Shown: piece after piece, positions 1 through 64,000 of the stretch
Numbering within the stretch: the stretch's first letter is position 1
How the letters are laid out: every line of letters starts with the position of its first letter
DNA from: Paremcibacter congregatus
Lineage (GTDB): Bacteria; Pseudomonadota; Alphaproteobacteria; Sphingomonadales; Emcibacteraceae
Direction: 5' to 3'
NCBI RefSeq assembly: GCF_006385135.1
Contig: NZ_CP041025.1
Coordinates: forward strand, 3,689,501 to 3,753,500
DNA: 64,000 nt
Position numbers and translations under genes: made by a program
The notes under the pieces: model-generated
Databases searched by the model: none
What the model was told of the DNA's origin: nothing
Seen by the model: only the letters and a program-made list of their open reading frames with translations

Positions 1-1588
1 ACAGGCCCGCCTGTGCCGGATCACAGGCCCCGTTCGCGGGCAGCTTCAACGCCCGGCGCCAGCGGGTCACCTGTTGTTTAATCTGCGGCAACAATCCGCG
101 ATCGCCGCCCATTTGAAAAGCCTGCGCCTTGTCCCCCGTCAGATAAAAATTCAATGCCCTGAGTCGCAGACGCAGATCGGCGGTCTTCTGCCGCAGAATA
201 TCGCGTTCCGCCAACAGAGCCGCGATGCGCACCGCCAATTCACCCAGCCCCCGCGCCTTGGCCTTCAAAACCATATGAGCAAGACGGGGGTGCATGGCGA
301 GCCGGGCCATCTGCCGGCCCTGGTCGGTAATCCTGTCCTGATCATCGAGAGCCTCCAGCTCCCGCAACAAATCCCGCGCGCGCGCCACTGCCGCCGGATC
401 CGGCACATCAAGCCAGTTGAGATCCCCCGGATCACGGATGCCCCAGTTGGCGAGCTCCAGCACCAGCGGCACCAGATCGGCCTTGGTGATTTCCGGCGGG
501 GCAAAGGGGGCAAGCCCGCGGCCGGCCGCCTCGGTCCACATGCGATAACAAACGCCAGGACTCAATCGCCCGGCGCGACCGGCGCGCTGTTCCGCCGAGG
601 CCTTGGACAGGGGGTTGGTTTCCAGCCGGGTCATGCCGCTGCCCACATCATAGCGCGGACTGCGGTCGAGCCCGCCGTCGATCACCACCCGGATGCCATC
701 AATGGTCAGGCTGGTTTCGGCGATAGCGGTGGCCAGCACCACCTTGCGCATCCCCTCCGGGGCCGGGCGAATGGCCAGATCCTGATCCGCCGCCGTCATC
801 CGGCCATACAGCGGGGTGATCATCACCTCCGGCCCGAGCTTGGCCTGGCGCAGCAGCGTGGTGCAGCGTTCAATCTCTCCCGCCCCTGGCAGGAAAACCA
901 GCAGGCTGCCCTGTTCTTCTTTCAGGGCGCGGAGCACCGCCTCGGCCACCGTATTTTCAACACGCGGTGTAAAGCGCCCCCGACCGGACGGCGCCTGATC
1001 CAGGTAACGCATCTCCACCGGATAGGCCCGGCCTTCACTGGTGACAATCGGCGCACCGCCCATCAGACGAGCGACATTTTCCCCGTCCAAGGTCGCCGAC
1101 ATCACGACCAGTTTCAAATCCTCCCGCAGTCCCTGTTGCACATCAAGACACAGCGCGAGGCCAAAATCTGCCTCCAGCGAGCGTTCATGAAATTCGTCAA
1201 ACAGCACCGCCGCAATGCCGGTCAGTTCCGGATCATCCTGCAGCAGCCTCAGCAACACGCCTTCGGTCACCACCTCAATACGGGTCCGGGCGCTGACCTT
1301 ATGGTCAAGCCGCACCCGATAGCCAACCGTCTCGCCGACGTCTTCCCCGAGCATTTCCGCCATGCGTCGCGCCGCGGCCCGCGCCGCCAACCGCCGGGGC
1401 TCCAGCATGATAATCCGTCCGTCACCGCGCCATGCCTGATCCAGCAGGCACAACGGCACCAGCGTAGTCTTGCCCGCGCCCGGCGGCGCCTGCAACACCA
1501 GACTGGCATGCGCGGACAGCCGGTCGAGAATCTCCGGAATAACGGTGCCGATCGGCAAGGAAGTTGTTTTAGCCAGCTGTGAAATCAT
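1..1588 (-). CDS. hrpB: ATP-dependent RNA helicase HrpB, 5' part only (runs off the window start)
   Basis: About 529 codons of a DExH-box helicase, read from an ATG at 1588 down to the window edge; the family is usually about 800 residues, so the C-terminal third is outside. Visible motifs in order: Walker A PPGAGKTT (K40), DEFH motif II near residue 128, SATLD motif III near 164 and QRAGRAGR motif VI near 335. This order and spacing is typical of HrpB, a DEAH helicase of uncertain cellular role, presumably acting on RNA in the cytoplasm. It is transcribed divergently from gltB across a gap of about 760 bp. No clear Shine-Dalgarno precedes the ATG, so the start is the least certain part. The family assignment is firm. 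Confidence 0.93.
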   Translation of the reverse strand, partial: MISQLAKTTSLPIGTVIPEILDRLSAHASLVLQAPPGAGKTTLVPLCLLDQAWRGDGRIIMLEPRRLAARAAARRMAEMLGEDVGETVGYRVRLDHKVSARTRIEVVTEGVLLRLLQDDPELTGIAAVLFDEFHERSLEADFGLALCLDVQQGLREDLKLVVMSATLDGENVARLMGGAPIVTSEGRAYPVEMRYLDQAPSGRGRFTPRVENTVAEAVLRALKEEQGSLLVFLPGAGEIERCTTLLRQAKLGPEVMITPLYGRMTAADQDLAIRPAPEGMRKVVLATAIAETSLTIDGIRVVIDGGLDRSPRYDVGSGMTRLETNPLSKASAEQRAGRAGRLSPGVCYRMWTEAAGRGLAPFAPPEITKADLVPLVLELANWGIRDPGDLNWLDVPDPAAVARARDLLRELEALDDQDRITDQGRQMARLAMHPRLAHMVLKAKARGLGELAVRIAALLAERDILRQKTADLRLRLRALNFYLTGDKAQAFQMGGDRGLLPQIKQQVTRWRRALKLPANGACDPAQAGL

Positions 1589-2349
1589 GCCCCAGATTTA
1601 CGGCCTCGGGGGTAAATATGCAATTGATGATTTCCTCTGGTTCATCCGGCGGCATTCCATGACGGCGACGCGCTGGCAGACAGGGCCCTGCGCTGTCCTG
1701 ATTCTACCCCTTCCCGGGATAGTCTTGTTTTGCCTGTTGATTTGGCACGATGCCTAATTTTTAATCACACGCTTGCCGGGTTTTTCATCGTTTCTTTCCA
1801 CACCGGCCGTGCGAAATCAAACTGCATTAATTTTTATCATTTATTTTCAAAGTCTAATACCTTGGAATTATTACAGTTTTGGTATTTTATACCATAGATG
1901 CGCAATATAATTACCGAAAATTGCCTTGATTTTAACCTTAAATTTCAGTAGATAAGGGCACGGGTATAGCGCAATCCTGCAGTAACTTTCATGGTTTAGA
2001 CCAAAAACTGCAGATTATTTATGTCAGATTAATTTTGCCCTCACTGTAGGACGAGTGAGTTAATTTTGTACGGCCAACATATTTTTACCCCCCGGGATAT
2101 GCAGAGAAAACAGCCTTGGGTAAAAATGTAACAGAATGAACACCGCAAGAGCGTTCACAGGGTCCTACAAAGCCGCATATTGATCTGACTTTAATGCAGA
2201 GACCAAATTCTAGTCTGTCTTTCATCAACGAGGGCGGATTAGCTTTGTGCGCTATAAACAAATGTACGTTAAACGAAGTGTAAGAATTTTGGCGACGTAT
2301 CATATCCACCGGATGATGCGAATAATTTAGTCGAGGAGTGAATTCAGAA
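1589..2349. other. Long AT-rich intergenic region between hrpB and gltB
   Basis: No convincing gene lies here. The stretch is visibly richer in A and T than its neighbours, mainly between 1750 and 2060. It contains a perfect short dyad TGGTAT-TTT-ATACCA at 1880-1894 and two CTGCAG hexamers around 1975-2012. The only longer open frame (minus, about 2085-2375) has an amino-acid composition unlike a real protein and overlaps the gltB start. The region presumably carries the divergent hrpB and gltB promoters and a gltB leader. I could not assign a -35/-10 pair or a known operator with confidence. Confidence 0.5.
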
Positions 2350-5300
2350 ATGACCCAACAGGAGCCAAGCCGCAACAGCGGATATCCGACCCCTCAGGGC
2401 CTATACAACCCTGCCAACGAGCATGACAACTGCGGTATTGGATTTGTCGCCAACATCAAGGGCAAGAAAAGCCATGACATTGTCGCCAACGGGTTGAAAA
2501 TTCTGGAAAATCTCGACCATCGCGGCGCAGTCGGCGCCGACCCCCTGTCTGGCGACGGCGCCGGAATTCTGATTCAGATGCCCGATGAATTCCTTCAGGC
2601 CATCACCCCGGACTGTGGCATTACCTTGCCGAAACTCGGGGACTATGGCGTGTTGATGATGTTTGTCCCCACTGAAAAGGACGTGGCGGATAAAATCAAG
2701 CAGGTCTTCGAAGATCTCGTCGCTCAGGAAGGTCAGAACTTCCTCGGCTGGCGCGATGTGCCCACCGACAACAGTGGCTTCAGCGACGGCGTAAAAGCCA
2801 GCGAACCCGGCATCGTCCAGGGCTTCGTCAGCATCGGCGACAATTGCAAAACCAATGCGGATTTTGAGCTCAAGCTCTATCTGATCCGTAAACAGCTGTC
2901 CAATATCGTTTTCGATATGGAGGAAGATACGGCGCATTATTATGGCTGCAGCTGTTCCAGCCGCACCCTGCTCTATAAAGGCATGCTGCTCGCCACCCAG
3001 GTCGGCGTTTATTACAGCGACCTGACCGACACCCGCATGAAATCCGCTCTGGCGCTGGTGCATCAGCGGTTTTCCACCAACACCTTCCCGACCTGGAGCC
3101 TGGCCCAGCCGTTCCGCATGGTCTGCCATAACGGCGAGATCAATACCGTGCGCGGCAACGTCAACTGGATGGCGTCCCGTCGGTTCAGCATGGCCTCCTC
3201 CCTGCTTGGTGATGACCTCGACAAGCTCTGGCCCCTGATCCCGGAAGGCATTTCCGACACCGCCAGTTTCGATAACGCGCTCGAACTGCTGGTCGCCGGC
3301 GGTTACACCATTGTCCACGCGATGATGATGCTGATCCCGGAAGCCTGGGCCGGCAACCCGTTGATGGACGAGAAACGCCGCGCCTTTTATGAATATCACG
3401 CCGCCCTGATGGAACCATGGGACGGCCCGGCCGCCATGGCCTTTACCGACGGCACCCTGATCGGCGCGACGCTGGACCGCAACGGCCTGCGTCCGGCCCG
3501 CTATCTGGTGACCGACGATGACATGGTGGTGTTGGCGTCCGAAATGGGGGTCCTGCCGATCCCGGAAAACAAAATCGTCCAGAAATGGCGGCTGCAACCC
3601 GGCAAGATGTTGCTGATCGACACCAAGGAAGGCCGCATTGTCAGCGACGAGGAAATCAAGGCCCAACTTAGCGCCGCCCATGATTACGAGGAAATTCTCG
3701 CCCGCACCCAGATCAAACTGGAAGACCTGCCGGCGGAATTCGCCCCGTCCCATGAAACCGATGTGCCGCTGCTGAAACGTCAGCAGGCCTTCGGCTATAC
3801 CCAGGAAGACATCAAACTGCTGTTCCCGCCGATGACCACCAGCGGCCAGGAAGCGTTGGGTTCCATGGGCACCGACACGCCGATCTCGGCCCTGTCCAAC
3901 AAATCGAAGCTGCTGTACAGCTATTTCAAGCAGAATTTCGCGCAAGTTACCAACCCGCCAATCGACCCGATCCGCGAAGAAGCAGTGATGTCCCTGGTAT
4001 CCTTCATTGGGCCGCGGCCAAACCTGCTTGATCTGGAAAATGTTGGCACCAACAAACGGCTCGAAGTGCGCCAGCCGATCCTCAGCAATGAAGATCTGGA
4101 GAAAATCCGCACCATCGGCGATATCCCCGACAATAACTTCCGCACCATTACCATTGATGTGACCTATGATGCCGCCCGCGGCGAACAGGGCATGGACGAT
4201 GCGATTGAAAGCATATGCCTGCTGTCGGAAGTATCTGTTGTTGAAGGCGATAACATCATCATTCTGTCCGACCGTAATGTCAGCGATGACCGGATCGCGA
4301 TCCCGGCCCTGCTCGCCACGGCCGCCGTGCATCATCATCTGATCCGCAAAGGTCTCCGGACCTCGGTCGGCCTGGTGGTGGAAACCGGTGAAGCCCGCGA
4401 AGTCCATCATTTTTGCGTTCTGGCCGGCTACGGCGCCGAAGCCATCAACCCCTATCTGGCGTTCGAGACCATCACCGCCATGGCCCCGGACATGGAAGAC
4501 GGGGTTGACCCCCGGACCGCCCGCATGCGCTATACCAAGGCGATCGACAAGGGCATCCTGAAGGTCATGTCCAAGATGGGCATCTCCACCTATCAATCCT
4601 ATTGTGGCGCACAGATTTTTGACGCCGTGGGACTGAACAGCGCCTTTATCGAGCAATATTTCACCAAGACCCAGACCTCTATCGAGGGTGTGGGCCTGCC
4701 GGAAATCGCCCGGGAAACCGTGATGCGTCACGAACAGGCCTTCACCGACAGCCTGGTCTATAACACGGCCCTTGATGTGGGCGGTGAATATGCTGTCCGG
4801 GTGCGCGGCGAGGACCATATGTGGACGTCTGACACCATCAGCAACCTGCAACATGCGGTGCGCGGCAACAGTCAGGATCAGTATGACGCCTTCGCCCGGG
4901 AAATCAATGATCAGGCCCAGCGCCTGCTCACCCCCCGCGGCCTGTTCGAAATCAAGCCTGCCAACAAGGCCATTCCGCTCGACGAAGTGGAACCGGCAAG
5001 CGAAATCGTTAAACGGTTCGCCACCGGGGCGATGTCATTCGGCTCCATCAGCCGCGAAGCCCATACCAATCTCGCCATCGCCATGAACCAGATCGGCGGC
5101 AAGTCGAACACCGGTGAAGGCGGCGAGGAACCCGACCGTTTCACGCCTGACCGTAACGGCGACCTGCGGCGCAGCGCCATCAAACAAGTGGCCTCCGGCC
5201 GCTTTGGCGTGACCACGGAATATCTCGTCAACTCGGACGATATCCAGATTAAAATGGCCCAGGGGGCCAAACCCGGCGAAGGTGGGCAGTTGCCCGGCCA

Positions 5301-7005
5301 CAAAGTGGATGCGGTGATCGCCAAGGTGCGTCACTCCACCCCCGGCGTCGCCCTGATTTCGCCGCCGCCCCATCATGATATCTATTCGATCGAGGATCTG
5401 GCCCAGCTGATCTACGACCTGAAAAACGTACAGCCCAAAGCCCGCATCAGCGTCAAACTGGTGTCGGAAATTGGCGTCGGCACCGTCGCCGCCGGGGTTT
5501 CGAAAGCCAAGGCCGATCATCTGACCATCTCCGGTTATGATGGCGGCACCGGCGCGAGCCCGCTGACCAGCATCAAGAACGCCGGTTCCCCGTGGGAAAT
5601 GGGTCTTGCCGAAACCCAGCAGACTCTGGTGCTCAATAAATTGCGCGACCGGATCTGTGTTCAGGTCGACGGCGGCCTGAAAACCGGACGTGATGTGATT
5701 ATCGGCGCCCTTCTCGGGGCTGACGAATTCGGTTTCGCCACCGCGCCCCTGATCGCCAGCGGCTGTATCATGATGCGCAAATGTCATCTCAACACCTGCC
5801 CGGTCGGCGTTGCGACCCAGGACCCGGTCCTGCGCCGTAAATTCAAAGGCAAACCGGAACATGTGATCAATTATTTCTTCTTCGTCGCTGAAGAAGCCCG
5901 CAAGATCATGGCCGAAATGGGGGTTCGTAAACTTGATGAGATTGTCGGACGCGCCGACCTTCTGAACAAGAACGCCGCCATCCGGCATTGGAAAGCCGAT
6001 GGTCTTGATTTCAGCAAGATGTTCCATATGCCCGTCAGTGACCCGGCCTTTGACATCTATCACACCAAAACCCAGGAACATGCCCTGGATGCCGTGCTGG
6101 ACCGTGAACTTCTGGCTCAGGCGCAACCGGCCTTGAAAGATCAAAAACCGGTGGTCATCGAAGAAGCCATCAAAAATACCGACCGGTCCACCGGCGCGTT
6201 GCTGTCCGGTCGGCTGGCGGAACAATATGGCCATGCCGGGCTCGCGGATGATACCATTCACGTCAAGCTCACCGGCACCGCCGGACAGAGCTTTGGCGCC
6301 TTTGTCGCCAAGGGTGTCACCCTGGAACTTTCCGGCGGCGGCAATGACTATGTGGGCAAGGGCCTGAGCGGCGGCCGGCTGATCATCTATCCAACGGCCG
6401 ACAGCAAGATTGACCCGACCAACAGCATCATTGTCGGCAATACCGTGCTCTACGGCGCCATCAATGGCGAAGCCTATTTCCGCGGCGTCGCCGGGGAACG
6501 GTTTGCCGTCAGAAACTCCGGCGCGATTGCGGTCGTCGAAGGCGTCGGCGATCATGGCTGTGAATATATGACCGGCGGCTGTGTCGTTGTCATCGGCCAG
6601 ACCGGGCGTAACTTCGCTGCCGGGATGAGTGGCGGTATCGCCTACGTGCTTGATGAGGCCGGGGATTTCGACCGCCGCTGCAATCTGGCCATGGTCGAAC
6701 TTGAACCCATGCCGGAAGAAGACGCCATGGCCCGTAAACATCAATCCGGGGAGCTGGAAGGTCATGGCCGGGTTGACGTATTGCGCAACAACATGTCCGG
6801 CAACGATGTCGAACGGCTGGTCACCCTTCTGGAAAACCATGTCCGCTATACCGGCAGCGCCCGGGCCCGGGATATCCTCGACAATCTGGACAGCTATCTG
6901 CCCAAGTTCGTCAAGGTGATGCCGGTGGAATACCGCCGCGCCCTGCAGGAAATGGCCTCAACCCAGACAATCCTGTCCGCCTATACCGGCCAGACATTGA
7001 ATTAA
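2350..7005 (+). CDS. gltB: Glutamate synthase (NADPH) large subunit
   Basis: A 1551-residue alpha subunit of GOGAT, which transfers the amide nitrogen of glutamine to 2-oxoglutarate with electrons from GltD. The N-terminal class II amidotransferase begins at Cys28, inside HDNCGIGF; a 27-residue propeptide before the nucleophile Cys fits known maturation of the family. The FMN/2-oxoglutarate domain lies roughly at 830-1200. The 3Fe-4S cysteines are C1139, C1145 and C1150 (Cx5Cx4C), followed by a GXGXG beta-helix domain. I use ATG 2350, which has AGGAG 11 nt upstream, rather than the GTG at 2338, which overlaps that ribosome-binding site. gltD follows after 10 nt, so the two form an operon in ammonium assimilation. 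Confidence 0.97.
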
Positions 7006-7015
7006 GGAGCTTCTC

Positions 7016-8437
7016 ATGGGTAAAACAACTGGATTTATGGAACTGACCCGTCAGGAACGGACCTATGCCCCGGCCGGGGACCGGGTGCGCCATTATGACG
7101 AATTCGTCAACCCGCTGTCCGACAGCGCCGTCTCCCGCCAGGGCGGGCGCTGCATGGATTGCGGCATTCCTTTCTGCCATAACGGCTGCCCGGTCAATAA
7201 TATGATACCGGACTGGAATGATCTGGTGTGGAAAAAAGACTGGCAGACAGCCTGCGATACACTGCATTCCACCAATAACTTCCCGGAATTCACCGGGCGC
7301 ATCTGCCCTGCCCCGTGCGAGGCGGCCTGTACCCTCAATCTGGATGATCAACCGGTGACCATCAAGACCATCGAATGCGCCATTGTCGACAAGGGCTGGG
7401 AAGAAGGCTGGATTCAGCCCCTGCCGCCCCGGGTCAAAACCGGCAAGAAGGTCGCCGTGGTCGGGTCCGGCCCGGCGGGTCTGTCCGCCGCACAACAACT
7501 GGCCCGCGCCGGTCACGATGTATCCGTCTATGAAAAAAACCGGCGGCCTGGCGGCCTGTTGCGCTATGGCATCCCCGATTTCAAGATGGCGAAAAGCCTG
7601 ATTGACCGCCGGGTGCGCCAGATGGAGCGCGAAGGCGTCACCTTCTGGACCAGCATGGCGGTTGGCAAGGATATCCCTGCCGATCGACTGGCGGAACATT
7701 ATGACGCCGTGGTGCTCGCCGGGGGATCCGAACAACCCCGCGATCTTTCCATTCCCGGCCGTGAGCTGGACGGCGTACATTTCGCCATGGATTTTCTCAC
7801 CCAGCAGAACCGCCGCAATGCCGGCGAGCCTCTGCCCAACGAGAAAGACATCCTTGCATCCGGCAAAAAAGTCATCGTCATCGGCGGCGGCGATACCGGG
7901 TCCGACTGTGTCGGCACCAGTTTCCGTCAGGGCGCGGTTTCCGTTACCCAGATCGAGATCATGCCCAAACCACCGGCCCATGAAAACAAGGATCTGACCT
8001 GGCCCAACTGGCCGATGAAGCTGCGCACCTCCACTTCGCAGGAAGAAGGCGCGGATCGGGAATGGAGTGTGGCGACAGCCGAATTCGTCGCCGGCCCCGA
8101 CGGTAAGCTCGCGGCGTTGCGCTGCCATGAAGTAGACGGCAATTTCCAGAAAATCGACGGCAGTGAATTCGAACTTGACGCCGAACTGGTGCTGCTTGCC
8201 ATGGGATTCACCAATCCGGTGAAGGAAGGCATGCTGGAACAGCTTGATGTCGCCCTGGATGACCGCAACAACGTGCGGGCCACGACAGAAACCTATCGGA
8301 CGTCGGTGTCGAACATTTTCACCGCCGGGGACATGCGCCGCGGCCAGTCCCTGGTGGTCTGGGCCATCCGGGAAGGCCGTCAGGCCGCCCGCGCCGTCGA
8401 TGAATATCTGCAGGGCCACAGCAACCTGCCCCGCTGA
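7016..8437 (+). CDS. gltD: Glutamate synthase small subunit
   Basis: A 473-residue FAD and iron-sulfur subunit that takes electrons from NADPH and passes them to GltB. Cysteines for two 4Fe-4S clusters are at C46, C49, C54, C58 and at C97, C101, C105. An FAD-binding VGSGPAG lies near residue 150 and an NADPH-binding IGGGDTG near 292. Length and motif order are normal for GltD. It starts 10 nt after gltB with AAGGAG before the ATG, and an intrinsic terminator follows at 8463-8494, which closes the gltBD transcript. PreT at 59067 is a distant paralogue of the same architecture. Confidence 0.97.
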
Positions 8438-8462
8438 CGCGCGCCGATCTCCTAATATATAC

Positions 8463-8494
8463 AGCCCCGACCGCACCCCCGGCCGGGGCTTTTC
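8463..8494 (+). terminator. Intrinsic terminator of gltBD
   Basis: AGCCCCG (8463-8469) pairs with CGGGGCT (8484-8490) across a GC-rich 14-nt loop and is followed by TTTT. It lies 25 nt after the gltD stop codon. Confidence 0.8.
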
Positions 8495-8621
8495 TGTCAG
8501 GCCCGCGGTCCACAATCCCGGATAAAGCCACCCCTCACAGAAATTCCCACTTCCGATTGCCAACGCCCCCCGGTATGCGGTATATCTGTCGCCAGATATC
8601 CTCTAACATGAGAGCCGCCAT

Positions 8622-8837
8622 ATGACGTCGGATGAAACCCGCCTGCAAAATATCGAACAGACCCTCGCTCATCAGGATCAACATATCCAGGACCTCAGCG
8701 ATATGGTCAACCAGCAATGGCAGGAAATCGACCGACTGAAGAAAAGCCTGTCCCGTACAGAGGCCCGGCTCGGTAATCTGGAAACCCCGGAAGAAGAAAG
8801 CGGCGACATCACCCATGAAGTTCCGCCGCATTATTAA
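8622..8837 (+). CDS. slyX: SlyX family protein
   Basis: A 71-residue acidic helical protein with a leucine/isoleucine heptad pattern over residues 8-55 (coiled coil) and the typical SlyX ending PPHY. SlyX is a small conserved proteobacterial protein of unknown biochemical role; in enterobacteria it lies next to slyD. Here it sits alone between gltD and a dehydrogenase gene. A GAGAG element lies about 10 nt before the ATG. Length and C-terminus make the family call good, but the sequence gives no function. Confidence 0.85.
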   Translation: MTSDETRLQNIEQTLAHQDQHIQDLSDMVNQQWQEIDRLKKSLSRTEARLGNLETPEEESGDITHEVPPHY

Positions 8838-8878
8838 ATTAAATTGCCCCTCCCCCCTTTACAGTGAAAGTTCTTGCC

Positions 8879-9763
8879 ATGTCTTCCCCAAAACTCGCCT
8901 TCCTCGGTCTCGGTGTCATGGGGTACCCCATGGCCGGGCATCTGCAGAAAGCCGGCTATGACGTCACCGTCTATAACCGCACCGCCACCAAAGCCGTAGC
9001 CTGGGTCGAAACCTACGGCGGCAGTCGCGCGGCAACACCCGCCGCCGCCGCCGAAGAGGCCGATATCATCTTCGCCTGCGTCGGCAATGACCACGATCTG
9101 CGGCAGGTCGCACTCGGGACCGATGGCGCCTTCAATGCCTTAAAGCCCGGGGCCATTTTCGTCGATCACACCACCGTGTCGGCCACCATTGCCCGGGAAC
9201 TGGACCAGGCGGCCCGCGCCCTGGGCTGTCATTTCCTTGATGCGCCTGTCTCCGGGGGGCAGGCCGGCGCGGAAAATGGCGCGTTGACCATCATGCTCGG
9301 CGGGGAAGAAGAGCCGTCCGCCACGGTCGACCCCATTCTGCAATGTTACGCCCGGAAAACCAAACTTCTGGGAACCGCCGGCAGTGGGCAACTTGCCAAG
9401 ATGGTCAATCAGATCTGCATCGCCGGCGTGGTTCAGGGCCTGTCGGAAGGCCTGCATTTCGCCAAGGAAGCCGGTCTGGACGCCGCCGCCGTGATCGAGG
9501 TGATTTCCAAGGGGGCCGCCCAGTCCTGGCAAATGGAAAATCGCGCCCAGACCATGATCGACAACCAGTTTGATTTCGGTTTCGCCGTCGACTGGATGCG
9601 CAAAGATCTCGATATCGTGCTCGACGAAGCCGAAAACAATGGTGCAGACCTGCCGGTCACCCGGCTGGTGAATGATTTTTATAGTGAAGTACAACAAAAA
9701 GGCGGTAATCGCTGGGACACCTCCAGCCTGATCACCCGTCTCCACAACAGGAAAGTGAAATAA
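8879..9763 (+). CDS. NAD(P)-dependent beta-hydroxyacid dehydrogenase (3-hydroxyisobutyrate dehydrogenase / tartronate semialdehyde reductase family)
   Basis: A 294-residue Rossmann-fold oxidoreductase. The N-terminal GLGVMGYPMA (from residue 10) is the GxGxxG dinucleotide site. The family signature DAPVSGG lies near residue 121, and the catalytic Lys is K174 in the GSGQLAKMVNQ segment. Family members oxidise 3-hydroxyisobutyrate or reduce tartronate semialdehyde or succinic semialdehyde; the sequence alone does not settle the substrate. I choose ATG 8879 because GTGAAAG lies just upstream of it, while the in-frame GTG at 8864 has no ribosome-binding site. A DUF983 gene follows after 3 nt, suggesting cotranscription. 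Confidence 0.88.
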   Translation: MSSPKLAFLGLGVMGYPMAGHLQKAGYDVTVYNRTATKAVAWVETYGGSRAATPAAAAEEADIIFACVGNDHDLRQVALGTDGAFNALKPGAIFVDHTTVSATIARELDQAARALGCHFLDAPVSGGQAGAENGALTIMLGGEEEPSATVDPILQCYARKTKLLGTAGSGQLAKMVNQICIAGVVQGLSEGLHFAKEAGLDAAAVIEVISKGAAQSWQMENRAQTMIDNQFDFGFAVDWMRKDLDIVLDEAENNGADLPVTRLVNDFYSEVQQKGGNRWDTSSLITRLHNRKVK

Positions 9764-9766
9764 CCG

Positions 9767-10156
9767 ATGGCTGTTGATCCCTCAGAAAAATTCCCGCGTC
9801 ATGACAAAGTCCGTTCAATCAAGACCGGTTTCCGCCGCAAATGCCCGAGCTGCGAAAGCGCCAAGGCCTTTGCCGGTTATTTGAAACTCGCCGACACCTG
9901 CCCCAATTGCAGCGCCCCCCTTGGTCAGATCCGCGCGGATGACTTCCCCCCCTATCTGACGATCTTCATCGTCGGACATATCATCGTCCCCGCCCTGATT
10001 TATGTGGAAGCCACCTACCATCTTTCCATCACCACCCAGATGATCCTGTGGCCAAGTCTCGCCCTCGCCCTCACCCTCAGCCTGCTGCCGCTGCTCAAGG
10101 GCGCCGTCGTCGGCTTTATGTGGTCGATCAATATGAAGGGCGACGAACAGCATTAA
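9767..10156 (+). CDS. DUF983 family membrane protein
   Basis: A 129-residue protein with two N-terminal zinc-ribbon-like pairs, CPSC (about 26-29) and CPNC (about 45-48), then the DDFPPY element characteristic of DUF983 and two membrane segments at about 65-85 and 90-112. DUF983 proteins are alphaproteobacterial inner-membrane proteins of unknown function. It begins 3 nt after the preceding dehydrogenase stop. The two CxxC motifs suggest metal binding, which is an inference. Confidence 0.85.
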   Translation: MAVDPSEKFPRHDKVRSIKTGFRRKCPSCESAKAFAGYLKLADTCPNCSAPLGQIRADDFPPYLTIFIVGHIIVPALIYVEATYHLSITTQMILWPSLALALTLSLLPLLKGAVVGFMWSINMKGDEQH

Positions 10157-10186
10157 CCGCCGTTGGCGGACAGGACTGCTGTCCCA

Positions 10187-10218
10187 TAAGAAAAGGCTCT
10201 GCCCGCAAGGGCAGAGCC
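10187..10218 (-). terminator. Intrinsic terminator of the outer-membrane protein gene
   Basis: A perfect 10-bp stem GGCTCTGCCC / GGGCAGAGCC with a GCAA loop (10195-10218). Read on the minus strand it is followed by TTTTCTT, the orientation needed for the barrel gene that ends at 10266. It may also stop plus-strand transcripts from the DUF983 operon, although no U-run follows on that side. Confidence 0.85.
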
Positions 10219-10265
10219 ATAAGATGTCGCGCGTACAGACGGTGCGCGAAATCTTTAGAAATCAA

Positions 10266-10832
10266 TTAGAAACGGTACAATACACCGGCATTCAGTTGAA
10301 TGTCGTTGGCGGAACCTTTGTAATCCGCATAAGCGCCAGTGGCCCGCAGGGAAATGGTTTCAGTTACGGCATATTCAGCACCAAGGCCGAAACGGATGCC
10401 GTCGCCATTGCTTGATTCTTCAACACCGGCAAGCTTGCCTGTGATTTTCTGGTTGCTGTAACCGACCAGAGCATAGGCCAGAACATTTTTCTCTGCGCCC
10501 AAAGCATAACCGATTGTCGCATCAACGCCCAATTGACGGCCCGCAACAAATTCAGCACCGCTAATGCCCAGATCTGTTGTCGCAGAACTATCGCCGAAAC
10601 GACCTTCCAGGCCCAACACCAGATCGTTGTCCATCTGTACCCGGTAACCGGCGAATGCGCCGTAATACACAGCATCTTCACGGAAGTTGTCCGCAAATTC
10701 ATAGCTGTTGTAGCCAACTTCAGCACCGGCGTAAGCGCCGTTGAATGTTTTGCCAGCGTCTTGCGCCTGGGCAAAGGAAGTCATGGACAGAGCCGTCAGG
10801 CCAGCGAGGAGTGCAGTTGTAATCTTTTTCAT
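10266..10832 (-). CDS. Small outer-membrane beta-barrel protein
   Basis: A 188-residue precursor with a clean signal peptide (KK, a hydrophobic core, then SFAQA before QDAGK, cleavage near residue 23). The mature part alternates hydrophobic and polar residues in eight or so strand-like segments (AYAGAEVGY, YYGAFAGYRV, LVLGLEGRFG, FGLGAEYAV and others) and ends in aromatic YRF, the usual C-terminal signal for barrel insertion. This fits the OmpA-like / OMP_b-brl barrel family seen in alphaproteobacteria. There is no peptidoglycan-binding domain. It has its own promoter (10894-10922) and a strong terminator (10187-10218), so it is probably a well-expressed single gene. Confidence 0.85.
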   Translation of the reverse strand: MKKITTALLAGLTALSMTSFAQAQDAGKTFNGAYAGAEVGYNSYEFADNFREDAVYYGAFAGYRVQMDNDLVLGLEGRFGDSSATTDLGISGAEFVAGRQLGVDATIGYALGAEKNVLAYALVGYSNQKITGKLAGVEESSNGDGIRFGLGAEYAVTETISLRATGAYADYKGSANDIQLNAGVLYRF

Positions 10833-10893
10833 TTTAACGTCTTTCTATATGCGTATTTTTAATTCCACCGGATATTTCCACCCGGTATAGCTG

Positions 10894-10922
10894 CATATAG
10901 GCGTGTGACATTTTAATTACAA
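10894..10922 (-). promoter_or_regulatory. Sigma70-type promoter of the outer-membrane protein gene
   Basis: Read on the minus strand: TTGTAA (10922-10917), a 17-nt spacer, then TATATG (10899-10894). The start point would be near 10887, giving a leader of about 55 nt before the ATG at 10832, with AAAGACG as a ribosome-binding site. Spacing is ideal and both hexamers are close to consensus. Confidence 0.6.
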
Positions 10923-11096
10923 GACTTAAAAAGTATTTATTTTCAATAACTTAATCATATTAAAATTGAAAAACTGATGAAGCTAGTCCTCAATTAAGGC
11001 GTAAATATGAAATTCCAGGTCTATAATGATAATGTTATAATATTTCGGAAATAGCCTGATAAAATCGCTCTACAAAACCATTGGATGATCCCTCGG

Positions 11097-11522
11097 TTAG
11101 CGAATTAATTTAATCAGCGCTTTGTTGAAGTAACTCAGCAATCGATCCAGGTCCGCCCCACGTTTAAGAATTTTTCCCTGCGCCGAAATCAGGCTGTAGG
11201 CCCCCTGTCGGGCGGCAAGCTTTGGCGTTTTACGTATAATATACAGCGGACGGTCATGAGCGTGTTGATAAATGGCGAAAGAGGCGTCCGACGATGTGCT
11301 GTCAATGGCATAGTCTTTCCAGTGACCGGAGGCGACCATCTTGCCATATAGATTGAGGATGGCTTCAAATTCAGGCCGTTGAAAAAACACCCTATCATGT
11401 TTCGTCACCGCAGACGGGCCGACAAACTTGAAGGACGGCGGCTGTGGCCTGTTCGTTCCCCGGGACGGATCCGGGGACTTGAAGGGAATGATGTCGGGCG
11501 GTGTTTCTTTCATTAGCCCCAT
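11097..11522 (-). CDS. DUF2794 family protein
   Basis: A 141-residue protein. Its core (about residues 40-135) matches the alphaproteobacterial DUF2794 pattern: a region around NLYGKMVASGHWKDYAID, then RPLYIIRKTPKLAARQGAYS, then GKILKRGADLDRLL. The function is unknown. The N-terminal 40 residues are proline-rich and probably disordered. ATG 11513 (MKET) is an equally good start, with GGGG six nt upstream. The gene stands alone, diverging from the GST gene at 11775. The family is fairly confident and the role is not known. Confidence 0.8.
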   Translation of the reverse strand: MGLMKETPPDIIPFKSPDPSRGTNRPQPPSFKFVGPSAVTKHDRVFFQRPEFEAILNLYGKMVASGHWKDYAIDSTSSDASFAIYQHAHDRPLYIIRKTPKLAARQGAYSLISAQGKILKRGADLDRLLSYFNKALIKLIR

Positions 11523-11774
11523 GATAAACCAAAAATCTCTCCTTTTTCAAGGACAGGATCGCCGTCACATCCAGTCCTGCCACAATATGGCCTAAATTCG
11601 ATCCAAATACTGCCGCAATGGCAGCATAGCATTTGAACTGCTAAATCCCCTTGGCCAGTTGACCGAACATCTATACGACCTCTTCCACCCTGTATACTTT
11701 CGGACAACTGGCTATTTTTTTTATTCTCTGATACCGTTAATTCTTCCCCAAGCTCTGATCAGAGGACATGCAGC

Positions 11775-12461
11775 ATGAAATTATATGAATTGGTCGGCAA
11801 GGACAAAACCCAAGGCTTCAGCCCTTATGTCTGGCGCAGCCGCATGGCATTGGCCCACAAGGGCTGCACGGTGGAAATGGTGCCGCTGATTTTTACCGAA
11901 ATTGCCGATGTGGAGGGCGCCAATGCCAAGACTGTGCCGATTTTGGAACATAATGGAACGTTCATCACCGACAGCTGGAACATCGCCTGCTACCTTGACG
12001 AACAATTCCCCGACCGACCGCCGTTGTTTAATGGCGCCCAAGGTAAGGCCCAGGCCAATCTGTTCAATAATATTTTCTTCTATAACCTTGTTGTGCCGCT
12101 GTTTCCCGCGCTGGTTGGCGACATCTTTAATGTGATTGATGACCGGGATCGGGACTATTTCCGCACCAGCCGTGAAGCCCGTCTGGGCAAAAGCCTGGAA
12201 GAAGCCGCCGCCCAGCAGGAAGATTATCTCGCCCAGTTCCGCAAACAGCTCTGGCCCTATAACCAGACCCTGAAAGCCCAGGACTACTTTGATGGCGCCA
12301 GCCCCGCCTACAGCGATTATATCATGTATGGCCTGTTCCAGTGGGCCAAGGGCGTCAGCCCCTGTCAGCTTCTCAACACAGACGACCCGCTCCATGACTG
12401 GCGCGCCCGCATGGATGATCTTTATGACAGCTTGGGGAAGGTCATCAAACCACGCGGCTAA
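11775..12461 (+). CDS. Glutathione S-transferase family protein (beta-etherase-like)
   Basis: A 228-residue two-domain protein. An N-terminal thioredoxin-like domain (about 1-80) carries KTVPILEHNG and ITDSWNIACYLDE, which match the GST cis-Pro and glutathione-contact segments. The C-terminal domain is helical and contains SPAYSDYIMYGLFQWAKG. That last segment resembles the LigE/LigF beta-etherase-type GSTs of alphaproteobacteria more than classical GSTs. The substrate cannot be told from sequence. The gene is monocistronic, upstream of htpG and separated from it by a heat-shock promoter. Confidence 0.85.
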   Translation: MKLYELVGKDKTQGFSPYVWRSRMALAHKGCTVEMVPLIFTEIADVEGANAKTVPILEHNGTFITDSWNIACYLDEQFPDRPPLFNGAQGKAQANLFNNIFFYNLVVPLFPALVGDIFNVIDDRDRDYFRTSREARLGKSLEEAAAQQEDYLAQFRKQLWPYNQTLKAQDYFDGASPAYSDYIMYGLFQWAKGVSPCQLLNTDDPLHDWRARMDDLYDSLGKVIKPRG

Positions 12462-12506
12462 TCACCGGATAAACATATTTTTTGTGGAGAATTTGCGGCC
12501 TTTTCC

Positions 12507-12534
12507 CTTGAATTTATCTTCCCGCCTGCCATAT
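12507..12534 (+). promoter_or_regulatory. RpoH (sigma32) heat-shock promoter of htpG
   Basis: CTTG at 12507-12510, an 18-nt spacer, then CCATAT at 12529-12534 followed by GTG. This matches the alphaproteobacterial RpoH pattern CTTG-N17/18-CYTATNT apart from A in place of T. The start point would be near 12541, about 37 nt before the htpG ATG. The location in front of a classic heat-shock gene supports the call. Confidence 0.7.
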
Positions 12535-12577
12535 GTGATCTGACTTTGGAACGATTAAAGTAGGGTAATACACCAAG

Positions 12578-14491
12578 ATGACAACTGATACTGACGTAAA
12601 AACAGATAAAGTGGAAAAACATGGCTTCCAGGCCGAGGTCTCTCGCCTGCTGCATATGATGGTGCATTCGGTTTATTCCGAGCGGGAAATTTTCCTGCGC
12701 GAACTGATCTCCAACGCCTCTGACGCCTGCGACAAGCTGCGTTATGAAGCCCTGACCACCCCGGACCTTCTGAAAGAAGACCCCGAACTTCAGGTCTCTC
12801 TGACGCTGGATGAAAAAGCCGGCACCCTGACCCTGTCCGATAATGGCATCGGCATGTCTCATGATGAGCTGATTTCCCACCTCGGCACCATCGCCCGCTC
12901 CGGCACCTCCGCCTTTATGGAACAGATGGCCCAGAAATCCGACGGCAAGGACAAGAAAGACGCCGGCAGTATGATCGGCCAGTTCGGCGTCGGCTTTTAC
13001 TCGGTCTTTATGGTCTCGGAAAATATCGAGGTCACCAGCCGCCGCGCCGGTGCGGACGAGAGCTGGACCTGGCATTCCGACGGCATCGGCGAATATACGC
13101 TGGCCCCGGCCGCCAAAGCCACCCGCGGCACCGACATTGTCATCCACATCAAGGATGACGCCAAGGAATTCCTCGACGAGCATCGCCTGCGCAATATCAT
13201 CAAGACCTATTCCGATCATATCGCCCTGCCGATCACTTTGGTGATGGACAAGGACGGCGAACAGAAATCGGAACGGGTCAATGAAGGCAAGGCGCTGTGG
13301 ACCCGGCCAAAATCCGAAATCACCGAAGACCAATATAAGGAATTCTACCACCATGTCGGCCACGCCATGGATGATCCCTGGATGACCTTGCATTATAAAG
13401 CCGAGGGAGTCCTCGAATATACCGTGCTGATGTATGTCCCGAGCCAGCCACCGATGGATCTGTTCGATCCGGCCCGCAAGAGCCGCTCGAAACTCTACGT
13501 CAAGCGGGTGTTTATCACCGACGATTGCGAAGACCTGATCCCCGGCTATCTGCGCTTCATGCGCGGCATCGTCGACAGCCAGGATCTGCCGCTCAACATT
13601 AGCCGCGAGATGCTGCAGAATAATCCGGTGCTCGCCAAGATCCAGTCGGCGGTCACCAAGAAAATCCTCAGCGAACTGGAAAAGAAAGCCAAGAAAGATC
13701 CCGAAGCGTACGCCACATTCTGGAAATCCTTCGGCCCGGTCCTGAAGGAAGGCATCTACGAAGACTTCTCCCGCCGCGATCAATTGATGAAACTCGCCCG
13801 TTTTGAAACCACCGCCGACAAGGGCCTGTCAAGCTTCGACGATTATATCGCCCGGATGAAAGAAGGTCAGGAGACGATCTATTACATCACCGGCGATAAT
13901 ATCAATGTGGCCAAACGCTCGCCACAGCTCGAAGGTTTCCGCGCCAAAGGCATCGAAGTGCTTTATCTCACCGACGCGGTTGATGATTTCTGGCTGCAGA
14001 TGGTGCCGGAATATGACGGCAAGAAATTCCAGTCCGTCACCAAAGGCGTCGCCGATCTTGAGGACAAAAAAGGTGACGACAAAAAAGACGACGAAAAGAA
14101 GGAAAATACGCCTGAAATCGACGCCCTGATCGGGGTTCTGAAAACCAACCTCGAAGGGGTGGTCAAGGATGTGCGCCTGTCCAACCGCCTGACCGACAGC
14201 GCCGTCTGTCTCGTCGCCGATGACGGGGATATGGACATTCACCTGCAACGTATTCTGCAGCAGCATCAGCAATTGCAGGAAACCAGCCTGCGGGTGTTGG
14301 AAATTAATGCAGATCATGCGTTGATCAAGGCTGTCGCCGCAGCCGCCGCAAAAGATGGTTCCGTCAACGCCCTGAAGGATTCGGCCCAACTGCTGCTCGA
14401 TCAGGCGCGGATCATGGAAGGCGAACTGCCGGAAGATCCCACTGCCTTCGCCCAGCGCCTCAGCGCCGTGATGACACAAAGCCTGAAGTAG
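12578..14491 (+). CDS. htpG: Chaperone protein HtpG (Hsp90)
   Basis: A 637-residue Hsp90. The GHKL ATPase domain comes first: ERE-IFLRELISNASDA near residues 30-45 with the catalytic Glu, then DNGIGM near 90 and GQFGVGFYS near 133. The middle domain contains FxSRRD-type and SREMLQNN segments, and a C-terminal dimerisation domain follows. A lysine/aspartate-rich linker (about 490-510) separates the middle and C-terminal domains, as is common. ATP-dependent folding and maturation of client proteins in the cytoplasm is the known role. The upstream RpoH-type promoter indicates heat induction and a terminator follows at 14515. Confidence 0.98.
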   Translation: MTTDTDVKTDKVEKHGFQAEVSRLLHMMVHSVYSEREIFLRELISNASDACDKLRYEALTTPDLLKEDPELQVSLTLDEKAGTLTLSDNGIGMSHDELISHLGTIARSGTSAFMEQMAQKSDGKDKKDAGSMIGQFGVGFYSVFMVSENIEVTSRRAGADESWTWHSDGIGEYTLAPAAKATRGTDIVIHIKDDAKEFLDEHRLRNIIKTYSDHIALPITLVMDKDGEQKSERVNEGKALWTRPKSEITEDQYKEFYHHVGHAMDDPWMTLHYKAEGVLEYTVLMYVPSQPPMDLFDPARKSRSKLYVKRVFITDDCEDLIPGYLRFMRGIVDSQDLPLNISREMLQNNPVLAKIQSAVTKKILSELEKKAKKDPEAYATFWKSFGPVLKEGIYEDFSRRDQLMKLARFETTADKGLSSFDDYIARMKEGQETIYYITGDNINVAKRSPQLEGFRAKGIEVLYLTDAVDDFWLQMVPEYDGKKFQSVTKGVADLEDKKGDDKKDDEKKENTPEIDALIGVLKTNLEGVVKDVRLSNRLTDSAVCLVADDGDMDIHLQRILQQHQQLQETSLRVLEINADHALIKAVAAAAAKDGSVNALKDSAQLLLDQARIMEGELPEDPTAFAQRLSAVMTQSLK

Positions 14492-14514
14492 GCGTCATAC
14501 ATATAGAGACATCA

Positions 14515-14544
14515 AAGGCCGGGTCATATGATCCGGCCTTTTTC
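14515..14544 (+). terminator. Intrinsic terminator of htpG (copy 1 of a near-identical pair)
   Basis: A stem AAGGCCGGGTCA / TGATCCGGCCTT (one G-U pair) with a short AT loop, followed by TTTTTC. Positions 14517-14544 match 15425-15452 at 27 of 28 bases, in the same orientation. The two copies bracket the SDR gene. Confidence 0.85.
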
Positions 14545-14630
14545 TTTTTCATGGTTACACCACAATAAACGGAGTGCCTAAAATTGCAACTCCCACCATA
14601 GTTCCCCTTTAACCCGAAGGAGAACGATAT

Positions 14631-15395
14631 ATGCAACAACTTCAAGATAAAGTCGCCATCATTACCGGTGCCAGCAGCGGCATCGGACGGTCAGCCGCGC
14701 GGCTATTCGCCGTTGAGGGCGCCGCACTGGTGATTGGCGCGAGGCGACAAGCGGAACTGGACAGCCTGAGAGAGGAAATTACCACTCTTGGGGGCCGTTC
14801 AGAGATACTCGTCGGAGATGTTCGGGAGGAAGGTTACGCGCAAGCCCTGGTTGACATCGCCGAGCAAAAATTTGGTGGCCTTGATATTTCCTTTAATACC
14901 GCTGGTATTCTTGGTGAGCTTGGCAGCGCCACAGACATGAGTGAAACAGCTTGGCGGGAATGTCTGGACGTTAATCTGACCGGTGCCTTCTTGCTGGCTA
15001 AACATCACATCCCGGCCTTACGGAAGAAAGGCGGTGGAGCTGTGATCTTCACCTCTTCCTTTGTCGGACATACAACAGGCATGGCGGGGATGGCCGCCTA
15101 TGCCGCCGCCAAGGCTGGCTTGATTGGCCTCACCCGCGTTTTAGCCGTTGAACATGGAGGAGATAATATTCGGGTCAATACGCTCTGCCCCGGCGGCACA
15201 GATACCGATATGGCCCGTAGCTTTGCCAACAGTCCAGAAGCCCTCAGTTATGTCAAAAGCCTGCACGCGCTGGGGCGCCTAGCAACCCCCGAGGAAATAG
15301 CCAAAGTAGCTCTTTTCCTCGCCTCAGATGCCGCAAAATTTATTACCGGACAGGCTTTGTTTGCCGATGGCGGCATTTCTATTTTCAAAGCTTAA
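14631..15395 (+). CDS. SDR family oxidoreductase
   Basis: A 254-residue short-chain dehydrogenase/reductase. The cofactor motif TGASSGIG is at 13-20, the NAG-equivalent NTAG at 89-92, Ser142 or Ser143 and Y157-AAA-K161 form the catalytic set, and a PGG element follows near 190. The substrate is unknown; the length and motifs fit classical SDRs that act on 3-oxoacyl, sugar or alcohol substrates. AAGGAG lies 9 nt before the ATG. Codon use is somewhat less GC-biased than in htpG (many GGT and GTT). The gene lies between two nearly identical terminators, which suggests that it was inserted there as a unit. Confidence 0.9.
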   Translation: MQQLQDKVAIITGASSGIGRSAARLFAVEGAALVIGARRQAELDSLREEITTLGGRSEILVGDVREEGYAQALVDIAEQKFGGLDISFNTAGILGELGSATDMSETAWRECLDVNLTGAFLLAKHHIPALRKKGGGAVIFTSSFVGHTTGMAGMAAYAAAKAGLIGLTRVLAVEHGGDNIRVNTLCPGGTDTDMARSFANSPEALSYVKSLHALGRLATPEEIAKVALFLASDAAKFITGQALFADGGISIFKA

Positions 15396-15424
15396 TCGCT
15401 GCAGACTATCGCCAAATACGTCAG

Positions 15425-15452
15425 GGCCGGGTCATCTGATCCGGCCTTTTTC
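15425..15452 (+). terminator. Intrinsic terminator after the SDR gene (copy 2 of the pair)
   Basis: GGCCGGGTCA pairs with TGATCCGGCC across CTT-like loop bases and is followed by TTTTTC. It differs from the htpG terminator at one of 28 positions. Confidence 0.85.
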
Positions 15453-15500
15453 ATTCTGTTCCTGAAAATGTAACGTTATTTACTTTCTTTTTGGGTTACA

Positions 15501-16772
15501 TCACTTTTCCTGCACCGGTTTTTCCTTCTCCCAAATATCGACGCTGAATGTGAATGTTTTCTCAAAATTTTTCCTGTCAGACACGGCCTCCGAGTCAGAA
15601 TGGATAAACTTTAGCGGGTTTTCCAGCAAACTTTTTGGTTTTTCCTCGGTCGGCATAATAATCTGGGCGCTCCCAAGTAACCCACCCGTACCAGACGCTG
15701 ATGCCCCCCCATTCGTCAATCGTTTCGGGTTAAATTTATAAGATTCCAGCGCCGCCCGCGCCGCCGGCTCAAATATCGGGTCAGACGAGAACAGAACCTT
15801 GATATTCACGACATTCCCCGCTTTCGAAACATCATACAGGAGTTTCACCTCACCACCCTTCCCGGCCACCAGAGCCTCCCGGGGGTAGACCGGGGAAACA
15901 TATTCAACGGGTTTGTTGGTTCCGGAATATTCATACTGCCGGTGGATGGTCGGCGTGGCGGCCTTGTTCATGGCATCCTCCCGAGTTTTCTCCAACTCAG
16001 CGATACTCAACGGGGCGGCGTCCGTATGTTCCTCAATAAGCTTGGTACAGATTTTCGCCAATGACGTCCATCCTTCGCGGCTGGGGGTCGCCTCCATAAA
16101 ATCATTCTGTGCCATAAGGACCTTATATTTCTGATCCGCCCGATAATATAGATACATCAACTGCTTATAAGCCCATGGCTGCATGACCTTTTTCTCGCCA
16201 ATGTAGCCATCCTTGGCCTTTTCCATATACTGCAAGGCCTTGTCGAATTCCTCCAAGGCAACATACGCATGCCCAACCAGCGCCAGTATATTCGCCGGCG
16301 CTTTCTGATTTACTGCCAAAAACCGAAAAACGTAATCAATGGTCTTGTTATAATCCTCTGTTATAAAGGCAAGCTGTGCCAAGGTAAGTAACGTCTGATC
16401 TTCCATGCTGGCGGGCAGATTAGGCTGCTCGAGCACTTTTTCATAAGCCACCAGCGCCGCCGGATAATTGGTCATGGAAAAGAACAAAAATCCATTGAAC
16501 CGCCAGAATTGAGCCGCTTCATAGGCGTTGAGTTCCATTTTTCCCAATGGGGCAAAGAGGTCCATCGCGCCGTTATAATCGCCCCGGTCGGATAGTTTCA
16601 TTGCTGCGCTAAGGTGCTTATAAACCCGATTGCTTAACGGCGGTGTCTTGCGAGACTGTCGCTGTTTCGCCGCCGCTTCATCATAATTCTGCGCCACCGA
16701 TGACGATACGAAGGAAGGTGAAATACTGGCCAGCACAACACAGGCCACCACAAGAAAAGTTGTCCTCATCAT
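15501..16772 (-). CDS. Periplasmic TPR protein with C-terminal TonB domain
   Basis: A 423-residue protein. It has a signal peptide (hydrophobic residues 5-25, SSVAQ before NYDEA). About residues 45-260 form helical TPR-like repeats such as NYPAALVAYEKVLEQP, DYNKTIDYVFRFLAVN and EFDKALQYMEKAKDG. Residues about 290-365 form a TonB C-terminal domain with the PVYPREAL element and the ESYKFNPKR end of the fold. Unlike classical TonB it seems to have a cleavable signal rather than a membrane anchor plus proline-rich spacer. It may link an outer-membrane receptor to another partner; that is inference. It lies upstream of nothing on its own strand and ends against the SDR terminator. Confidence 0.8.
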   Translation of the reverse strand: MMRTTFLVVACVVLASISPSFVSSSVAQNYDEAAAKQRQSRKTPPLSNRVYKHLSAAMKLSDRGDYNGAMDLFAPLGKMELNAYEAAQFWRFNGFLFFSMTNYPAALVAYEKVLEQPNLPASMEDQTLLTLAQLAFITEDYNKTIDYVFRFLAVNQKAPANILALVGHAYVALEEFDKALQYMEKAKDGYIGEKKVMQPWAYKQLMYLYYRADQKYKVLMAQNDFMEATPSREGWTSLAKICTKLIEEHTDAAPLSIAELEKTREDAMNKAATPTIHRQYEYSGTNKPVEYVSPVYPREALVAGKGGEVKLLYDVSKAGNVVNIKVLFSSDPIFEPAARAALESYKFNPKRLTNGGASASGTGGLLGSAQIIMPTEEKPKSLLENPLKFIHSDSEAVSDRKNFEKTFTFSVDIWEKEKPVQEK

Positions 16773-16936
16773 GAAAGACGTCCCCTTTTTCTATTAATTT
16801 TTTATTTCAGGGACTACATCCCCCACAGCAGAAGCTTAACAGTATGGTATTTCAGACAAGCTGCCAAGGTAAATTCCCAGAGAAATTATCAGAGAAATTA
16901 TCAGCTGAATCTCCCGGCAGAGTTTCCCCTGACCTT

Positions 16937-17725
16937 CTATTTCAACGTCAATTTCGCCGCGGCGACAATGGGGCCTGTTTCGTCTTCCTGCAGGATCACG
17001 GCATATGCATCATAGGGTACCGCGCCGATATCCTTTTTCGACAGGGTCAGTTTGATTTCTTCCCCCATCCAGCTGCCGATACGTTTAATGGATTGCACAA
17101 CGTTACGATAGTGGCGGACATTACCGCCCTGTTCACCCCATTTGATATCCACACTCTTTTCGTAATCATAGCCGATAATCCAGATGGTCGCGTTCTTCGG
17201 GCGGGAACCGGACTGCTTTCCCGCACTGACCTTCAGGTCAATCATGTCTCCCATAGGGTCAAACGTAATCCTTGGAGCATCCTTTGCTGTCAGGGCGATT
17301 TTCTGGCGGGTGCTGCCGACCATTTCATGTATCTGTTTTCCCCGGGACCCCACGATATCGCTGGTGCCCTGAACGATCATCTGCGGCGTATAAACCCCGC
17401 TCTTGCCAAGAGCGCGGCTATATTTCTTCTGACGGATGGTGCAGTCCTTGCCGGCAAACGTATCTTCCCAGCCGAGATAGTTCCAGTAATCGACAAAATA
17501 GCTTAAGGCCAGAATGTCATCCTGCTGACTGAGTTCCGTGAGAATTGCATCCGCCGGCGGGCAGGAAGCACAGCCCTGGGAAGTAAAAAGTTCCACCACA
17601 ACCAGAGGCGCTTCTATCACCGCCTCTGAGGAGGGTTTAGCATGCAAGACACTTGCAAAGCCGACAAAAATTGTGACAATGCAAAAAACAGATAAAATTC
17701 GAAACATTTGTAAAACTATATTCAT
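16937..17725 (-). CDS. DUF1223 family secreted thioredoxin-like protein
   Basis: About 262 residues from ATG 17725. The N-terminus is a hydrophobic signal peptide ending near FASVLHA. The mature protein opens with VVELFTSQGCASCPPAD, the DUF1223 signature with a CxxC redox-type motif, followed by SYFVDYWNYLGWEDTF and YTPQMIVQG. DUF1223 proteins are exported proteins of alphaproteobacteria with no proven activity. A longer frame opens with TTG at 17761, but that would put charged residues ahead of the signal peptide. The ccm genes for thiol chemistry lie on the same strand 2 kb away; a link is speculative. Confidence 0.82.
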   Translation of the reverse strand: MNIVLQMFRILSVFCIVTIFVGFASVLHAKPSSEAVIEAPLVVVELFTSQGCASCPPADAILTELSQQDDILALSYFVDYWNYLGWEDTFAGKDCTIRQKKYSRALGKSGVYTPQMIVQGTSDIVGSRGKQIHEMVGSTRQKIALTAKDAPRITFDPMGDMIDLKVSAGKQSGSRPKNATIWIIGYDYEKSVDIKWGEQGGNVRHYRNVVQSIKRIGSWMGEEIKLTLSKKDIGAVPYDAYAVILQEDETGPIVAAAKLTLK

Positions 17726-17768
17726 GGCTTTAGCGTACCTTAAGGTCACATAAACTGCCAATCACACT

Positions 17769-18725
17769 ATGGTGAAAGCTGCATATAAGCTGAAAATGCC
17801 ATGGTTATACAGAAAGATATGCCTTGTGCACCATAAGAAATTAACTGTCGGCGCCTCTATCCGGGAAAGTTACCGTTTTTTAGCAACCCATATGGACGAT
17901 TTTTTTCGCCTGGCCTCCGGACCGTTGTTTCTGTGGGTGGTGATCAAACTCACCGAACAAATCCTGCTGCACGAAAAAGACATTACCTTCAACAGCATCT
18001 ATCTGCTGAATCTGGTGACCGCCAGCTTCGCCATTGCCTGGTACCGCCAGTATCTGCTCGGCGCGCAGCATGCCACCTATGGCCAGCTGCTCAAAAGCGG
18101 CTTTAACGGACGCGCTTTTTCCATACGGCGTTTTGGCCGGACGTTGATGCGCATTCTGATGATTTCACTCGCCCTTCTGGTGCCGACGCTGGTCTTGTCG
18201 ATATCCCTGATGGTCTATTATCAGGGACAAGGGGTGTTCGTATCGGAAGAACTCATTCAGCAACTGGCGGTCAAATCCACCATGGTGGTCATGATTATCT
18301 TCTCGCCCATTCTCGTTCGCCTGTCCTTGTTTACAGCCGGTCTGGCCCTGGGCCGCACCTCGCTCAATTTCAGCGACATCTGGAAAAGCACCCGCGGGTA
18401 TACGATTACCCTGTGGTGGGTCGCTCTTCGGGCCTTTCTGCCTCTGGCGCTCTACACCTATGTCCTCACGTTGTTGTTGCACAAAACCTCTGACAAGTTA
18501 GATATCCACTATATCGCGACGACCCTTCTGATCGAAGGTCTCGCCGGAGCGCTGACTTTTGTTATGCTGGCCATCGTCGTTGCCGCCAACGCCGAGGCTT
18601 TCCGGATTCTGATTGGGGTAAGGGACGGCGATGCGCCTCACCGTAAAGACGCCGGACCACGCCGGGACAATGCTGTAAAAATTTCGGCAGACGAAAAACA
18701 CCTGACCGGACAACAGGCGGAATAA
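17769..18725 (+). CDS. Multi-pass inner-membrane protein of unknown function
   Basis: 318 residues. I do not recognise the family. Hydrophobic segments at about 45-70, 78-95, 125-150, 170-195, 210-240 and 250-280 suggest five or six membrane spans. The C-terminal 40 residues are hydrophilic and charged. There is no obvious enzyme or transporter motif. The start is uncertain: neither ATG 17769 nor the in-frame ATG 17796 has a clear ribosome-binding site. It diverges from the DUF1223 gene and ends 7 nt from the convergent gene at 18733. Confidence 0.65.
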   Translation: MVKAAYKLKMPWLYRKICLVHHKKLTVGASIRESYRFLATHMDDFFRLASGPLFLWVVIKLTEQILLHEKDITFNSIYLLNLVTASFAIAWYRQYLLGAQHATYGQLLKSGFNGRAFSIRRFGRTLMRILMISLALLVPTLVLSISLMVYYQGQGVFVSEELIQQLAVKSTMVVMIIFSPILVRLSLFTAGLALGRTSLNFSDIWKSTRGYTITLWWVALRAFLPLALYTYVLTLLLHKTSDKLDIHYIATTLLIEGLAGALTFVMLAIVVAANAEAFRILIGVRDGDAPHRKDAGPRRDNAVKISADEKHLTGQQAE

Positions 18726-18732
18726 GAGAGCT

Positions 18733-19116
18733 TTACACGCGAATATCGATAATCTGACCTGGACGGGTGTCCACTGGTTTGCTGGAGCTGCCGAGACTTT
18801 CCCGTAAATTCAGATTGGGGGACGATGCCCCTTCCTGCCCGTCAACAGAAAACTCCTGCCTGAGTTTTTCCAGCTGATCGGCTTTCAGGCGACTTTGCAA
18901 CTCCGTCAGGGCCTTGCGGTTGGCATTGATGCGGTCCTGGCGATCTGCATCCCGGACCTGATTCTGTTCTGACCTGCCAACCTCTTCCGACGCCTGTCGG
19001 GACGACCTCCTGCCCAGATCCTGCTGGTCCTGAATAGACTGCTGCTGTTGGCGCTGGTTAGGATCAACCAGCCCGTTCAGGGAAGACAGCAATTGCGAAT
19101 TCGAGGTTATTTTCAT
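18733..19116 (-). CDS. Hypothetical polar coiled-coil protein
   Basis: 127 residues from ATG 19116 (MKITSNSQLL). The middle (about 20-85) is very rich in Gln, Arg, Asp and Glu (for example RQQQQSIQDQQDLGRRSSRQ) and is probably helical or coiled. The ending RPGQIIDIRV resembles the last strand of small flagellar or cell-surface accessory proteins, but I cannot assign a family. A longer frame opens with TTG at 19140. It lies downstream of ccmI on the same strand with a 156-nt gap, so it may be read from the ccm transcript. There is no signal peptide. Confidence 0.5.
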   Translation of the reverse strand: MKITSNSQLLSSLNGLVDPNQRQQQQSIQDQQDLGRRSSRQASEEVGRSEQNQVRDADRQDRINANRKALTELQSRLKADQLEKLRQEFSVDGQEGASSPNLNLRESLGSSSKPVDTRPGQIIDIRV

Positions 19117-19259
19117 CACAAAACCATATCTGGTTAGCAAAATTTACTGTTTCACTAACAGGGCATAAAAGTCTTCTTCGGTTAACTGCAGAACCGTAAT
19201 TCCGCAGGCCCCGGTCATTCTGAAGGGAAAAGGACAGTTTTCTACGTCCGACTGATTCT

Positions 19260-19291
19260 GGAAATTTTACGCCTATTTACGTAAAATTTCC
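19260..19291. repeat. Perfect 12-bp inverted repeat overlapping the ccmI stop codon
   Basis: GGAAATTTTACG (19260-19271) and CGTAAAATTTCC (19280-19291) with an 8-nt loop. The last codons and stop of ccmI lie inside it. The stem is AT-rich and no T-run follows on the minus strand, so it is not a typical terminator. It could act as a transcript-end stabiliser. Confidence 0.6.
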
Positions 19292-20427
19292 AGCTGTTTT
19301 TTAATTTCAGATTGCAGTTCCGCATCCGCATGGGGCGCCGCCTGTTCCAAGGCCCGGATTGCCTGCGGTTTGTCGCCCAGCACCATATAAGCCTTCGCCA
19401 GACGGAACCAACCCTCGACATTTTCGGGATTGGCCTCCATTTTCGCCTGCAGACGACCAACCATGCTGCGGATCATGTCCATTTGTTCGCTCTTCGACAT
19501 ATTGCCGATGGCATCGCGATCTTCAGCGCTCAAGGCTGGTGCGACCGCGGTCTGTGTATCCGGAACCATTCCCAGGTCCTGTTCCGCCCGCCGCATCCAG
19601 GCGCGCAATTGACCAAGCCAGGGCGCGCCCTCCGCGGAATCCGCTTCCAGGGCTTTCCAGCTGGCCAACGCTTGCGTCACCTCGCCGGCCTGATAATCGG
19701 CCAACGCCAGATAATGTCGCACACCGGGGTTCCGCGGTTGCAGCGCGGCCGCCTGTCTGAGCACAAGCAAGGCTGCCGGGCTGACCCGGCCATTGCTGAG
19801 CATGATCAGGCTTTCGCCGTATACCACCGCCGCCGTGGGATCGTCGGGCGCCAGTTCATGCCATTTCTGGAAAGCATGCGCTGCCCCGACGCGGTCCTGG
19901 GCCCGGCTGTAAAGCTGGCCGAGTTTGCGCCAGCTGCCGGCGTCATCGGGGGTCTTTTGCAATGTGGCGAGAAGCGCGACAATTTCCCCATCCCGTTGGG
20001 CGGCTTCCGGGCTTTCGGACGCTTGCGCCGTCGCCGAATGTTTTTGATCCTTCAGGGGAAAATCAGGCATCCCCGCGCTGCCGGTCATCAGGTAAAACGC
20101 CCCTGACGCCAGCAGAATAACAACCGTCAGCACCGCCAAAAAAGCAACCGACGTCTGGGCCCCGGTGGTTGGCTGTTGCTGCTCGGCGGCGCTTTTCAGC
20201 AGTCGGCGTTCAATTTCAAGCCGGGCGGCATTGGCTTCCGCCACATTCAGGCGGCCATCCTGCAGATCGGCCTCCAGTTCTTCCAGCTGGGCTTTATAGA
20301 CATCGATGTTACGACCCGGACGTTGGGGCGCCGGAGCAGAAGACCGGTCTTTTGCCTGACGGAACATGGGCAGTAAAACCATCGCGATTGCGGCGATCAA
20401 GGCAAGGACGAGAAAAATCCAGAACAT
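19273..20427 (-). CDS. ccmI: Cytochrome c-type biogenesis protein CcmI
   Basis: 384 residues. The N-terminus is a membrane anchor (MFWIFLVLALIAAIAMVLLP), followed by a coiled region (NIDVYKAQLEELEADLQDGR...) that is diagnostic for the CcmI/CycH N-terminal part. A second membrane span lies at about 90-112 (TSVAFLAVLTVVILLASGAFYL), and a periplasmic TPR domain fills about 150-380. CcmI presents apocytochrome c to the CcmF/CcmH heme ligation complex. It overlaps ccmH by one base (TAATG), as the last gene of the ccmC-I run. Its stop codon sits inside a perfect inverted repeat. Confidence 0.93.
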   Translation of the reverse strand: MFWIFLVLALIAAIAMVLLPMFRQAKDRSSAPAPQRPGRNIDVYKAQLEELEADLQDGRLNVAEANAARLEIERRLLKSAAEQQQPTTGAQTSVAFLAVLTVVILLASGAFYLMTGSAGMPDFPLKDQKHSATAQASESPEAAQRDGEIVALLATLQKTPDDAGSWRKLGQLYSRAQDRVGAAHAFQKWHELAPDDPTAAVVYGESLIMLSNGRVSPAALLVLRQAAALQPRNPGVRHYLALADYQAGEVTQALASWKALEADSAEGAPWLGQLRAWMRRAEQDLGMVPDTQTAVAPALSAEDRDAIGNMSKSEQMDMIRSMVGRLQAKMEANPENVEGWFRLAKAYMVLGDKPQAIRALEQAAPHADAELQSEIKKQLEILRK

Positions 20428-20891
20428 TACTTATCCTCTCCGGCCAGTATTTTTTTCAATTTCTCGGCTTCTTCTGCGTTCAACGGCGAAGGTTGCGCTG
20501 TTTCCGGGCGTTGCCGCACATAACGGATCACCAGAAGACCACCGCCGAGCAACAGGATTAAAGGTCCGAACCAGAGCACAAGCGTACTGCCCCGCACAGG
20601 TGGTTTGAGCAACACCCAGTCGCCGTAACGCGCGGTCATAAACTCAAGAATCTCGGCTTCCGTCTTGCCCGCCTTGACCTGTTCGCGAACAATGGCGCGC
20701 AAATCTTGCGCCAGAGAGGCATCAGATTCGACAATCGACTGATTCTGGCACACAAGACAGCGCAGTTGTTTCATGATTTCCTGGGCGCGGGCTTCCTGCA
20801 CCGGGTCCTTCAGACGGTCCTTGTCGACGCCAATGGCCTGGGCGCTGACGCTTGCCAGGCAACAGATCAGAAGAATTAGAATATGTCTCAT
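20427..20891 (-). CDS. ccmH: Cytochrome c-type biogenesis protein CcmH
   Basis: 154 residues: a signal peptide (residues 1-19), the redox motif C45-LV-C48 inside LRCLVCQNQS, and a C-terminal membrane span at about 105-125 (STLVLWFGPLILLLGGGLLVI). This is the short CcmH/CcmL form lacking the TPR part, which here is the separate CcmI. The protein keeps the apocytochrome CxxCH thiols reduced before heme attachment, in the periplasm. It overlaps ccmG by 4 nt and ccmI by 1 nt, which indicates translational coupling. Confidence 0.95.
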   Translation of the reverse strand: MRHILILLICCLASVSAQAIGVDKDRLKDPVQEARAQEIMKQLRCLVCQNQSIVESDASLAQDLRAIVREQVKAGKTEAEILEFMTARYGDWVLLKPPVRGSTLVLWFGPLILLLGGGLLVIRYVRQRPETAQPSPLNAEEAEKLKKILAGEDK

Positions 20892-21430
20892 AATCCAGTC
20901 TCCTGCTGCAGCTCTTTCAGGATTGGTAAAATCTTGTCCGCCATCTGCACCTGATGGATCGGACCGATATGCTGATAGCGGATAATGCCATCCTTGAGAA
21001 AGAAGGTTTCCGGCGTTCCGGTGACGCCCCAGTCAATGGCATTGCGGCCCTTGAGATCAGCCCCGACCTTGGTATAGGGATTGCCGAGGCTCTTGAGAAA
21101 GGCGATGCTGTTCTCTGGCCGGTCCTTATAGGCGATGCCATAAAGTGTAACGCCGGGAATATCCGCCAATTGCTCCAACGCCGGATGCTCCACCCGACAC
21201 GGACCACACCAGGAGGCAAAGAAATTCACCACCACAATACCGTCTGTCATTTTCAGGTCAGTGGTGTTCAGCCCGACCCCGCCCCCCTGCAGCGGCGGCA
21301 GGGAAAACTCCGGCGCCGGCTTGTCAATCAGGGCCGACGGCACTTCACGGGGATTGAGCTGCAACCCGATGATGAAAGCAACAAAAATAGCCGCAAATAC
21401 AAACAGCGGCAAAAATCTTTTAAGCGGCAT
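20888..21430 (-). CDS. ccmG: Thiol:disulfide interchange protein CcmG (DsbE)
   Basis: 180 residues with an N-terminal anchor (about 5-24) and a thioredoxin fold whose active site is W74-C75-G-P-C78. GTPETFFL near 140 carries the cis-proline. The reduced form passes electrons to CcmH and apocytochrome c. It overlaps ccmF by 11 nt and ccmH by 4 nt. Length and motif are normal. Confidence 0.95.
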   Translation of the reverse strand: MPLKRFLPLFVFAAIFVAFIIGLQLNPREVPSALIDKPAPEFSLPPLQGGGVGLNTTDLKMTDGIVVVNFFASWCGPCRVEHPALEQLADIPGVTLYGIAYKDRPENSIAFLKSLGNPYTKVGADLKGRNAIDWGVTGTPETFFLKDGIIRYQHIGPIHQVQMADKILPILKELQQETGL

Positions 21431-23417
21431 CGGGCACTCCCGTTTTCATTTTTTCACGCTGCGCCGGTTTTTTCTGAGGCGATCCGATGCGGTAACGACG
21501 GTCCGTGAGCGAGATGAGCCCGCCGATCACCATGATCGTCGCGCCGATCCACAGCCAGACCTGCATTGGTTTATAATAGGCCCGCAGACCAAAACGCCCA
21601 ACGCCTTCTGAATCGCCAATAACAATAAACAGGTCGCCGCGCAGGGTGGTTTCCACCGCCCCCTCGGTCGTGGTCATCGGCGACGCAATATAGGTGCGGG
21701 TTTCTGGCCGGGCGATCGTGGTATTTCCGTCAGCGTCCTTCACCGTCACGATCCCGCGCACCGCGCTGTAATTTGGTCCGGCCACCGCCACCACATCATC
21801 TAGGGTCAGGGTATAATCACCCAGTGTCATGCTCTCACCACGTCCCATCACCCTCTGGGTTTCCACGGTCCAGGCGGAAGTAAAGACAATCCCCAGTAAC
21901 GCGACCGCAAACCCGAAATGACCAAGGCTCATGCCCCAGCTGGCGCGCGGCTGCCGTCGCAAACGGCGCAGGCTGTCGCTGAACGGCCCCTGAAACAGTT
22001 TGATGCGATGGGCAAGTTCCAGCAGCGTTGACAGCAGCAACCACACCCCAATCCCGATCCAGATCGCCGGCATGATCGCGCCGCCGTAAGTCACATACAG
22101 GGTAATCAACGCAGACAGCAGACCAATACCGCCAATCGCCATCAGGCGCTGGGTGACGCCCTTCAAATCGGCGCGTTTCCATTTGAAATGCATGCCGTAA
22201 ATCATGGCAAGGATCAGCGGCACCATCAAAATGCCGAAAATCAGATTAAAGAACGGCGGGCCCACGGAAGATTTTATCCCGAAAACTTCATCACTGAGCA
22301 ACGGATGCAAGGTGCCATAGAGCACCACCGCCGCCGCCACCGACAGAAACAGATTGTTGATCACCAGGGCGCTTTCGCGGCTGATCGGGGCAAACAATCC
22401 CCCGGCCTGCAGCCGGTCTGAACGCAAGGCAAACAGCAGAAAACTGCCCCCCACCACCAGTGCCAGAAACAGCAGGATAAACAGGCCGCGTTCCGGGTCC
22501 GTGGCAAAGGCATGCACAGAGGTGATGATGCCGGAACGCACAATAAACGTGCCAAGCAAGCTAAAAGAAAAAGCGATAATCGCCAGCAATACAGTCCAGC
22601 TTTTCAGGGTATCGCGTTTTTCAACGACAATCGCCGAATGCAGCAACGCCGTTGCCACCAGCCACGGCATAAAACTGGCGTTTTCCACCGGGTCCCAGCC
22701 CCACCAGCCGCCCCAGCCGAGCTCGTAATAGGCCCACCAGGACCCCAGCGTGATGCCTATGGTCAGACAAATCCAGGCCAGCAGGGTCCAGGGCCGGACC
22801 CAGCGGGCCCAGGCCGGATCAACCCGGCCTTCGATCAAGGCGGCAATGGCGAAAGAGAAGGCCACTGACAGGCCGACATAGCCAAGATAGAGAAACGGCG
22901 GATGGAAGGCGAGGCCCGGATCCTGCAACAGCGGATTGAGGCCGTTGCCTTCGAAAGGCACTTCGGGCAGACGGTCAAACGGATTGCTGGTCAACAGCAT
23001 GAACAAATAAAATCCGACCCCGATCAGGGCCTGGATCGACAGAACCCGCGCCCGGAGACTACGCGGTAAATTACGGCCAAAATAGGCCACCAACGCCCCA
23101 AACAGGGCGAGAAACATCACCCATAACATCAAGGACCCTTCATGATTACCCCAGACGCCGGAGATCTTGTAGAGCAGCGGTTTCAGGGAGTGGCTGTTGC
23201 GCGCCACCACCGCGACGGAAAAGTCAGACACCAGGTAAGAATAGGTCAGCGCCAGAAAAGCCAGAAGCGAAAAGAAGAACTGACCATAAGCCGCCGGTTG
23301 CCCCATGGCCATCATCCGGCCGTCCCGCCGCCCGGCCCCGATCAGGGGAAAGATGGCCTGTATCATCGCCAGACCAAAAGCCAGCACCAACATCGCATGA
23401 CCGAGTTCTGCAATCAT
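21420..23417 (-). CDS. ccmF: Heme lyase CcmF
   Basis: A 665-residue polytopic membrane protein with about 14-15 spans. The tryptophan-rich WWD domain is visible as GWGGWWGWDPVENASF near residue 235, flanked by conserved histidines for heme binding. CcmF joins heme from holo-CcmE to apocytochrome thiols at the periplasmic face. The C-terminal periplasmic region (about 520-620) and the last span (about 620-640) are as expected. It overlaps ccmE by 4 nt upstream and ccmG by 11 nt downstream. Confidence 0.96.
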   Translation of the reverse strand: MIAELGHAMLVLAFGLAMIQAIFPLIGAGRRDGRMMAMGQPAAYGQFFFSLLAFLALTYSYLVSDFSVAVVARNSHSLKPLLYKISGVWGNHEGSLMLWVMFLALFGALVAYFGRNLPRSLRARVLSIQALIGVGFYLFMLLTSNPFDRLPEVPFEGNGLNPLLQDPGLAFHPPFLYLGYVGLSVAFSFAIAALIEGRVDPAWARWVRPWTLLAWICLTIGITLGSWWAYYELGWGGWWGWDPVENASFMPWLVATALLHSAIVVEKRDTLKSWTVLLAIIAFSFSLLGTFIVRSGIITSVHAFATDPERGLFILLFLALVVGGSFLLFALRSDRLQAGGLFAPISRESALVINNLFLSVAAAVVLYGTLHPLLSDEVFGIKSSVGPPFFNLIFGILMVPLILAMIYGMHFKWKRADLKGVTQRLMAIGGIGLLSALITLYVTYGGAIMPAIWIGIGVWLLLSTLLELAHRIKLFQGPFSDSLRRLRRQPRASWGMSLGHFGFAVALLGIVFTSAWTVETQRVMGRGESMTLGDYTLTLDDVVAVAGPNYSAVRGIVTVKDADGNTTIARPETRTYIASPMTTTEGAVETTLRGDLFIVIGDSEGVGRFGLRAYYKPMQVWLWIGATIMVIGGLISLTDRRYRIGSPQKKPAQREKMKTGVPDAA

Positions 23418-23902
23418 GAGGCGTCTTCCTGATCTTTATAATCCTGCCAGGTGCCGCGTTTTTTCAAACTGTCGGTCACCTCTTTCGGCATGTATTTTTC
23501 ATCATGTTTGGCCAGTACTTCCGTGGAAATAAAAATCCCTTCAGCATTCAGCTTGCCCTCGGCAACCACGCCCTGGCCTTCGCGAAACAGGTCAGGCAAC
23601 AGGCCTTCATAGCGCACTTTGATGCTCTCGTTACCATCGGTGACAGTAAACAGGTTGATCAGCAGGCCATCCTTTTCTTCCTGGGCATAGCTGCCGTCTT
23701 CCACCAGGCCACCAAGACGGAAGGTCTTGCCTGGGGCGATATGTCTTTCCATGACTTCCGTCGGGTCATAGAACAGACGGATATTGTCTTCCAATGCGTT
23801 CAGCACCAGCACCACCGCCAGCCCAAGGACCGCAAGAGAAGTCAGAAGAAGATAGAGACGGCGCTTCTTGCGCGCCCCTGCTTTGAGGCCGGATCTTGCC
23901 AT
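23414..23902 (-). CDS. ccmE: Heme chaperone CcmE
   Basis: 162 residues: an anchor at about 18-40, then an OB-fold domain. The heme-binding His is H133 in LAKHDEKYMP, the family signature including the tyrosine ligand. The protein receives heme from CcmABCD and hands it to CcmF. The tail after the signature is short and charged. It follows ccmD after 3 nt and overlaps ccmF. Confidence 0.95.
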   Translation of the reverse strand: MARSGLKAGARKKRRLYLLLTSLAVLGLAVVLVLNALEDNIRLFYDPTEVMERHIAPGKTFRLGGLVEDGSYAQEEKDGLLINLFTVTDGNESIKVRYEGLLPDLFREGQGVVAEGKLNAEGIFISTEVLAKHDEKYMPKEVTDSLKKRGTWQDYKDQEDAS

Positions 23903-23905
23903 AAC

Positions 23906-24064
23906 TTACACCTGTTTTTCCGAATGTTCCTGGATTTGCTTTTCGAGCTGCCGCAGGGTGTTCTCATCCTGTTTCTTGGCCCGCCAGCTGGACACCGCCA
24001 ATGCGATCAGGACAAAAAGACCCGAGGCATAACTGGCCCAAAGATAGATATCGTTACCGCTCAT
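23906..24064 (-). CDS. ccmD: Heme exporter protein CcmD
   Basis: About 52 residues from ATG 24064 (MSGNDIYLWASYASG). One membrane span (about 10-28) is followed by a charged helix (RAKKQDENTLRQLEKQIQEH), the standard CcmD layout. It stabilises the CcmC-CcmE complex. A longer frame reaches 24139, but the chosen ATG overlaps the ccmC stop (ATGA), which fits the coupled arrangement of the rest of the cluster. Confidence 0.88.
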   Translation of the reverse strand: MSGNDIYLWASYASGLFVLIALAVSSWRAKKQDENTLRQLEKQIQEHSEKQV

Positions 24065-24789
24065 GACTGTCCGCTTCCCCCCAGTTGCAGCCGCAATGAC
24101 CGAATGCGCCGCCGCAAGATCAAACTCTGCATGCGCCACATCAGAACCGTGGCAAAAAACATATTAAACGCCCCGATCATCAGCAACAACGCCAGCAACA
24201 TGTCACCCCCGATCGTCGGGCCGTCCATGCGCATCAGGGTGGCCGGTTGATGCAAGGTATTCCACCAGTCGACGGAAAACTTAATGATTACCACATTGAT
24301 CACCCCCACCAGCGCCACAATGGCGGCGATACGGGCGGCGCGGACCTGGTCCTCAATGGTTTGCCAGACGGCCATATAGCCAATATAGAGGAACAACAGG
24401 ATCAGCATTGATGTCAGCCGTGCGTCCCAGATCCAGTAAGTGCCCCACATCGGCTTGCCCCACAGGCTGCCGCTAAGCAAGGCCAATGCGGTAAACGCCG
24501 CGCCCATTGGCGCCGTCGCCCGGGCGGCCTGATCGGCCAACGGGTGGTTCCAGATGAACCCCACAGCGCTGGCCACCGCGATCACCAGATAGCCGAACAT
24601 CGCCATATAGGCCGCCGGAACATGGATATAGATAATACGGTAAGTTTCCCCCATCTGATAGTCTTGCGGTGCGACATAAAGGGCATAAAACAACCCCACT
24701 GCAAAGAGCACCACGGTCAGCCCTGCAGTCCAGGGCAGAAGTTTATAACTAAGCCGCATAAAGCGGGCGGGATTGGCAAATTTATGCAT
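24061..24789 (-). CDS. ccmC: Heme exporter protein CcmC
   Basis: About 242 residues from ATG 24789, with six membrane spans. The WWD-type segment MWGTYWIWDARLTS lies near residue 125 with conserved His residues on either side (YIHVPAAYMA before it). CcmC loads heme covalently onto CcmE. The frame is open upstream to 24882, but the added residues are not family-like. The upstream neighbour is a plus-strand gene, so ccmC-I needs its own promoter in 24790-24956. Confidence 0.93.
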   Translation of the reverse strand: MHKFANPARFMRLSYKLLPWTAGLTVVLFAVGLFYALYVAPQDYQMGETYRIIYIHVPAAYMAMFGYLVIAVASAVGFIWNHPLADQAARATAPMGAAFTALALLSGSLWGKPMWGTYWIWDARLTSMLILLFLYIGYMAVWQTIEDQVRAARIAAIVALVGVINVVIIKFSVDWWNTLHQPATLMRMDGPTIGGDMLLALLLMIGAFNMFFATVLMWRMQSLILRRRIRSLRLQLGGSGQS

Positions 24790-24956
24790 AAAAAATGGTC
24801 TATATGGTACGGCCTGTTTAATCAAGTGAAATAGGATGTTTTCGTCGCAACAATTGCCTCTTTCATCGTGTTTTATGGCCACTTTACCGCAATTGATTTG
24901 ATATACATCAGGTTCCCCTATCTAATCACTTTTGTGTTATCTGCGGGAAAAGCAAT

Positions 24957-25262
24957 ATGAACAAGCTCAAAAAAATGAAAAGACCTCTCAAGCTCGCCAT
25001 TGGCTGGCTGTTTTTTCTGATCGGCCTGATTTCAGCGCCATTGCCACTGCCCTTTGGCCAGCTTCTGGCCCTGATCGGGCTCAGCCTTCTGGTGTCGGAA
25101 AGCTATATGATGCGCATGTTCACCCGCAAGGTGCGCCGCAATTATCCCCGCGTCAGCCGCATGATGGACCGGGTAAAACCCTATGTCCCTGGCTTTCTGA
25201 AAACCACCATCGAAGATACCGATCCACGCCATTTGAGCGCCGTGGCCGTCTATCAACGCTGA
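24957..25262 (+). CDS. Small two-span membrane protein inserted between ccmB and ccmC
   Basis: 101 residues, basic N-terminus (MNKLKKMKRPLK), hydrophobic hairpin at about 14-50 (GWLFFLIGLISAPLPLPFGQ and LLALIGLSLLVS) and a basic C-terminal tail. The Gly-Trp start and proline turn recall small proteins of the PGPGW type, but the PGPGW motif itself is absent, so I leave it unassigned. It lies on the strand opposite to all ccm genes and splits ccmAB from ccmC-I. A GGGAAAAG element precedes the ATG. Confidence 0.65.
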   Translation: MNKLKKMKRPLKLAIGWLFFLIGLISAPLPLPFGQLLALIGLSLLVSESYMMRMFTRKVRRNYPRVSRMMDRVKPYVPGFLKTTIEDTDPRHLSAVAVYQR

Positions 25263-25280
25263 ACCTGTCCGGCCTGAATT

Positions 25281-25949
25281 CTATTCGAGACCCGACCGGA
25301 TCGCCGCCGCCGCCGCCCAGGGGGCAATCGCCGCACTGAACAGGGTAAATCCGCCGAGCAACATCACATGCCCCATAGCCGGATAGCCGTCGATCGACGC
25401 CTTGACCGCCAGAACCCCGAAAATCAACACCGGAATATACAACGGCAGAATCAGCAGCGACAGCAAAACCCCGCCACGCCGCAACGTCACCGTCAACGCC
25501 GCGCCGATGCCGCCGATAAAGCTTAACGCCGGCGTGCCGAGCAGCATCACCCCGAGCAACGGCAAGAAGCCCTCTTCCGGCAAATTCATCATCACCCCCA
25601 AAACCGGCGTCAGCAGAATCAAAGGCACCGCCGTTGACAGCCAATGGGCAATACATTTGGCCACCACCACCGCCTCCAGCGGGACCGGACTCAGCAGAAA
25701 CTGGTCCAGGGACCCGTCTTCGTAATCGGTCTGAAACATCCGGTCGAGCGATAAAAGACAGGACAGCAGCGCCGCAACCCAGATCACACCGACGGAAATC
25801 CGCTCAAGAATATTTTGTTCCGGCCCGATGGCAAAGGGAAACAGGGTCACCACAATCACGAAAAATCCCATAACCATGGTCGTGGCGCTGCCGTGGCGCA
25901 CCGACAACCGCACATCGCGGGTGATAATCAGCCACAGCAATTTCACCAT
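25281..25949 (-). CDS. ccmB: Heme exporter protein CcmB
   Basis: 222 residues with six membrane spans and the CcmB features FQTDYEDGSLDQFLLSP near 70-86 and LLGTPALSFIGGIGAALT near 135-153. It is the permease partner of the ATPase CcmA; the CcmAB pair is needed to release holo-CcmE from CcmC. The start overlaps the ccmA stop by 7 nt. It converges with the small plus-strand gene ending at 25262. Confidence 0.95.
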   Translation of the reverse strand: MVKLLWLIITRDVRLSVRHGSATTMVMGFFVIVVTLFPFAIGPEQNILERISVGVIWVAALLSCLLSLDRMFQTDYEDGSLDQFLLSPVPLEAVVVAKCIAHWLSTAVPLILLTPVLGVMMNLPEEGFLPLLGVMLLGTPALSFIGGIGAALTVTLRRGGVLLSLLILPLYIPVLIFGVLAVKASIDGYPAMGHVMLLGGFTLFSAAIAPWAAAAAIRSGLE

Positions 25950-26605
25950 ACCAAATCCCCCAGAGGTTCCCGTGTCGCCTTATAGGAAAAATCAGCCATC
26001 TGCAGGGTTTGGCAACATGCCGGCGGTAAATGAAGATCAATATGGGTGGCGGCGAGAATTGATCCGCCGCGGCTCAGATGTCCCGCCATCAGGCCGGCCA
26101 GCATATCCACCCCGGCCGCATCCAGACCAACCGTCGGTTCATCCAGCAACCAGATCTGTCCGGGATGACACAACACCCGCGTCAGCGCCGCCCGGCGGCC
26201 CTGCCCGGAGGACAGGTAACTTACGGGCAAGTCGAGACAATGATCAATGCCGATTTTAGCGGCTTCTGCGCGAATATCACCATTGTGATTTTCCATCCGC
26301 GCCCAGAAATCCAGATTTTCGCCGACGGTCAATTCCGGCTTCAGGCCATTTTTGTGGGCAAGATAACACAGGTTGCGGCTGGTCCAGTCCCGATCCCCGA
26401 GAATATTTTCCTCGCCGGCCAGAATCTCGCCCCTCTCGGCCTTCAACAAACCGGCAATAATTTTCATCAGGCTTGATTTGCCCGAGCCATTGGCGCCCTG
26501 CAAAATTACCGCCTGCCCTGGTGCAAGATCAAAGGCAAGATCGGAAAATATGGGCCGATCTCCCCGAATACAGGTCAGGTTCCGTCCCCGAATCATCTGG
26601 TTCAC
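25943..26605 (-). CDS. ccmA: Heme exporter ATP-binding protein CcmA
   Basis: A 220-residue ABC ATPase. Walker A GANGSGKS at 37-44, signature LSSGQGRRAALTR near 140, Walker B IWLLDEP near 160 and the switch His in ATHIDLH near 196. The signature has SSGQ rather than SGGQ, which is usual for CcmA. It is the first gene of the ccmAB unit, and the leader upstream (26606-26827) holds strong inverted repeats. Confidence 0.95.
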   Translation of the reverse strand: MNQMIRGRNLTCIRGDRPIFSDLAFDLAPGQAVILQGANGSGKSSLMKIIAGLLKAERGEILAGEENILGDRDWTSRNLCYLAHKNGLKPELTVGENLDFWARMENHNGDIRAEAAKIGIDHCLDLPVSYLSSGQGRRAALTRVLCHPGQIWLLDEPTVGLDAAGVDMLAGLMAGHLSRGGSILAATHIDLHLPPACCQTLQMADFSYKATREPLGDLVW

Positions 26606-26695
26606 TGAAAAAATCCATTTGTTATTTCAGCAAGCTATAGCATTCCCGGCACAATTAAAAAAGACCGAGATCACCTTTGCCGCACAGATGCGGAC

Positions 26696-26802
26696 AAAAA
26701 AATACCTGCTTCCGGACAAAAGCTGATCGGGATAAGCTCTTTTTTAGCCGGAAGCAGGTCCCTCCAGGACTCTGAAAGGTGAGGACAGGGTGGTCCTGGA
26801 GG
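26696..26802 (-). terminator. Structured intergenic element: two consecutive stem-loops ending in a T-run
   Basis: On the minus strand, first GTCCTGGAGG-type arms (26793-26802 with 26761-26770, 10 bp, 22-nt loop), then CCGGAAGCAGG-type arms (26748-26758 with 26705-26715, 11 bp, 32-nt loop). The second is followed by TATTTTTTT (26704-26696). The second stem plus T-run is a plausible terminator for the small gene ending at 26828. The pair could instead be a small RNA or an attenuator in front of ccmA (start 26605). No plus-strand T-run follows the arms. Confidence 0.6.
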
Positions 26803-26827
26803 AAATCAGTCTCGTAGGAAGTCGATA

Positions 26828-27088
26828 TTAAAAATTTTTCGGTAACAATCGCCCGGCGGACAGCAGAAGAATGGCCGCCAGACTGAACACCGCGGTTCCC
26901 GCCAGAATTTCGCTGACATGGTCGGTCCAGGTAACGCCGGTTTCCGCCGAGTTGGCGCCCAGGGTTGCAAAAATCAGAAAGCTGCTGGTCATGAAAAACG
27001 ACAGCATAACCTTTGACCAGGGAAAACCCTGCCAGACCTGCGAACCAGATTGTCTCGCCAGAACGGTGGTATGTAATCTCTGTCTCAT
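26828..27088 (-). CDS. Small membrane protein of unknown function
   Basis: 86 residues with two hydrophobic segments (about 26-48 and 58-80), MLSFFMTSSFLIFATLGAN and ILAGTAVFSLAAILLLSAGR, and a polar N-terminus. I do not recognise a family. AGGAGA lies 8 nt before the ATG, a strong ribosome-binding site that supports a real gene. It is followed by the structured terminator region at 26696-26802 and preceded by the MCP gene terminator, so it is probably monocistronic. Confidence 0.6.
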   Translation of the reverse strand: MRQRLHTTVLARQSGSQVWQGFPWSKVMLSFFMTSSFLIFATLGANSAETGVTWTDHVSEILAGTAVFSLAAILLLSAGRLLPKNF

Positions 27089-27177
27089 GGATATGTCTCC
27101 TATCGTTTTCGTCTACAATAGGAATATAGAAAGCCATTAAGGTCTCACTATGCCGAAACTAAGGTCTTTTGCAGGCA

Positions 27178-27201
27178 AAATGCGGCACACTTGCCGCATT
27201 T
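27178..27201 (-). terminator. Intrinsic terminator of the MCP-PilZ gene
   Basis: A perfect 10-bp stem AAATGCGGCA / TGCCGCATTT with a 4-nt loop, 25 nt beyond the stop codon at 27226. On the minus strand it ends in ATTTTGCC, a short T-run. Confidence 0.7.
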
Positions 27202-27225
27202 CCAGCCCACAACAGCCTTGCCTCC

Positions 27226-28824
27226 TTAGCCGAACAACTCAACCTCTTCCATGACATCAGTGTCCTCGGCATCCGGCAACTTGGCTTTAAGGTAAACATT
27301 ATACAGACGGATCAGCTCCACATCATCACTGAATTCAACATGCAAAATGTCATCATGCACACTGCGCACTTCGAAATTGATTTCGGTTTCGGCGCCCCCG
27401 GCCATAATCCGCCCTTTCGTACAGCTCTTCGGCGGCATCGGGTCGATCACCCGGATCTGCAATCCGCCCATGGAGTAATCAACAACCTGAACCGTCATGC
27501 TGTTCTCTTGGCCTTCCATGATAATAGTTGACGTCGACGAGGTCCGATGGCGTTCCGTATTGCGGCGGTCATTCTCGACCAGGGCGCAATTGACAATATC
27601 CATCATATTTTTGCGGATCAATTGAACCTGCCTGGCCAGTTCTTCTGAAATATCGTTAATTTCCTTGACGATGGTCGCATTGCCGCTGGCGACTGTCGAA
27701 ATATCGCGGGCGCCCATTGTCACCATTTGTACACTGGCCTGGGCCCGATCGGCACTGTCGGCAATGTCTCGTGTCGCCGCCCTCTGCCGGGTGACTTCTT
27801 CACGGATCACATCGGACGAGGCCTGAACCTTGTCAATGCTGCGCTTGATGCGATCAATATCCTTGACTGCCGCGGCCACCTTCATCTGGATGCCTTCCAC
27901 ATGCTCCGTAATATCGCCAATGGACTGCGTGGTCTGGCTCGCCAGACCCTTGACTTCAGAGGCCACCACCGCGAAGCCTTTGCCGGCTTCCCCCGCCCGG
28001 GCGGCTTCGATGGTGGCGTTCAGGGCCAGCAGATTGGTTTGGTTGGCAATATTACTGATCAGGCCGATGATTTCCCCAATTCCCTGCGCCGCCTCTTCCA
28101 GGCCACCGATGGTCTTCTGGGTTTCATCACTGATCGTAACCGCCTCCTGCGTCAGTTCCGTCGATTGTTCCATTTGCCGGGTAATGGTATCCACCGCAGC
28201 TTGCAGGTTTTCGGTAGATTTCTGTACATTGGTGGTATTGTCCAGCGCCTGGGCCGCCCCCGCGGCCACGGAATCGGATTTGTCCCCCACGGTGCGCGCG
28301 GAACCGGTCAATTGCGCCGCAATCGCATTGGCCTTTTCCGCATGATTGGTAATATTTTCAATATTTTCCTGCAACTCGATATCAATAGAATCCGCCATTT
28401 TAAACAGGCTGGTTTTGGTTTGTCCGGCAAAATCCTTCAGAAAATCCATTTCATCCTGAACCTGATGCTGAATCTCGTCCGCCAGAGACGCTCTCATGGC
28501 CACCTGACGAAATTCCTGTTTTTGTTCCTTCAAACTGGCCTGTTCAAGTTCAAGCAACGCGCGGAGATTTTCTATCTCCGCCGTCTGGTCATTCCCGCCG
28601 TCTTCGATATGGACAATCAAAGGGTGAAGCCGGCGCCAGACAAAGAAAGCCGCCGTCGTGATCGCGCCACTAATCAACACCGGCAACAAAAACGCGGTGG
28701 ATAAAAAGGCGTTCTCAAACAATAAGACCACGGCCATGAGTAACGTGTTCGCCCCAAAAGCAGTGAAAATCAGGGTCATTATCTGACCCCCGGATAATTT
28801 TCTGCCAACCGCATAGTTATTCAT
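27226..28824 (-). CDS. Methyl-accepting chemotaxis protein with C-terminal PilZ domain
   Basis: 532 residues. Two hydrophobic segments at about 15-65 anchor it with almost no periplasmic sensor loop. A long coiled coil follows, with the highly conserved MCP hairpin tip near 255-305 ([27 protein letters not shown]). Residues about 417-525 form a PilZ domain: R421-xxx-R425 and D449-x-S451-xx-G454 match the c-di-GMP-binding RxxxR and (D/N)xSxxG motifs. It should signal to CheA and be tuned by c-di-GMP; the binding is inferred from the motifs. No che genes lie nearby. AAGGAA lies 10 nt before the ATG. Confidence 0.9.
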
Positions 28825-29319
28825 ATCTTGTGTATTCCTTACAGGTTCAAATCAACAAAACTTATTTGAAGGATGTTCTTTGTTACTAATTCATAAGTGA
28901 TACGCAACTGACTTGGTAGTTTTACATCTTATAGGCGAGAAATATTAACAATTAATTATATTCGATATATCTTATTTAATGTGTTTAACCCGGCTGTAAT
29001 CCATCCCTCTCTGATCAAGGCCGGACGTTCCAGGCGTCATTTTATTACCAACGGCTTTCCGGACGGCGAAACGGGCAAGGGCCCAAGAGTTACGGTTTCT
29101 CTTGGCCTAAATGATGCGATGCAGCATTTTTTCACCCTTCGCGGGACCATCGCTTGTTAAGAACCGCTCTCAGATACGCATTTTCGCTTGAGAAAAGCCG
29201 AATTTTAGTGCAAAAAGCACCTAAGTTTCCGCACAAGCCAGCTGACATGCCGAACCCAATCGGCACATCCTGCGCCTGTCAACAGCCTATACACATCTAA
29301 ATTCAAAGGAGATTCACCC
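28825..29319. other. Intergenic region between the MCP gene and acnA
   Basis: No confident gene. The left 150 bp are AT-rich and should hold the MCP promoter (minus). A 59-codon frame from GTG 28981 to TAA 29160 lacks a ribosome-binding site and is not called. Near acnA a short dyad TGCCGA-N6-TCGGCA lies at 29248-29265 in the likely leader. I could not assign a sigma factor site. Confidence 0.4.
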
Positions 29320-32007
29320 GTGGCTACTGTAGGTCAAGATACCCTCAACACCCGCCGGACGCTCAATGTGGGCGGTAAAGAGTATGATTATTACTCCCTG
29401 AAAGCAGCAACAGAAAAACTCGGTGACGTATCGCGTCTGCCTTACACCATTAAGGTGCTTCTGGAAAACCTCCTGCGTTATGAAGATGGGGTCACAGTGA
29501 CCACCGATGACGTCCAGTCAATTGTCGACTGGCAGAAAAACCTCGGCAAGGAAGCCCGGGAAATTCAGTATCGTCCGGCCCGCGTTCTGATGCAGGATTT
29601 CACCGGCGTACCAGCCGTCGTTGATCTGGCGGCCATGCGCAACGCCATGGCCGACATGGGCGGTGACCCGCAAAAGATTAACCCGCTGTCCCCTGTTGAC
29701 CTGGTGATTGACCATAGTGTCATGGTCGATAACTTCGGCGACAACAAAGCCTTCCAGCGCAATGTCGATCTGGAGATGGAACGCAATAACGAACGCTACC
29801 AGTTCCTGAAATGGGGCCAGGGCAGCTTCGACAATTTCTCCGCCGTCCCGCCCGGGACCGGTATTTGCCATCAGGTCAATCTGGAATATATTGCCAAGAC
29901 CGTCTGGACCGCCGATATCGACGGCAAGACAGTCGCCTACCCTGACACCTGTGTCGGCACCGACAGCCACACCACCATGATCAACGGCCTCGCCGTACTT
30001 GGTTGGGGCGTCGGCGGCATCGAAGCCGAAGCCGCCATGCTCGGTCAACCGGTATCGATGCTGATCCCGGAAGTCGTTGGCTTCAAACTTACCGGCGCCA
30101 TGAAGGAAGGCATCACCGCCACCGATCTGGTGCTGACGGTTGTACAGATGTTGCGCGAAAAAGGCGTGGTCGGCAAATTCGTAGAATTTTACGGCGACGG
30201 ACTCGACAGCATGACCCTCGCCGATCAGGCGACACTGGCCAATATGGCGCCGGAATATGGCGCGACATGCGGCTTCTTCCCGGTTTCAGCCCAGACGCTG
30301 GAATATCTGACCTTTTCCGGACGCGATGCCGAAACCGTCGCTCTCGTCGAGGCCTATGCCAAAGAACAGGGCATGTGGCGCGACAGCAACAGCCCCGATC
30401 CGGTTTTCACCGATACCCTGCACCTTGACATCAGTACGGTTGAGCCAAGTCTTGCCGGCCCAAGCCGTCCCCAGGACCGGGTTGTGCTCAGCAATGCCGC
30501 CAACTCTTTCACAGAACTGCTGGAAACTCGCGGCAAAGCGGCCGATCAGAAAACAGAATATCCCGTCGAAGGTGCTGATTACAAGATCAGCAACGGCGAC
30601 GTCATGATTGCGGCGATCACCAGCTGCACCAACACCTCCAATCCGGGCGTGATGATGGCGGCCGGTCTGGTGGCAAAGAAAGCCAATGAACTTGGCCTCA
30701 ACAGCAAGCCGTGGGTAAAGACATCTCTCGCCCCTGGCTCTCAGGTGGTCACCGACTATCTGAATAAAGCCGGCCTGACACCGCATCTGGATGCCATCGG
30801 TTTTGATCTGGTCGGCTATGGCTGCACCACCTGTATCGGCAACTCCGGCCCGCTGGCCGATCCGCTACGCAACACCATCAATGACAATGATATGATTTGC
30901 GCCTCTGTCCTGTCCGGAAACCGCAACTTTGAAGGCCGCGTGTCTCAGGACCTGAAAGCGTCTTATCTCGCCTCACCGCCGCTGGTTGTGGCCTACGCCA
31001 TCGCCGGGTCCATGCAGATCGACATCACCAAAGATGTTATCGCCCAGGACAAAAACGGTAATGATGTTTATCTGAAAGACATCTGGCCAAGCAATGCGGA
31101 AGTCGCAGAAGCCATGACCTTCCTGAACCGTGAAATGTTTGTTGAACGTTACGCCAACGTCTTTGCCGGCACCGAACAGTGGCAGAAGATCAAGGTCGAC
31201 GACAGCAAAACCTATAATTGGGACGCCAACAGCACCTATATCCAGCATCCGCCTTACTTCCAGGGCATGAGCAAAACCGCCGGCGCCGCCGCGGGGGATA
31301 TCCAGGGCGCGCGTCTTCTGGCGCTGCTGGGCGACAGCATCACCACCGATCATATTTCTCCGGCAGGCGCCATCAAAGCCGACAGCCCGGCCGGTGAATA
31401 TCTCACCGAGCATGGCGTGGAACGCAAAGACTTCAACAGCTACGGCTCCCGTCGCGGCAACCATGAGGTCATGATGCGCGGCACCTTCGCCAATGTGCGT
31501 CTGCGCAACGAAATGGCGCCGGGTACAGAAGGTGGCTGGACAACTCATTATCCGTCCGGCGACGTGACCAGCATTTTTGATGCTTCCATGCGCTATCAGG
31601 ACGCCGGCACACCGCTGGTGGTAGTTGGCGGCAAGGAATACGGCACCGGGTCAAGCCGGGACTGGGCCGCCAAGGGCACTAATCTGCTTGGTGTCAAAGC
31701 CGTTCTGGTGGAAAGCTTTGAGCGTATTCATCGCTCAAACCTGGTGGGCATGGGTGTTCTGCCATTGCAGTTCAAGGACGGCGACAACCGTCAGACCCTC
31801 GGCCTGAAAGGCACGGAAACATTTGACATCACCGGCGTCTCCGGCGGCATCAGCCCGCGTCAGGATGTACAGGTGAAAGTGACCTTCGAAGACGGTTCCA
31901 CCAAAGAAATCACCGTACTCTGCCGCATCGATACCGCCAATGAAGTAACCTACTTCAACAATGGCGGCATCCTGCATTATGTCTTGCGGAACCTCGCGGC
32001 GGAATAA
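29320..32007 (+). CDS. acnA: Aconitate hydratase A
   Basis: A 895-residue monomeric aconitase/IRP-type enzyme of the citric acid cycle, interconverting citrate and isocitrate. Cluster ligands are visible as Cys in SCTNTSNPG (near 434) and [10 protein letters not shown] (two Cys, near 500). Other family segments are [20 protein letters not shown] and the swivel-domain [11 protein letters not shown] near 775. The start is GTG 29320, preceded by AAAGGAG at 9 nt. Proximity to ccmABC is a known alphaproteobacterial arrangement. A strong terminator follows at 32035. Confidence 0.97.
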
Positions 32008-32034
32008 ACCGCAACCAGAAGACCCCATAAGTAA

Positions 32035-32062
32035 AAGGCCCGGCATTTCTGCCGGGCCTTTG
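32035..32062 (+). terminator. Bidirectional intrinsic terminator after acnA (copy 1 of a near-identical pair)
   Basis: AAAGGCCCGGCA / TGCCGGGCCTTT with a TTTC loop; the stem is flanked by A and T runs on both sides, so it can serve acnA (plus) and the GNAT gene (minus). The segment 32038-32072 matches 32732-32766 at 34 of 35 bases in the same orientation. Confidence 0.85.
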
Positions 32063-32108
32063 TCATTTTAGAAGGAACACTAGAAGCCACGCCCCAACTG
32101 CTCCCGGA

Positions 32109-32657
32109 TCACTCCCCCCATTCTTCCCCCAACACCGCCATAACGATGTCATCACACCATGCACCTTTAAAATAAACGCTTTTGCGCAAATGACCTTCAA
32201 GACGAAACCCAACGCGTTCAAACAACATCCGTGACGCCCTGTTAGCCGGATCAATAGACACATGAATTCTGTGGAGTTTTAGCTGATCAAACAACGCTGA
32301 TACAAGACCTGTCACCGCCTCATGGGCAAATCCCTGTTTCTGAAAGGCCGGATCAAAGGCAATCCCCAGTTCCGCCTGAGCCTTGGTTTCCGTATCGAGA
32401 CTAAACGCCATATCCCCCATGACACCACTGGCCGGATCTTCCTGCTGCTCGATCACCAACTGGATACAGCGCCCGGCGATATCATTCCCCCAGGCTTGCA
32501 TATTAATCGCGTGATCTTCCACTTCCGTCACTGTTTCCGGCGTCCACCCCTGAAAGCGCGCGACGGTGGGCTGACGGCGGTAGGCGTAAACCCGAGGTGC
32601 ATCAGAAACCGTCATTGGCCGGAGCAATATCCGGCCAGATTTTATAGGGTAGTTCAT
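32109..32657 (-). CDS. GNAT family N-acetyltransferase (RimJ/RimL type)
   Basis: 182 residues from ATG 32657, which has GGGAGG 5-8 nt upstream; an upstream in-frame start at 32720 lacks this. It opens with SGRILLRPMTVSDAPRVYAY, the usual RimJ/RimL start. The acetyl-CoA segment has the QKQGFAHEAV pattern (Q/RxxGxA) near 112, followed by LHRIHVSIDPANRASRMLFERVGF, typical of this subgroup. Substrates of the group include protein N-termini, aminoglycosides and small amines; none can be chosen here. GC content looks lower than in its neighbours, and it lies between two near-identical terminators. Confidence 0.9.
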   Translation of the reverse strand: MNYPIKSGRILLRPMTVSDAPRVYAYRRQPTVARFQGWTPETVTEVEDHAINMQAWGNDIAGRCIQLVIEQQEDPASGVMGDMAFSLDTETKAQAELGIAFDPAFQKQGFAHEAVTGLVSALFDQLKLHRIHVSIDPANRASRMLFERVGFRLEGHLRKSVYFKGAWCDDIVMAVLGEEWGE

Positions 32658-32726
32658 AACTCCCTCCCTGTTTTTCTTCTGTTGGCCAGATAATCTGCCG
32701 CGGGTTCCGGCACAACTCAAGGAAAA

Positions 32727-32760
32727 ACAAAGCCCGGCATTTCTGTCGGGCCTTTGTCAT
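32727..32760 (-). terminator. Intrinsic terminator of the nar operon (copy 2 of the pair)
   Basis: AGCCCGGCA / TGTCGGGCC arms (one G-U pair) around a TTTC loop. On the minus strand the stem is followed by TTTGTTTTTCC, so it can end the nar transcript, 30 nt after the gene at 32789. Next to it GTCATTTTAGAG is repeated at 32756-32767 and 32772-32783. Confidence 0.7.
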
Positions 32761-32788
32761 TTTAGAGGTCAGTCATTTTAGAGACCCA

Positions 32789-33238
32789 TCAGGCCGCCAG
32801 GCCGACAATCTTGGCGCAGGCCATCAGCTTATCAAGGTAGGCGTTAAACGCCGAATGATAGGCCTTGTCCTCCAGATACTGTACGATATGGGCCCGCACC
32901 AGATCATAGGGCAGAACCTTCTCTGTGGTTTTGTCGACAAAGCGCAACTGATGCTGATCATAATAGCGCCTGCAGGTTTCTTCATCGGCCTCGGGCGTGG
33001 TGATGACGCTGTCGAGCAATTGACGGATCACGACTTCCACCTTTTCTTCCGGCAGATCGTCGAGATCCTTCGCGCTGACCATATCCTCAGCCGCCGCTTC
33101 TTCGAGCAGCAGCCGTTTGACCACCAGCGCCCGCGCCGCCTCTAGCCGCGCCGCCGCCAGATCCGGGGCCGGGTGATGCACCATCTCCTCATGGACGGCA
33201 TCATCACTGATTTCATATTTATTGACGAATACCGGCAT
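32789..33238 (-). CDS. Nar-operon parvulin-like protein lacking the catalytic domain
   Basis: 149 residues. In known operons (for example narK1K2GHJI of Pseudomonas aeruginosa) the gene after narI encodes a PpiC/NifM-type peptidyl-prolyl isomerase of about 250-290 residues. Here residues about 12-100 match the helical N-terminal part of that protein (LAAARLEAARALVVKRLLLE, then ETCRRYYDQHQLRF), and residues 105-149 match its C-terminal helices (VLPYDLVRAHIVQYLED...). The parvulin domain that should lie between them, with its HIL and GGDLG motifs, is absent. It may act as a holdase for NarG or be a remnant. It overlaps narI (TGATG), so it is cotranslated. Confidence 0.7.
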   Translation of the reverse strand: MPVFVNKYEISDDAVHEEMVHHPAPDLAAARLEAARALVVKRLLLEEAAAEDMVSAKDLDDLPEEKVEVVIRQLLDSVITTPEADEETCRRYYDQHQLRFVDKTTEKVLPYDLVRAHIVQYLEDKAYHSAFNAYLDKLMACAKIVGLAA

Positions 33239-33942
33239 CAGAATCCCTTTCCTCGTTTGCGGACAATTTGATAGCCTGACCGGAAGATATATTTCACCGG
33301 CACGCTGAGCATATGCACCAGACGGGTGAAGGGGAAGATCAGGAAGATGGTCAGGCCCAGGAAGATATGCGCCTTGAACACCCAGGGCTCATGCAGAATG
33401 AAATCGGCGGCTCCGCTACGGAAAGTCGCGATATGCTGGGCCCAGTTGCCAAGCGCCACCATGGAAGAGCCATCCAGATGCTGTGCCGAATAGAAGATTG
33501 AAATCAATCCTAAGATCAGCTGAATATACAGCAGCCACAGCAGCAGAATATCGGAGAACTTGCTGGTCGCCCGGATGCGCGGATCAGTCATGCGCCGCAC
33601 CAGAAGGATCGTCAGGCCGATAAAACAGATGCCGCCCAATATGCCGCCACCGACCATCGCCAGGATCTGTTTGGCCTCGGTGGTGATGACATAGTGATAA
33701 ACGGATTCCGGCGTTAACAGCCCCACCAGATGGGTGAAGAACAGCAGAATAATGCCAATATGGAACAGATTGCTGCCCAACCGCATGCCTTTCGAGCGCA
33801 AAATCTGGCTCGAGCCGGCTTTCCAGCTGTATTGATCCCGGTCATAGCGCAGGATTGAGCCCAGCACCATCACCAGAACGGCAAGATACGGATAGATTCC
33901 GAAGATCAGGTGATTAAGAAAAAGTGTGATGGATTCTGGCAT
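33238..33942 (-). CDS. narI: Respiratory nitrate reductase gamma subunit (cytochrome b)
   Basis: 234 residues from ATG 33942, which has GGAGG 8 nt upstream; an ATG at 33957 would overlap narJ. Five membrane spans with axial histidine candidates H61 and H71 (spacing 10, as for H56/H66 of E. coli NarI) and further His in the C-terminal half for the second heme b. It oxidises quinol at the periplasmic side and sends electrons to NarH. Position between narJ and the parvulin-like gene is canonical. Confidence 0.95.
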   Translation of the reverse strand: MPESITLFLNHLIFGIYPYLAVLVMVLGSILRYDRDQYSWKAGSSQILRSKGMRLGSNLFHIGIILLFFTHLVGLLTPESVYHYVITTEAKQILAMVGGGILGGICFIGLTILLVRRMTDPRIRATSKFSDILLLWLLYIQLILGLISIFYSAQHLDGSSMVALGNWAQHIATFRSGAADFILHEPWVFKAHIFLGLTIFLIFPFTRLVHMLSVPVKYIFRSGYQIVRKRGKGF

Positions 33943-33943
33943 G

Positions 33944-34660
33944 TCACTGACCTCCATTTAAATGTTGCGGTGCCGGATCGGTGAATTCCTTCAGGGCCTC
34001 GGCCGCGTTGGGGAAAGCGGAACAGCTGTTGCAATCGTCACCGGCAACGTCAGTATTGTCAAAAGCCGCTGCCTCTTCCCAGTCCTTGTCGATGTCTTCC
34101 GCCGTCAGTTCTTCCACTGGCGCGGCCTTGGCTTCGGCCATCATCGCCGCGTCGGGTTTAACGCGGGACAGAGATTCCAGCGCCTCGAAAATCACCGCAT
34201 AGGGGGCTTTACGTTTTTTCAGCTTGATGCCGATGGCGCCGATCACATTGATCGGATCGCCGAGCAGCTCCGTCGCCTCCTCTGCCGGGCAATGGGACAA
34301 AAACTCGAGAAACAGCGGCAGATAGTCAGGCAACTCGCCCGGGGTGATGTAAAAACCCTTTTCCGCATAGGCCTCGACCAGATTGACCATCGCCTGGCCC
34401 CGGTCGCGGCTTTCGCCGTGAATATGTTCAAACAGATGCAGACAATGGGCCCGCCCCCGGTCGAACAATTCGACATAGTCTTCCTGGATTTCATAGATGT
34501 CCCGCCCCTGAAGGGACCTCGCAAAGGCCGTTACCTTCTTCAACGCCCGTTTCGGCAGCAGGTTTTCCTGCGCCAGAACCGCGATCATCTCGTCCAGATG
34601 ATCAATGATTTCCGGTTTGGGGTAGGCCAGAAGCAGCCCTAAAATTTTAAAGGTCTTCAT
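33944..34660 (-). CDS. narJ: Nitrate reductase assembly chaperone NarJ
   Basis: 238 residues, all-helical, with the NarJ/TorD-type segment near YVELFDRGRAHCLHLFEHIHGES (about 62-84) and LPLFLEFLS near 115. NarJ binds NarG and guides Mo-cofactor and Fe-S insertion before NarGH joins NarI. The acidic C-terminus carries a Cys pair (DDCNSCS). It overlaps narH by 4 nt (ATGA) and ends 1 nt before narI. Confidence 0.93.
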   Translation of the reverse strand: MKTFKILGLLLAYPKPEIIDHLDEMIAVLAQENLLPKRALKKVTAFARSLQGRDIYEIQEDYVELFDRGRAHCLHLFEHIHGESRDRGQAMVNLVEAYAEKGFYITPGELPDYLPLFLEFLSHCPAEEATELLGDPINVIGAIGIKLKKRKAPYAVIFEALESLSRVKPDAAMMAEAKAAPVEELTAEDIDKDWEEAAAFDNTDVAGDDCNSCSAFPNAAEALKEFTDPAPQHLNGGQ

Positions 34661-36213
34661 GATTTGCTCCTTACTTTGCCCGACATGGTGTTTTTATGGG
34701 TTGAGCCGCCAAACAGATTAGGTCGGGTCTGACCCCCGTCACCACAGCCATTGCCGAAGCTAAAGCCACAACTTGAACGCTGTTCAAAGGCGATCTCGTT
34801 ATCAAACGGGGTCTCGCCGGCATATTCCCGATGATTTGTCGGAATGACGTAGCGGTCTTCATAATTGGCCAGCGCCATGATACGGTACATGTCGTCGAGG
34901 GTAACTTCATCAAGCCCCACCCGGTCAAGGATCTCGTTGTTGCTGACCCCCTCAACGGTCTTGCCGCGCATATATTCGCGCATGGCCAGCATACGCTCCA
35001 ATGCCTCGACCACCGGCTGTTCCTTGCCGCCGGTCAGCATATTGGCGAGATATTTCACCGGAATACGCAGATCGTTGACATCAGGAATAACACCGCTTTT
35101 TTCAAGCCGTCCGTCTTCCATGGCGGACTGGATCGGGGAGAGCGGCGGAATATACCACACCATTGGCAGGGTGCGATATTCCGGATGCAGCGGAAACGCC
35201 ACTTTCCATTCCATGGCCATTTTATAGACCGGGGAATTCCGCGCCGCTTCCATCCAGCTGTCGGGAATGCCGTCTTTCTTGGCCTGCTTGATGACCTCCG
35301 GATCATGGGGATCCATGAAGATATCGCACTGAGCCTGATAAAGGTCCTCGACATCTTCTTCAGACGCCGCCTCGGCGATGCGATCCGCATCATACAGCAA
35401 CACGCCGAGATAACGAATGCGGCCGACACAGGTTTCGGAACAGACCGTCGGGTCGCCTGCTTCCAGACGCGGATAACACAGGGTGCATTTCTCGGACTTG
35501 CCACTTTCCCAGTTGAAGTAAATCTTCTTGTAGGGACAACCACTGACGCACATGCGCCAGCCGCGACATTTTTCCTGATCTATCAACACCACGCCATCTT
35601 CTTCGCGTTTATAGATCGCGCCACTGGGACAGGCCGCCGCACAGGTCGGGTTCAGGCAATGTTCGCACAGCCGCGGCAAATACATCATGAATGTATTTTC
35701 GAACTGGCCGTAAATTTCCTTTTCCATCTGGGCGAAGTTGTAATCCTGAGAGCGTTTGGAAAATTCGCCGCCAAGGATTTCTTCCCAGTTGGGACCCCAT
35801 TCGACCTTCTCCATCACCTCGCCGGTGATCGCCGAATGAGCCCGGGCCGTCGGCGGGGTATGCACTTCGGGCGATTTCTGCAGCCGTTCATATTCAAAGG
35901 TGAAGGGCTCGTAATAATCGTCAATTTCCGGCAGGTCCGGGTTGGCGAACAGCTTCGCCAGCACCCGGAATTTACCGCCGATGCGCGGCTGCAGCTTGCC
36001 ATTCCCCAACCGGGTCCAGCCGCCGTTCCATTTGGTCTGGTTTTCCCAATCGCGGGGATAACCGACCCCAGGCTTGGTTTCCACGTTATTGAACCAGGCG
36101 TATTCCACGCCCTGACGCGAGGTCCAGACGTTCTTGCAGGTCACCGAACAGGTGTGACAACCAATGCATTTGTCCAGATTGAGGACCATTCCAATTTGAG
36201 CACGAATCTTCAT
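34657..36213 (-). CDS. narH: Nitrate reductase beta subunit (iron-sulfur)
   Basis: 518 residues. Cysteine groups for four clusters are visible: CIGCHTCSVTC near 19-29, CEHCLNPTCAAACP near 183-196, CRGWRMCVSGCP near 216-227 and CTLCYPR with CSETC near 243-265. The Trp in CRGW replaces a Cys, the known reason for one 3Fe-4S cluster in NarH. It carries electrons from NarI hemes to NarG. It overlaps narG by one base and narJ by four. Confidence 0.97.
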   Translation of the reverse strand: MKIRAQIGMVLNLDKCIGCHTCSVTCKNVWTSRQGVEYAWFNNVETKPGVGYPRDWENQTKWNGGWTRLGNGKLQPRIGGKFRVLAKLFANPDLPEIDDYYEPFTFEYERLQKSPEVHTPPTARAHSAITGEVMEKVEWGPNWEEILGGEFSKRSQDYNFAQMEKEIYGQFENTFMMYLPRLCEHCLNPTCAAACPSGAIYKREEDGVVLIDQEKCRGWRMCVSGCPYKKIYFNWESGKSEKCTLCYPRLEAGDPTVCSETCVGRIRYLGVLLYDADRIAEAASEEDVEDLYQAQCDIFMDPHDPEVIKQAKKDGIPDSWMEAARNSPVYKMAMEWKVAFPLHPEYRTLPMVWYIPPLSPIQSAMEDGRLEKSGVIPDVNDLRIPVKYLANMLTGGKEQPVVEALERMLAMREYMRGKTVEGVSNNEILDRVGLDEVTLDDMYRIMALANYEDRYVIPTNHREYAGETPFDNEIAFEQRSSCGFSFGNGCGDGGQTRPNLFGGSTHKNTMSGKVRSKS

Positions 36214-39200
36214 TATGCTAACTCCTCATGATTCAAATTGCCGGAAACGCCATCTGCGGGTTCATCCATCCAATCAACCTTATCCATCTTGCGACAGATG
36301 ACAAATTCATCGCGGTTTGATCCCACGGTGCCGTAATAGTTAAAACCATAAGACAGCTGGGCGTACCCGCCGATCATATGGGTCGGCTTGACCACCGCCC
36401 GGGTAACCGAGTTATGAATGCCGCCGCGCTTGCCGGTGGTTTCAGATCCCGGCGTGTTGATGATCTTCTCCTGGGCGTGATACATCATACACATACCCTC
36501 ATTCACCCGCTGCGAGACCACGGCCCGACAGGCAATGGCGCCATTAACGTTATAGAGCTCGATCCAGTCGTTGTCCTCGACCCCCATTTTCTGGGCGTCA
36601 ACTTCACTGATCCAGACGATCGGACCGCCGCGGGACAAGGTCTGCATCAGCAGATTTTCAGAATAGGTGCTGTGAATGCCCCATTTCTGATGCGGGGTGA
36701 TCCAGTTGAGCGCGATCTGCGGATTGCCGTTGCCCTTGCTGTCAATCACCGGTTTGGTGGTTTTGGTGTTGATTGGCGGCTTATAGACACAGAAGCCTTC
36801 ACCAAAATCGCGCATCCAGGCATGATCCTGATAGAATTGCTGACGCCCGGTGAGCGTCCGCCAAGGGATCAGTTCATGGACATTGGTGTAACCGGCGTTA
36901 TAGCTCACATGCTCATCTTCCAGCCCTGACCAGGTCGGGGAAGAGATGATCTTGCGCGGCTGGGCCTGAATGTCCCGGAAGCGGATTTTTTCATCCTCTT
37001 TCGGCAGGGCCAGATGCTTGTGATTGCGGCCGGTGATTTTTTCCAGCGCCCCCCAGGCCTTTACCGCCACCTGACCATTGGTCTCCGGCGCCAGCGACAG
37101 GATCACTTCCGTCGCATCAATATCCGTCTCAATACGCGGCAGCCCCTTCGAGACACCATTATCCGTCACCACCCGGTTTAGCTCGCCGAGGAATTTATAC
37201 TCGGGTTCGGTATTCCAGCTGATGCCTTTACCACCGTTGCCGATCTTGGTCATCAGAGGACCCAGGGCGGTGAACTTTTTGTAAGTATCAGGATAGTTGC
37301 GCACCACATCGATGTAAGACGGCATGGTTTTGCCCGGGATCGGGTCAACCTCACCCTTCTTCCATTCCTTGACGTCCAGCCCCTGAGCCAGTTCGGCCGG
37401 AGTATCATGCAGGATCGGCAGGGCCACCACATCGGTTTCTTCGCCCAGATGCCCCGGACACAGTTCGGAGAATTTCTTGGCGAATCCTTTATAGATATCC
37501 CAGTCGCTACGGCTTTCCCACGCCGGATCCACCGCCCGACTGAGCGGATGAATGAAGGGATGCATATCGGAGGTATTGAGGTCGTTCTTCTCATACCAGG
37601 TTGCTGATGGCAACACGATATCGGAATAAAGGCAGGTGGTGGACATGCGGAAATCGAGGGTCACCACCAGATCAAGCTTGCCTTCCGGCGCCGTCTCATG
37701 CCAGGCAACTTCGCTCGGGCGTTTGCCGCCGCGTTCGCCAATATCCTTGCCCAAAACCCCGTTCTGGGTGCCGAGCAGATGCTTCAGCATATATTCATGG
37801 CCTTTGCCGCTGGACCCCAGAATATTGGAGCGCCAGATGAACATGTTGCGCGGGAAGTTGCGCGGATCATCCGGATCTTCACAGGACATTTGCAGCGAAC
37901 CATCTTTCAGACGGCCGGCGATATAGTCTGCGGTAGATTTACCGGCCTCCTTGGCTTTTTTGGTGATTTCCAGCGGATTTTCCTGCAACTGCGGTGCGGA
38001 AGGCAACCAGCCCATGCGTTCTGACCGCACATTACAGTCGATCAGGGAATAATCTTCCCATTTCTTCTTGTCGGCCAGCGGCGAGAGAATTTCATCAACC
38101 CCGAGTTTCTCATAGCGCCACTGGTTGGCGTGATTATAGAAGAAACTGGTGGAATTCATATGCCGCGGCGGACGGTGCCAGTCGAGCGCGAAGGCCAGTG
38201 GCTGCCAGCCGGTTTGCGGCCGCAGTTTTTCCTGACCAACATAATGAGCCCAACCGCCGCCGGATTTACCGATACAGCCACACATCACCAGCATATTGAT
38301 CACACCACGATAGTTCATATCCATGTGATACCAGTGATTCATGGCGGCCCCGATGATGATCATCGACCGGCCCCGGGTCTTGTCGGCATTGTCAGCGAAT
38401 TCACGGGCGACCTTGATCACTTTTTCGCGGGACACGCCGGTGATTTTTTCCTGCCAGGCCGGAGTGTATGGCTTGTCGTCATCATAGCTTTGCGCGACAT
38501 TATCGCCGCCGAGGCCACTGTCGACGCCATAGTTGGCGATCATCAGATCATAAACGGTGGCGACATATTTATCGCCGTCGCGGGTTTTGATTTTCCGCAC
38601 CGGAATATTATGATGCAGGATACTGTCATGATCTGTCGCCTGGAAAATCGGCTGTTCATGTTCCAGATTGCCAAAATACGGGAAGGCGACGGACAGGACT
38701 TCATCATGTTTCTTGACCAGGGATTTCAGCGGCCAGATTTCATTGCCGTCTTTCAGGTCCTTGGATTCCAGATTCCATTTGCCTTCTTCGCCCCAACGGG
38801 AACCGATCGTGCCGTTTGGCACCACGACCTCGTCCGTATTGGCGTCAATCATGGCTGTCTTCCACTCGGGATTATTTTTATACCCCAGATTGTCTTCAAA
38901 ATCGGAAGCCCGCAGGGTGCGGCCGGCGACATAGGTGCCGTCCTGCTCGTCAATCTGCACCAGCATCGGCATATCGGAATAGAGCCGGGTGTAATCGTCA
39001 AAATAATCACTTTGACGATCCACATGGAATTCTTTCAGGATCACATGACCCATGGCCATCGCCATGGCGGCGTCGGTGCCCTGACGCGGGTTAAGCCATA
39101 TGTCGCTGAGCTTCGCCACTTCACTATAGTCCGGCGTCACGGCAACGGTCTTGGTGCCTTTATAGCGCACTTCGGTGAAGAAATGGGCGTCCGGCGTCCG

Positions 39201-39983
39201 GGTCTGCGGCACGTTGGAGCCCCAGGCCATGATATAGGAACTGTTATACCAGTCGGCGCTTTCCGGCACGTCGGTCTGCTCGCCCCAAACCTGCGGTGAG
39301 GCCGGCGGCAAATCGCAATACCAGTCATAGAAGCTCATGCAGGTGCCGCCGATCAGCGACAGATAGCGGGAGCCCGCGGCATAAGACACCATGGACATGG
39401 CGGGAATGGGCGAGAAGCCGATCACCCGGTCCGGGCCGTAGGTTTTGGCGGTATAGATATTGGCGGCGGCGATGATCTCGTTGACCTCGTCCCAGTCAGC
39501 GCGCACCAGCCCACCAAGGCCGCGCACCTGTTTGTAGGAATTGGCCTTTTCCTTATTCTCCACGATATTAGCCCAGGCCAGCACCGGATCGGAATAGACA
39601 TTTTTTGTCTCGCGCCACATCTTCAACAGGCGACTGCGGATCATCGGATGTTTCAGGCGGGCGGAGCTATAGAGATACCAGCTGTAACTGGCGCCACGGG
39701 CGCAGCCGCGCGGTTCATGGTTCGGCAGATCATTGCGGGTGCGGGGGTAATCGGTCTGCTGGGTTTCCCAGGTGACCAGACCGCCCTTGACGTAGATCTT
39801 CCAGCTACAGGAGCCGGTGCAGTTCACCCCATGGGTGGAGCGCACGATTTTATCATGGGACCAGCGTCCCCGATAAGCCCGCTCCCAACTGCGGTCCTCT
39901 TCTGTTGTGATCCCATGGCCGTCGGAAAATGTTTCCGGCTTTTCTCTGGTCAGAAAAGTCATTTTATCCAGAAAATGGCTCAT
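36213..39983 (-). CDS. narG: Respiratory nitrate reductase alpha subunit (molybdenum catalytic)
   Basis: 1256 residues, the catalytic subunit reducing nitrate to nitrite at the cytoplasmic face. The FS0 ligands H51, C55, C59 and C94 (HxxxCxxxC then C) match the NarG-type histidine-ligated cluster. The Asp in CDLPPASP (about residue 224) appears to align with the Mo-ligating Asp222 of E. coli NarG. Mo-bisMGD contacts such as AWGSNVPQTRTPDAHF follow. Length is normal. It is the first reductase gene after narK1K2 and needs Mo cofactor, for which moaA, moeA and modABC lie nearby. Confidence 0.98.
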   Translation of the reverse strand: MSHFLDKMTFLTREKPETFSDGHGITTEEDRSWERAYRGRWSHDKIVRSTHGVNCTGSCSWKIYVKGGLVTWETQQTDYPRTRNDLPNHEPRGCARGASYSWYLYSSARLKHPMIRSRLLKMWRETKNVYSDPVLAWANIVENKEKANSYKQVRGLGGLVRADWDEVNEIIAAANIYTAKTYGPDRVIGFSPIPAMSMVSYAAGSRYLSLIGGTCMSFYDWYCDLPPASPQVWGEQTDVPESADWYNSSYIMAWGSNVPQTRTPDAHFFTEVRYKGTKTVAVTPDYSEVAKLSDIWLNPRQGTDAAMAMAMGHVILKEFHVDRQSDYFDDYTRLYSDMPMLVQIDEQDGTYVAGRTLRASDFEDNLGYKNNPEWKTAMIDANTDEVVVPNGTIGSRWGEEGKWNLESKDLKDGNEIWPLKSLVKKHDEVLSVAFPYFGNLEHEQPIFQATDHDSILHHNIPVRKIKTRDGDKYVATVYDLMIANYGVDSGLGGDNVAQSYDDDKPYTPAWQEKITGVSREKVIKVAREFADNADKTRGRSMIIIGAAMNHWYHMDMNYRGVINMLVMCGCIGKSGGGWAHYVGQEKLRPQTGWQPLAFALDWHRPPRHMNSTSFFYNHANQWRYEKLGVDEILSPLADKKKWEDYSLIDCNVRSERMGWLPSAPQLQENPLEITKKAKEAGKSTADYIAGRLKDGSLQMSCEDPDDPRNFPRNMFIWRSNILGSSGKGHEYMLKHLLGTQNGVLGKDIGERGGKRPSEVAWHETAPEGKLDLVVTLDFRMSTTCLYSDIVLPSATWYEKNDLNTSDMHPFIHPLSRAVDPAWESRSDWDIYKGFAKKFSELCPGHLGEETDVVALPILHDTPAELAQGLDVKEWKKGEVDPIPGKTMPSYIDVVRNYPDTYKKFTALGPLMTKIGNGGKGISWNTEPEYKFLGELNRVVTDNGVSKGLPRIETDIDATEVILSLAPETNGQVAVKAWGALEKITGRNHKHLALPKEDEKIRFRDIQAQPRKIISSPTWSGLEDEHVSYNAGYTNVHELIPWRTLTGRQQFYQDHAWMRDFGEGFCVYKPPINTKTTKPVIDSKGNGNPQIALNWITPHQKWGIHSTYSENLLMQTLSRGGPIVWISEVDAQKMGVEDNDWIELYNVNGAIACRAVVSQRVNEGMCMMYHAQEKIINTPGSETTGKRGGIHNSVTRAVVKPTHMIGGYAQLSYGFNYYGTVGSNRDEFVICRKMDKVDWMDEPADGVSGNLNHEELA

Positions 39984-40062
39984 ATTTAGCTCCTCTAAAA
40001 TTCTGATAAGTGCCGGAGCGTCTGAACTGTTCCACCCTGTCCAGACGCCCCTGTTGTTACAT

Positions 40063-41679
40063 TCAAGGGTTTTTCACATAAGCGCCGGGGCGCAGGTAAA
40101 ACCACCAGTTAATCACGATACAAATGCCGTAGAAGACCGCGAAACCATAGAGCGCGAGCTCCGGTGTCGCTGCCTTGATTTCTTCGCCCAGCACCTTTGG
40201 AATAATGAAGGCGCCGTAAGCCGCCACCGCAGAGGTCCAGCCCAGAACCGGCCCGGCCTGTTCGCGGTCAAACACCATGGCGATGGTCCTGAAGGTGGAC
40301 CCGTTGCCAATGCCGGTTGCGGCAAAGAGGATCAGGAACAGGATCAGGAAAGGAATGAAATATTCCTGCGGCGTGGCGGAGGCATAAGCCTGTTTCATGA
40401 AATAGGCCACGCCGAGAGCGCTCGCCACCATCACGATGGAGATATACTGTGTCACCCGCGCACCGCCGAGTTTGTCGGCGATCATGCCACCCACCGGTCG
40501 GATCAGGGCGCCGATAAAGGGGCCTGTCCAGGCGAACATCAGGGCGCTGGGACCAGCGGGATTGGGGGTATTATGGGTCAGTACGCCATCCACCACAAGA
40601 TGCTGGAAGCCGAAGATCACCTTGATCGACAGACCGAAGGCCGCCGCAAAACCGATGAAGGATCCAAAGGTCATGGTATAGATGACGGTCATCGCCCAGG
40701 TGTGTTTATTGTTGAAGATTTTATATTGCCGCTTCAGGTTACTGCCCACTTCACCGGGGATCAGTTTGAGCAGAAAGACGGTAAAAGCAATCACCAGCGG
40801 CAGCACGATCCATTTGCTGATGCCGAAACCGGATGTCGGCAGACCGCTGGTGGTTTGCGGCAGCATCAGCCACAACCCACTGGCGGCGGCGACGAAACCC
40901 AGAACCAGCATGAAGGAAATTTTGGCAAAAGCCCCAAGCGGATTACCGACATTAGGCGAAACATGCTCATCGGTGATGTTGTTCATGCCCCACCAGCCGG
41001 CAAAAGCCAGCGGTACCAGAAACAGCAGCCAGACAAAGCCTGCGTTCTGGATATAGGTTTCGGTGCCCGCCGGAATTTTACCGATCAGGGTGCCGCTGGT
41101 ATTCTGCAGGATCATCGGCTCGCCCCCGAAGATACCGATAGTCATGAACAATGGCACCAGAATCTGCATGGTGGTCACGCCGAAATTGCCAAGGCCGGCA
41201 TTCATGCCCAGAGAATACCCCTGAACTTTTTTCGGAAAGAAAAAGCTGATATTGGACATGGAGGAGGCGAAGTTACCGCCGCCAAAACCGGACAGGAAGG
41301 CCAGAATCTGGAACTGCCACAACGGTGTATTAATGTCCTGCAGCGCAAAGCCGGTCCCGATCGCCGGGATCATCAGCAACGCCGTGGTGAAGAAAATGGT
41401 GTTTCTCCCGCCGGCGATACGGATGAAGAACGTACTCGGGATGCGCAACGTCGCGCCAGTCAGACCGGCAATCGCCATCAGAGTAAACAGTTCCCCCTTG
41501 GCGATGGGGAAGCCCAGATTGAGCATCTGAACCGTAATGATGCCCCAATAGAGCCAGACCGCAAAGCCACAGAGCAGGCTCGGGATCGAAATCCACAGAT
41601 TGCGGTTGGCGATGGTTTTCCCGCGGCTTTCCCATTCTGCGGGATCCTCCGGGTTCCATTGTTCAATATCTTTGGCCAT
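40063..41679 (-). CDS. narK2: Nitrate/nitrite transporter, NarK2 type
   Basis: A 538-residue MFS protein with 12 spans and a cytoplasmic N-terminal extension (MAKDIEQWNPEDPAEWESRG). The nitrate signature region reads FGGGNFASSMSNISFFFPKK near 150, and a second Gly-rich signature (GNGSTFRTIA) lies near 455. NarK2-type proteins are mainly nitrate/nitrite antiporters. It is paired with the NarK1-type gene upstream; in some bacteria the two are fused into one protein. It lies 79 nt before narG on the same strand. Confidence 0.9.
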   Translation of the reverse strand: MAKDIEQWNPEDPAEWESRGKTIANRNLWISIPSLLCGFAVWLYWGIITVQMLNLGFPIAKGELFTLMAIAGLTGATLRIPSTFFIRIAGGRNTIFFTTALLMIPAIGTGFALQDINTPLWQFQILAFLSGFGGGNFASSMSNISFFFPKKVQGYSLGMNAGLGNFGVTTMQILVPLFMTIGIFGGEPMILQNTSGTLIGKIPAGTETYIQNAGFVWLLFLVPLAFAGWWGMNNITDEHVSPNVGNPLGAFAKISFMLVLGFVAAASGLWLMLPQTTSGLPTSGFGISKWIVLPLVIAFTVFLLKLIPGEVGSNLKRQYKIFNNKHTWAMTVIYTMTFGSFIGFAAAFGLSIKVIFGFQHLVVDGVLTHNTPNPAGPSALMFAWTGPFIGALIRPVGGMIADKLGGARVTQYISIVMVASALGVAYFMKQAYASATPQEYFIPFLILFLILFAATGIGNGSTFRTIAMVFDREQAGPVLGWTSAVAAYGAFIIPKVLGEEIKAATPELALYGFAVFYGICIVINWWFYLRPGAYVKNP

Positions 41680-41703
41680 GTTAAATCCTCTACTAAATCC
41701 GTT

Positions 41704-43014
41704 TTATGATTTGATATTATCCAGTTCCGGCAGATAACGCGGCCCATTCAGGTCCGGCATATCCCGACGGTTCATCCGGATGATGGCGAAATGCATCCAG
41801 ACCAGAGCGATGCCGATCAGGACGGTGAGCAGCATGAAACAGCTTGTCCACACCCCGATCAGATCATTCATGACCCCAAACGTAATCGGCAGGAAGAAAC
41901 CGCCCAGGCCGCCAATCAGACCGACCACGCCACCGACGGACCCCACATGACCGGGATAATAGACCGGAATATGTTTGTAGACCGCCGCCTTGCCCAGCGA
42001 CATGAAGAAGCCCAGCACAATGGTCAGTGACACGAACAGCCACAAAGGAATGGTGATATTGAAACTGATTGGCCCCTGAATACCGGCAACGGTATAATCT
42101 GTCGCAGGATAAGACATGATGAAGGTACAGGCGACACAGACACCGAACGTCCAGTACATCACCCGACGGGCGCCGATCTTGTCGGATAACCAGCCGCCCA
42201 ATGCCCGGAAGATACTGCCCGGCAACGCATAGGCCGCCGCCAGCATACCGGCGGTTTTAAGGTCGAGACCGTAAGCCCCGACATAATAGCGCGGTAGCCA
42301 CAGAGCCAGCGCGACAAAGGCGCCAAAAACAAAGAAATAATAGAGAGAAAAACGCCAGACCTGAAGATTTTTCAGCGGCTCCATCTGCTCCAGAAAAGAG
42401 GCGTGCTTGATGCCTTGCTCGCGCCGGGCCCGTAACGCCGGATCGTCCTTGGTAAAGAGAAAATACAGAACCGCTGTCACCAGCAACACCGCGGAATAGA
42501 TCTGCGCCACGCCCTGCCACTGGCCGTCCATCATGATCAGAAGGAAAGGTGCGCCAAAGTTGGTCACCGCCGCCCCCACATTGCCCATCCCAAAAATGCC
42601 AAGCGCTGTACCCTGGCGTTCTTTCTGATACCAGGTGGACACATAGGCGATGCCAACGGCAAAACTGCCGCCCGCCAGACCAAGCCCGAGCGCCGCCACC
42701 AGAAACATCGGATAGGTCGACACCTTGGTCAGTAAAAAGGCCGCCAACGCCGTGACCACCATCTGAAAAGTATAGACAATCCGCCCACCATATTGGTCGG
42801 CCCAGACGCCGAGAAAAATCCGGCTTAAGGACCCCGTCAGAATCGGCGTCGCCACCAGAATCCCGAACTCGGTATCGGAAAGACCCAACTGTGTTTTAAT
42901 TTTAAGGCCGATAATGGAGAAAATAGTCCAGACTGCAAAACAGACCGTAAAGGCCAGTGTACTGGCGATCAAGGCTTGTTTCTGTTCCCCCGGTGTTACA
43001 TTTAAAGCATTCAT
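41704..43014 (-). CDS. narK1: Nitrate transporter, NarK1 type
   Basis: A 436-residue MFS protein from ATG 43014 (AAGGGA upstream); an in-frame ATG at 43029 has no such site. Twelve spans, with the nitrate signature GLAGGSFAVGIAYVSTWY near 110-127 and a second Gly-rich repeat GGVVGLIGGLGGFFLP near 365. NarK1-type carriers are thought to be proton-coupled nitrate importers. First gene of the nar transcript: a Fnr-like palindrome and a -10 element lie directly upstream (43064-43105). Confidence 0.92.
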   Translation of the reverse strand: MNALNVTPGEQKQALIASTLAFTVCFAVWTIFSIIGLKIKTQLGLSDTEFGILVATPILTGSLSRIFLGVWADQYGGRIVYTFQMVVTALAAFLLTKVSTYPMFLVAALGLGLAGGSFAVGIAYVSTWYQKERQGTALGIFGMGNVGAAVTNFGAPFLLIMMDGQWQGVAQIYSAVLLVTAVLYFLFTKDDPALRARREQGIKHASFLEQMEPLKNLQVWRFSLYYFFVFGAFVALALWLPRYYVGAYGLDLKTAGMLAAAYALPGSIFRALGGWLSDKIGARRVMYWTFGVCVACTFIMSYPATDYTVAGIQGPISFNITIPLWLFVSLTIVLGFFMSLGKAAVYKHIPVYYPGHVGSVGGVVGLIGGLGGFFLPITFGVMNDLIGVWTSCFMLLTVLIGIALVWMHFAIIRMNRRDMPDLNGPRYLPELDNIKS

Positions 43015-43063
43015 TGTGAATCCCTTCATATCCCGAACATAATCACGCTTTTATGAGGGTTGA

Positions 43064-43105
43064 ACATTAGGAGGAAGTTGGTCAATTGCATTTGACCTTT
43101 ATCAA
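43064..43105 (-). promoter_or_regulatory. Fnr-type activator site and -10 element of the narK1 operon
   Basis: A palindrome TTGAC-CTTT-ATCAA at 43092-43105 (consensus TTGAT-N4-ATCAA). Read on the minus strand, TAATGT (43069-43064) follows with 32 bp between centres, which places the palindrome at about -41.5 to -42.5 from the inferred start point. This is the class II activator geometry. A leader of about 40 nt precedes narK1. The regulator encoded next door has the matching E-xx-SR recognition helix. Confidence 0.75.
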
Positions 43106-43165
43106 GGAACCTCAATTAGAGAAAATTATTCTGAATCCCGCCCAACCGTTTTTTGGCGAGAAAGC

Positions 43166-43194
43166 TTGTAGCCGCCAATTATTTGGCCTAATAT
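43166..43194 (+). promoter_or_regulatory. Candidate promoter of the NIT-Crp/Fnr regulator gene
   Basis: TTGTAG (43166-43171), 17-nt spacer, TAATAT (43189-43194), giving a start point near 43201 and a leader of about 31 nt. An inverted repeat TTGGCG / CGCCAA (43153-43158 and 43173-43178) straddles the -35, a possible operator. No Shine-Dalgarno is visible before the ATG at 43232. Confidence 0.45.
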
Positions 43195-43231
43195 CGGGGC
43201 ATGGGTATTTAATAACTAAATTGTATTTTAA

Positions 43232-44815
43232 ATGAATAAGACGCTTCTTTATCTTGGCAACGCCTTACACCAAATGCAGGCGGAACGCGGCTGCGCAGTG
43301 CTTTTCACCAGCAGCAAGGGCACTCTCTTTAGAGATGAACTGGAGACGGTATTTGAACAGTCCGCTGCAGCATTCAATGTGGTGCGCGAGAAACTCAAAG
43401 AATGGCATAACGTCCACGCCTTTGATGATGATTTTCTCAACAAGATAGAAGTCGTACTGGACAACTGCGAGACCGTAAAGTCCCGCCGCAACCGTATTCT
43501 CAACCTAGAATTCAACCCGACAGAAATCATTAGCGGCTATAGCCACAATGTCATCAGTCCCCTGATCGACCTGATGGTTCTGGTGGCCCTGTTTAATAAA
43601 GACAACGATCCGGCCAAGATCAGCGCCTATTCCTACTTCCTGCAATTAAAGGAAAAATTTGGCCGGGAACGCGCCCTCGGCGCCCGTGGTCTGGTGACCA
43701 AATCATTCGAGAATCGCGAATTCCTTGACCGGTTCCGGTTTCTGGTATCCGAACAGAACAGTTTCAAGCGCACCTTTTTCGCCATGGCCGACGACCAGCA
43801 GAAACATGTTTACGACAGTATCATGCAAGGCAATGCGGTGCAGAAACTCACCGAACTGCATGACAGCTTCAAACCAGGCCATAAAACATCCGCGCCCGCC
43901 CTGACACCACAAGACTGGTTTGGGATGACTTCGGAGAAAATGGACCTGATGAAAACGGTTGAGGAAAAACTGGCGGAAACCTTGGAAAAGGACGCCGGTC
44001 TCTCCCCGGATCAATCTTCACTTCCCCGCATTCAGGTGACCCGTCAGGTCGACGGCATCACCACCGAGCAACGGAATTTCATTGAAGAGCTGCCCTTCTT
44101 TATCAATCTGCCGGAAGACATTCTGACCGGGCTGCTGCAGCATGCCCAGGTGCGGGAATATAAAAAAGGCAAACTCCTGTTTCTTGAAGGCGAGGTCTCC
44201 AGCCGTCTGCACATCATGCTCAGCGGCTGGGTGAAATTGTTCAAGGGCACCGCCCAGGGTGAAGAAACCGTCATGCAGATGCTGTCCAGCGGTGATATGA
44301 TTTCAGAATCATCTGTGTTTCTCAACGCCAACTATCCGGTCAGCGCCCAGGTGGCGAAACAGGCCGTGATTCTGACCCTGCCGGCGCCGATCATACGTGA
44401 ACGCATCAAGGAACATAACGAACTGGCGCTACGGGTTGTCGCCAGTATGTCGAAGAACTCCCACACCCTGATCCAGGAATTCGAGAATATCCGCCTGAAA
44501 CCGGCCACCGAACGGGTCGGCTGGTTCCTGCTGAAACTGCTGCTGGAACAGGGCCAGGTGCCGGACCTGATCGAATTGCCTTATGACAAATCTCTCATCG
44601 CCTCCTATCTGGATATGAAGCCGGAAACCTTTTCCCGCACCCTGAAGCGCTTTCGCGACAATGGATTCGAGATCAGCAAGAATTCGGTTATCCTGCCAAA
44701 TATTAATGCACTCTGCGGGTTTTGTGACCATGATCTTGCCTCAGGATGTGACAAACACGGCACCCCCGCATGTCCCAATCCCGATTGCGATCAGGACCTC
44801 AACGCGGATTTTTAA
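43232..44815 (+). CDS. NIT-domain Crp/Fnr-family regulator with cysteine-rich tail
   Basis: 527 residues in three parts. (1) Residues about 1-250 match the all-helical NIT nitrate/nitrite-sensing domain: Q16-AERG with the conserved Arg19, and KEKFGRERALGARG from 140, the second arginine-bearing element. (2) Residues about 285-410 form a cNMP-binding-type barrel (LEGEVSSRLHIMLSGWVKLF). (3) Residues about 425-490 form a Crp-type winged helix whose recognition helix has E465-TF-S468-R469, the Fnr form that reads TTGAT. The last 33 residues hold C495, C498, C506, C514 and C519. E. coli Fnr ligates its cluster at the N-terminus, but Bacillus Fnr uses C-terminal cysteines. Diverges from narK1, and moaA follows. 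Likely a nitrate-responsive activator of the nar/mo genes. Confidence 0.88.
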   Translation: MNKTLLYLGNALHQMQAERGCAVLFTSSKGTLFRDELETVFEQSAAAFNVVREKLKEWHNVHAFDDDFLNKIEVVLDNCETVKSRRNRILNLEFNPTEIISGYSHNVISPLIDLMVLVALFNKDNDPAKISAYSYFLQLKEKFGRERALGARGLVTKSFENREFLDRFRFLVSEQNSFKRTFFAMADDQQKHVYDSIMQGNAVQKLTELHDSFKPGHKTSAPALTPQDWFGMTSEKMDLMKTVEEKLAETLEKDAGLSPDQSSLPRIQVTRQVDGITTEQRNFIEELPFFINLPEDILTGLLQHAQVREYKKGKLLFLEGEVSSRLHIMLSGWVKLFKGTAQGEETVMQMLSSGDMISESSVFLNANYPVSAQVAKQAVILTLPAPIIRERIKEHNELALRVVASMSKNSHTLIQEFENIRLKPATERVGWFLLKLLLEQGQVPDLIELPYDKSLIASYLDMKPETFSRTLKRFRDNGFEISKNSVILPNINALCGFCDHDLASGCDKHGTPACPNPDCDQDLNADF

Positions 44816-44859
44816 AAACTCTACTGGAAGACCCTTTAATTTAAGCTATTCACATATAT

Positions 44860-44901
44860 TTGACCTGCGTCAACACTGGCTTTCTGTGTTCAGGTTAGAT
44901 A
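44860..44901 (+). promoter_or_regulatory. Fnr-like palindrome and -10 element upstream of moaA
   Basis: A perfect dyad TTGAC-CTGC-GTCAA at 44860-44873, then TAGATA at 44896-44901 with 32 bp between centres. The spacing equals that of the narK1 site, so the dyad would lie at about -41.5 of a start near 44908. The leader to the moaA start codon would be about 177 nt. No other -35-like hexamer is evident. Confidence 0.65.
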
Positions 44902-44981
44902 TAGTCTGTTGTGTTAGGTCGGGTTTTCGTTTTTTGAACGTAAAGCTGACCTGCTCCGAAGCCTTCCGTCCTAAATTCCTT

Positions 44982-45073
44982 TGACGCCTGCGTCATCAGA
45001 ACATGGACGGCTGGCCGCAGGCGAGATGACCTGCCGGGTTATGGTGTAAACACCCTGGCCTCCCGTGTTTGGA
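44982..45073 (+). promoter_or_regulatory. Structured leader region of moaA (possible cis-regulatory RNA)
   Basis: Several short stems can form: a dyad TGACG-CCTG-CGTCA (44982-44995), GCAGG / CCTGC across 8 nt (45017-45034) and GGTG-TAAA-CACC (45043-45054), inside possible closing pairs AACA / TGTT. This is compatible with a leader RNA such as a Moco-type motif, but I cannot match the Moco consensus by eye. Treat as a candidate only. Confidence 0.25.
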
Positions 45074-45084
45074 AAGGAGAGAAA

Positions 45085-46062
45085 GTGGAGTTAAAAGACA
45101 ATTACGATCGGGCGTTCCCTTATTTGCGCCTTTCGATCACCGACGTGTGCAATTTCCGTTGCGAATATTGCCTGCCCGACGGCTATCACTGTGACAGCAA
45201 ACCGAAATTCCTCGACCAGGACGAAATTCGCCGGCTGGTGACCGCCTTTGCCGAACTTGGCGTCTGGAAAATCCGCCTCACCGGCGGCGAGCCCAGCGTC
45301 CGCAAAGATTTCACCGAAATCACCAAACTCGTGTCCGGCATCGATGGCATTGATGCCATGGCCTTCACCACCAACGGCTACCGCCTGAAACAGAATGCCA
45401 CGACCTGGTATGAGGCGGGCATGCGGCGCATCAATGTCAGCATCGACAGCCTGAATCCTGAGAAATTCCACGAGATCACCGGCCATAACCGGCTGCCGGA
45501 AATTCTCGAAGGCGTCGAGAAATCCCTTGAGATCGGTTATGACAGCGTGAAAATCAATGTGGTGCTGCTCAAAGGTCTTAATGATCAGGAACTGCCCGAT
45601 TATCTTGCGTACGTTAAAGACCGTCCGATCACCGTGCGGTTTATCGAACTGATGCAGACCGGTGATAATCTCGCCTATTTCAAGCAGCGCCATTTGTCCG
45701 CCGATGTGATCCGTCAGCAATTGCTAGATCAGGGCTGGGTCGAGAATATCCGCGAGAATGGCGCAGGCCCGGCGGTGAATTTCACCCATCCCGATTATCA
45801 GGGCGCCATCGGCCTGATCGCCCCCTACTCGAAAGATTTTTGTACGAACTGCAACCGGCTGCGGGTTACCGCCACCGGTGATCTGCGCCTGTGTCTGTTC
45901 GGTGACGTGGGCGTGCCTCTGCGGGATCTGCTCGCGCGCGATGATCAGAAGGAAGCCCTGCAGATGCGGATCATGAAGCAGTTGAACTATAAAAAATCGT
46001 CCCATTTTCTCGCCGACGGCAATACCGGTATTCTGCCCAATCTGTCGGCCACGGGCGGCTAA
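45085..46062 (+). CDS. moaA: GTP 3',8-cyclase MoaA (molybdopterin synthesis)
   Basis: A 325-residue radical SAM enzyme catalysing the first step of molybdenum cofactor synthesis, GTP to cyclic intermediate. The N-terminal SAM cluster is CNFRCEYC (Cx3Cx2C, from residue 22) and the C-terminal cluster is CTNCNRLRVTATGDLRLC (Cx2Cx13C, near 255). The SAM-binding TGGEP is present and the protein ends in the conserved Gly-Gly. The start is GTG 45085 with AAGGAGAG upstream. moeA follows after 11 nt. A moaA copy linked to nar genes is also seen in Pseudomonas (moaA1). Confidence 0.95.
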   Translation: MELKDNYDRAFPYLRLSITDVCNFRCEYCLPDGYHCDSKPKFLDQDEIRRLVTAFAELGVWKIRLTGGEPSVRKDFTEITKLVSGIDGIDAMAFTTNGYRLKQNATTWYEAGMRRINVSIDSLNPEKFHEITGHNRLPEILEGVEKSLEIGYDSVKINVVLLKGLNDQELPDYLAYVKDRPITVRFIELMQTGDNLAYFKQRHLSADVIRQQLLDQGWVENIRENGAGPAVNFTHPDYQGAIGLIAPYSKDFCTNCNRLRVTATGDLRLCLFGDVGVPLRDLLARDDQKEALQMRIMKQLNYKKSSHFLADGNTGILPNLSATGG

Positions 46063-46073
46063 GGAGACCCCCT

Positions 46074-47327
46074 ATGCTGTCCTATCATGAAACACTGGAC
46101 ATCATTCTGAACGCGGCGACACCCCGCGCACCCCAGAAGATGGCCCTGGATCACCTGACGGGGTTGGTGGCCGGTGAAACCCTGACCGCCGACGCCCTGG
46201 TCCCGCCCTTTGACAATTCCGCCATGGATGGCTTTGCCGTCCATAGCGACCAGATCGCCGGGACAACAAGGACGCACCCCGTCGTCCTCACGGTTGATGG
46301 CAGCACCATGGCCGGCGACAGACCGGCGACAGGCCAAAGAGGGGCCTGGGAAATCATGACCGGCGCTCCGGTGCCCAAAGCCTACGACGCCGTGATCCGC
46401 ATTGAGGACAGCGTCATTCTTGAGCAGGACGACGCCGGACGACCAACCCGGATCGCCATCACCGTCAGCGGCTTCCCCGGCAAGAATATCCGCAAAGCCG
46501 GCACCGATTTTGCCCCCGGCGATCGCCTGCTCGACAAGGGAATGCGTATCGGCCCGCCCCAGATCATGGCGCTCGCGGCTCTGGGGCAGGATCAGGTCTC
46601 CGTTATCCCCGCCCCGCGCGCGGCGGTCATCAGCACAGGCAAGGAACTGGTTGATGACATGGATCAGCCGCTGAAACCTGGCCAAATCCATAACAGCAAT
46701 GCGCCTTACCTGCTGGCGGGACTGCGGGCCCATGACTGCCCGGCGGTCAATGCCGGGACCATCTTTGACGACCCGGAAAAATTTGATCAGAAAATCAACG
46801 CTCTGAGGCAACAGGATTTCGACCTGATTCTGTCCTCTGGCGCGGTATCCATGGGCCGCCATGATTTCATACCCGACGGGTTGCGACGTCAAGGCGCCGA
46901 AATCCTGTGTCATAAAGCCGCGATTCGTCCGGGCAAGCCAATCCTGTTTGCCCGTTTGCCCGATGGCGCCTTTTATTTTGGTCTGCCCGGCAATCCCATC
47001 GCCGCCGCCGTGGGCATGCGGTTCTTCGCCTATCCCCTGATCCGCAAGCTGCGCGGGCAACGCCCGGAAACTCCGTTGATCGCCCGATTGAAAAATGCCT
47101 TCACCAAGGAATCGCCGTTTCGTTTTTTTCAGAAAGCCCGCTGCCACCGCGACTCCGAAGGGCAACTGCATGTAGAAGTTCTGCCGGGACAGGAATCCTA
47201 CAAGATCAGCCCCCTGCTGCAGCAAAATTGCTGGGCGGTGATTCCGGAAACAGGTCTCAACCTCCGGGCCGGTCATCTGGTGGATGTCTATCCCCTGTTC
47301 CCGGAAAGCGAAGGAGGTTTTCTCTGA
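46074..47327 (+). CDS. moeA: Molybdopterin molybdenumtransferase MoeA
   Basis: 417 residues with the MoeA layout: an N-terminal part with PPFDNSAMDGFAVHS near 44-58, TGAPVP near 97 for the nucleotide site, a central MogA-like domain with STGKELVDD near 187 and SSGAVSMGRHDF near 258, PGKPILFARL near 285, and a C-terminal beta domain. It inserts molybdate into adenylated molybdopterin. It lies 11 nt after moaA and shares its last base with the next gene (TGATG), so the three form an operon. Confidence 0.95.
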   Translation: MLSYHETLDIILNAATPRAPQKMALDHLTGLVAGETLTADALVPPFDNSAMDGFAVHSDQIAGTTRTHPVVLTVDGSTMAGDRPATGQRGAWEIMTGAPVPKAYDAVIRIEDSVILEQDDAGRPTRIAITVSGFPGKNIRKAGTDFAPGDRLLDKGMRIGPPQIMALAALGQDQVSVIPAPRAAVISTGKELVDDMDQPLKPGQIHNSNAPYLLAGLRAHDCPAVNAGTIFDDPEKFDQKINALRQQDFDLILSSGAVSMGRHDFIPDGLRRQGAEILCHKAAIRPGKPILFARLPDGAFYFGLPGNPIAAAVGMRFFAYPLIRKLRGQRPETPLIARLKNAFTKESPFRFFQKARCHRDSEGQLHVEVLPGQESYKISPLLQQNCWAVIPETGLNLRAGHLVDVYPLFPESEGGFL

Positions 47328-47686
47328 TGAAATTACGCATTGAACCGGACAAAATCAGCTATCGCCTGGACCTGTTTGAACTCGACAGCTTGTTGGAAGA
47401 CGGTGAAATCAGCACCGCCACGGCCCTGCCTCAGGGCGAGATCAGCTACAGAATCCTCTGTCTGGAGACAGGAAAGGCCCCCGCCTTTACCGTTGTCGAT
47501 CAGACATTCACCCTCTGCCTCGCCCGGGATGTATTGCTTGCCCACAAGGCTGACCTGCCGTCGCTTAACGGCGTTATCACCACCTTCCCGACACAAACAG
47601 GCCACAGGCTCGATGTGGCACTGGAAATCAACCTCAAAAAGCGCCGCAAACATCAGCTGGAACGGGCCGGGGAAACAGGATCATAG
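47327..47686 (+). CDS. Small conserved-looking protein downstream of moeA
   Basis: 119 residues from ATG 47327, coupled to the moeA stop codon (TGATG), with GGAGG 10-14 nt upstream inside moeA. It opens MKLRIEPDKISYRLDLFELD and continues with alternating strand-like segments such as ISYRILCLETG and FTLCLARDVLL, ending in a basic helix (LKKRRKHQLE). The opening recalls short proteins of the DUF7009 type, which I cannot verify. No catalytic motif is visible. Coupling to moaA-moeA suggests a role in Mo-cofactor handling or nitrate reductase maturation. It overlaps the convergent DUF389 gene by 6 nt. Confidence 0.65.
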   Translation: MKLRIEPDKISYRLDLFELDSLLEDGEISTATALPQGEISYRILCLETGKAPAFTVVDQTFTLCLARDVLLAHKADLPSLNGVITTFPTQTGHRLDVALEINLKKRRKHQLERAGETGS

Positions 47687-48706
47687 GCCCTGCCCCATAC
47701 GCAGAATAATGACATAAGCCAGCAACCCCAGACTGATCGCCCAGAAAATCATATAGAGTATCATCCCCCGCATGGCTTTCTGCTTTTCCATCCAGGTGCG
47801 CGGCTGCACGCCTTTAAACAGGAATACCAGTTTGGCCGACAGATTGACGCAGACAATATTCACCGCCAGAAGCAGACCCGCTCCCAGCGCCAGATCATAG
47901 CGCCCGGCCCCCAACATAATCCCCATCGTCGCCCCTGGCGGTAACAGGGCCACCGCCACCATCACCCCGACCAGAACACTGGATATCCCGCTGGCCAGTG
48001 ACAGTACCGCCGCCGCCCCCGACACCAGCGCCAACGCAATGCTGTCAAACCCCACTTCCGTGCGGGACAACAATTCCGGACTATAAAGGTCGAGCGGCCA
48101 GAAATGTCCCCAGACCAGCCCGAGCCCGCAACTTAACGCCAGCGCCACCAGAAACCCCACCAACATGGTTTTGACAGCATTCACCATCAGGTCCAGATCA
48201 CCAAGTGCCGTCGCCAGACCCAGCGCCAGATTGGGCCCGAGCAACGGTGCGATCACCATGGCGCCGATCACCACGGCAATGTTATTTTCAATCAGGCCGA
48301 TCCCCGCGACAATGGTCGAGAAAACCACAAGCAGAAGAAAACTGGTGCTGATTTCCGCCCCGCGCGCGACATCGGCATACAACTCGTCACGGCTGATGCC
48401 GGAAAAAGTCCGGGGGCTTTTAACTCCGGCGTCCTCCTGGCTGGCCACCGCCGCGACCAGAGTAATCGGCTTGGGCAGGACGGCCTCCACCGGCTGAATA
48501 ACGATGCGGACAATATGCTTCTCCATAAACAGGCTGTGCAGCCGGTCGGTCACCGCCTGCACATCCTGGGTGCGCACCAACAGGGCATAACTGAGTCCAT
48601 CCGGTCCGACTGGCCATTTATCGACCACCGGCGTGATGCGTTTCAGTTTCTGATGTAAGTCGCCCACCCCGCGTCGGACATGGATCTGAATGATTCTATG
48701 GCTCAT
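47681..48706 (-). CDS. DUF389 (TIGR00341-like) membrane protein
   Basis: About 341 residues from ATG 48706, preceded by AGGGGAGC. An N-terminal soluble domain of about 110 residues (MSHRIIQIHVRRGVG...) resembles an ACT/ferredoxin-like sensor fold. It is followed by a six-span DUF389 domain with the segments IENNIAVVIGAMVIAPLLGP and VALLPPGATMGIMLG near 155-175 and 255-270. Members are widespread and of unknown function. An upstream in-frame start at 48757 lacks a ribosome-binding site. Confidence 0.88.
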   Translation of the reverse strand: MSHRIIQIHVRRGVGDLHQKLKRITPVVDKWPVGPDGLSYALLVRTQDVQAVTDRLHSLFMEKHIVRIVIQPVEAVLPKPITLVAAVASQEDAGVKSPRTFSGISRDELYADVARGAEISTSFLLLVVFSTIVAGIGLIENNIAVVIGAMVIAPLLGPNLALGLATALGDLDLMVNAVKTMLVGFLVALALSCGLGLVWGHFWPLDLYSPELLSRTEVGFDSIALALVSGAAAVLSLASGISSVLVGVMVAVALLPPGATMGIMLGAGRYDLALGAGLLLAVNIVCVNLSAKLVFLFKGVQPRTWMEKQKAMRGMILYMIFWAISLGLLAYVIILRMGQGL

Positions 48707-48768
48707 AAGCTCCCCTGCGTTTCTTTCTGTATAACATAAGACATTCCGATCTGGCATCGGATTTTTTT

Positions 48769-49791
48769 ATGAGATATGCTAAACATATGACCCAGAATAA
48801 AAATTCAGACGTCCTGTGGCCCGCGCTCGAGCAACTTCTCGGCCCGCGGCTGAACCGTACAGATGCGGTCCGGCGCCATCACGGTGAAGAGCTGACCCAT
48901 TTTGCCCCCTTGCCGCCCGACGCGGTCGCCTGGCCCCAAACGACGGAAGAAGTCAGCGCCATTGTAAAACTGTGCCGCGCCCATGATATGCCGGTCATCC
49001 CTTATGGCGCCGGAACGGCACTGGAAGGTCATTTTCTCGCCCCTTACGGTGGCCTGTGTCTGGATTTCAGTCAGATGAAGCGCATTCTCGCGGTGCGGGC
49101 ACAGGACCTCGACTGCACGGTAGAGGCCGGCGTAACCCGGGAAGAGCTCAATCAACATCTGCGGGATCAGGGCGTGTTTTTCCCCATTGATCCCGGCGCC
49201 AATGCCAGTCTCGGGGGGATGGCCGCCACACGGGCATCCAGCACCACAGCGGTGGCGGAACAGGCGCAAATGGTCGCGGAAATTGCCCAGGACCAGGGCG
49301 GGGCGGATTTCAAGTGGGCGACCCGGCCAGAGGATCGCACCCGATTGTGGGCCGCCCGCCATCAGGGCTACATGTCGGTACGCGCCGCCTATCCGGGTAA
49401 GGACTTCTGGATCACCGATGTCTGTGTGCCGATTTCCCGGCTGGCCGATTGTCTCGGCGAAACCTTTGACGATATCGCCGATTGCGGCCTGATTGCCCCT
49501 CTGGTTGGCCATGTCGGCGACGGTAATTTTCACCTCACCCTGCCCTACGATAAAACCAACGCCGCAGAGATCGACAGACTGGAAGCGTTCAACAGTCGTC
49601 TGATCCGGCGCGCCCTGCAACGGGGCGGCACCGCCACCGGCGAACATGGCGTCGGGCTGGGCAAGAAGAAATACATGCGGGAGGAACATGGGGCCGCCCT
49701 GGATCAGATGAAAGTGATCAAGCGCGCCCTCGACCCGACAAACATTCTCAATCCCGGCAAAATTTTCGATCTTCAGGAGACAGAAACATGA
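48769..49791 (+). CDS. FAD-linked oxidase (D-lactate dehydrogenase/GlcD family) with a large internal deletion
   Basis: 340 residues against about 460 usual. Residues about 40-160 match the N-terminal half of the FAD_binding_4 domain (VIPYGAGTALEGH, VEAGVTREEL, PIDPGANASLGGMAATRASS). Residues from about 162 match the FAD-oxidase C-terminal domain (DFKWATRPEDRTRLWAARH, HVGDGNFHL, GEHGVGLGKKKY, DPTNILNPGKIF). The intervening roughly 125 residues, the rest of the flavin domain and the start of the cap, are missing in frame at residues 158-164. Activity is doubtful without that part of the FAD site. An alternative start is ATG 48787. It overlaps msrB by 4 nt. Confidence 0.8.
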   Translation: MRYAKHMTQNKNSDVLWPALEQLLGPRLNRTDAVRRHHGEELTHFAPLPPDAVAWPQTTEEVSAIVKLCRAHDMPVIPYGAGTALEGHFLAPYGGLCLDFSQMKRILAVRAQDLDCTVEAGVTREELNQHLRDQGVFFPIDPGANASLGGMAATRASSTTAVAEQAQMVAEIAQDQGGADFKWATRPEDRTRLWAARHQGYMSVRAAYPGKDFWITDVCVPISRLADCLGETFDDIADCGLIAPLVGHVGDGNFHLTLPYDKTNAAEIDRLEAFNSRLIRRALQRGGTATGEHGVGLGKKKYMREEHGAALDQMKVIKRALDPTNILNPGKIFDLQETET

Positions 49792-50216
49792 GCGAAAAAC
49801 AACACCCAATCCCCACTCCGGGGCACCCACAAAAGTCAGACCAGGAATGGCAACAAGACCTGAATGACATGCAATATCGCGTCGCCCGCTGCGGCGGTAC
49901 GGAACAGGCCTTCACCGGCAAATACTGGGACCATAAGGAAAATGGCACCTATCATTGCGTCTGTTGTCACACGCCGCTGTTCAGGTCCACCACCAAATAT
50001 GATTCCGGCAGCGGCTGGCCCAGCTTTTACGATGTCATCACACCCGACGCCGTCACCATCAAGCGCGATACATCCCACGACATGATCCGGGAAGAAGCCA
50101 TCTGCAGCACTTGTGAAGCCCATCTTGGCCACCGGTTCCCCGATGGACCGGCCCCGACAGGACAGCGTTATTGCATAAATTCGGCTTCCCTTGAATTCAA
50201 GGCCAATGATGCTTAG
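49788..50216 (+). CDS. msrB: Peptide-methionine (R)-S-oxide reductase MsrB
   Basis: 142 residues. Zinc ligands C57, C60, C106 and C109 and the catalytic C129 in QRYCINSASLEF; the core YDSGSGWPSFYD and EAHLGHRFPDGP are typical. It reduces R-methionine sulfoxide in proteins, in the cytoplasm (no signal peptide). The start overlaps the preceding oxidase gene (ATGA), so it is probably translated from the same transcript. It converges with the kinase gene, overlapping by 4 nt. Confidence 0.97.
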   Translation: MSEKQHPIPTPGHPQKSDQEWQQDLNDMQYRVARCGGTEQAFTGKYWDHKENGTYHCVCCHTPLFRSTTKYDSGSGWPSFYDVITPDAVTIKRDTSHDMIREEAICSTCEAHLGHRFPDGPAPTGQRYCINSASLEFKANDA

Positions 50217-52504
50217 GAGGGATTAAGGGTTGAGGCGCTGATCAGCTCATTGAGCTGCTGGATCACCTGATCACACATTTCAGAGAAGGGCTGGAAAATA
50301 ATGCTGGCATGGCCAAATTTCTTTGCCTCCCCCAGCTTCTCCAGTTCCTCGGCCAAATCACCGATCCCCATGGCCCCGACCTGCCGACTGCTGGATTTGA
50401 GAGAGTGGGTTTTGAGGCTCAAGGCCTTGTCGTCCTTGTCTTCGATGGCTTTCTCAATCGCTGGCACCATTTCCGTGACCAGGTTGACATAACTCTTCAT
50501 AATCGGAACAAAGCTGTCCCCTGTCAAAGACTTAAGCGTTTTGAATACCTGAGGATCGATCAAATCATTCACGCGGGTCTCTCCATTTTTTTGCTTCGGC
50601 TGTCGCGGCGATATCTCTTTATCCTTATCAGACGATGTCCATCGCGCCAAGGCCGCCAACAATACTTCTGATCGCACCGGTTTGGCAACATAATCATCCA
50701 TGCCGACATCCAGGCATTTCTGTTCATCACCGGCCAGCACATTCGCGGTAAAGGCAATAATCGGAGTATGCGGCAGATTGGCATTCTTCTCAAAACGCAT
50801 AATCGTTTGCGTCGCCTGATAGCCGTCCATCTCCGGCATCAGACAATCCATGAAAATAATATCAAAATCACGCTGCATCACCAGATCAACCGCTTCCAGG
50901 CCATTGCCCGCCGGGGTCACCCGACACCCCTGTTTGGTCAGCATTTGCGTCGCAACCATTAAATTGATGGGATTGTCTTCGACAAATAAAACCTGGATGC
51001 CCTGATAATCGCCTTCTGTCTTGACGAGAGTATCATCGGCGGCAAGCCGCTGACGCAGGATCTCGCGGGTGACCAACGATAATGGCCGCCGGTTTCGACG
51101 ACAGCCCCAAATCAGGGAAATCATCCGGCTGACTTCATCACCGCTGATGGGTTTGGTCAAATATCCGGCAAATCCGAGTGCTTCGAGTTCTTTCTCCGCC
51201 CCTTTATGGGTTACCGAGGAAATCAACAACAGCACCACATCGCAAATTGCCCTGTTACAACGGATCGCCAGCGCCAGATCCAGACCGCTCATGTCCGGCA
51301 TGGCATAATCCAGAATCGCCAGATCATAAGGCTTTCCTTCTGCAGCGGCAGTGATAAAACTGTTCAGCGCTTCATGAGGGGACGTCGTCAAGTCAGCCAA
51401 AACCCCGGCCGCAGACAGTTTTTCGACAATGGTCTTGCCGGCAACCTTGTTGTCATCCACCACCAGTACCCGCAGGCCCGATATATCCTGATTATAATCA
51501 AGATCATTGAGATGAATGGTGCGGCGGTCCAGCACCAGCGGCAGGGTAAAACAAAAAACTGAATCGGTTTCCGGCGCCAGTCCGGTCGAAATATCCCCCC
51601 CCATCAGTTCAATCAGCTTATGAGACAGGGTCAGACCCAATTTGTTGCCCCCATACTGTCGGTATACTCTTGATGCCTTTTCCTCAGAGACAGACCCGGA
51701 GTCCGCCGCGTTATTGGCTTCCGCTACAGAAATCTGGAATGTCTGCTGCCCGCCGTAATCCTCAATGGTTTCCACATTAATCAGTACATGCTCTTCACGC
51801 GTCATCCTGAGCACATTACCGACCAGATTCAGGATAATCTGGCGCAACCGACCGGGATCACCCAGAACAAAACGCGGTGTTCCAGGCGCATAGCGGATGA
51901 TCAGTTCGACATCATTTTCTGCAAATCCTCCTCCCAACATGCCGGAGACTTCCTCCATCAGGCGTTGCAGGTCAAAAGGTAAGACCTCCAGTTCAAGGCG
52001 GCCAGCCTCAATGCGGGACAAGTCGAGAATATCATTGATCAGTTCCAGTAACGAGCCGGCAGAGCTCGAAATTATATGGGAGAAGTGCCGTTGATCCGAA
52101 CTCAGGTCTGAATCCAGCAAAAGATTAATCATGCCGATAATACCGTTCATCGGGGTTTTGATTTCATGGGACATATTGGACAGAAATTCTGATTTCATCC
52201 GGGTGGCTTCAACCGTTTCCTGATGCGCCTGATCCACCAGCGCCTGGACCATCCTCAACTGTCTGTTCTTTGAAGAATAGGCCAGCAGCAGACCTAATAT
52301 GGTAAAAATCAAGGCGATCAAAACCCCGTGCAACGGCTCATAGGCGATCTCAAACGCCTCAACAACAAAAGGCGCGATACACAACACGACAATCGCAGCA
52401 ACCAGCAACAGCCGCTGCCCCCTTTGCGCCCATAAACTTTCCCACCACCGACCCTGCGCCGAAGGCGCGGCGCCCTTTTCAGATGTTTCTGATATCTGTT
52501 TCAC
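50213..52504 (-). CDS. Hybrid sensor kinase (HisKA-degenerate HATPase-REC-REC-HPt)
   Basis: 763 residues. Two spans (about 32-51 and 58-76) with almost no periplasmic loop. HisKA domain with phospho-acceptor H113 in SHEIKTPMNG. The ATP-binding domain (about 175-330) keeps NLVGN and LIELMGG, but the G1 box (DxGxG) is not recognisable and the G2 box reads GNKLGLTLS. Two receiver domains follow with D399 and D553, and an HPt with H700 in THSLKSSS. The overall plan is that of ArcB/BarA-type kinases. Kinase activity is doubtful; it may work mainly as a phosphotransfer or phosphatase protein. It is convergent with msrB, and no partner response regulator lies adjacent. Confidence 0.88.
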   Translation of the reverse strand: MKQISETSEKGAAPSAQGRWWESLWAQRGQRLLLVAAIVVLCIAPFVVEAFEIAYEPLHGVLIALIFTILGLLLAYSSKNRQLRMVQALVDQAHQETVEATRMKSEFLSNMSHEIKTPMNGIIGMINLLLDSDLSSDQRHFSHIISSSAGSLLELINDILDLSRIEAGRLELEVLPFDLQRLMEEVSGMLGGGFAENDVELIIRYAPGTPRFVLGDPGRLRQIILNLVGNVLRMTREEHVLINVETIEDYGGQQTFQISVAEANNAADSGSVSEEKASRVYRQYGGNKLGLTLSHKLIELMGGDISTGLAPETDSVFCFTLPLVLDRRTIHLNDLDYNQDISGLRVLVVDDNKVAGKTIVEKLSAAGVLADLTTSPHEALNSFITAAAEGKPYDLAILDYAMPDMSGLDLALAIRCNRAICDVVLLLISSVTHKGAEKELEALGFAGYLTKPISGDEVSRMISLIWGCRRNRRPLSLVTREILRQRLAADDTLVKTEGDYQGIQVLFVEDNPINLMVATQMLTKQGCRVTPAGNGLEAVDLVMQRDFDIIFMDCLMPEMDGYQATQTIMRFEKNANLPHTPIIAFTANVLAGDEQKCLDVGMDDYVAKPVRSEVLLAALARWTSSDKDKEISPRQPKQKNGETRVNDLIDPQVFKTLKSLTGDSFVPIMKSYVNLVTEMVPAIEKAIEDKDDKALSLKTHSLKSSSRQVGAMGIGDLAEELEKLGEAKKFGHASIIFQPFSEMCDQVIQQLNELISASTLNPS

Positions 52505-52776
52505 CCTCTACTCACCTTCCCCCTTTGAACCAAAAAACCGCTCATCATCCCACTCTCATTAAATCAGAACAATATAATATAGAATACTCGAATATCACCA
52601 TAAAAATCTACTTTAAAGAGATATTTTTATAGGTATATCAGCCTATTGTCGTTATCTTGACGGGATTCAATACTGTTCTGCGCCGGTCACGACGCAATTT
52701 TTACGATCTTTCCTTGAACAGCTCTGCCCGGCGCGTTAAGCACAACATATGACATCCCAATTATGAGAGAAACGCC

Positions 52777-53907
52777 ATGCCCGCCTCATCCAGCTTTATG
52801 CCGCCCAAAAGAACTCTCATGGGCCCTGGCCCGTCCGATGTGCCGGATCGGGTTCTTGCCGCACTCGCACAGCCGACCATCGGCCACCTTGATCCGGCGT
52901 TCCAGGGCCTGATGGAGGACATCAAGGCGTTATTGAAATACGCCTTTCAGACCGAGAATCGCCTGACTTTCCCGGTATCAGCCCCCGGTTCGGCCGGTAT
53001 GGAAACCTGTTTCGTCAATCTGGTGGAGCCGGGCGATACGGTCATTGTGTGTCAAAATGGCGCTTTTGGCGGCCGAATGAAGGAAAATGTCGAACGATGT
53101 GGCGGCACGGCGGTGATGGTGATGGATGACTGGGGACGGGCCGTCAGCCCGGCGAAAGTCGAGGCGGCGCTGAAAGCTCACCCGGAAGCAAACATCCTCG
53201 CTTTTGTTCATGCGGAAACCTCCACCGGCGCCCTGTCAGATGCGGAAACACTCTGCCGTCTGGCGCAGGACCATGACTGCCTGACCATTGTTGATGCCGT
53301 GACGTCATTGGGCGGCGTGCCGCTTTATGTCGACAAATGGGGCATTGATGCGGTTTATTCCGGCAGCCAGAAATGCCTGTCCTGCCCGCCCGGCATTTCC
53401 CCGGTCAGTTTCGGCGACCGGGCGATTGCCAAGATTCGCGCCCGCACGACGAAAGTCCAGAGCTGGTTCCTAGATTTAAATCTGGTGATGGACTATTGGG
53501 AAAGCAACGGCGGGGCCCGGTCCTATCATCACACCGCCCCGGTCAACGCCATGTATGCCCTGCATGAAAGTCTGGTGATGCTGAAAGAAGAGGGACTGGA
53601 AAACGCCTGGGCCCGCCATCAGACCATGCATGAAAAACTGCGCGACGGGCTCAAGGAGCTCGGCCTGACATATCTGGTGCCGGCCCCTGAACGCCTGCCG
53701 CAACTGAACAGTGTCATGATCCCCGACACCGTAACCGACGAGGCCGCCTTCCGCAGCGCCCTGTTGACGGACCATAATCTGGAGATCGGCGCCGGGCTCG
53801 GCACGCTGGCGGGGAAAGTCTGGCGCATTGGCCTGATGGGCTATGGCGCCAGTGACAAGAATATCGCCCTGTGCCTCAACGCCCTCCGGACTCTGTTGCG
53901 GCGCTGA
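52777..53907 (+). CDS. Alanine-glyoxylate/serine-glyoxylate aminotransferase family protein
   Basis: A 376-residue fold type I PLP enzyme of the AGXT class V group. PLP Lys is K199 in [12 protein letters not shown], preceded by [10 protein letters not shown] with the Asp that contacts the pyridine nitrogen. It opens with [14 protein letters not shown], and SYHHTAPVN is also typical. It probably moves an amino group from alanine or serine to glyoxylate; exact substrates are not determined. GAGAGAAA lies near the ATG. It is flanked by a 272-bp AT-rich gap upstream and modA downstream. Confidence 0.9.
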
Positions 53908-54015
53908 TCCAGGAAAAAGCCCCTTGCACACCGCCGGTTTATATTTCACACTGGCCATATTTCAGGTTGTTTCCATACCGGGGGCGGCTTAAGAACTTGA
54001 TTTACAGGAATATTA

Positions 54016-54783
54016 ATGCGCGGCGGAATTTGGTTATTTGTCCTACTGACAGGAATGGTGGCGATGATGTCGACGGCCCGGGCCGAACAGCTCACGGTCG
54101 CCGTGGCATCGAACTTCGCCCCGGTCATGAAAGCCATCATCCCCTCGTTTGAACAACAGACCGGCCATCAGGTAAAACTGATCTTCGCTTCCTCGGGCAA
54201 GATTTACGCCCAGATCCGCCACGGCGCGCCCTATGACATGTTCTTCTCCGCCGATCAGAAAACCCCCCAGGCTTTGGAACGCGACGGAAAAACCCTGTCC
54301 GGCAGCCGCCTGACCTATGCCATTGGCCGACTGGCGCTATGGTCGCCAAAAACCGGCCTCGCACTGAACGATGGCCAAATACTCGCCGACGACCAGATCA
54401 AGAAACTGGCCATCGCCAACCCCCGGCTGGCCCCTTATGGTCTGGCGGCGCAGGAAGTTCTTCAGGCTCTTGGGCTGTGGGACAAGGTGGCGCCGCGGTT
54501 GGTGCGTGGCGAGAATATCGCCCAGACCTATCACTTTGTCAGCAGCAGTAATGCCGATCTTGGCTTTGTGGCCCTGTCACAGGTGCGCCAGAACGGCGCC
54601 GGCACCTGTTGGGTCATTCCCGACAGCCTTTATAGCCCTCTTCGGCAAGACGCCGTGATTCTGAAACATGCCGGGCAAAATCCGGCGGCGCCCGCCCTGC
54701 TCGCCTATCTGCAGCAGCCAGACGTGCGCCGCACCCTGAAGGCCTTTGGCTATCGTCTACCCGAAACAAAGGGCGACTCATGA
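54016..54783 (+). CDS. modA: Molybdate ABC transporter substrate-binding protein
   Basis: 255 residues with a signal peptide ending TARA before EQLTVAVA. The mature start TVAVASNFAPVMKAI, then IFASSGKIYAQIRHGAPYDMFFSADQ, carries the Ser residues of the molybdate pocket. It is periplasmic and captures molybdate for ModBC. It overlaps modB by 4 nt. The Mo supply fits NarG and MoaA/MoeA encoded upstream. I found no convincing ModE/Mop box in the 108-nt gap before it. Confidence 0.95.
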   Translation: MRGGIWLFVLLTGMVAMMSTARAEQLTVAVASNFAPVMKAIIPSFEQQTGHQVKLIFASSGKIYAQIRHGAPYDMFFSADQKTPQALERDGKTLSGSRLTYAIGRLALWSPKTGLALNDGQILADDQIKKLAIANPRLAPYGLAAQEVLQALGLWDKVAPRLVRGENIAQTYHFVSSSNADLGFVALSQVRQNGAGTCWVIPDSLYSPLRQDAVILKHAGQNPAAPALLAYLQQPDVRRTLKAFGYRLPETKGDS

Positions 54784-55466
54784 GCTTTTCAGACGCCGAC
54801 CTCACGGCCCTGTGGCTGACCTTCCGACTGGCGAGTGTAACCACCCTGTTGCTGTTGCTCTGCGCCACGCCACTGGCCCTGTGGCTCGCCCGCACCCGGT
54901 CCCGCCTCAAGGGCCCGATCAGCGCCTTGGTCGCCCTGCCGCTGGTTTTGCCGCCCACGGTACTCGGTTTCTATCTGCTGATTCTGCTGGGGCCGGAAGG
55001 ACCGGGCGGCAAACTGACCGAAGCTCTGGGCCTCGGCACCCTGCCCTTTACTTTCTGGGGACTCGTGGTGGCCTCGATGCTTTATTCCCTGCCCTTTGTG
55101 GTCCAGCCGATCCAGAATACAGTCGAGAGCCTGGGCCCGCGTCCGATAGAGGTCGCCGCCACCTTGCGCGCCGGCCCCTGGGACCGGTTTTTCTCCGTCA
55201 TTCTGCCGCTTGGCAAGTCTGGCTTCCTCACCGCCACCATTCTCGGCTTCGCCCATACGGTAGGAGAGTTCGGCGTCATCCTGATGGTCGGCGGCAACAT
55301 TCCCGGCGAAACTCAGGTGATTTCGGTGCAGATTTACGATCATGTGGAAGCCATGGACTATGATCAGGCCCACGGCCTGTCTGCCGCGATGGTGATTTTT
55401 TCATTCCTGGTGTTGACCGCCGTCTACAGTTTCAATCGTCGCAGAAATTCCGGGGGGGTCTTATGA
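54780..55466 (+). CDS. modB: Molybdate ABC transporter permease
   Basis: 228 residues, five to six membrane spans, with the ABC permease EAA-like loop EVAATLRAGPWDRFFSVILPL near 120-140 and the typical LPLVLPPTVLGFYLL near 52-66. It forms the inner-membrane channel and couples to ModC. It overlaps modA and modC by 4 nt each. Confidence 0.95.
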   Translation: MSFSDADLTALWLTFRLASVTTLLLLLCATPLALWLARTRSRLKGPISALVALPLVLPPTVLGFYLLILLGPEGPGGKLTEALGLGTLPFTFWGLVVASMLYSLPFVVQPIQNTVESLGPRPIEVAATLRAGPWDRFFSVILPLGKSGFLTATILGFAHTVGEFGVILMVGGNIPGETQVISVQIYDHVEAMDYDQAHGLSAAMVIFSFLVLTAVYSFNRRRNSGGVL

Positions 55467-56533
55467 GCCTGCAGATTAAACTTAACGCCTCCCGCCAGGC
55501 TTTTCCGTTAGACATCGACCTTACGCTGCCGGATCAGGGCGTCACGGCGATCTTCGGCCCGTCCGGCGCCGGCAAAACCAGTCTGCTGCGCGCCATCGCC
55601 GGACTGGATCACCTGACTGACGGCGAAGTGCGGTTCCGTGATCAGGTCTGGCAAGACGGAAAGCTGTTCCAGCCCCCTCATAAACGCCCGCTCGGCTATG
55701 TCTTTCAGGAAGCCAGCCTGTTTCCCCATCTGAGCGTCCAGCAAAATATCGATTATGGCCGCAAACGGGTGACACAGGGGGTCACCGGTGCGGATTATGA
55801 CCAGATTATTGCCCTGCTCGGGCTGGAGAATTTCCTGTCCCGGCGACCGGGCCAACTGTCCGGTGGTGAGAAGCAACGGGTCGCCATCGCCCGCGCACTG
55901 GTGCTCAATCCCGCCCTTCTGTTAATGGATGAACCCATGGCCTCCCTCGACAGTGGCCGCAAGCAGGAAATTCTATGCTATCTGGAAAAACTTAAAATCA
56001 GCCTCTCCGTCCCCATGCTTTATATCAGTCACGACATGAATGAAGTAACGCGTCTCGCCGATCATTTGGTGATCCTTGAAGGGGGCCGGGTATGTCATCA
56101 GGGACCCTTGGCGCAGGTGCTCGCCCGGCATGAGACGCTCGCCGCCTATTGCGACAGCCCCTTCAGCCTGCTGATCGGCCGTGTGATCACCCCCCGCAAC
56201 AGCCACCATCTGACGGAAGTCGCCGTCGGGGATCATGTCATTCGTCTGCCGCAGCAGGCCGTAGCGTCGGGTCAGGAAATCCGCCTGCATCTCGCCGCCA
56301 AGGATATCAGTCTGACCCTGCATGAAGCTATCGAAACCAGCGTGCTCAATATCCTGCCCTGTGTAATTGATCAGCTTGACCCCTCCACGCCCGATGGTCA
56401 GTGTCTGGTGCATCTCCGATTAGGAGATCACCAGATTCAGGCGCAACTGTCCGCCTATTCCTGCGCCTACCTTGGCCTACATCCAGGGCAAAGGGTCTTC
56501 GCCCAGATCAAGGCCATTTCTCTGGTGCACTAG
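55463..56533 (+). CDS. modC: Molybdate ABC transporter ATP-binding protein
   Basis: 356 residues. Walker A GPSGAGKTS near 32, signature LSGGEKQR near 133, Walker B LLMDEP near 153, and switch His in YISHDMNE near 190. The C-terminal 65 residues (about 290-356) are a TOBE/Mop domain binding oxyanions, with SVLNILPCVIDQLDPS at its start. It energises molybdate uptake. The stop lies 3 nt from the convergent LysE gene. Confidence 0.95.
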   Translation: MSLQIKLNASRQAFPLDIDLTLPDQGVTAIFGPSGAGKTSLLRAIAGLDHLTDGEVRFRDQVWQDGKLFQPPHKRPLGYVFQEASLFPHLSVQQNIDYGRKRVTQGVTGADYDQIIALLGLENFLSRRPGQLSGGEKQRVAIARALVLNPALLLMDEPMASLDSGRKQEILCYLEKLKISLSVPMLYISHDMNEVTRLADHLVILEGGRVCHQGPLAQVLARHETLAAYCDSPFSLLIGRVITPRNSHHLTEVAVGDHVIRLPQQAVASGQEIRLHLAAKDISLTLHEAIETSVLNILPCVIDQLDPSTPDGQCLVHLRLGDHQIQAQLSAYSCAYLGLHPGQRVFAQIKAISLVH

Positions 56534-56535
56534 CC

Positions 56536-57159
56536 TCAGTTCATCAGGATGACCGCCACCAGAGCAAGAATCAGCACCCCCATGGCGATATTCATTACCC
56601 GACCGTGTGACGCATCCCCGAGCCAGCGGTTCATCGCCCGCCCCAGCAACATCCAGCTGATACCGCTCGGGGTGCCAATAGCGCTGAAGGTAAGGACAAT
56701 GATGACCGTGCGCAGGGTGATATCCTCGGCAATGCCACTGTAGAGGCTCGCCGTCGACAGGACCATTACCAATGCCTTGGGATTGGCGAGCTGAAAAAGC
56801 GCCGCTTCGATAATGGTGAAAGGCCGACTGGTTTTCGGAGCCTGTGTTTCACCTTTTGAACGATGTTGCCGGACGGCTTCCCGCAAGAAAGTCACGCCCA
56901 GCCATAACAACCACCCGGCCCCCAACCATTTGACCACCATTTGCGCATCGGGGAACAGCTTAAGCAGTTCCCCCAGCCCCAAAACCGCTGCCGCCATCAA
57001 GGTGGAAAAGCCGATCTGAATTCCGATTAGGTGGGGTATGGTGCGCTTGCCGCCAAACAAAATCGTCGAGGACATCAGCATCAGGTTATTCGGACCCGGC
57101 GTGAAAGCCGTGACAAAGGCAAAGGCCGCCATGCTGAGCCACAGGGTTTCATTAATCAT
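56536..57159 (-). CDS. LysE/RhtB family amino-acid exporter
   Basis: 207 residues with six spans and the family signature FVTAFTPGPNNLMLMSS near 15-31. Other segments include LIGIQIGFSTLM and FQLANPKALVMVLS near 115. Family members export basic or other amino acids. It is cotranscribed with, and downstream of, a MarR regulator (16-nt gap), opposite a DauA-like dehydrogenase. A role in amino-acid homeostasis is likely. Confidence 0.9.
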   Translation of the reverse strand: MINETLWLSMAAFAFVTAFTPGPNNLMLMSSTILFGGKRTIPHLIGIQIGFSTLMAAAVLGLGELLKLFPDAQMVVKWLGAGWLLWLGVTFLREAVRQHRSKGETQAPKTSRPFTIIEAALFQLANPKALVMVLSTASLYSGIAEDITLRTVIIVLTFSAIGTPSGISWMLLGRAMNRWLGDASHGRVMNIAMGVLILALVAVILMN

Positions 57160-57175
57160 ATACTAAATCCTTACC

Positions 57176-57682
57176 CTAAACCGTTTCCCAGCCTTCAAAG
57201 GCCCTGACTTCTTCGGCATGATGTTTCAACTTGTCCAGCAGCTCACACAGCTGTTTTTGTTCTTTTGACGTCAAGCCATCGGCGAACTTCTCCGCCTGGG
57301 CCGTAAAGATTGGCTCAATCTCGTCATAAAGCGCCTGCCCCGACGCCGTGAAGGACAGTAGCGGGCTATTCTTATGGCGGATGTTCGGCCGCTTTTCAAT
57401 CAGATTTCGCCGCTCGAGTTCACCTGCGGCTCGGCTTAATGTGGATTTCTCATGATGCACCGTATGGGCAATATCACTGAGAGTCAGAGGGCCCATCTGT
57501 CCCAACAGGCCCAATATGCGCCATTGCCGCACCGTCAAACCAAACTGCGCCACATTATCCTTCAGCGCGCCAAAGGCCATCAGGTTGGCGACGATGGTCA
57601 CCATGTAGCTGATATGAACCGGAGTCGACATGCCCGCGGTCAAAGGGCTTGTGGTTGTATTCTCTGGCGCCTTGTCGGACAT
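57176..57682 (-). CDS. MarR family transcriptional regulator
   Basis: 168 residues from ATG 57682, which has AAGGAG 14 nt upstream; the ATG at 57715 has none. The winged helix shows VRQWRILGLLGQMGPLTLSDIAHTVHHEKSTLSRAAGELERRNLI, with the recognition helix near 80-95 and the wing after it. It is likely a dimeric repressor controlling itself, the LysE exporter and perhaps the divergent oxidoreductase. The 12-bp palindrome at 57723-57734 lies between the two starts. Confidence 0.9.
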   Translation of the reverse strand: MSDKAPENTTTSPLTAGMSTPVHISYMVTIVANLMAFGALKDNVAQFGLTVRQWRILGLLGQMGPLTLSDIAHTVHHEKSTLSRAAGELERRNLIEKRPNIRHKNSPLLSFTASGQALYDEIEPIFTAQAEKFADGLTSKEQKQLCELLDKLKHHAEEVRAFEGWETV

Positions 57683-57722
57683 TCCTGAATCACTCCTTAA
57701 TCGTTGCGTTTGCATCGTTATG

Positions 57723-57734
57723 ATGATATATCAT
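57723..57734. promoter_or_regulatory. Candidate MarR operator in the divergent region
   Basis: A perfect palindrome ATGATATATCAT between the marR-type gene (start 57682) and the oxidoreductase gene (start 57762). Position and symmetry fit an operator, but AT-rich palindromes of this size also arise by chance. Confidence 0.35.
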
Positions 57735-57761
57735 ATTTAATTTGGACACAAGGAACCTGTT

Positions 57762-58907
57762 ATGACATCCCCCACTCCCTATGACGTGATCATCATCGGT
57801 GCTGGCATCGCCGGCTTATCCGCCGCCTATGAAATCAGCAAAACCAGTCGAGTTCTCGTCCTTGAACAGGAAGATCATCCGGGCTATCACGCCACAGGCC
57901 GCTCAGCCGCAGTCTATGCCGCCTGTTATGGCAGCGAGCAGGACGCGCTTTATGCACTGGTGCGGGCGAGCGGCGACTTTTTCACCGATCCCCCCGCAGG
58001 TTTCAGCCCGACGCCGCTCTGCAGCCCCCGTGGTGTGATGTTTGTTTCGGCGCGGGAAAATGTCCCCGCCCTTAAAGCCCATTTCGCCGAGATGCACCCG
58101 CGTAATCCCGAGGCACAGTTGGTGGGAAAAGACGTCATTCAGGAAAAATTCCCTGCCCTCGATGAGGCCTATCAGGAGGCCGCCATTTATGATCCCCGGG
58201 TATATGATATCGACGTCAGCGCCCTGCAGGAAGGTTACCTAAAAGCGATTCGCCAAGCGGGCGGCGCGCTCAAAACCGGTTTTCAGACCCGCGACATCCA
58301 CTATAGTGATGATCACTGGATCGTCAGCGATGGCACGGACAGTTTTCGCGCCCCTGTGATTGTCAACGCCGCCGGCGCCTGGGTCGATGAGGTAGCCGAA
58401 CGCGCCGGGGTGACCCCCATCGGCATCCAGCCCCTGCGCCGTTCGGCGATATTGGTTGATGGCCCCGATGGCGGGGCCGTGCCGCCTCACTGGTCGATGG
58501 TGGTGGAATTCCGCGAAGAATTTTTCTTCAAACCCGATGCCGGAAAGCTCATGGCCTGCCCCGCCAATGAAGACCTGTCCGCCCCCTGTGATGCCCAGCC
58601 CGAGGAACTCGACATCGCCTATGCCGCTCATTATGTGGAGCAGGCCCTGTCACAACCGGTAAAAAAGGTTGATCATGCCTGGGCGGGGCTGCGCAGTTTT
58701 GTCGAGGATCGCGGCCCGGTAATCGGTTTTGACGCCACAGCCCCCGGCTTTTTCTGGGTTGCGGGTCAGGGGGGCTATGGCATTCAGACCGCCCCCGCCG
58801 CCGGTCGTCTGGTGGCCGCTCTCCTCGCCGGTCAGGATGTTCCCCGGGATTTGGCCGACTATGGCCTTACCCCCGCCCTGACCTCACCGGAAAGATGTCA
58901 TCCGTAA
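57762..58907 (+). CDS. FAD-dependent D-amino-acid dehydrogenase-like oxidoreductase (DauA-like)
   Basis: A 381-residue DAO-fold enzyme. FAD-binding GAGIAGLSAAYEI near 12-24 and ATGRSAAVYAACYG near 46. The C-terminal GQGGYGIQTAPAAGR is the element shared with D-arginine dehydrogenase DauA and related enzymes. It probably oxidises a D- or secondary amino acid; the exact substrate is unproven. AAGGAA precedes the ATG. The divergent MarR regulator and LysE exporter suggest a basic amino acid. Confidence 0.82.
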   Translation: MTSPTPYDVIIIGAGIAGLSAAYEISKTSRVLVLEQEDHPGYHATGRSAAVYAACYGSEQDALYALVRASGDFFTDPPAGFSPTPLCSPRGVMFVSARENVPALKAHFAEMHPRNPEAQLVGKDVIQEKFPALDEAYQEAAIYDPRVYDIDVSALQEGYLKAIRQAGGALKTGFQTRDIHYSDDHWIVSDGTDSFRAPVIVNAAGAWVDEVAERAGVTPIGIQPLRRSAILVDGPDGGAVPPHWSMVVEFREEFFFKPDAGKLMACPANEDLSAPCDAQPEELDIAYAAHYVEQALSQPVKKVDHAWAGLRSFVEDRGPVIGFDATAPGFFWVAGQGGYGIQTAPAAGRLVAALLAGQDVPRDLADYGLTPALTSPERCHP

Positions 58908-59013
58908 AGGGATATTTTAAAAAATTATGGTGATTAACCTCATAGCAACATATTGAAAATTAAGCTATAATACCATCTGAGAAGCGTACCTCTCACTCTG
59001 CCCGAAAATAAAA

Positions 59014-59031
59014 TTTGACTAAATGGTCAAA
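59014..59031 (+). promoter_or_regulatory. RutR-type operator upstream of the pyrimidine degradation operon
   Basis: TTTGACTAAATGGTCAAA matches the RutR pattern TTTGACCANNTGGTCAAA except for one base (T for C at position 7). It lies 36-53 nt before the preT ATG, which suggests repression relieved by uracil or thymine. Confidence 0.7.
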
Positions 59032-59066
59032 AAAACATACCATTTTTTCAGGATAGGAGGACGCGT

Positions 59067-60425
59067 ATGACAACTCATGCTCGTAAAGTCGCTCAAACTC
59101 CGGCAAAGACAGACCATAACTGTCGCCTGACATTTGACGACCTACACAAGCCATTGAATGGCTTAACGGCCCGCACGGCGGCCAGTCACTGTTTATATTG
59201 TTACGAGGCGCCCTGTATTCAGGCCTGCCCCACGTCGATTGACATCCCGACGTTCATTCATCAGATCGGGACCGGCAATATCGACGGCGCGGCGCGCACG
59301 ATTTTAAGCGAGAATATCATGGGCGGTACCTGTGCCCGGGCCTGCCCGACGGAGGTTCTGTGCGAACAGGCCTGTGTTCATAACACCGATCACAGCGATC
59401 CGGTGGAGATCGGCCTGTTGCAGCGCTACGCCACCGATCATCTGATGGACCAGAATGGCCCGCATCCCTTCTTGCGCGCTCCCGAAAGCGGGCGACATAT
59501 CGCCGTGGTTGGCGCTGGTCCCGCCGGCCTGTCCTGCGCCCATCGCGCCGCCCTGCTCGGCCATCAGGTCACGGTCTATGAGGCCCGCCCGAAAGCCGGT
59601 GGGCTCAATGAATATGGCCTCGCCGCCTATAAGATGATCAATGATTTCGCCGCCCGGGAAGTCGACTTCCTGCTCGGCGTCGGCGGCATCGACATCCGCT
59701 ACGGGCAAGCTCTTGGCCGTGATATCACCCTCGATCATCTCCAGGCGCAATATGACGCGGTCTTCCTTGGGGTCGGCCTGGGCGCGACCAATGCCCTCGG
59801 TCTTGACGGCGAAGACATTCCGGGGGTTCAGGACGCCATTCAGTTTATTGAAAATATCCGCCAGGCCGATGATCCGGCCACCGTGCCGCTCGGCAACGAT
59901 ATTCTGGTGATCGGCGGCGGCAATACGGCCATCGACGCCGCGGTCCAGGCCAAGAAGCTTGGCGCGAAACGCGTCACCCTCGCCTACCGACGCGGCGCGG
60001 ACCAGATGGGGGCCACCGATTTCGAAGTGGATCTCGCCCGCAAGCATGATGTTCATGTCATGCTGTGGACGAAGCCCAAGGCCCTGATTGGCACCGACAA
60101 GCTCACCGCCGTTACCCTGGAAGGCACCCGCCTTGAAAAAGGCAAACTCGTCGGCACCAGCGAGACCTTTGATCTGCCCTGCGATCACCTGCTGAAGGCC
60201 ATCGGGCAAAAACTGTCCGAGACGACTTTATCCGGGCTCGATATCGCCAGCGGCAAACTTGTCTCCTCCAACTTTTATCAAACCTCCCGCAGTGGCGTTT
60301 TCGCCGGCGGCGATTGCATCAAGAGCGGGGAAGACCTGACCGTTCAGGCGGTTGAGGACGGCAAACAGGCGGCCCTCGCCATCAACCTCTGGCTGGCCTC
60401 AGCCCAGGAGACGTCTCATGGCTGA
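59067..60425 (+). CDS. preT: NAD-dependent dihydropyrimidine dehydrogenase subunit PreT
   Basis: 452 residues of GltD-like architecture. Fe-S ligands CLYCYEAPCIQACP near 43-56 and CARACPTEVLCEQAC near 90-104, FAD site VVGAGPAGLSCAH near 150, and NAD(P) site VIGGGNTAIDAA near 283. With PreA it reduces uracil and thymine to the dihydro forms. AGGAGG lies 8 nt before the ATG. It overlaps preA by 8 nt. A RutR-type operator lies just upstream. Confidence 0.94.
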   Translation: MTTHARKVAQTPAKTDHNCRLTFDDLHKPLNGLTARTAASHCLYCYEAPCIQACPTSIDIPTFIHQIGTGNIDGAARTILSENIMGGTCARACPTEVLCEQACVHNTDHSDPVEIGLLQRYATDHLMDQNGPHPFLRAPESGRHIAVVGAGPAGLSCAHRAALLGHQVTVYEARPKAGGLNEYGLAAYKMINDFAAREVDFLLGVGGIDIRYGQALGRDITLDHLQAQYDAVFLGVGLGATNALGLDGEDIPGVQDAIQFIENIRQADDPATVPLGNDILVIGGGNTAIDAAVQAKKLGAKRVTLAYRRGADQMGATDFEVDLARKHDVHVMLWTKPKALIGTDKLTAVTLEGTRLEKGKLVGTSETFDLPCDHLLKAIGQKLSETTLSGLDIASGKLVSSNFYQTSRSGVFAGGDCIKSGEDLTVQAVEDGKQAALAINLWLASAQETSHG

Positions 60426-61692
60426 TTTGAAATGCACCATCGCCGGAATTGAAAGCATCAACCCTTTCTGGCTCGCCTCGGCCCCGCCGACCGACAAATA
60501 TATCAATGTGGTGCGCGCCTTTGAAGCCGGTTGGGGCGGCGTGGTCTGGAAGACCCTCGGTGAAGACCCGCCGGTGATCAATGTCTCCAGCCGCTACGGC
60601 GCGCATAAAGACCAGAAAGGCAGCATGATCGGCATCAATAACATTGAGCTGATTTCCGATCGCCCGCTGGAACAGAATTTGGCTGAAATCCGCCAGGTAC
60701 GCCAGGAATGGCCCGACCGGGTGATCATCGGCTCAATGATGGCCCAGGTCGAGGAATCCTCCTGGAAAGAGCTGGCGATCAAGATCGCCGCCGCCGGCGT
60801 CAATGGCATCGAGCTGAACCTCGGTTGTCCCCACGGCATGTGTGAACGCGGCATGGGATCTTCCATCGGCCAGGTGCCGGAGATGATCGAAGAAACCACC
60901 CGCTGGGTGCGGGAAGCGACCAACCTGCCGGTCTTTACCAAGCTCACCCCCAATATCACCAATATCCTCTGGGCGGCGGAAGCGGCAAAGCGCGGCGGCG
61001 CACACGCCGTATCCCTGATCAATACGGTCAATTCGATCGTGTCCGTCGATCTTGACGTCATGGCCCCCAATCCGGTGGTCGGCGGCAAGGGCAGCCACGG
61101 CGGCTATTGCGGCCCGGCGGTCAAACCCATCGCTCTTAATATGGTGGCCGAGATCGCCCGTAATGCCGACACACAAAACCTGCAAATTTCCGCCATTGGC
61201 GGCATTGAGACCTGGCGCGATGCGGCGGAATTTATCGCCCTCGGGGCTGACGGTCTGCAGGTCTGTACCGCCGCCATGCTCTATGGCTTCCGCATTGTCG
61301 ACGACATGATCGACGGCCTGTCCAATTTCATGGACGAGAAGGGCTATCAGAGCATCACTGATTTCAAGGGCCTGGCGACCCGCAACACGGTCGACTGGAA
61401 TGCGCTCGACATGAATTTCGACACCAAGGCGGTAATCGACCCCGACAGCTGTATCGAATGCGGCCGCTGCTATATCGCCTGCGAGGATACCTCTCATCAG
61501 GCGATCAGCTTTGATGTGGAGGCCGATGGCACCCGTGTCTTCACGGTGGTCGAGGATGAATGTGTCGGCTGCAATCTCTGCGCCATGATCTGTCCGGTGC
61601 CCGATTGCATTGCTATGGTGCCGGTCGAAAATGACCTGCCCTATCTCGCCTGGCCCGACCATCCAAAAAACCCGATAAAGGCTGCTGAATAA
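60418..61692 (+). CDS. preA: NAD-dependent dihydropyrimidine dehydrogenase subunit PreA
   Basis: 424 residues from ATG 60418, with CAGGAG 6-11 nt upstream inside preT. An FMN TIM-barrel (about 1-330) of the DHOD type holds PFWLASAPPTDKY, NLGCPHGMCERGMG and the phosphate-binding IGGIETWRDA. Two C-terminal 4Fe-4S clusters are CIECGRCYIAC and CVGCNLCAMICPVPDC. This is the pyrimidine-binding subunit, cytoplasmic. It overlaps preT and is followed after 20 nt by an aminotransferase gene. Confidence 0.95.
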   Translation: MADLKCTIAGIESINPFWLASAPPTDKYINVVRAFEAGWGGVVWKTLGEDPPVINVSSRYGAHKDQKGSMIGINNIELISDRPLEQNLAEIRQVRQEWPDRVIIGSMMAQVEESSWKELAIKIAAAGVNGIELNLGCPHGMCERGMGSSIGQVPEMIEETTRWVREATNLPVFTKLTPNITNILWAAEAAKRGGAHAVSLINTVNSIVSVDLDVMAPNPVVGGKGSHGGYCGPAVKPIALNMVAEIARNADTQNLQISAIGGIETWRDAAEFIALGADGLQVCTAAMLYGFRIVDDMIDGLSNFMDEKGYQSITDFKGLATRNTVDWNALDMNFDTKAVIDPDSCIECGRCYIACEDTSHQAISFDVEADGTRVFTVVEDECVGCNLCAMICPVPDCIAMVPVENDLPYLAWPDHPKNPIKAAE

Positions 61693-61712
61693 ACCAAAGA
61701 AGGAGGCCCGCC

Positions 61713-63029
61713 ATGACCGTCAACGCCAATAGTCTGGATGCTTACTGGATGCCCTTCACCGGCAATCGCCAGTTCAAGGCCCATCCCCGGATGATTGTCG
61801 GGGCCGATGGTATGTATTTCAAGACCTCCGACGGGCGCGACCTGCTCGACGGCATCGCCGGGCTCTGGTGCTGCAGCGCCGGACATAACCGGCCGCGCAT
61901 TGTCGAGGCAATCCGCCAGCAGGTCGGGGAACTGGATTACGCCCCTGCCTTTCAGATGGGCCACCCGAAGCAATTCGAGCTGGCCAATCGACTGACGCAA
62001 CTGATACCCGGCGATCTCAACAAGGTATTTTTCACCAACAGCGGTTCCGAATCTGTCGAGACCGCCCTGAAAATGGCCATCGCCTATCACCGGGCCCGGG
62101 GCGAAGGTCATCGCACCCGCCTGATTGGCCGGGAAAAAGGCTATCACGGGGTCAATTTCGGCGGCATGTCGGTGGGCGGCATGCCCGCCAACCGCAAGAT
62201 GTTCGGCAGCCTCGTCAGTGGCGTGGACCATCTGCGCCATACCCATGGCATCGCGGAAAACCGTTTTTCCAAGGGGTTGCCCCTTCATGGGGCGGAGCGC
62301 GCTGATGATCTACAGCGATTATGCGAGCTCCATGATCCCTCGACCATTGCCGCCGTGATTGTCGAGCCTTTGGCCGGGTCCGCCGGGGTCATCCTGCCGC
62401 CGGTGGGCTACCTCAAACGCCTGCGCGAGATCTGTGACCAGCATGGTATTCTGTTGATTTTTGACGAAGTGATCACCGGCTTCGGCCGTCTCGGCGCACC
62501 CTTCGCCGTCGATAAATTCGGCGTCGAGCCCGATATGGTCACCACCGCCAAGGCCCTGACCAATGGCGTGATTCCCATGGGCGCGGTCTTCGTTCAGGAT
62601 AAAATCTACGACGCCTTCATGCAGGGACCGGAAAATATGGTGGAATTCTTCCACGGCTATACCTATTCCGGCAACCCCATGGCCTGCGCCGCCGCCCTCG
62701 GGGCGCTGGATACCTACGAAGAAGAAGGCCTGCTCACTCGGGCGAGTGAATTGTCGGACTATTGGCAGGTGGCCCTGCATAGTTTGCGCGATCTGCCCCA
62801 TGTGATCGATCTGCGCAATATGGGCCTGATCGCCGGGATCGAGCTCGAACCGCTGCCGGGTCAGCCAACCAAACGCGCCTTTGACGCCTTTCTCAAGGCT
62901 TATGAGGCCGGGCTGCTGATCCGCACCACCGGCGACACCATTGCCCTCTCGCCGCCGCTGATCATCGAAAAAAGCCAGATTGATTTCATCTTCGACACCC
63001 TGACCAACATCATCAAGACCCTCGACTGA
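61713..63029 (+). CDS. Class III omega-aminotransferase (beta-alanine:pyruvate type)
   Basis: A 438-residue PLP enzyme. PLP Lys is K280 in TTAKALTNG, preceded by LLIFDEVITGFGR with the ring-nitrogen Asp. It opens DAYWMPFTGNRQFK, and YTYSGNPMACAAALG is typical of the beta-alanine/omega-APT group. In this operon it should convert beta-alanine or beta-aminoisobutyrate, the end products of uracil and thymine breakdown, to the semialdehydes used by the following MmsA. AAGGAGG lies 7 nt before the ATG. Confidence 0.9.
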   Translation: MTVNANSLDAYWMPFTGNRQFKAHPRMIVGADGMYFKTSDGRDLLDGIAGLWCCSAGHNRPRIVEAIRQQVGELDYAPAFQMGHPKQFELANRLTQLIPGDLNKVFFTNSGSESVETALKMAIAYHRARGEGHRTRLIGREKGYHGVNFGGMSVGGMPANRKMFGSLVSGVDHLRHTHGIAENRFSKGLPLHGAERADDLQRLCELHDPSTIAAVIVEPLAGSAGVILPPVGYLKRLREICDQHGILLIFDEVITGFGRLGAPFAVDKFGVEPDMVTTAKALTNGVIPMGAVFVQDKIYDAFMQGPENMVEFFHGYTYSGNPMACAAALGALDTYEEEGLLTRASELSDYWQVALHSLRDLPHVIDLRNMGLIAGIELEPLPGQPTKRAFDAFLKAYEAGLLIRTTGDTIALSPPLIIEKSQIDFIFDTLTNIIKTLD

Positions 63030-63039
63030 AAGACCAAAT

Positions 63040-64000
63040 ATGACCCTGATTTCCCATATCATTAACGGCCAGGAAACATCCGGTGACACAGGGCTCCGTC
63101 AGCCGGTGTATAATCCGGCCACCGGCGAGGTCAGCGGCCATGTCGCCCTCGGCGAGACCCGCGAAGTCGACGCCGCCGTCCGCGCCGCCGAAGCCGCCTT
63201 CCCCGCCTGGTCCGCCACCCCGCCCGCCAAACGCGCCGCCATCATGTTCAATCTGCGCCGCATCATGCAGACCCGCGCCGACGAGATCGCCCGCACCATC
63301 AGCGCCGAACATGGCAAGACCCATGATGACGCCCTCGGCGAGGTTACCCGGGCGCTGGAAGTGGTCGAGTTTGCCTGCGGCATTGCCGACAAACTCAAAG
63401 GCGACTTCAGCCGCGATGTGGGGCCCGGGATTGACAGCTGCGCCGAACGACAGACCCTGGGCGTTGTCGCCGGCATCACGCCCTTCAACTTTCCTTCCAT
63501 GGTGCCCTTGTGGATGATCCCGATGGCGCTGGCCTGCGGCAATACATTTGTCCTCAAACCTTCCGAGCGCGATCCGTCAAGCGCCAATCTGATCTTTGAT
63601 CTGCTGCGCGAAGCGGGCTTGCCCGACGGCGTACTCAATATCGTCCACGGCGGCAAGGCGGCGGTCGATGCGCTGCTTGATCATCCGGTGGTGCAAGCCG
63701 TGAGCTTTGTCGGCTCGACCCCGATCGCCCGCTATATCTATACCCGGGGCTGCGCCGCGGGCAAACGTGTTCAGGCTCTTGGCGGCGCTAAAAACCACAT
63801 GATCATCCTGCCTGACGCCGATCTCGATCAGGCGGTCGACGCCTTGATGGGCGCCGGTTTTGGCTCCGCAGGGGAACGCTGCATGGCGATCAGTGTCGCG
63901 GTGCCGGTTGGTGAGGAGACGGCCGATCGCCTGGTGGAGAAACTCACCCCGAAAGTCGCCGCGCTGAATATCGGCCCGCCCAGCGATCCCGAGGCCGAAA
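63040..64000 (+). CDS. mmsA: CoA-acylating methylmalonate-semialdehyde dehydrogenase, partial (runs off the window end)
   Basis: 320 codons of an aldehyde dehydrogenase of the MmsA group (normally about 500). Visible are ITPFNFPSMVPLWM near 149, the SFVGSTPIARYIY segment, ALGGAKNHMIILPDA near 250 and the catalytic C281 in SAGERCMA. AKNH and GERCMA are typical for the CoA-dependent enzyme. It turns malonate or methylmalonate semialdehyde into acetyl- or propionyl-CoA. It starts 10 nt after the aminotransferase stop; only a weak GAAAG precedes the ATG. Confidence 0.93.
   Translation, partial: MTLISHIINGQETSGDTGLRQPVYNPATGEVSGHVALGETREVDAAVRAAEAAFPAWSATPPAKRAAIMFNLRRIMQTRADEIARTISAEHGKTHDDALGEVTRALEVVEFACGIADKLKGDFSRDVGPGIDSCAERQTLGVVAGITPFNFPSMVPLWMIPMALACGNTFVLKPSERDPSSANLIFDLLREAGLPDGVLNIVHGGKAAVDALLDHPVVQAVSFVGSTPIARYIYTRGCAAGKRVQALGGAKNHMIILPDADLDQAVDALMGAGFGSAGERCMAISVAVPVGEETADRLVEKLTPKVAALNIGPPSDPEAE

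Follow-up and report, generated by a model that had tools for sequence, protein, structure and literature searches.

A NIT domain joined to a Crp/Fnr module: a predicted one-component nitrate-responsive regulator beside the nar and moa genes of Paremcibacter congregatus

The window is a 64,000-nucleotide stretch of the Paremcibacter congregatus genome (contig NZ_CP041025.1, positions 3,689,501 to 3,753,500), and coordinates below refer to it. An open reading frame with an ATG start at 43232-44815 (+) encodes a protein of 527 amino acids in which a NIT domain is fused to a Crp/Fnr regulator. The gene diverges from narK1-narK2-narGHJI on one side and has moaA-moeA downstream on the other. On the minus strand, narK1 (41704-43029) is a NarK-family transporter by its best NCBIfam match, below cut-off, and narK2 (40063-41679) is NarK/NarU-like, again below cut-offs. 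Then come narG (36213-39983, TIGR01580), narH (34657-36213, TIGR01660), narJ (33944-34660, TIGR00684) and narI (33238-33957, TIGR00351). On the plus strand moaA, encoding GTP 3',8-cyclase (45085-46062, TIGR02666 above cut-off), is followed by moeA (46074-47327). A likely molybdate ABC transporter, with a solute-binding protein and an ATPase carrying a TOBE domain, lies near these molybdenum genes at 54016-56533.

The fusion protein matches three Pfam models above their cut-offs, as had been anticipated from the sequence alone. The NIT domain (residues 11-251, 43262-43984, +) matches PF08376 with E = 8.3e-37 and 128.3 bits (cut-off 24.9). The cNMP_binding beta-roll (residues 308-394, 44153-44413, +) matches PF00027 with E = 2.8e-15 and 56.5 bits (cut-off 27.5), and HTH_Crp_2 (residues 427-495, 44510-44716, +) matches PF13545 with E = 3e-10 and 40.4 bits (cut-off 27). 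This last domain includes the helix E465-T-F-S468-R469, and E-x-x-S-R is an FNR-type recognition helix. With cNMP_binding and HTH_Crp domains and the FNR-type ExxSR, the protein has the features of the Crp/Fnr family. The sequence-only reading had placed a NIT domain in residues 1-250 and a Crp/Fnr output in residues 285-490, and both assignments are upheld. No NCBIfam cut-off was reached by the protein, the best models being FtrB-type Crp. An ANTAR output is absent, Pfam giving cNMP_binding and HTH_Crp_2 instead, and a search of the genome (4.19 Mb, one contig) at E <= 0.001 gave no second NIT match. The translation reproduces every motif and cysteine position given earlier, with QAERG at residue 16, KEKFGRERALGARG at residue 140 and cysteines at 495, 498, 506, 514 and 519. 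Beyond these the protein has two cysteines, C21 and C79, both within NIT and neither conserved. No other cysteine precedes residue 495, and there is no Fnr-type cysteine motif just before the beta-roll.

We examined conservation in an alignment of 37 sequences, comprising the window protein and 36 homologues and leaving aside five duplicate records (L083-L087, six proteins). Q16, E18 and R19 are conserved in each of the 36 rows that have residues at these positions. G144 and R147 are kept in 36 of 37 sequences, and E465, S468 and R469 are invariant (37/37). The linker at residues 252-283 is variable, with a mean majority identity of 0.30. A later find outside the 37, in genome G805 (L089), has both nitrate motifs described below and the same four tail cysteines. 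At the level of sequence the NIT-Crp/Fnr fusion is confirmed as real and not a product of chance.

The NIT domain resembles that of NasR. Residues 11-248 align with the NasR structure 4akk using phmmer (E = 2e-4). An AlphaFold2 model of the fusion, built with 8 sequences, has a mean pLDDT of 67, with values of 69-95 by tens of residues in NIT. Comparison of the model with 4akk_B gave Z = 27.9 and an rmsd of 3.1 over 252 aligned residues, the next row having Z = 12.6; a Foldseek search placed 4akk_B at rank 48 by E-value, behind Crp chains. Prediction of the N-terminus thus gave no unrelated fold. QAER and GRER of the fusion align with QCER and GQER of NasR, and we take Q16-x-x-R19 (43277-43288, +) and G144-x-x-R147 (43661-43672, +) as the first and second halves of a predicted nitrate site, hereafter the nitrate boxes. 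In the passages on NasR in PMC8199190, the G-x-x-R nitrate motif retains its two arginines, with glutamine in place of one glycine; the fusion has the same asymmetric Q-x-x-R/G-x-x-R arrangement. E146-R147 of the fusion align with E175-R176, which are predicted pocket residues of NasR in the relevant part of PMC7496416. By these alignments the NIT domain is a NasR-type sensor with both halves of the predicted nitrate site.

Full-length fusions, judged by the query range covered, are found in 34 of 99 genomes of the order, including all 11 of the genus. With at most three candidates scored per genome, a scan of the class gave matches at E <= 1e-20 in 70 of 385 genomes, and among the matches listed only the window's genome and G294 span both parts. 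A phylum scan scored in the same way gave three of 398 genomes at E <= 1e-50, all within the class. NarG (E <= 1e-200) is present in 46 of the 99 order genomes, being all 34 that have the fusion and 12 of the 65 others, three of these 12 having only 46% NarG identity. Fisher's test of this association, which ignores kinship, gave 1e-16. In genus g285, seven genomes have both the fusion and narG and nine have neither. The sequence fetched around NIT-Crp includes a nar gene at 32 of 37 loci and moaA at 23. The five loci lacking one are L003, L051, L062, L064 and L078. L003 and L051 are cut by contig or stretch ends, and L051, where the contig ends and only a 76-residue NarG piece is visible, was counted as having no nar gene.

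Some of these genomes serve as a natural test. No nar gene lies within 8 kb of the G425 fusion, which retains Q-x-x-R and shows C144 and F147 at its second box. In its relative G407 the Crp part alone remains, and in G428, which has no narG, there is just a 77-aa open stretch of the fusion's end. G425, G407 and G469 have another nar type with a NarG identity of 71-72%, where a solo four-cysteine Crp occupies the divergent slot (L108-L110). With a NIT-Crp gene that is away from nar or decayed, this looks like replacement. NIT-Crp copies in G437 and G469 lie beside cbb3 oxidase genes with nitrate boxes intact, so nar is not the sole likely target. The G390 protein also keeps both nitrate boxes, with no nar gene on its stretch. 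We count the loss of G-x-x-R in G425, away from nar, in favor of a nitrate-dependent activator of nar, while the boxes kept in G469 and G390 without nar on the stretch would argue against a strict rule. In G393 and G399 narK is adjoined by a NarR-like solo Crp and not by the fusion, and in three further narG loci of the order (L111-L113) a solo Crp with no tail is in the divergent slot.

In the nar loci of G393 and G399 (L079, L080) the NarR-like solo Crp and the NIT-Crp gene are found together, beside mobA-like and porin-like genes. A second NIT-Crp copy at L061:10152-11717 and the gene at L062:654-2219 lie beside hemN-like, usp and cbb3 oxidase genes, and both loci have two FNR-type boxes before the oxidase.

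We searched for binding sites with the pattern TTGAY-N4-RTCAA, which has 43 perfect matches genome-wide versus six for the reversed pattern. Just two fall within the window, and they flank the fusion gene. One predicted FNR-type palindrome, TTGACCTTTATCAA (43092-43105), is in the regulator-narK1 spacer, and the other, TTGACCTGCGTCAA (44860-44873), is in the regulator-moaA spacer. The linkage to nar and mo genes noted earlier from the sequence holds, with predicted boxes before both adjoining gene sets. Among 39 loci, an FNR-type box is present in 27 of 28 narK spacers, 21 of 23 moaA spacers and one of nine spacers that separate NIT-Crp from a porin-like gene, and the reversed control is found in none of 60 spacers tested; the relatives' ORFs were bounded with a greedy longest-ORF script, and 60 nt was added to both ends of every spacer. 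Among the narK spacers L073 fails, its narK having been split. A box is found on the far side of the porin-like gene in L057-L060, L063, L079 and L080. The letters of the box were tried as a means of separating Fnr targets from those of NIT-Crp and rejected, C being present in 55 of the 104 half-sites next to NIT-Crp and 34 of 86 genome-wide.

By consensus likeness only, a -10-like TAATGT of narK1 (43064-43069, -) is 22 nt from its box, giving a -41.5 spacing, and a weak -10-like element of moaA (44896-44901, +) has the same offset. An offset of 22 nt corresponds to the -41.5 arrangement used by class II activators. In the related loci, 22 nt is the best offset toward narK (mean score 2.60 of 6, against 1.78 with sd 0.38 over all offsets; 30 boxes) and toward moaA (2.90, against 1.66 with sd 0.43; 21 boxes), counts in which sequences are related and one spacer may contribute several boxes. 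Toward NIT-Crp the best offset is 9, with 22 second at 2.37 (mean 1.93, sd 0.26). As offset 22 is also high in that direction, the -10 signal is not specific. Scans for sigma-70 promoters and terminators were at the level of shuffled sequence. The predicted box spacing before narK1 and moaA suits class II activation. Downstream of the second box, a molybdenum-cofactor riboswitch (RF01055, 44943-45095, +; 68.9 bits, gathering 36) forms the moaA leader and overlaps the moaA start. It is present in seven of eight related loci scanned, L072 having none. With box followed by riboswitch, expression of moaA would answer first to nitrate and afterwards to the level of the cofactor.

Taken together these features make it quite probable that the fusion is a cytoplasmic one-component activator of the nar and moa genes, responsive to nitrate or nitrite. 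From the domains, the predicted sites and the linkage, all of which can be read in the DNA, we infer a ligand, a direction of control and a coupling through the linker. Nitrate or nitrite would bind between R19 and R147 in a NIT dimer, and the ligand-bound NIT would alter the presentation of the Crp dimer via the variable linker. The Crp dimer would then bind the two predicted boxes and recruit RNA polymerase. One protein could thereby raise Nar, the transporters and molybdenum-cofactor synthesis together, with the riboswitch limiting moaA once cofactor suffices.

The same boxes might have another owner. An Fnr-like protein, recognized in the genome by its N-terminal C-x2-C-x7-C, could bind the same sites as the fusion. 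Loss of Fnr was rejected on finding it, and the earlier suggestion that the fusion replaces Fnr is not supported. Were the boxes to belong to Fnr, NIT-Crp would regulate something else or only fine-tune nar, and its linkage would reflect ancestry; the FNR consensus of the sites and their number in the genome would fit such an arrangement. But the fusion is gained and lost together with narG, its nitrate boxes are intact and its ExxSR invariant, and several nar locus types have a Crp regulator in the divergent slot, although BLAST found none there at L114 and L116-L118. We therefore regard ownership by Fnr as unlikely. The fusion might instead shut nar off when nitrate is absent, as a repressor or an autoregulator. 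This would be in keeping with a box that is also in the regulator's own upstream region, and with the fairly high score of offset 22 toward NIT-Crp, yet the -41.5-like spacing is best toward both narK and moaA, as expected of class II geometry. Such a role appears very improbable. As for NarXL, which the fusion had also been proposed to replace, the genome gave no match to the NarX/NarQ-type PilJ sensor domain, where of 14 control genomes E. coli was positive; the expected lack of such a sensor is thus corroborated. According to the part of PMC8139620 on this subject, alphaproteobacteria have no identified NarXL homologues, the function of NarXL being taken over by NarR, so such replacement is not peculiar to this genome.

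The C-terminal tail C495-x2-C498-x7-C506-x7-C514 (44714-44773, +) has exactly this spacing in all 37 aligned homologues. C519 is a cysteine in only 19 of the 37, which leaves four conserved cysteines in the tail and not five. The sequence-only reading had described five; its first four stand, as do the arginines of the nitrate boxes, and the fifth is discarded. An identical spacing is found in twelve solo Crp proteins (L066, L090-L095, L097, L098, L108-L110), so the tail is independent of NIT, and the solo Crp of L096 has four tail cysteines at another spacing. The tail is present in five of 28 solo loci L004-L031; L090-L099 were chosen from the class scan for matches into or near the tail and do not constitute a census. 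Nine of 13 solo four-cysteine proteins adjoin nar genes (L093-L098, L108-L110). That of L090 has ompW on one side, and one unassigned ORF and then a COX1-type oxidase on the other, while the neighbors at L091 and L092 are ribosomal proteins, an aldo-keto reductase and a solute-binding protein. On a quick Crp-domain tree without bootstrap, with tail columns cut and 74 of 80 rows used (duplicates, fragments and poorly bounded ORFs being left out), the tail label needs two changes and the NIT label three. This is consistent with one fusion and later losses.

The four-cysteine tail is probably a metal site. It has no Pfam match at E <= 1, and its pLDDT in the AlphaFold2 model is below 50. Its C-x2-C-x7-C spacing is shared with the genome's Fnr-like protein, whereas the spacing of the whole tail is not the one known from Bacillus Fnr. 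Zinc, too, could be bound by four cysteines this close together with a C-x2-C among them. That the tail forms a structural zinc site or a redox disulphide pair, and lacks both an Fe-S cluster and O2 or NO sensing, has close to an even chance of being correct. This would agree with the lack of a Pfam match, and O2 may be covered by Fnr already, whose N-terminal cysteine motif means that oxygen sensing needs no tail. Such a site concerns the tail only, and is compatible with nitrate control. Against it, tailed solo Crp proteins adjoin nar clusters and one lies near ompW and a COX1-type oxidase, such genes often being under oxygen control, and the C-x2-C-x7-C spacing equals that in the Fnr-like protein. 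On balance an Fe-S cluster with O2 or NO dependence is somewhat more likely than structural zinc, though weakly so. A two-input AND gate in one polypeptide, with nitrate or nitrite entering via NIT and oxygen or NO via a new kind of C-terminal four-cysteine cluster (C-x2-C-x7-C-x7-C), is a tentative proposal to which we give rather less than even chances. If it is true, oxygen control is built into the nar regulator itself, and the cluster defines a Crp/Fnr subfamily, solo or NIT-fused, that is common at alphaproteobacterial nar loci.

The fusion shares with NasR of Klebsiella oxytoca, a NIT-ANTAR antiterminator, the NIT fold, the QxxR and GxxR boxes and a one-component design. The output of NasR is an RNA-binding ANTAR domain, whereas that of the fusion is a DNA-binding Crp/Fnr module, and NasR is linked to assimilatory nas where the fusion is linked to respiratory nar and moa. 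The nearest solved Crp domains by sequence are SPOA0323 of Ruegeria pomeroyi (3fx3/3h3z) and DNR (3dkw). Their chains of 227-237 residues leave no room for NIT, unlike the fusion, and the aligned part of 3fx3/3h3z has no cysteine tail. We know of no NIT domain in Bacillus subtilis Fnr. As described in parts of PMC8139620 and PMC12937710, that protein is a Crp/Fnr regulator with a C-terminal [4Fe-4S]; the tail of the fusion, a probable metal site, is likewise C-terminal. The cluster of Bacillus Fnr has three cysteine ligands (from the title of a reference in PMC12937710), where the fusion has four invariant cysteines.

NarR of Paracoccus is also of the Crp/Fnr family with a nitrate-linked role, and in a narR mutant denitrification from nitrate nearly stops (both from passages of PMC3541799). 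It responds to nitrate or nitrite, in passages on NarR that leave its mode of sensing unstated. In Sphingopyxis granuli a NarR-like ftrB is divergent from narU, with two Fnr sites (PMC7713065, in the part concerned). The NarR-like protein of P. ferrooxidans, annotated as a cyclic nucleotide-binding protein only and taken as NarR from its place, occupies the same slot as the fusion, divergent from narK-narGHJI. It has neither NIT nor the four-cysteine tail, and is 30% identical over the Crp part. On the quick tree it groups with the solo Crp of G393 (SH-aLRT 95) and with a Crp from Azospirillum (99), and the NIT rows are on another branch (90) of a weakly supported fork (87). Orthology with NarR was rejected on this placement. 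By analogy, the fusion would function as NarR and sense as NasR.

No description of a NIT-Crp/Fnr fusion was among the literature matches listed, from a search lying mostly outside subscription journals, which agrees with the earlier statement that none was known; nor does 'NIT' occur as a whole word in the CRP/FNR family survey PMC12531629. The fusion gives NIT a DNA-binding Crp/Fnr output, and would be a natural nitrate biosensor that uses neither a membrane kinase nor a phosphorelay. A subfamily of cysteine-tailed Crp/Fnr regulators at nar loci is also suggested. Since the regulator in the NarR slot carries a recognizable nitrate receptor, whether nitrate directly controls a Crp/Fnr activator can be tested using a single purified protein and two short promoters.

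Elsewhere in the window and apart from the nar cluster, 27226-28824 (-) encodes a chemotaxis signaling domain followed by a PilZ domain.
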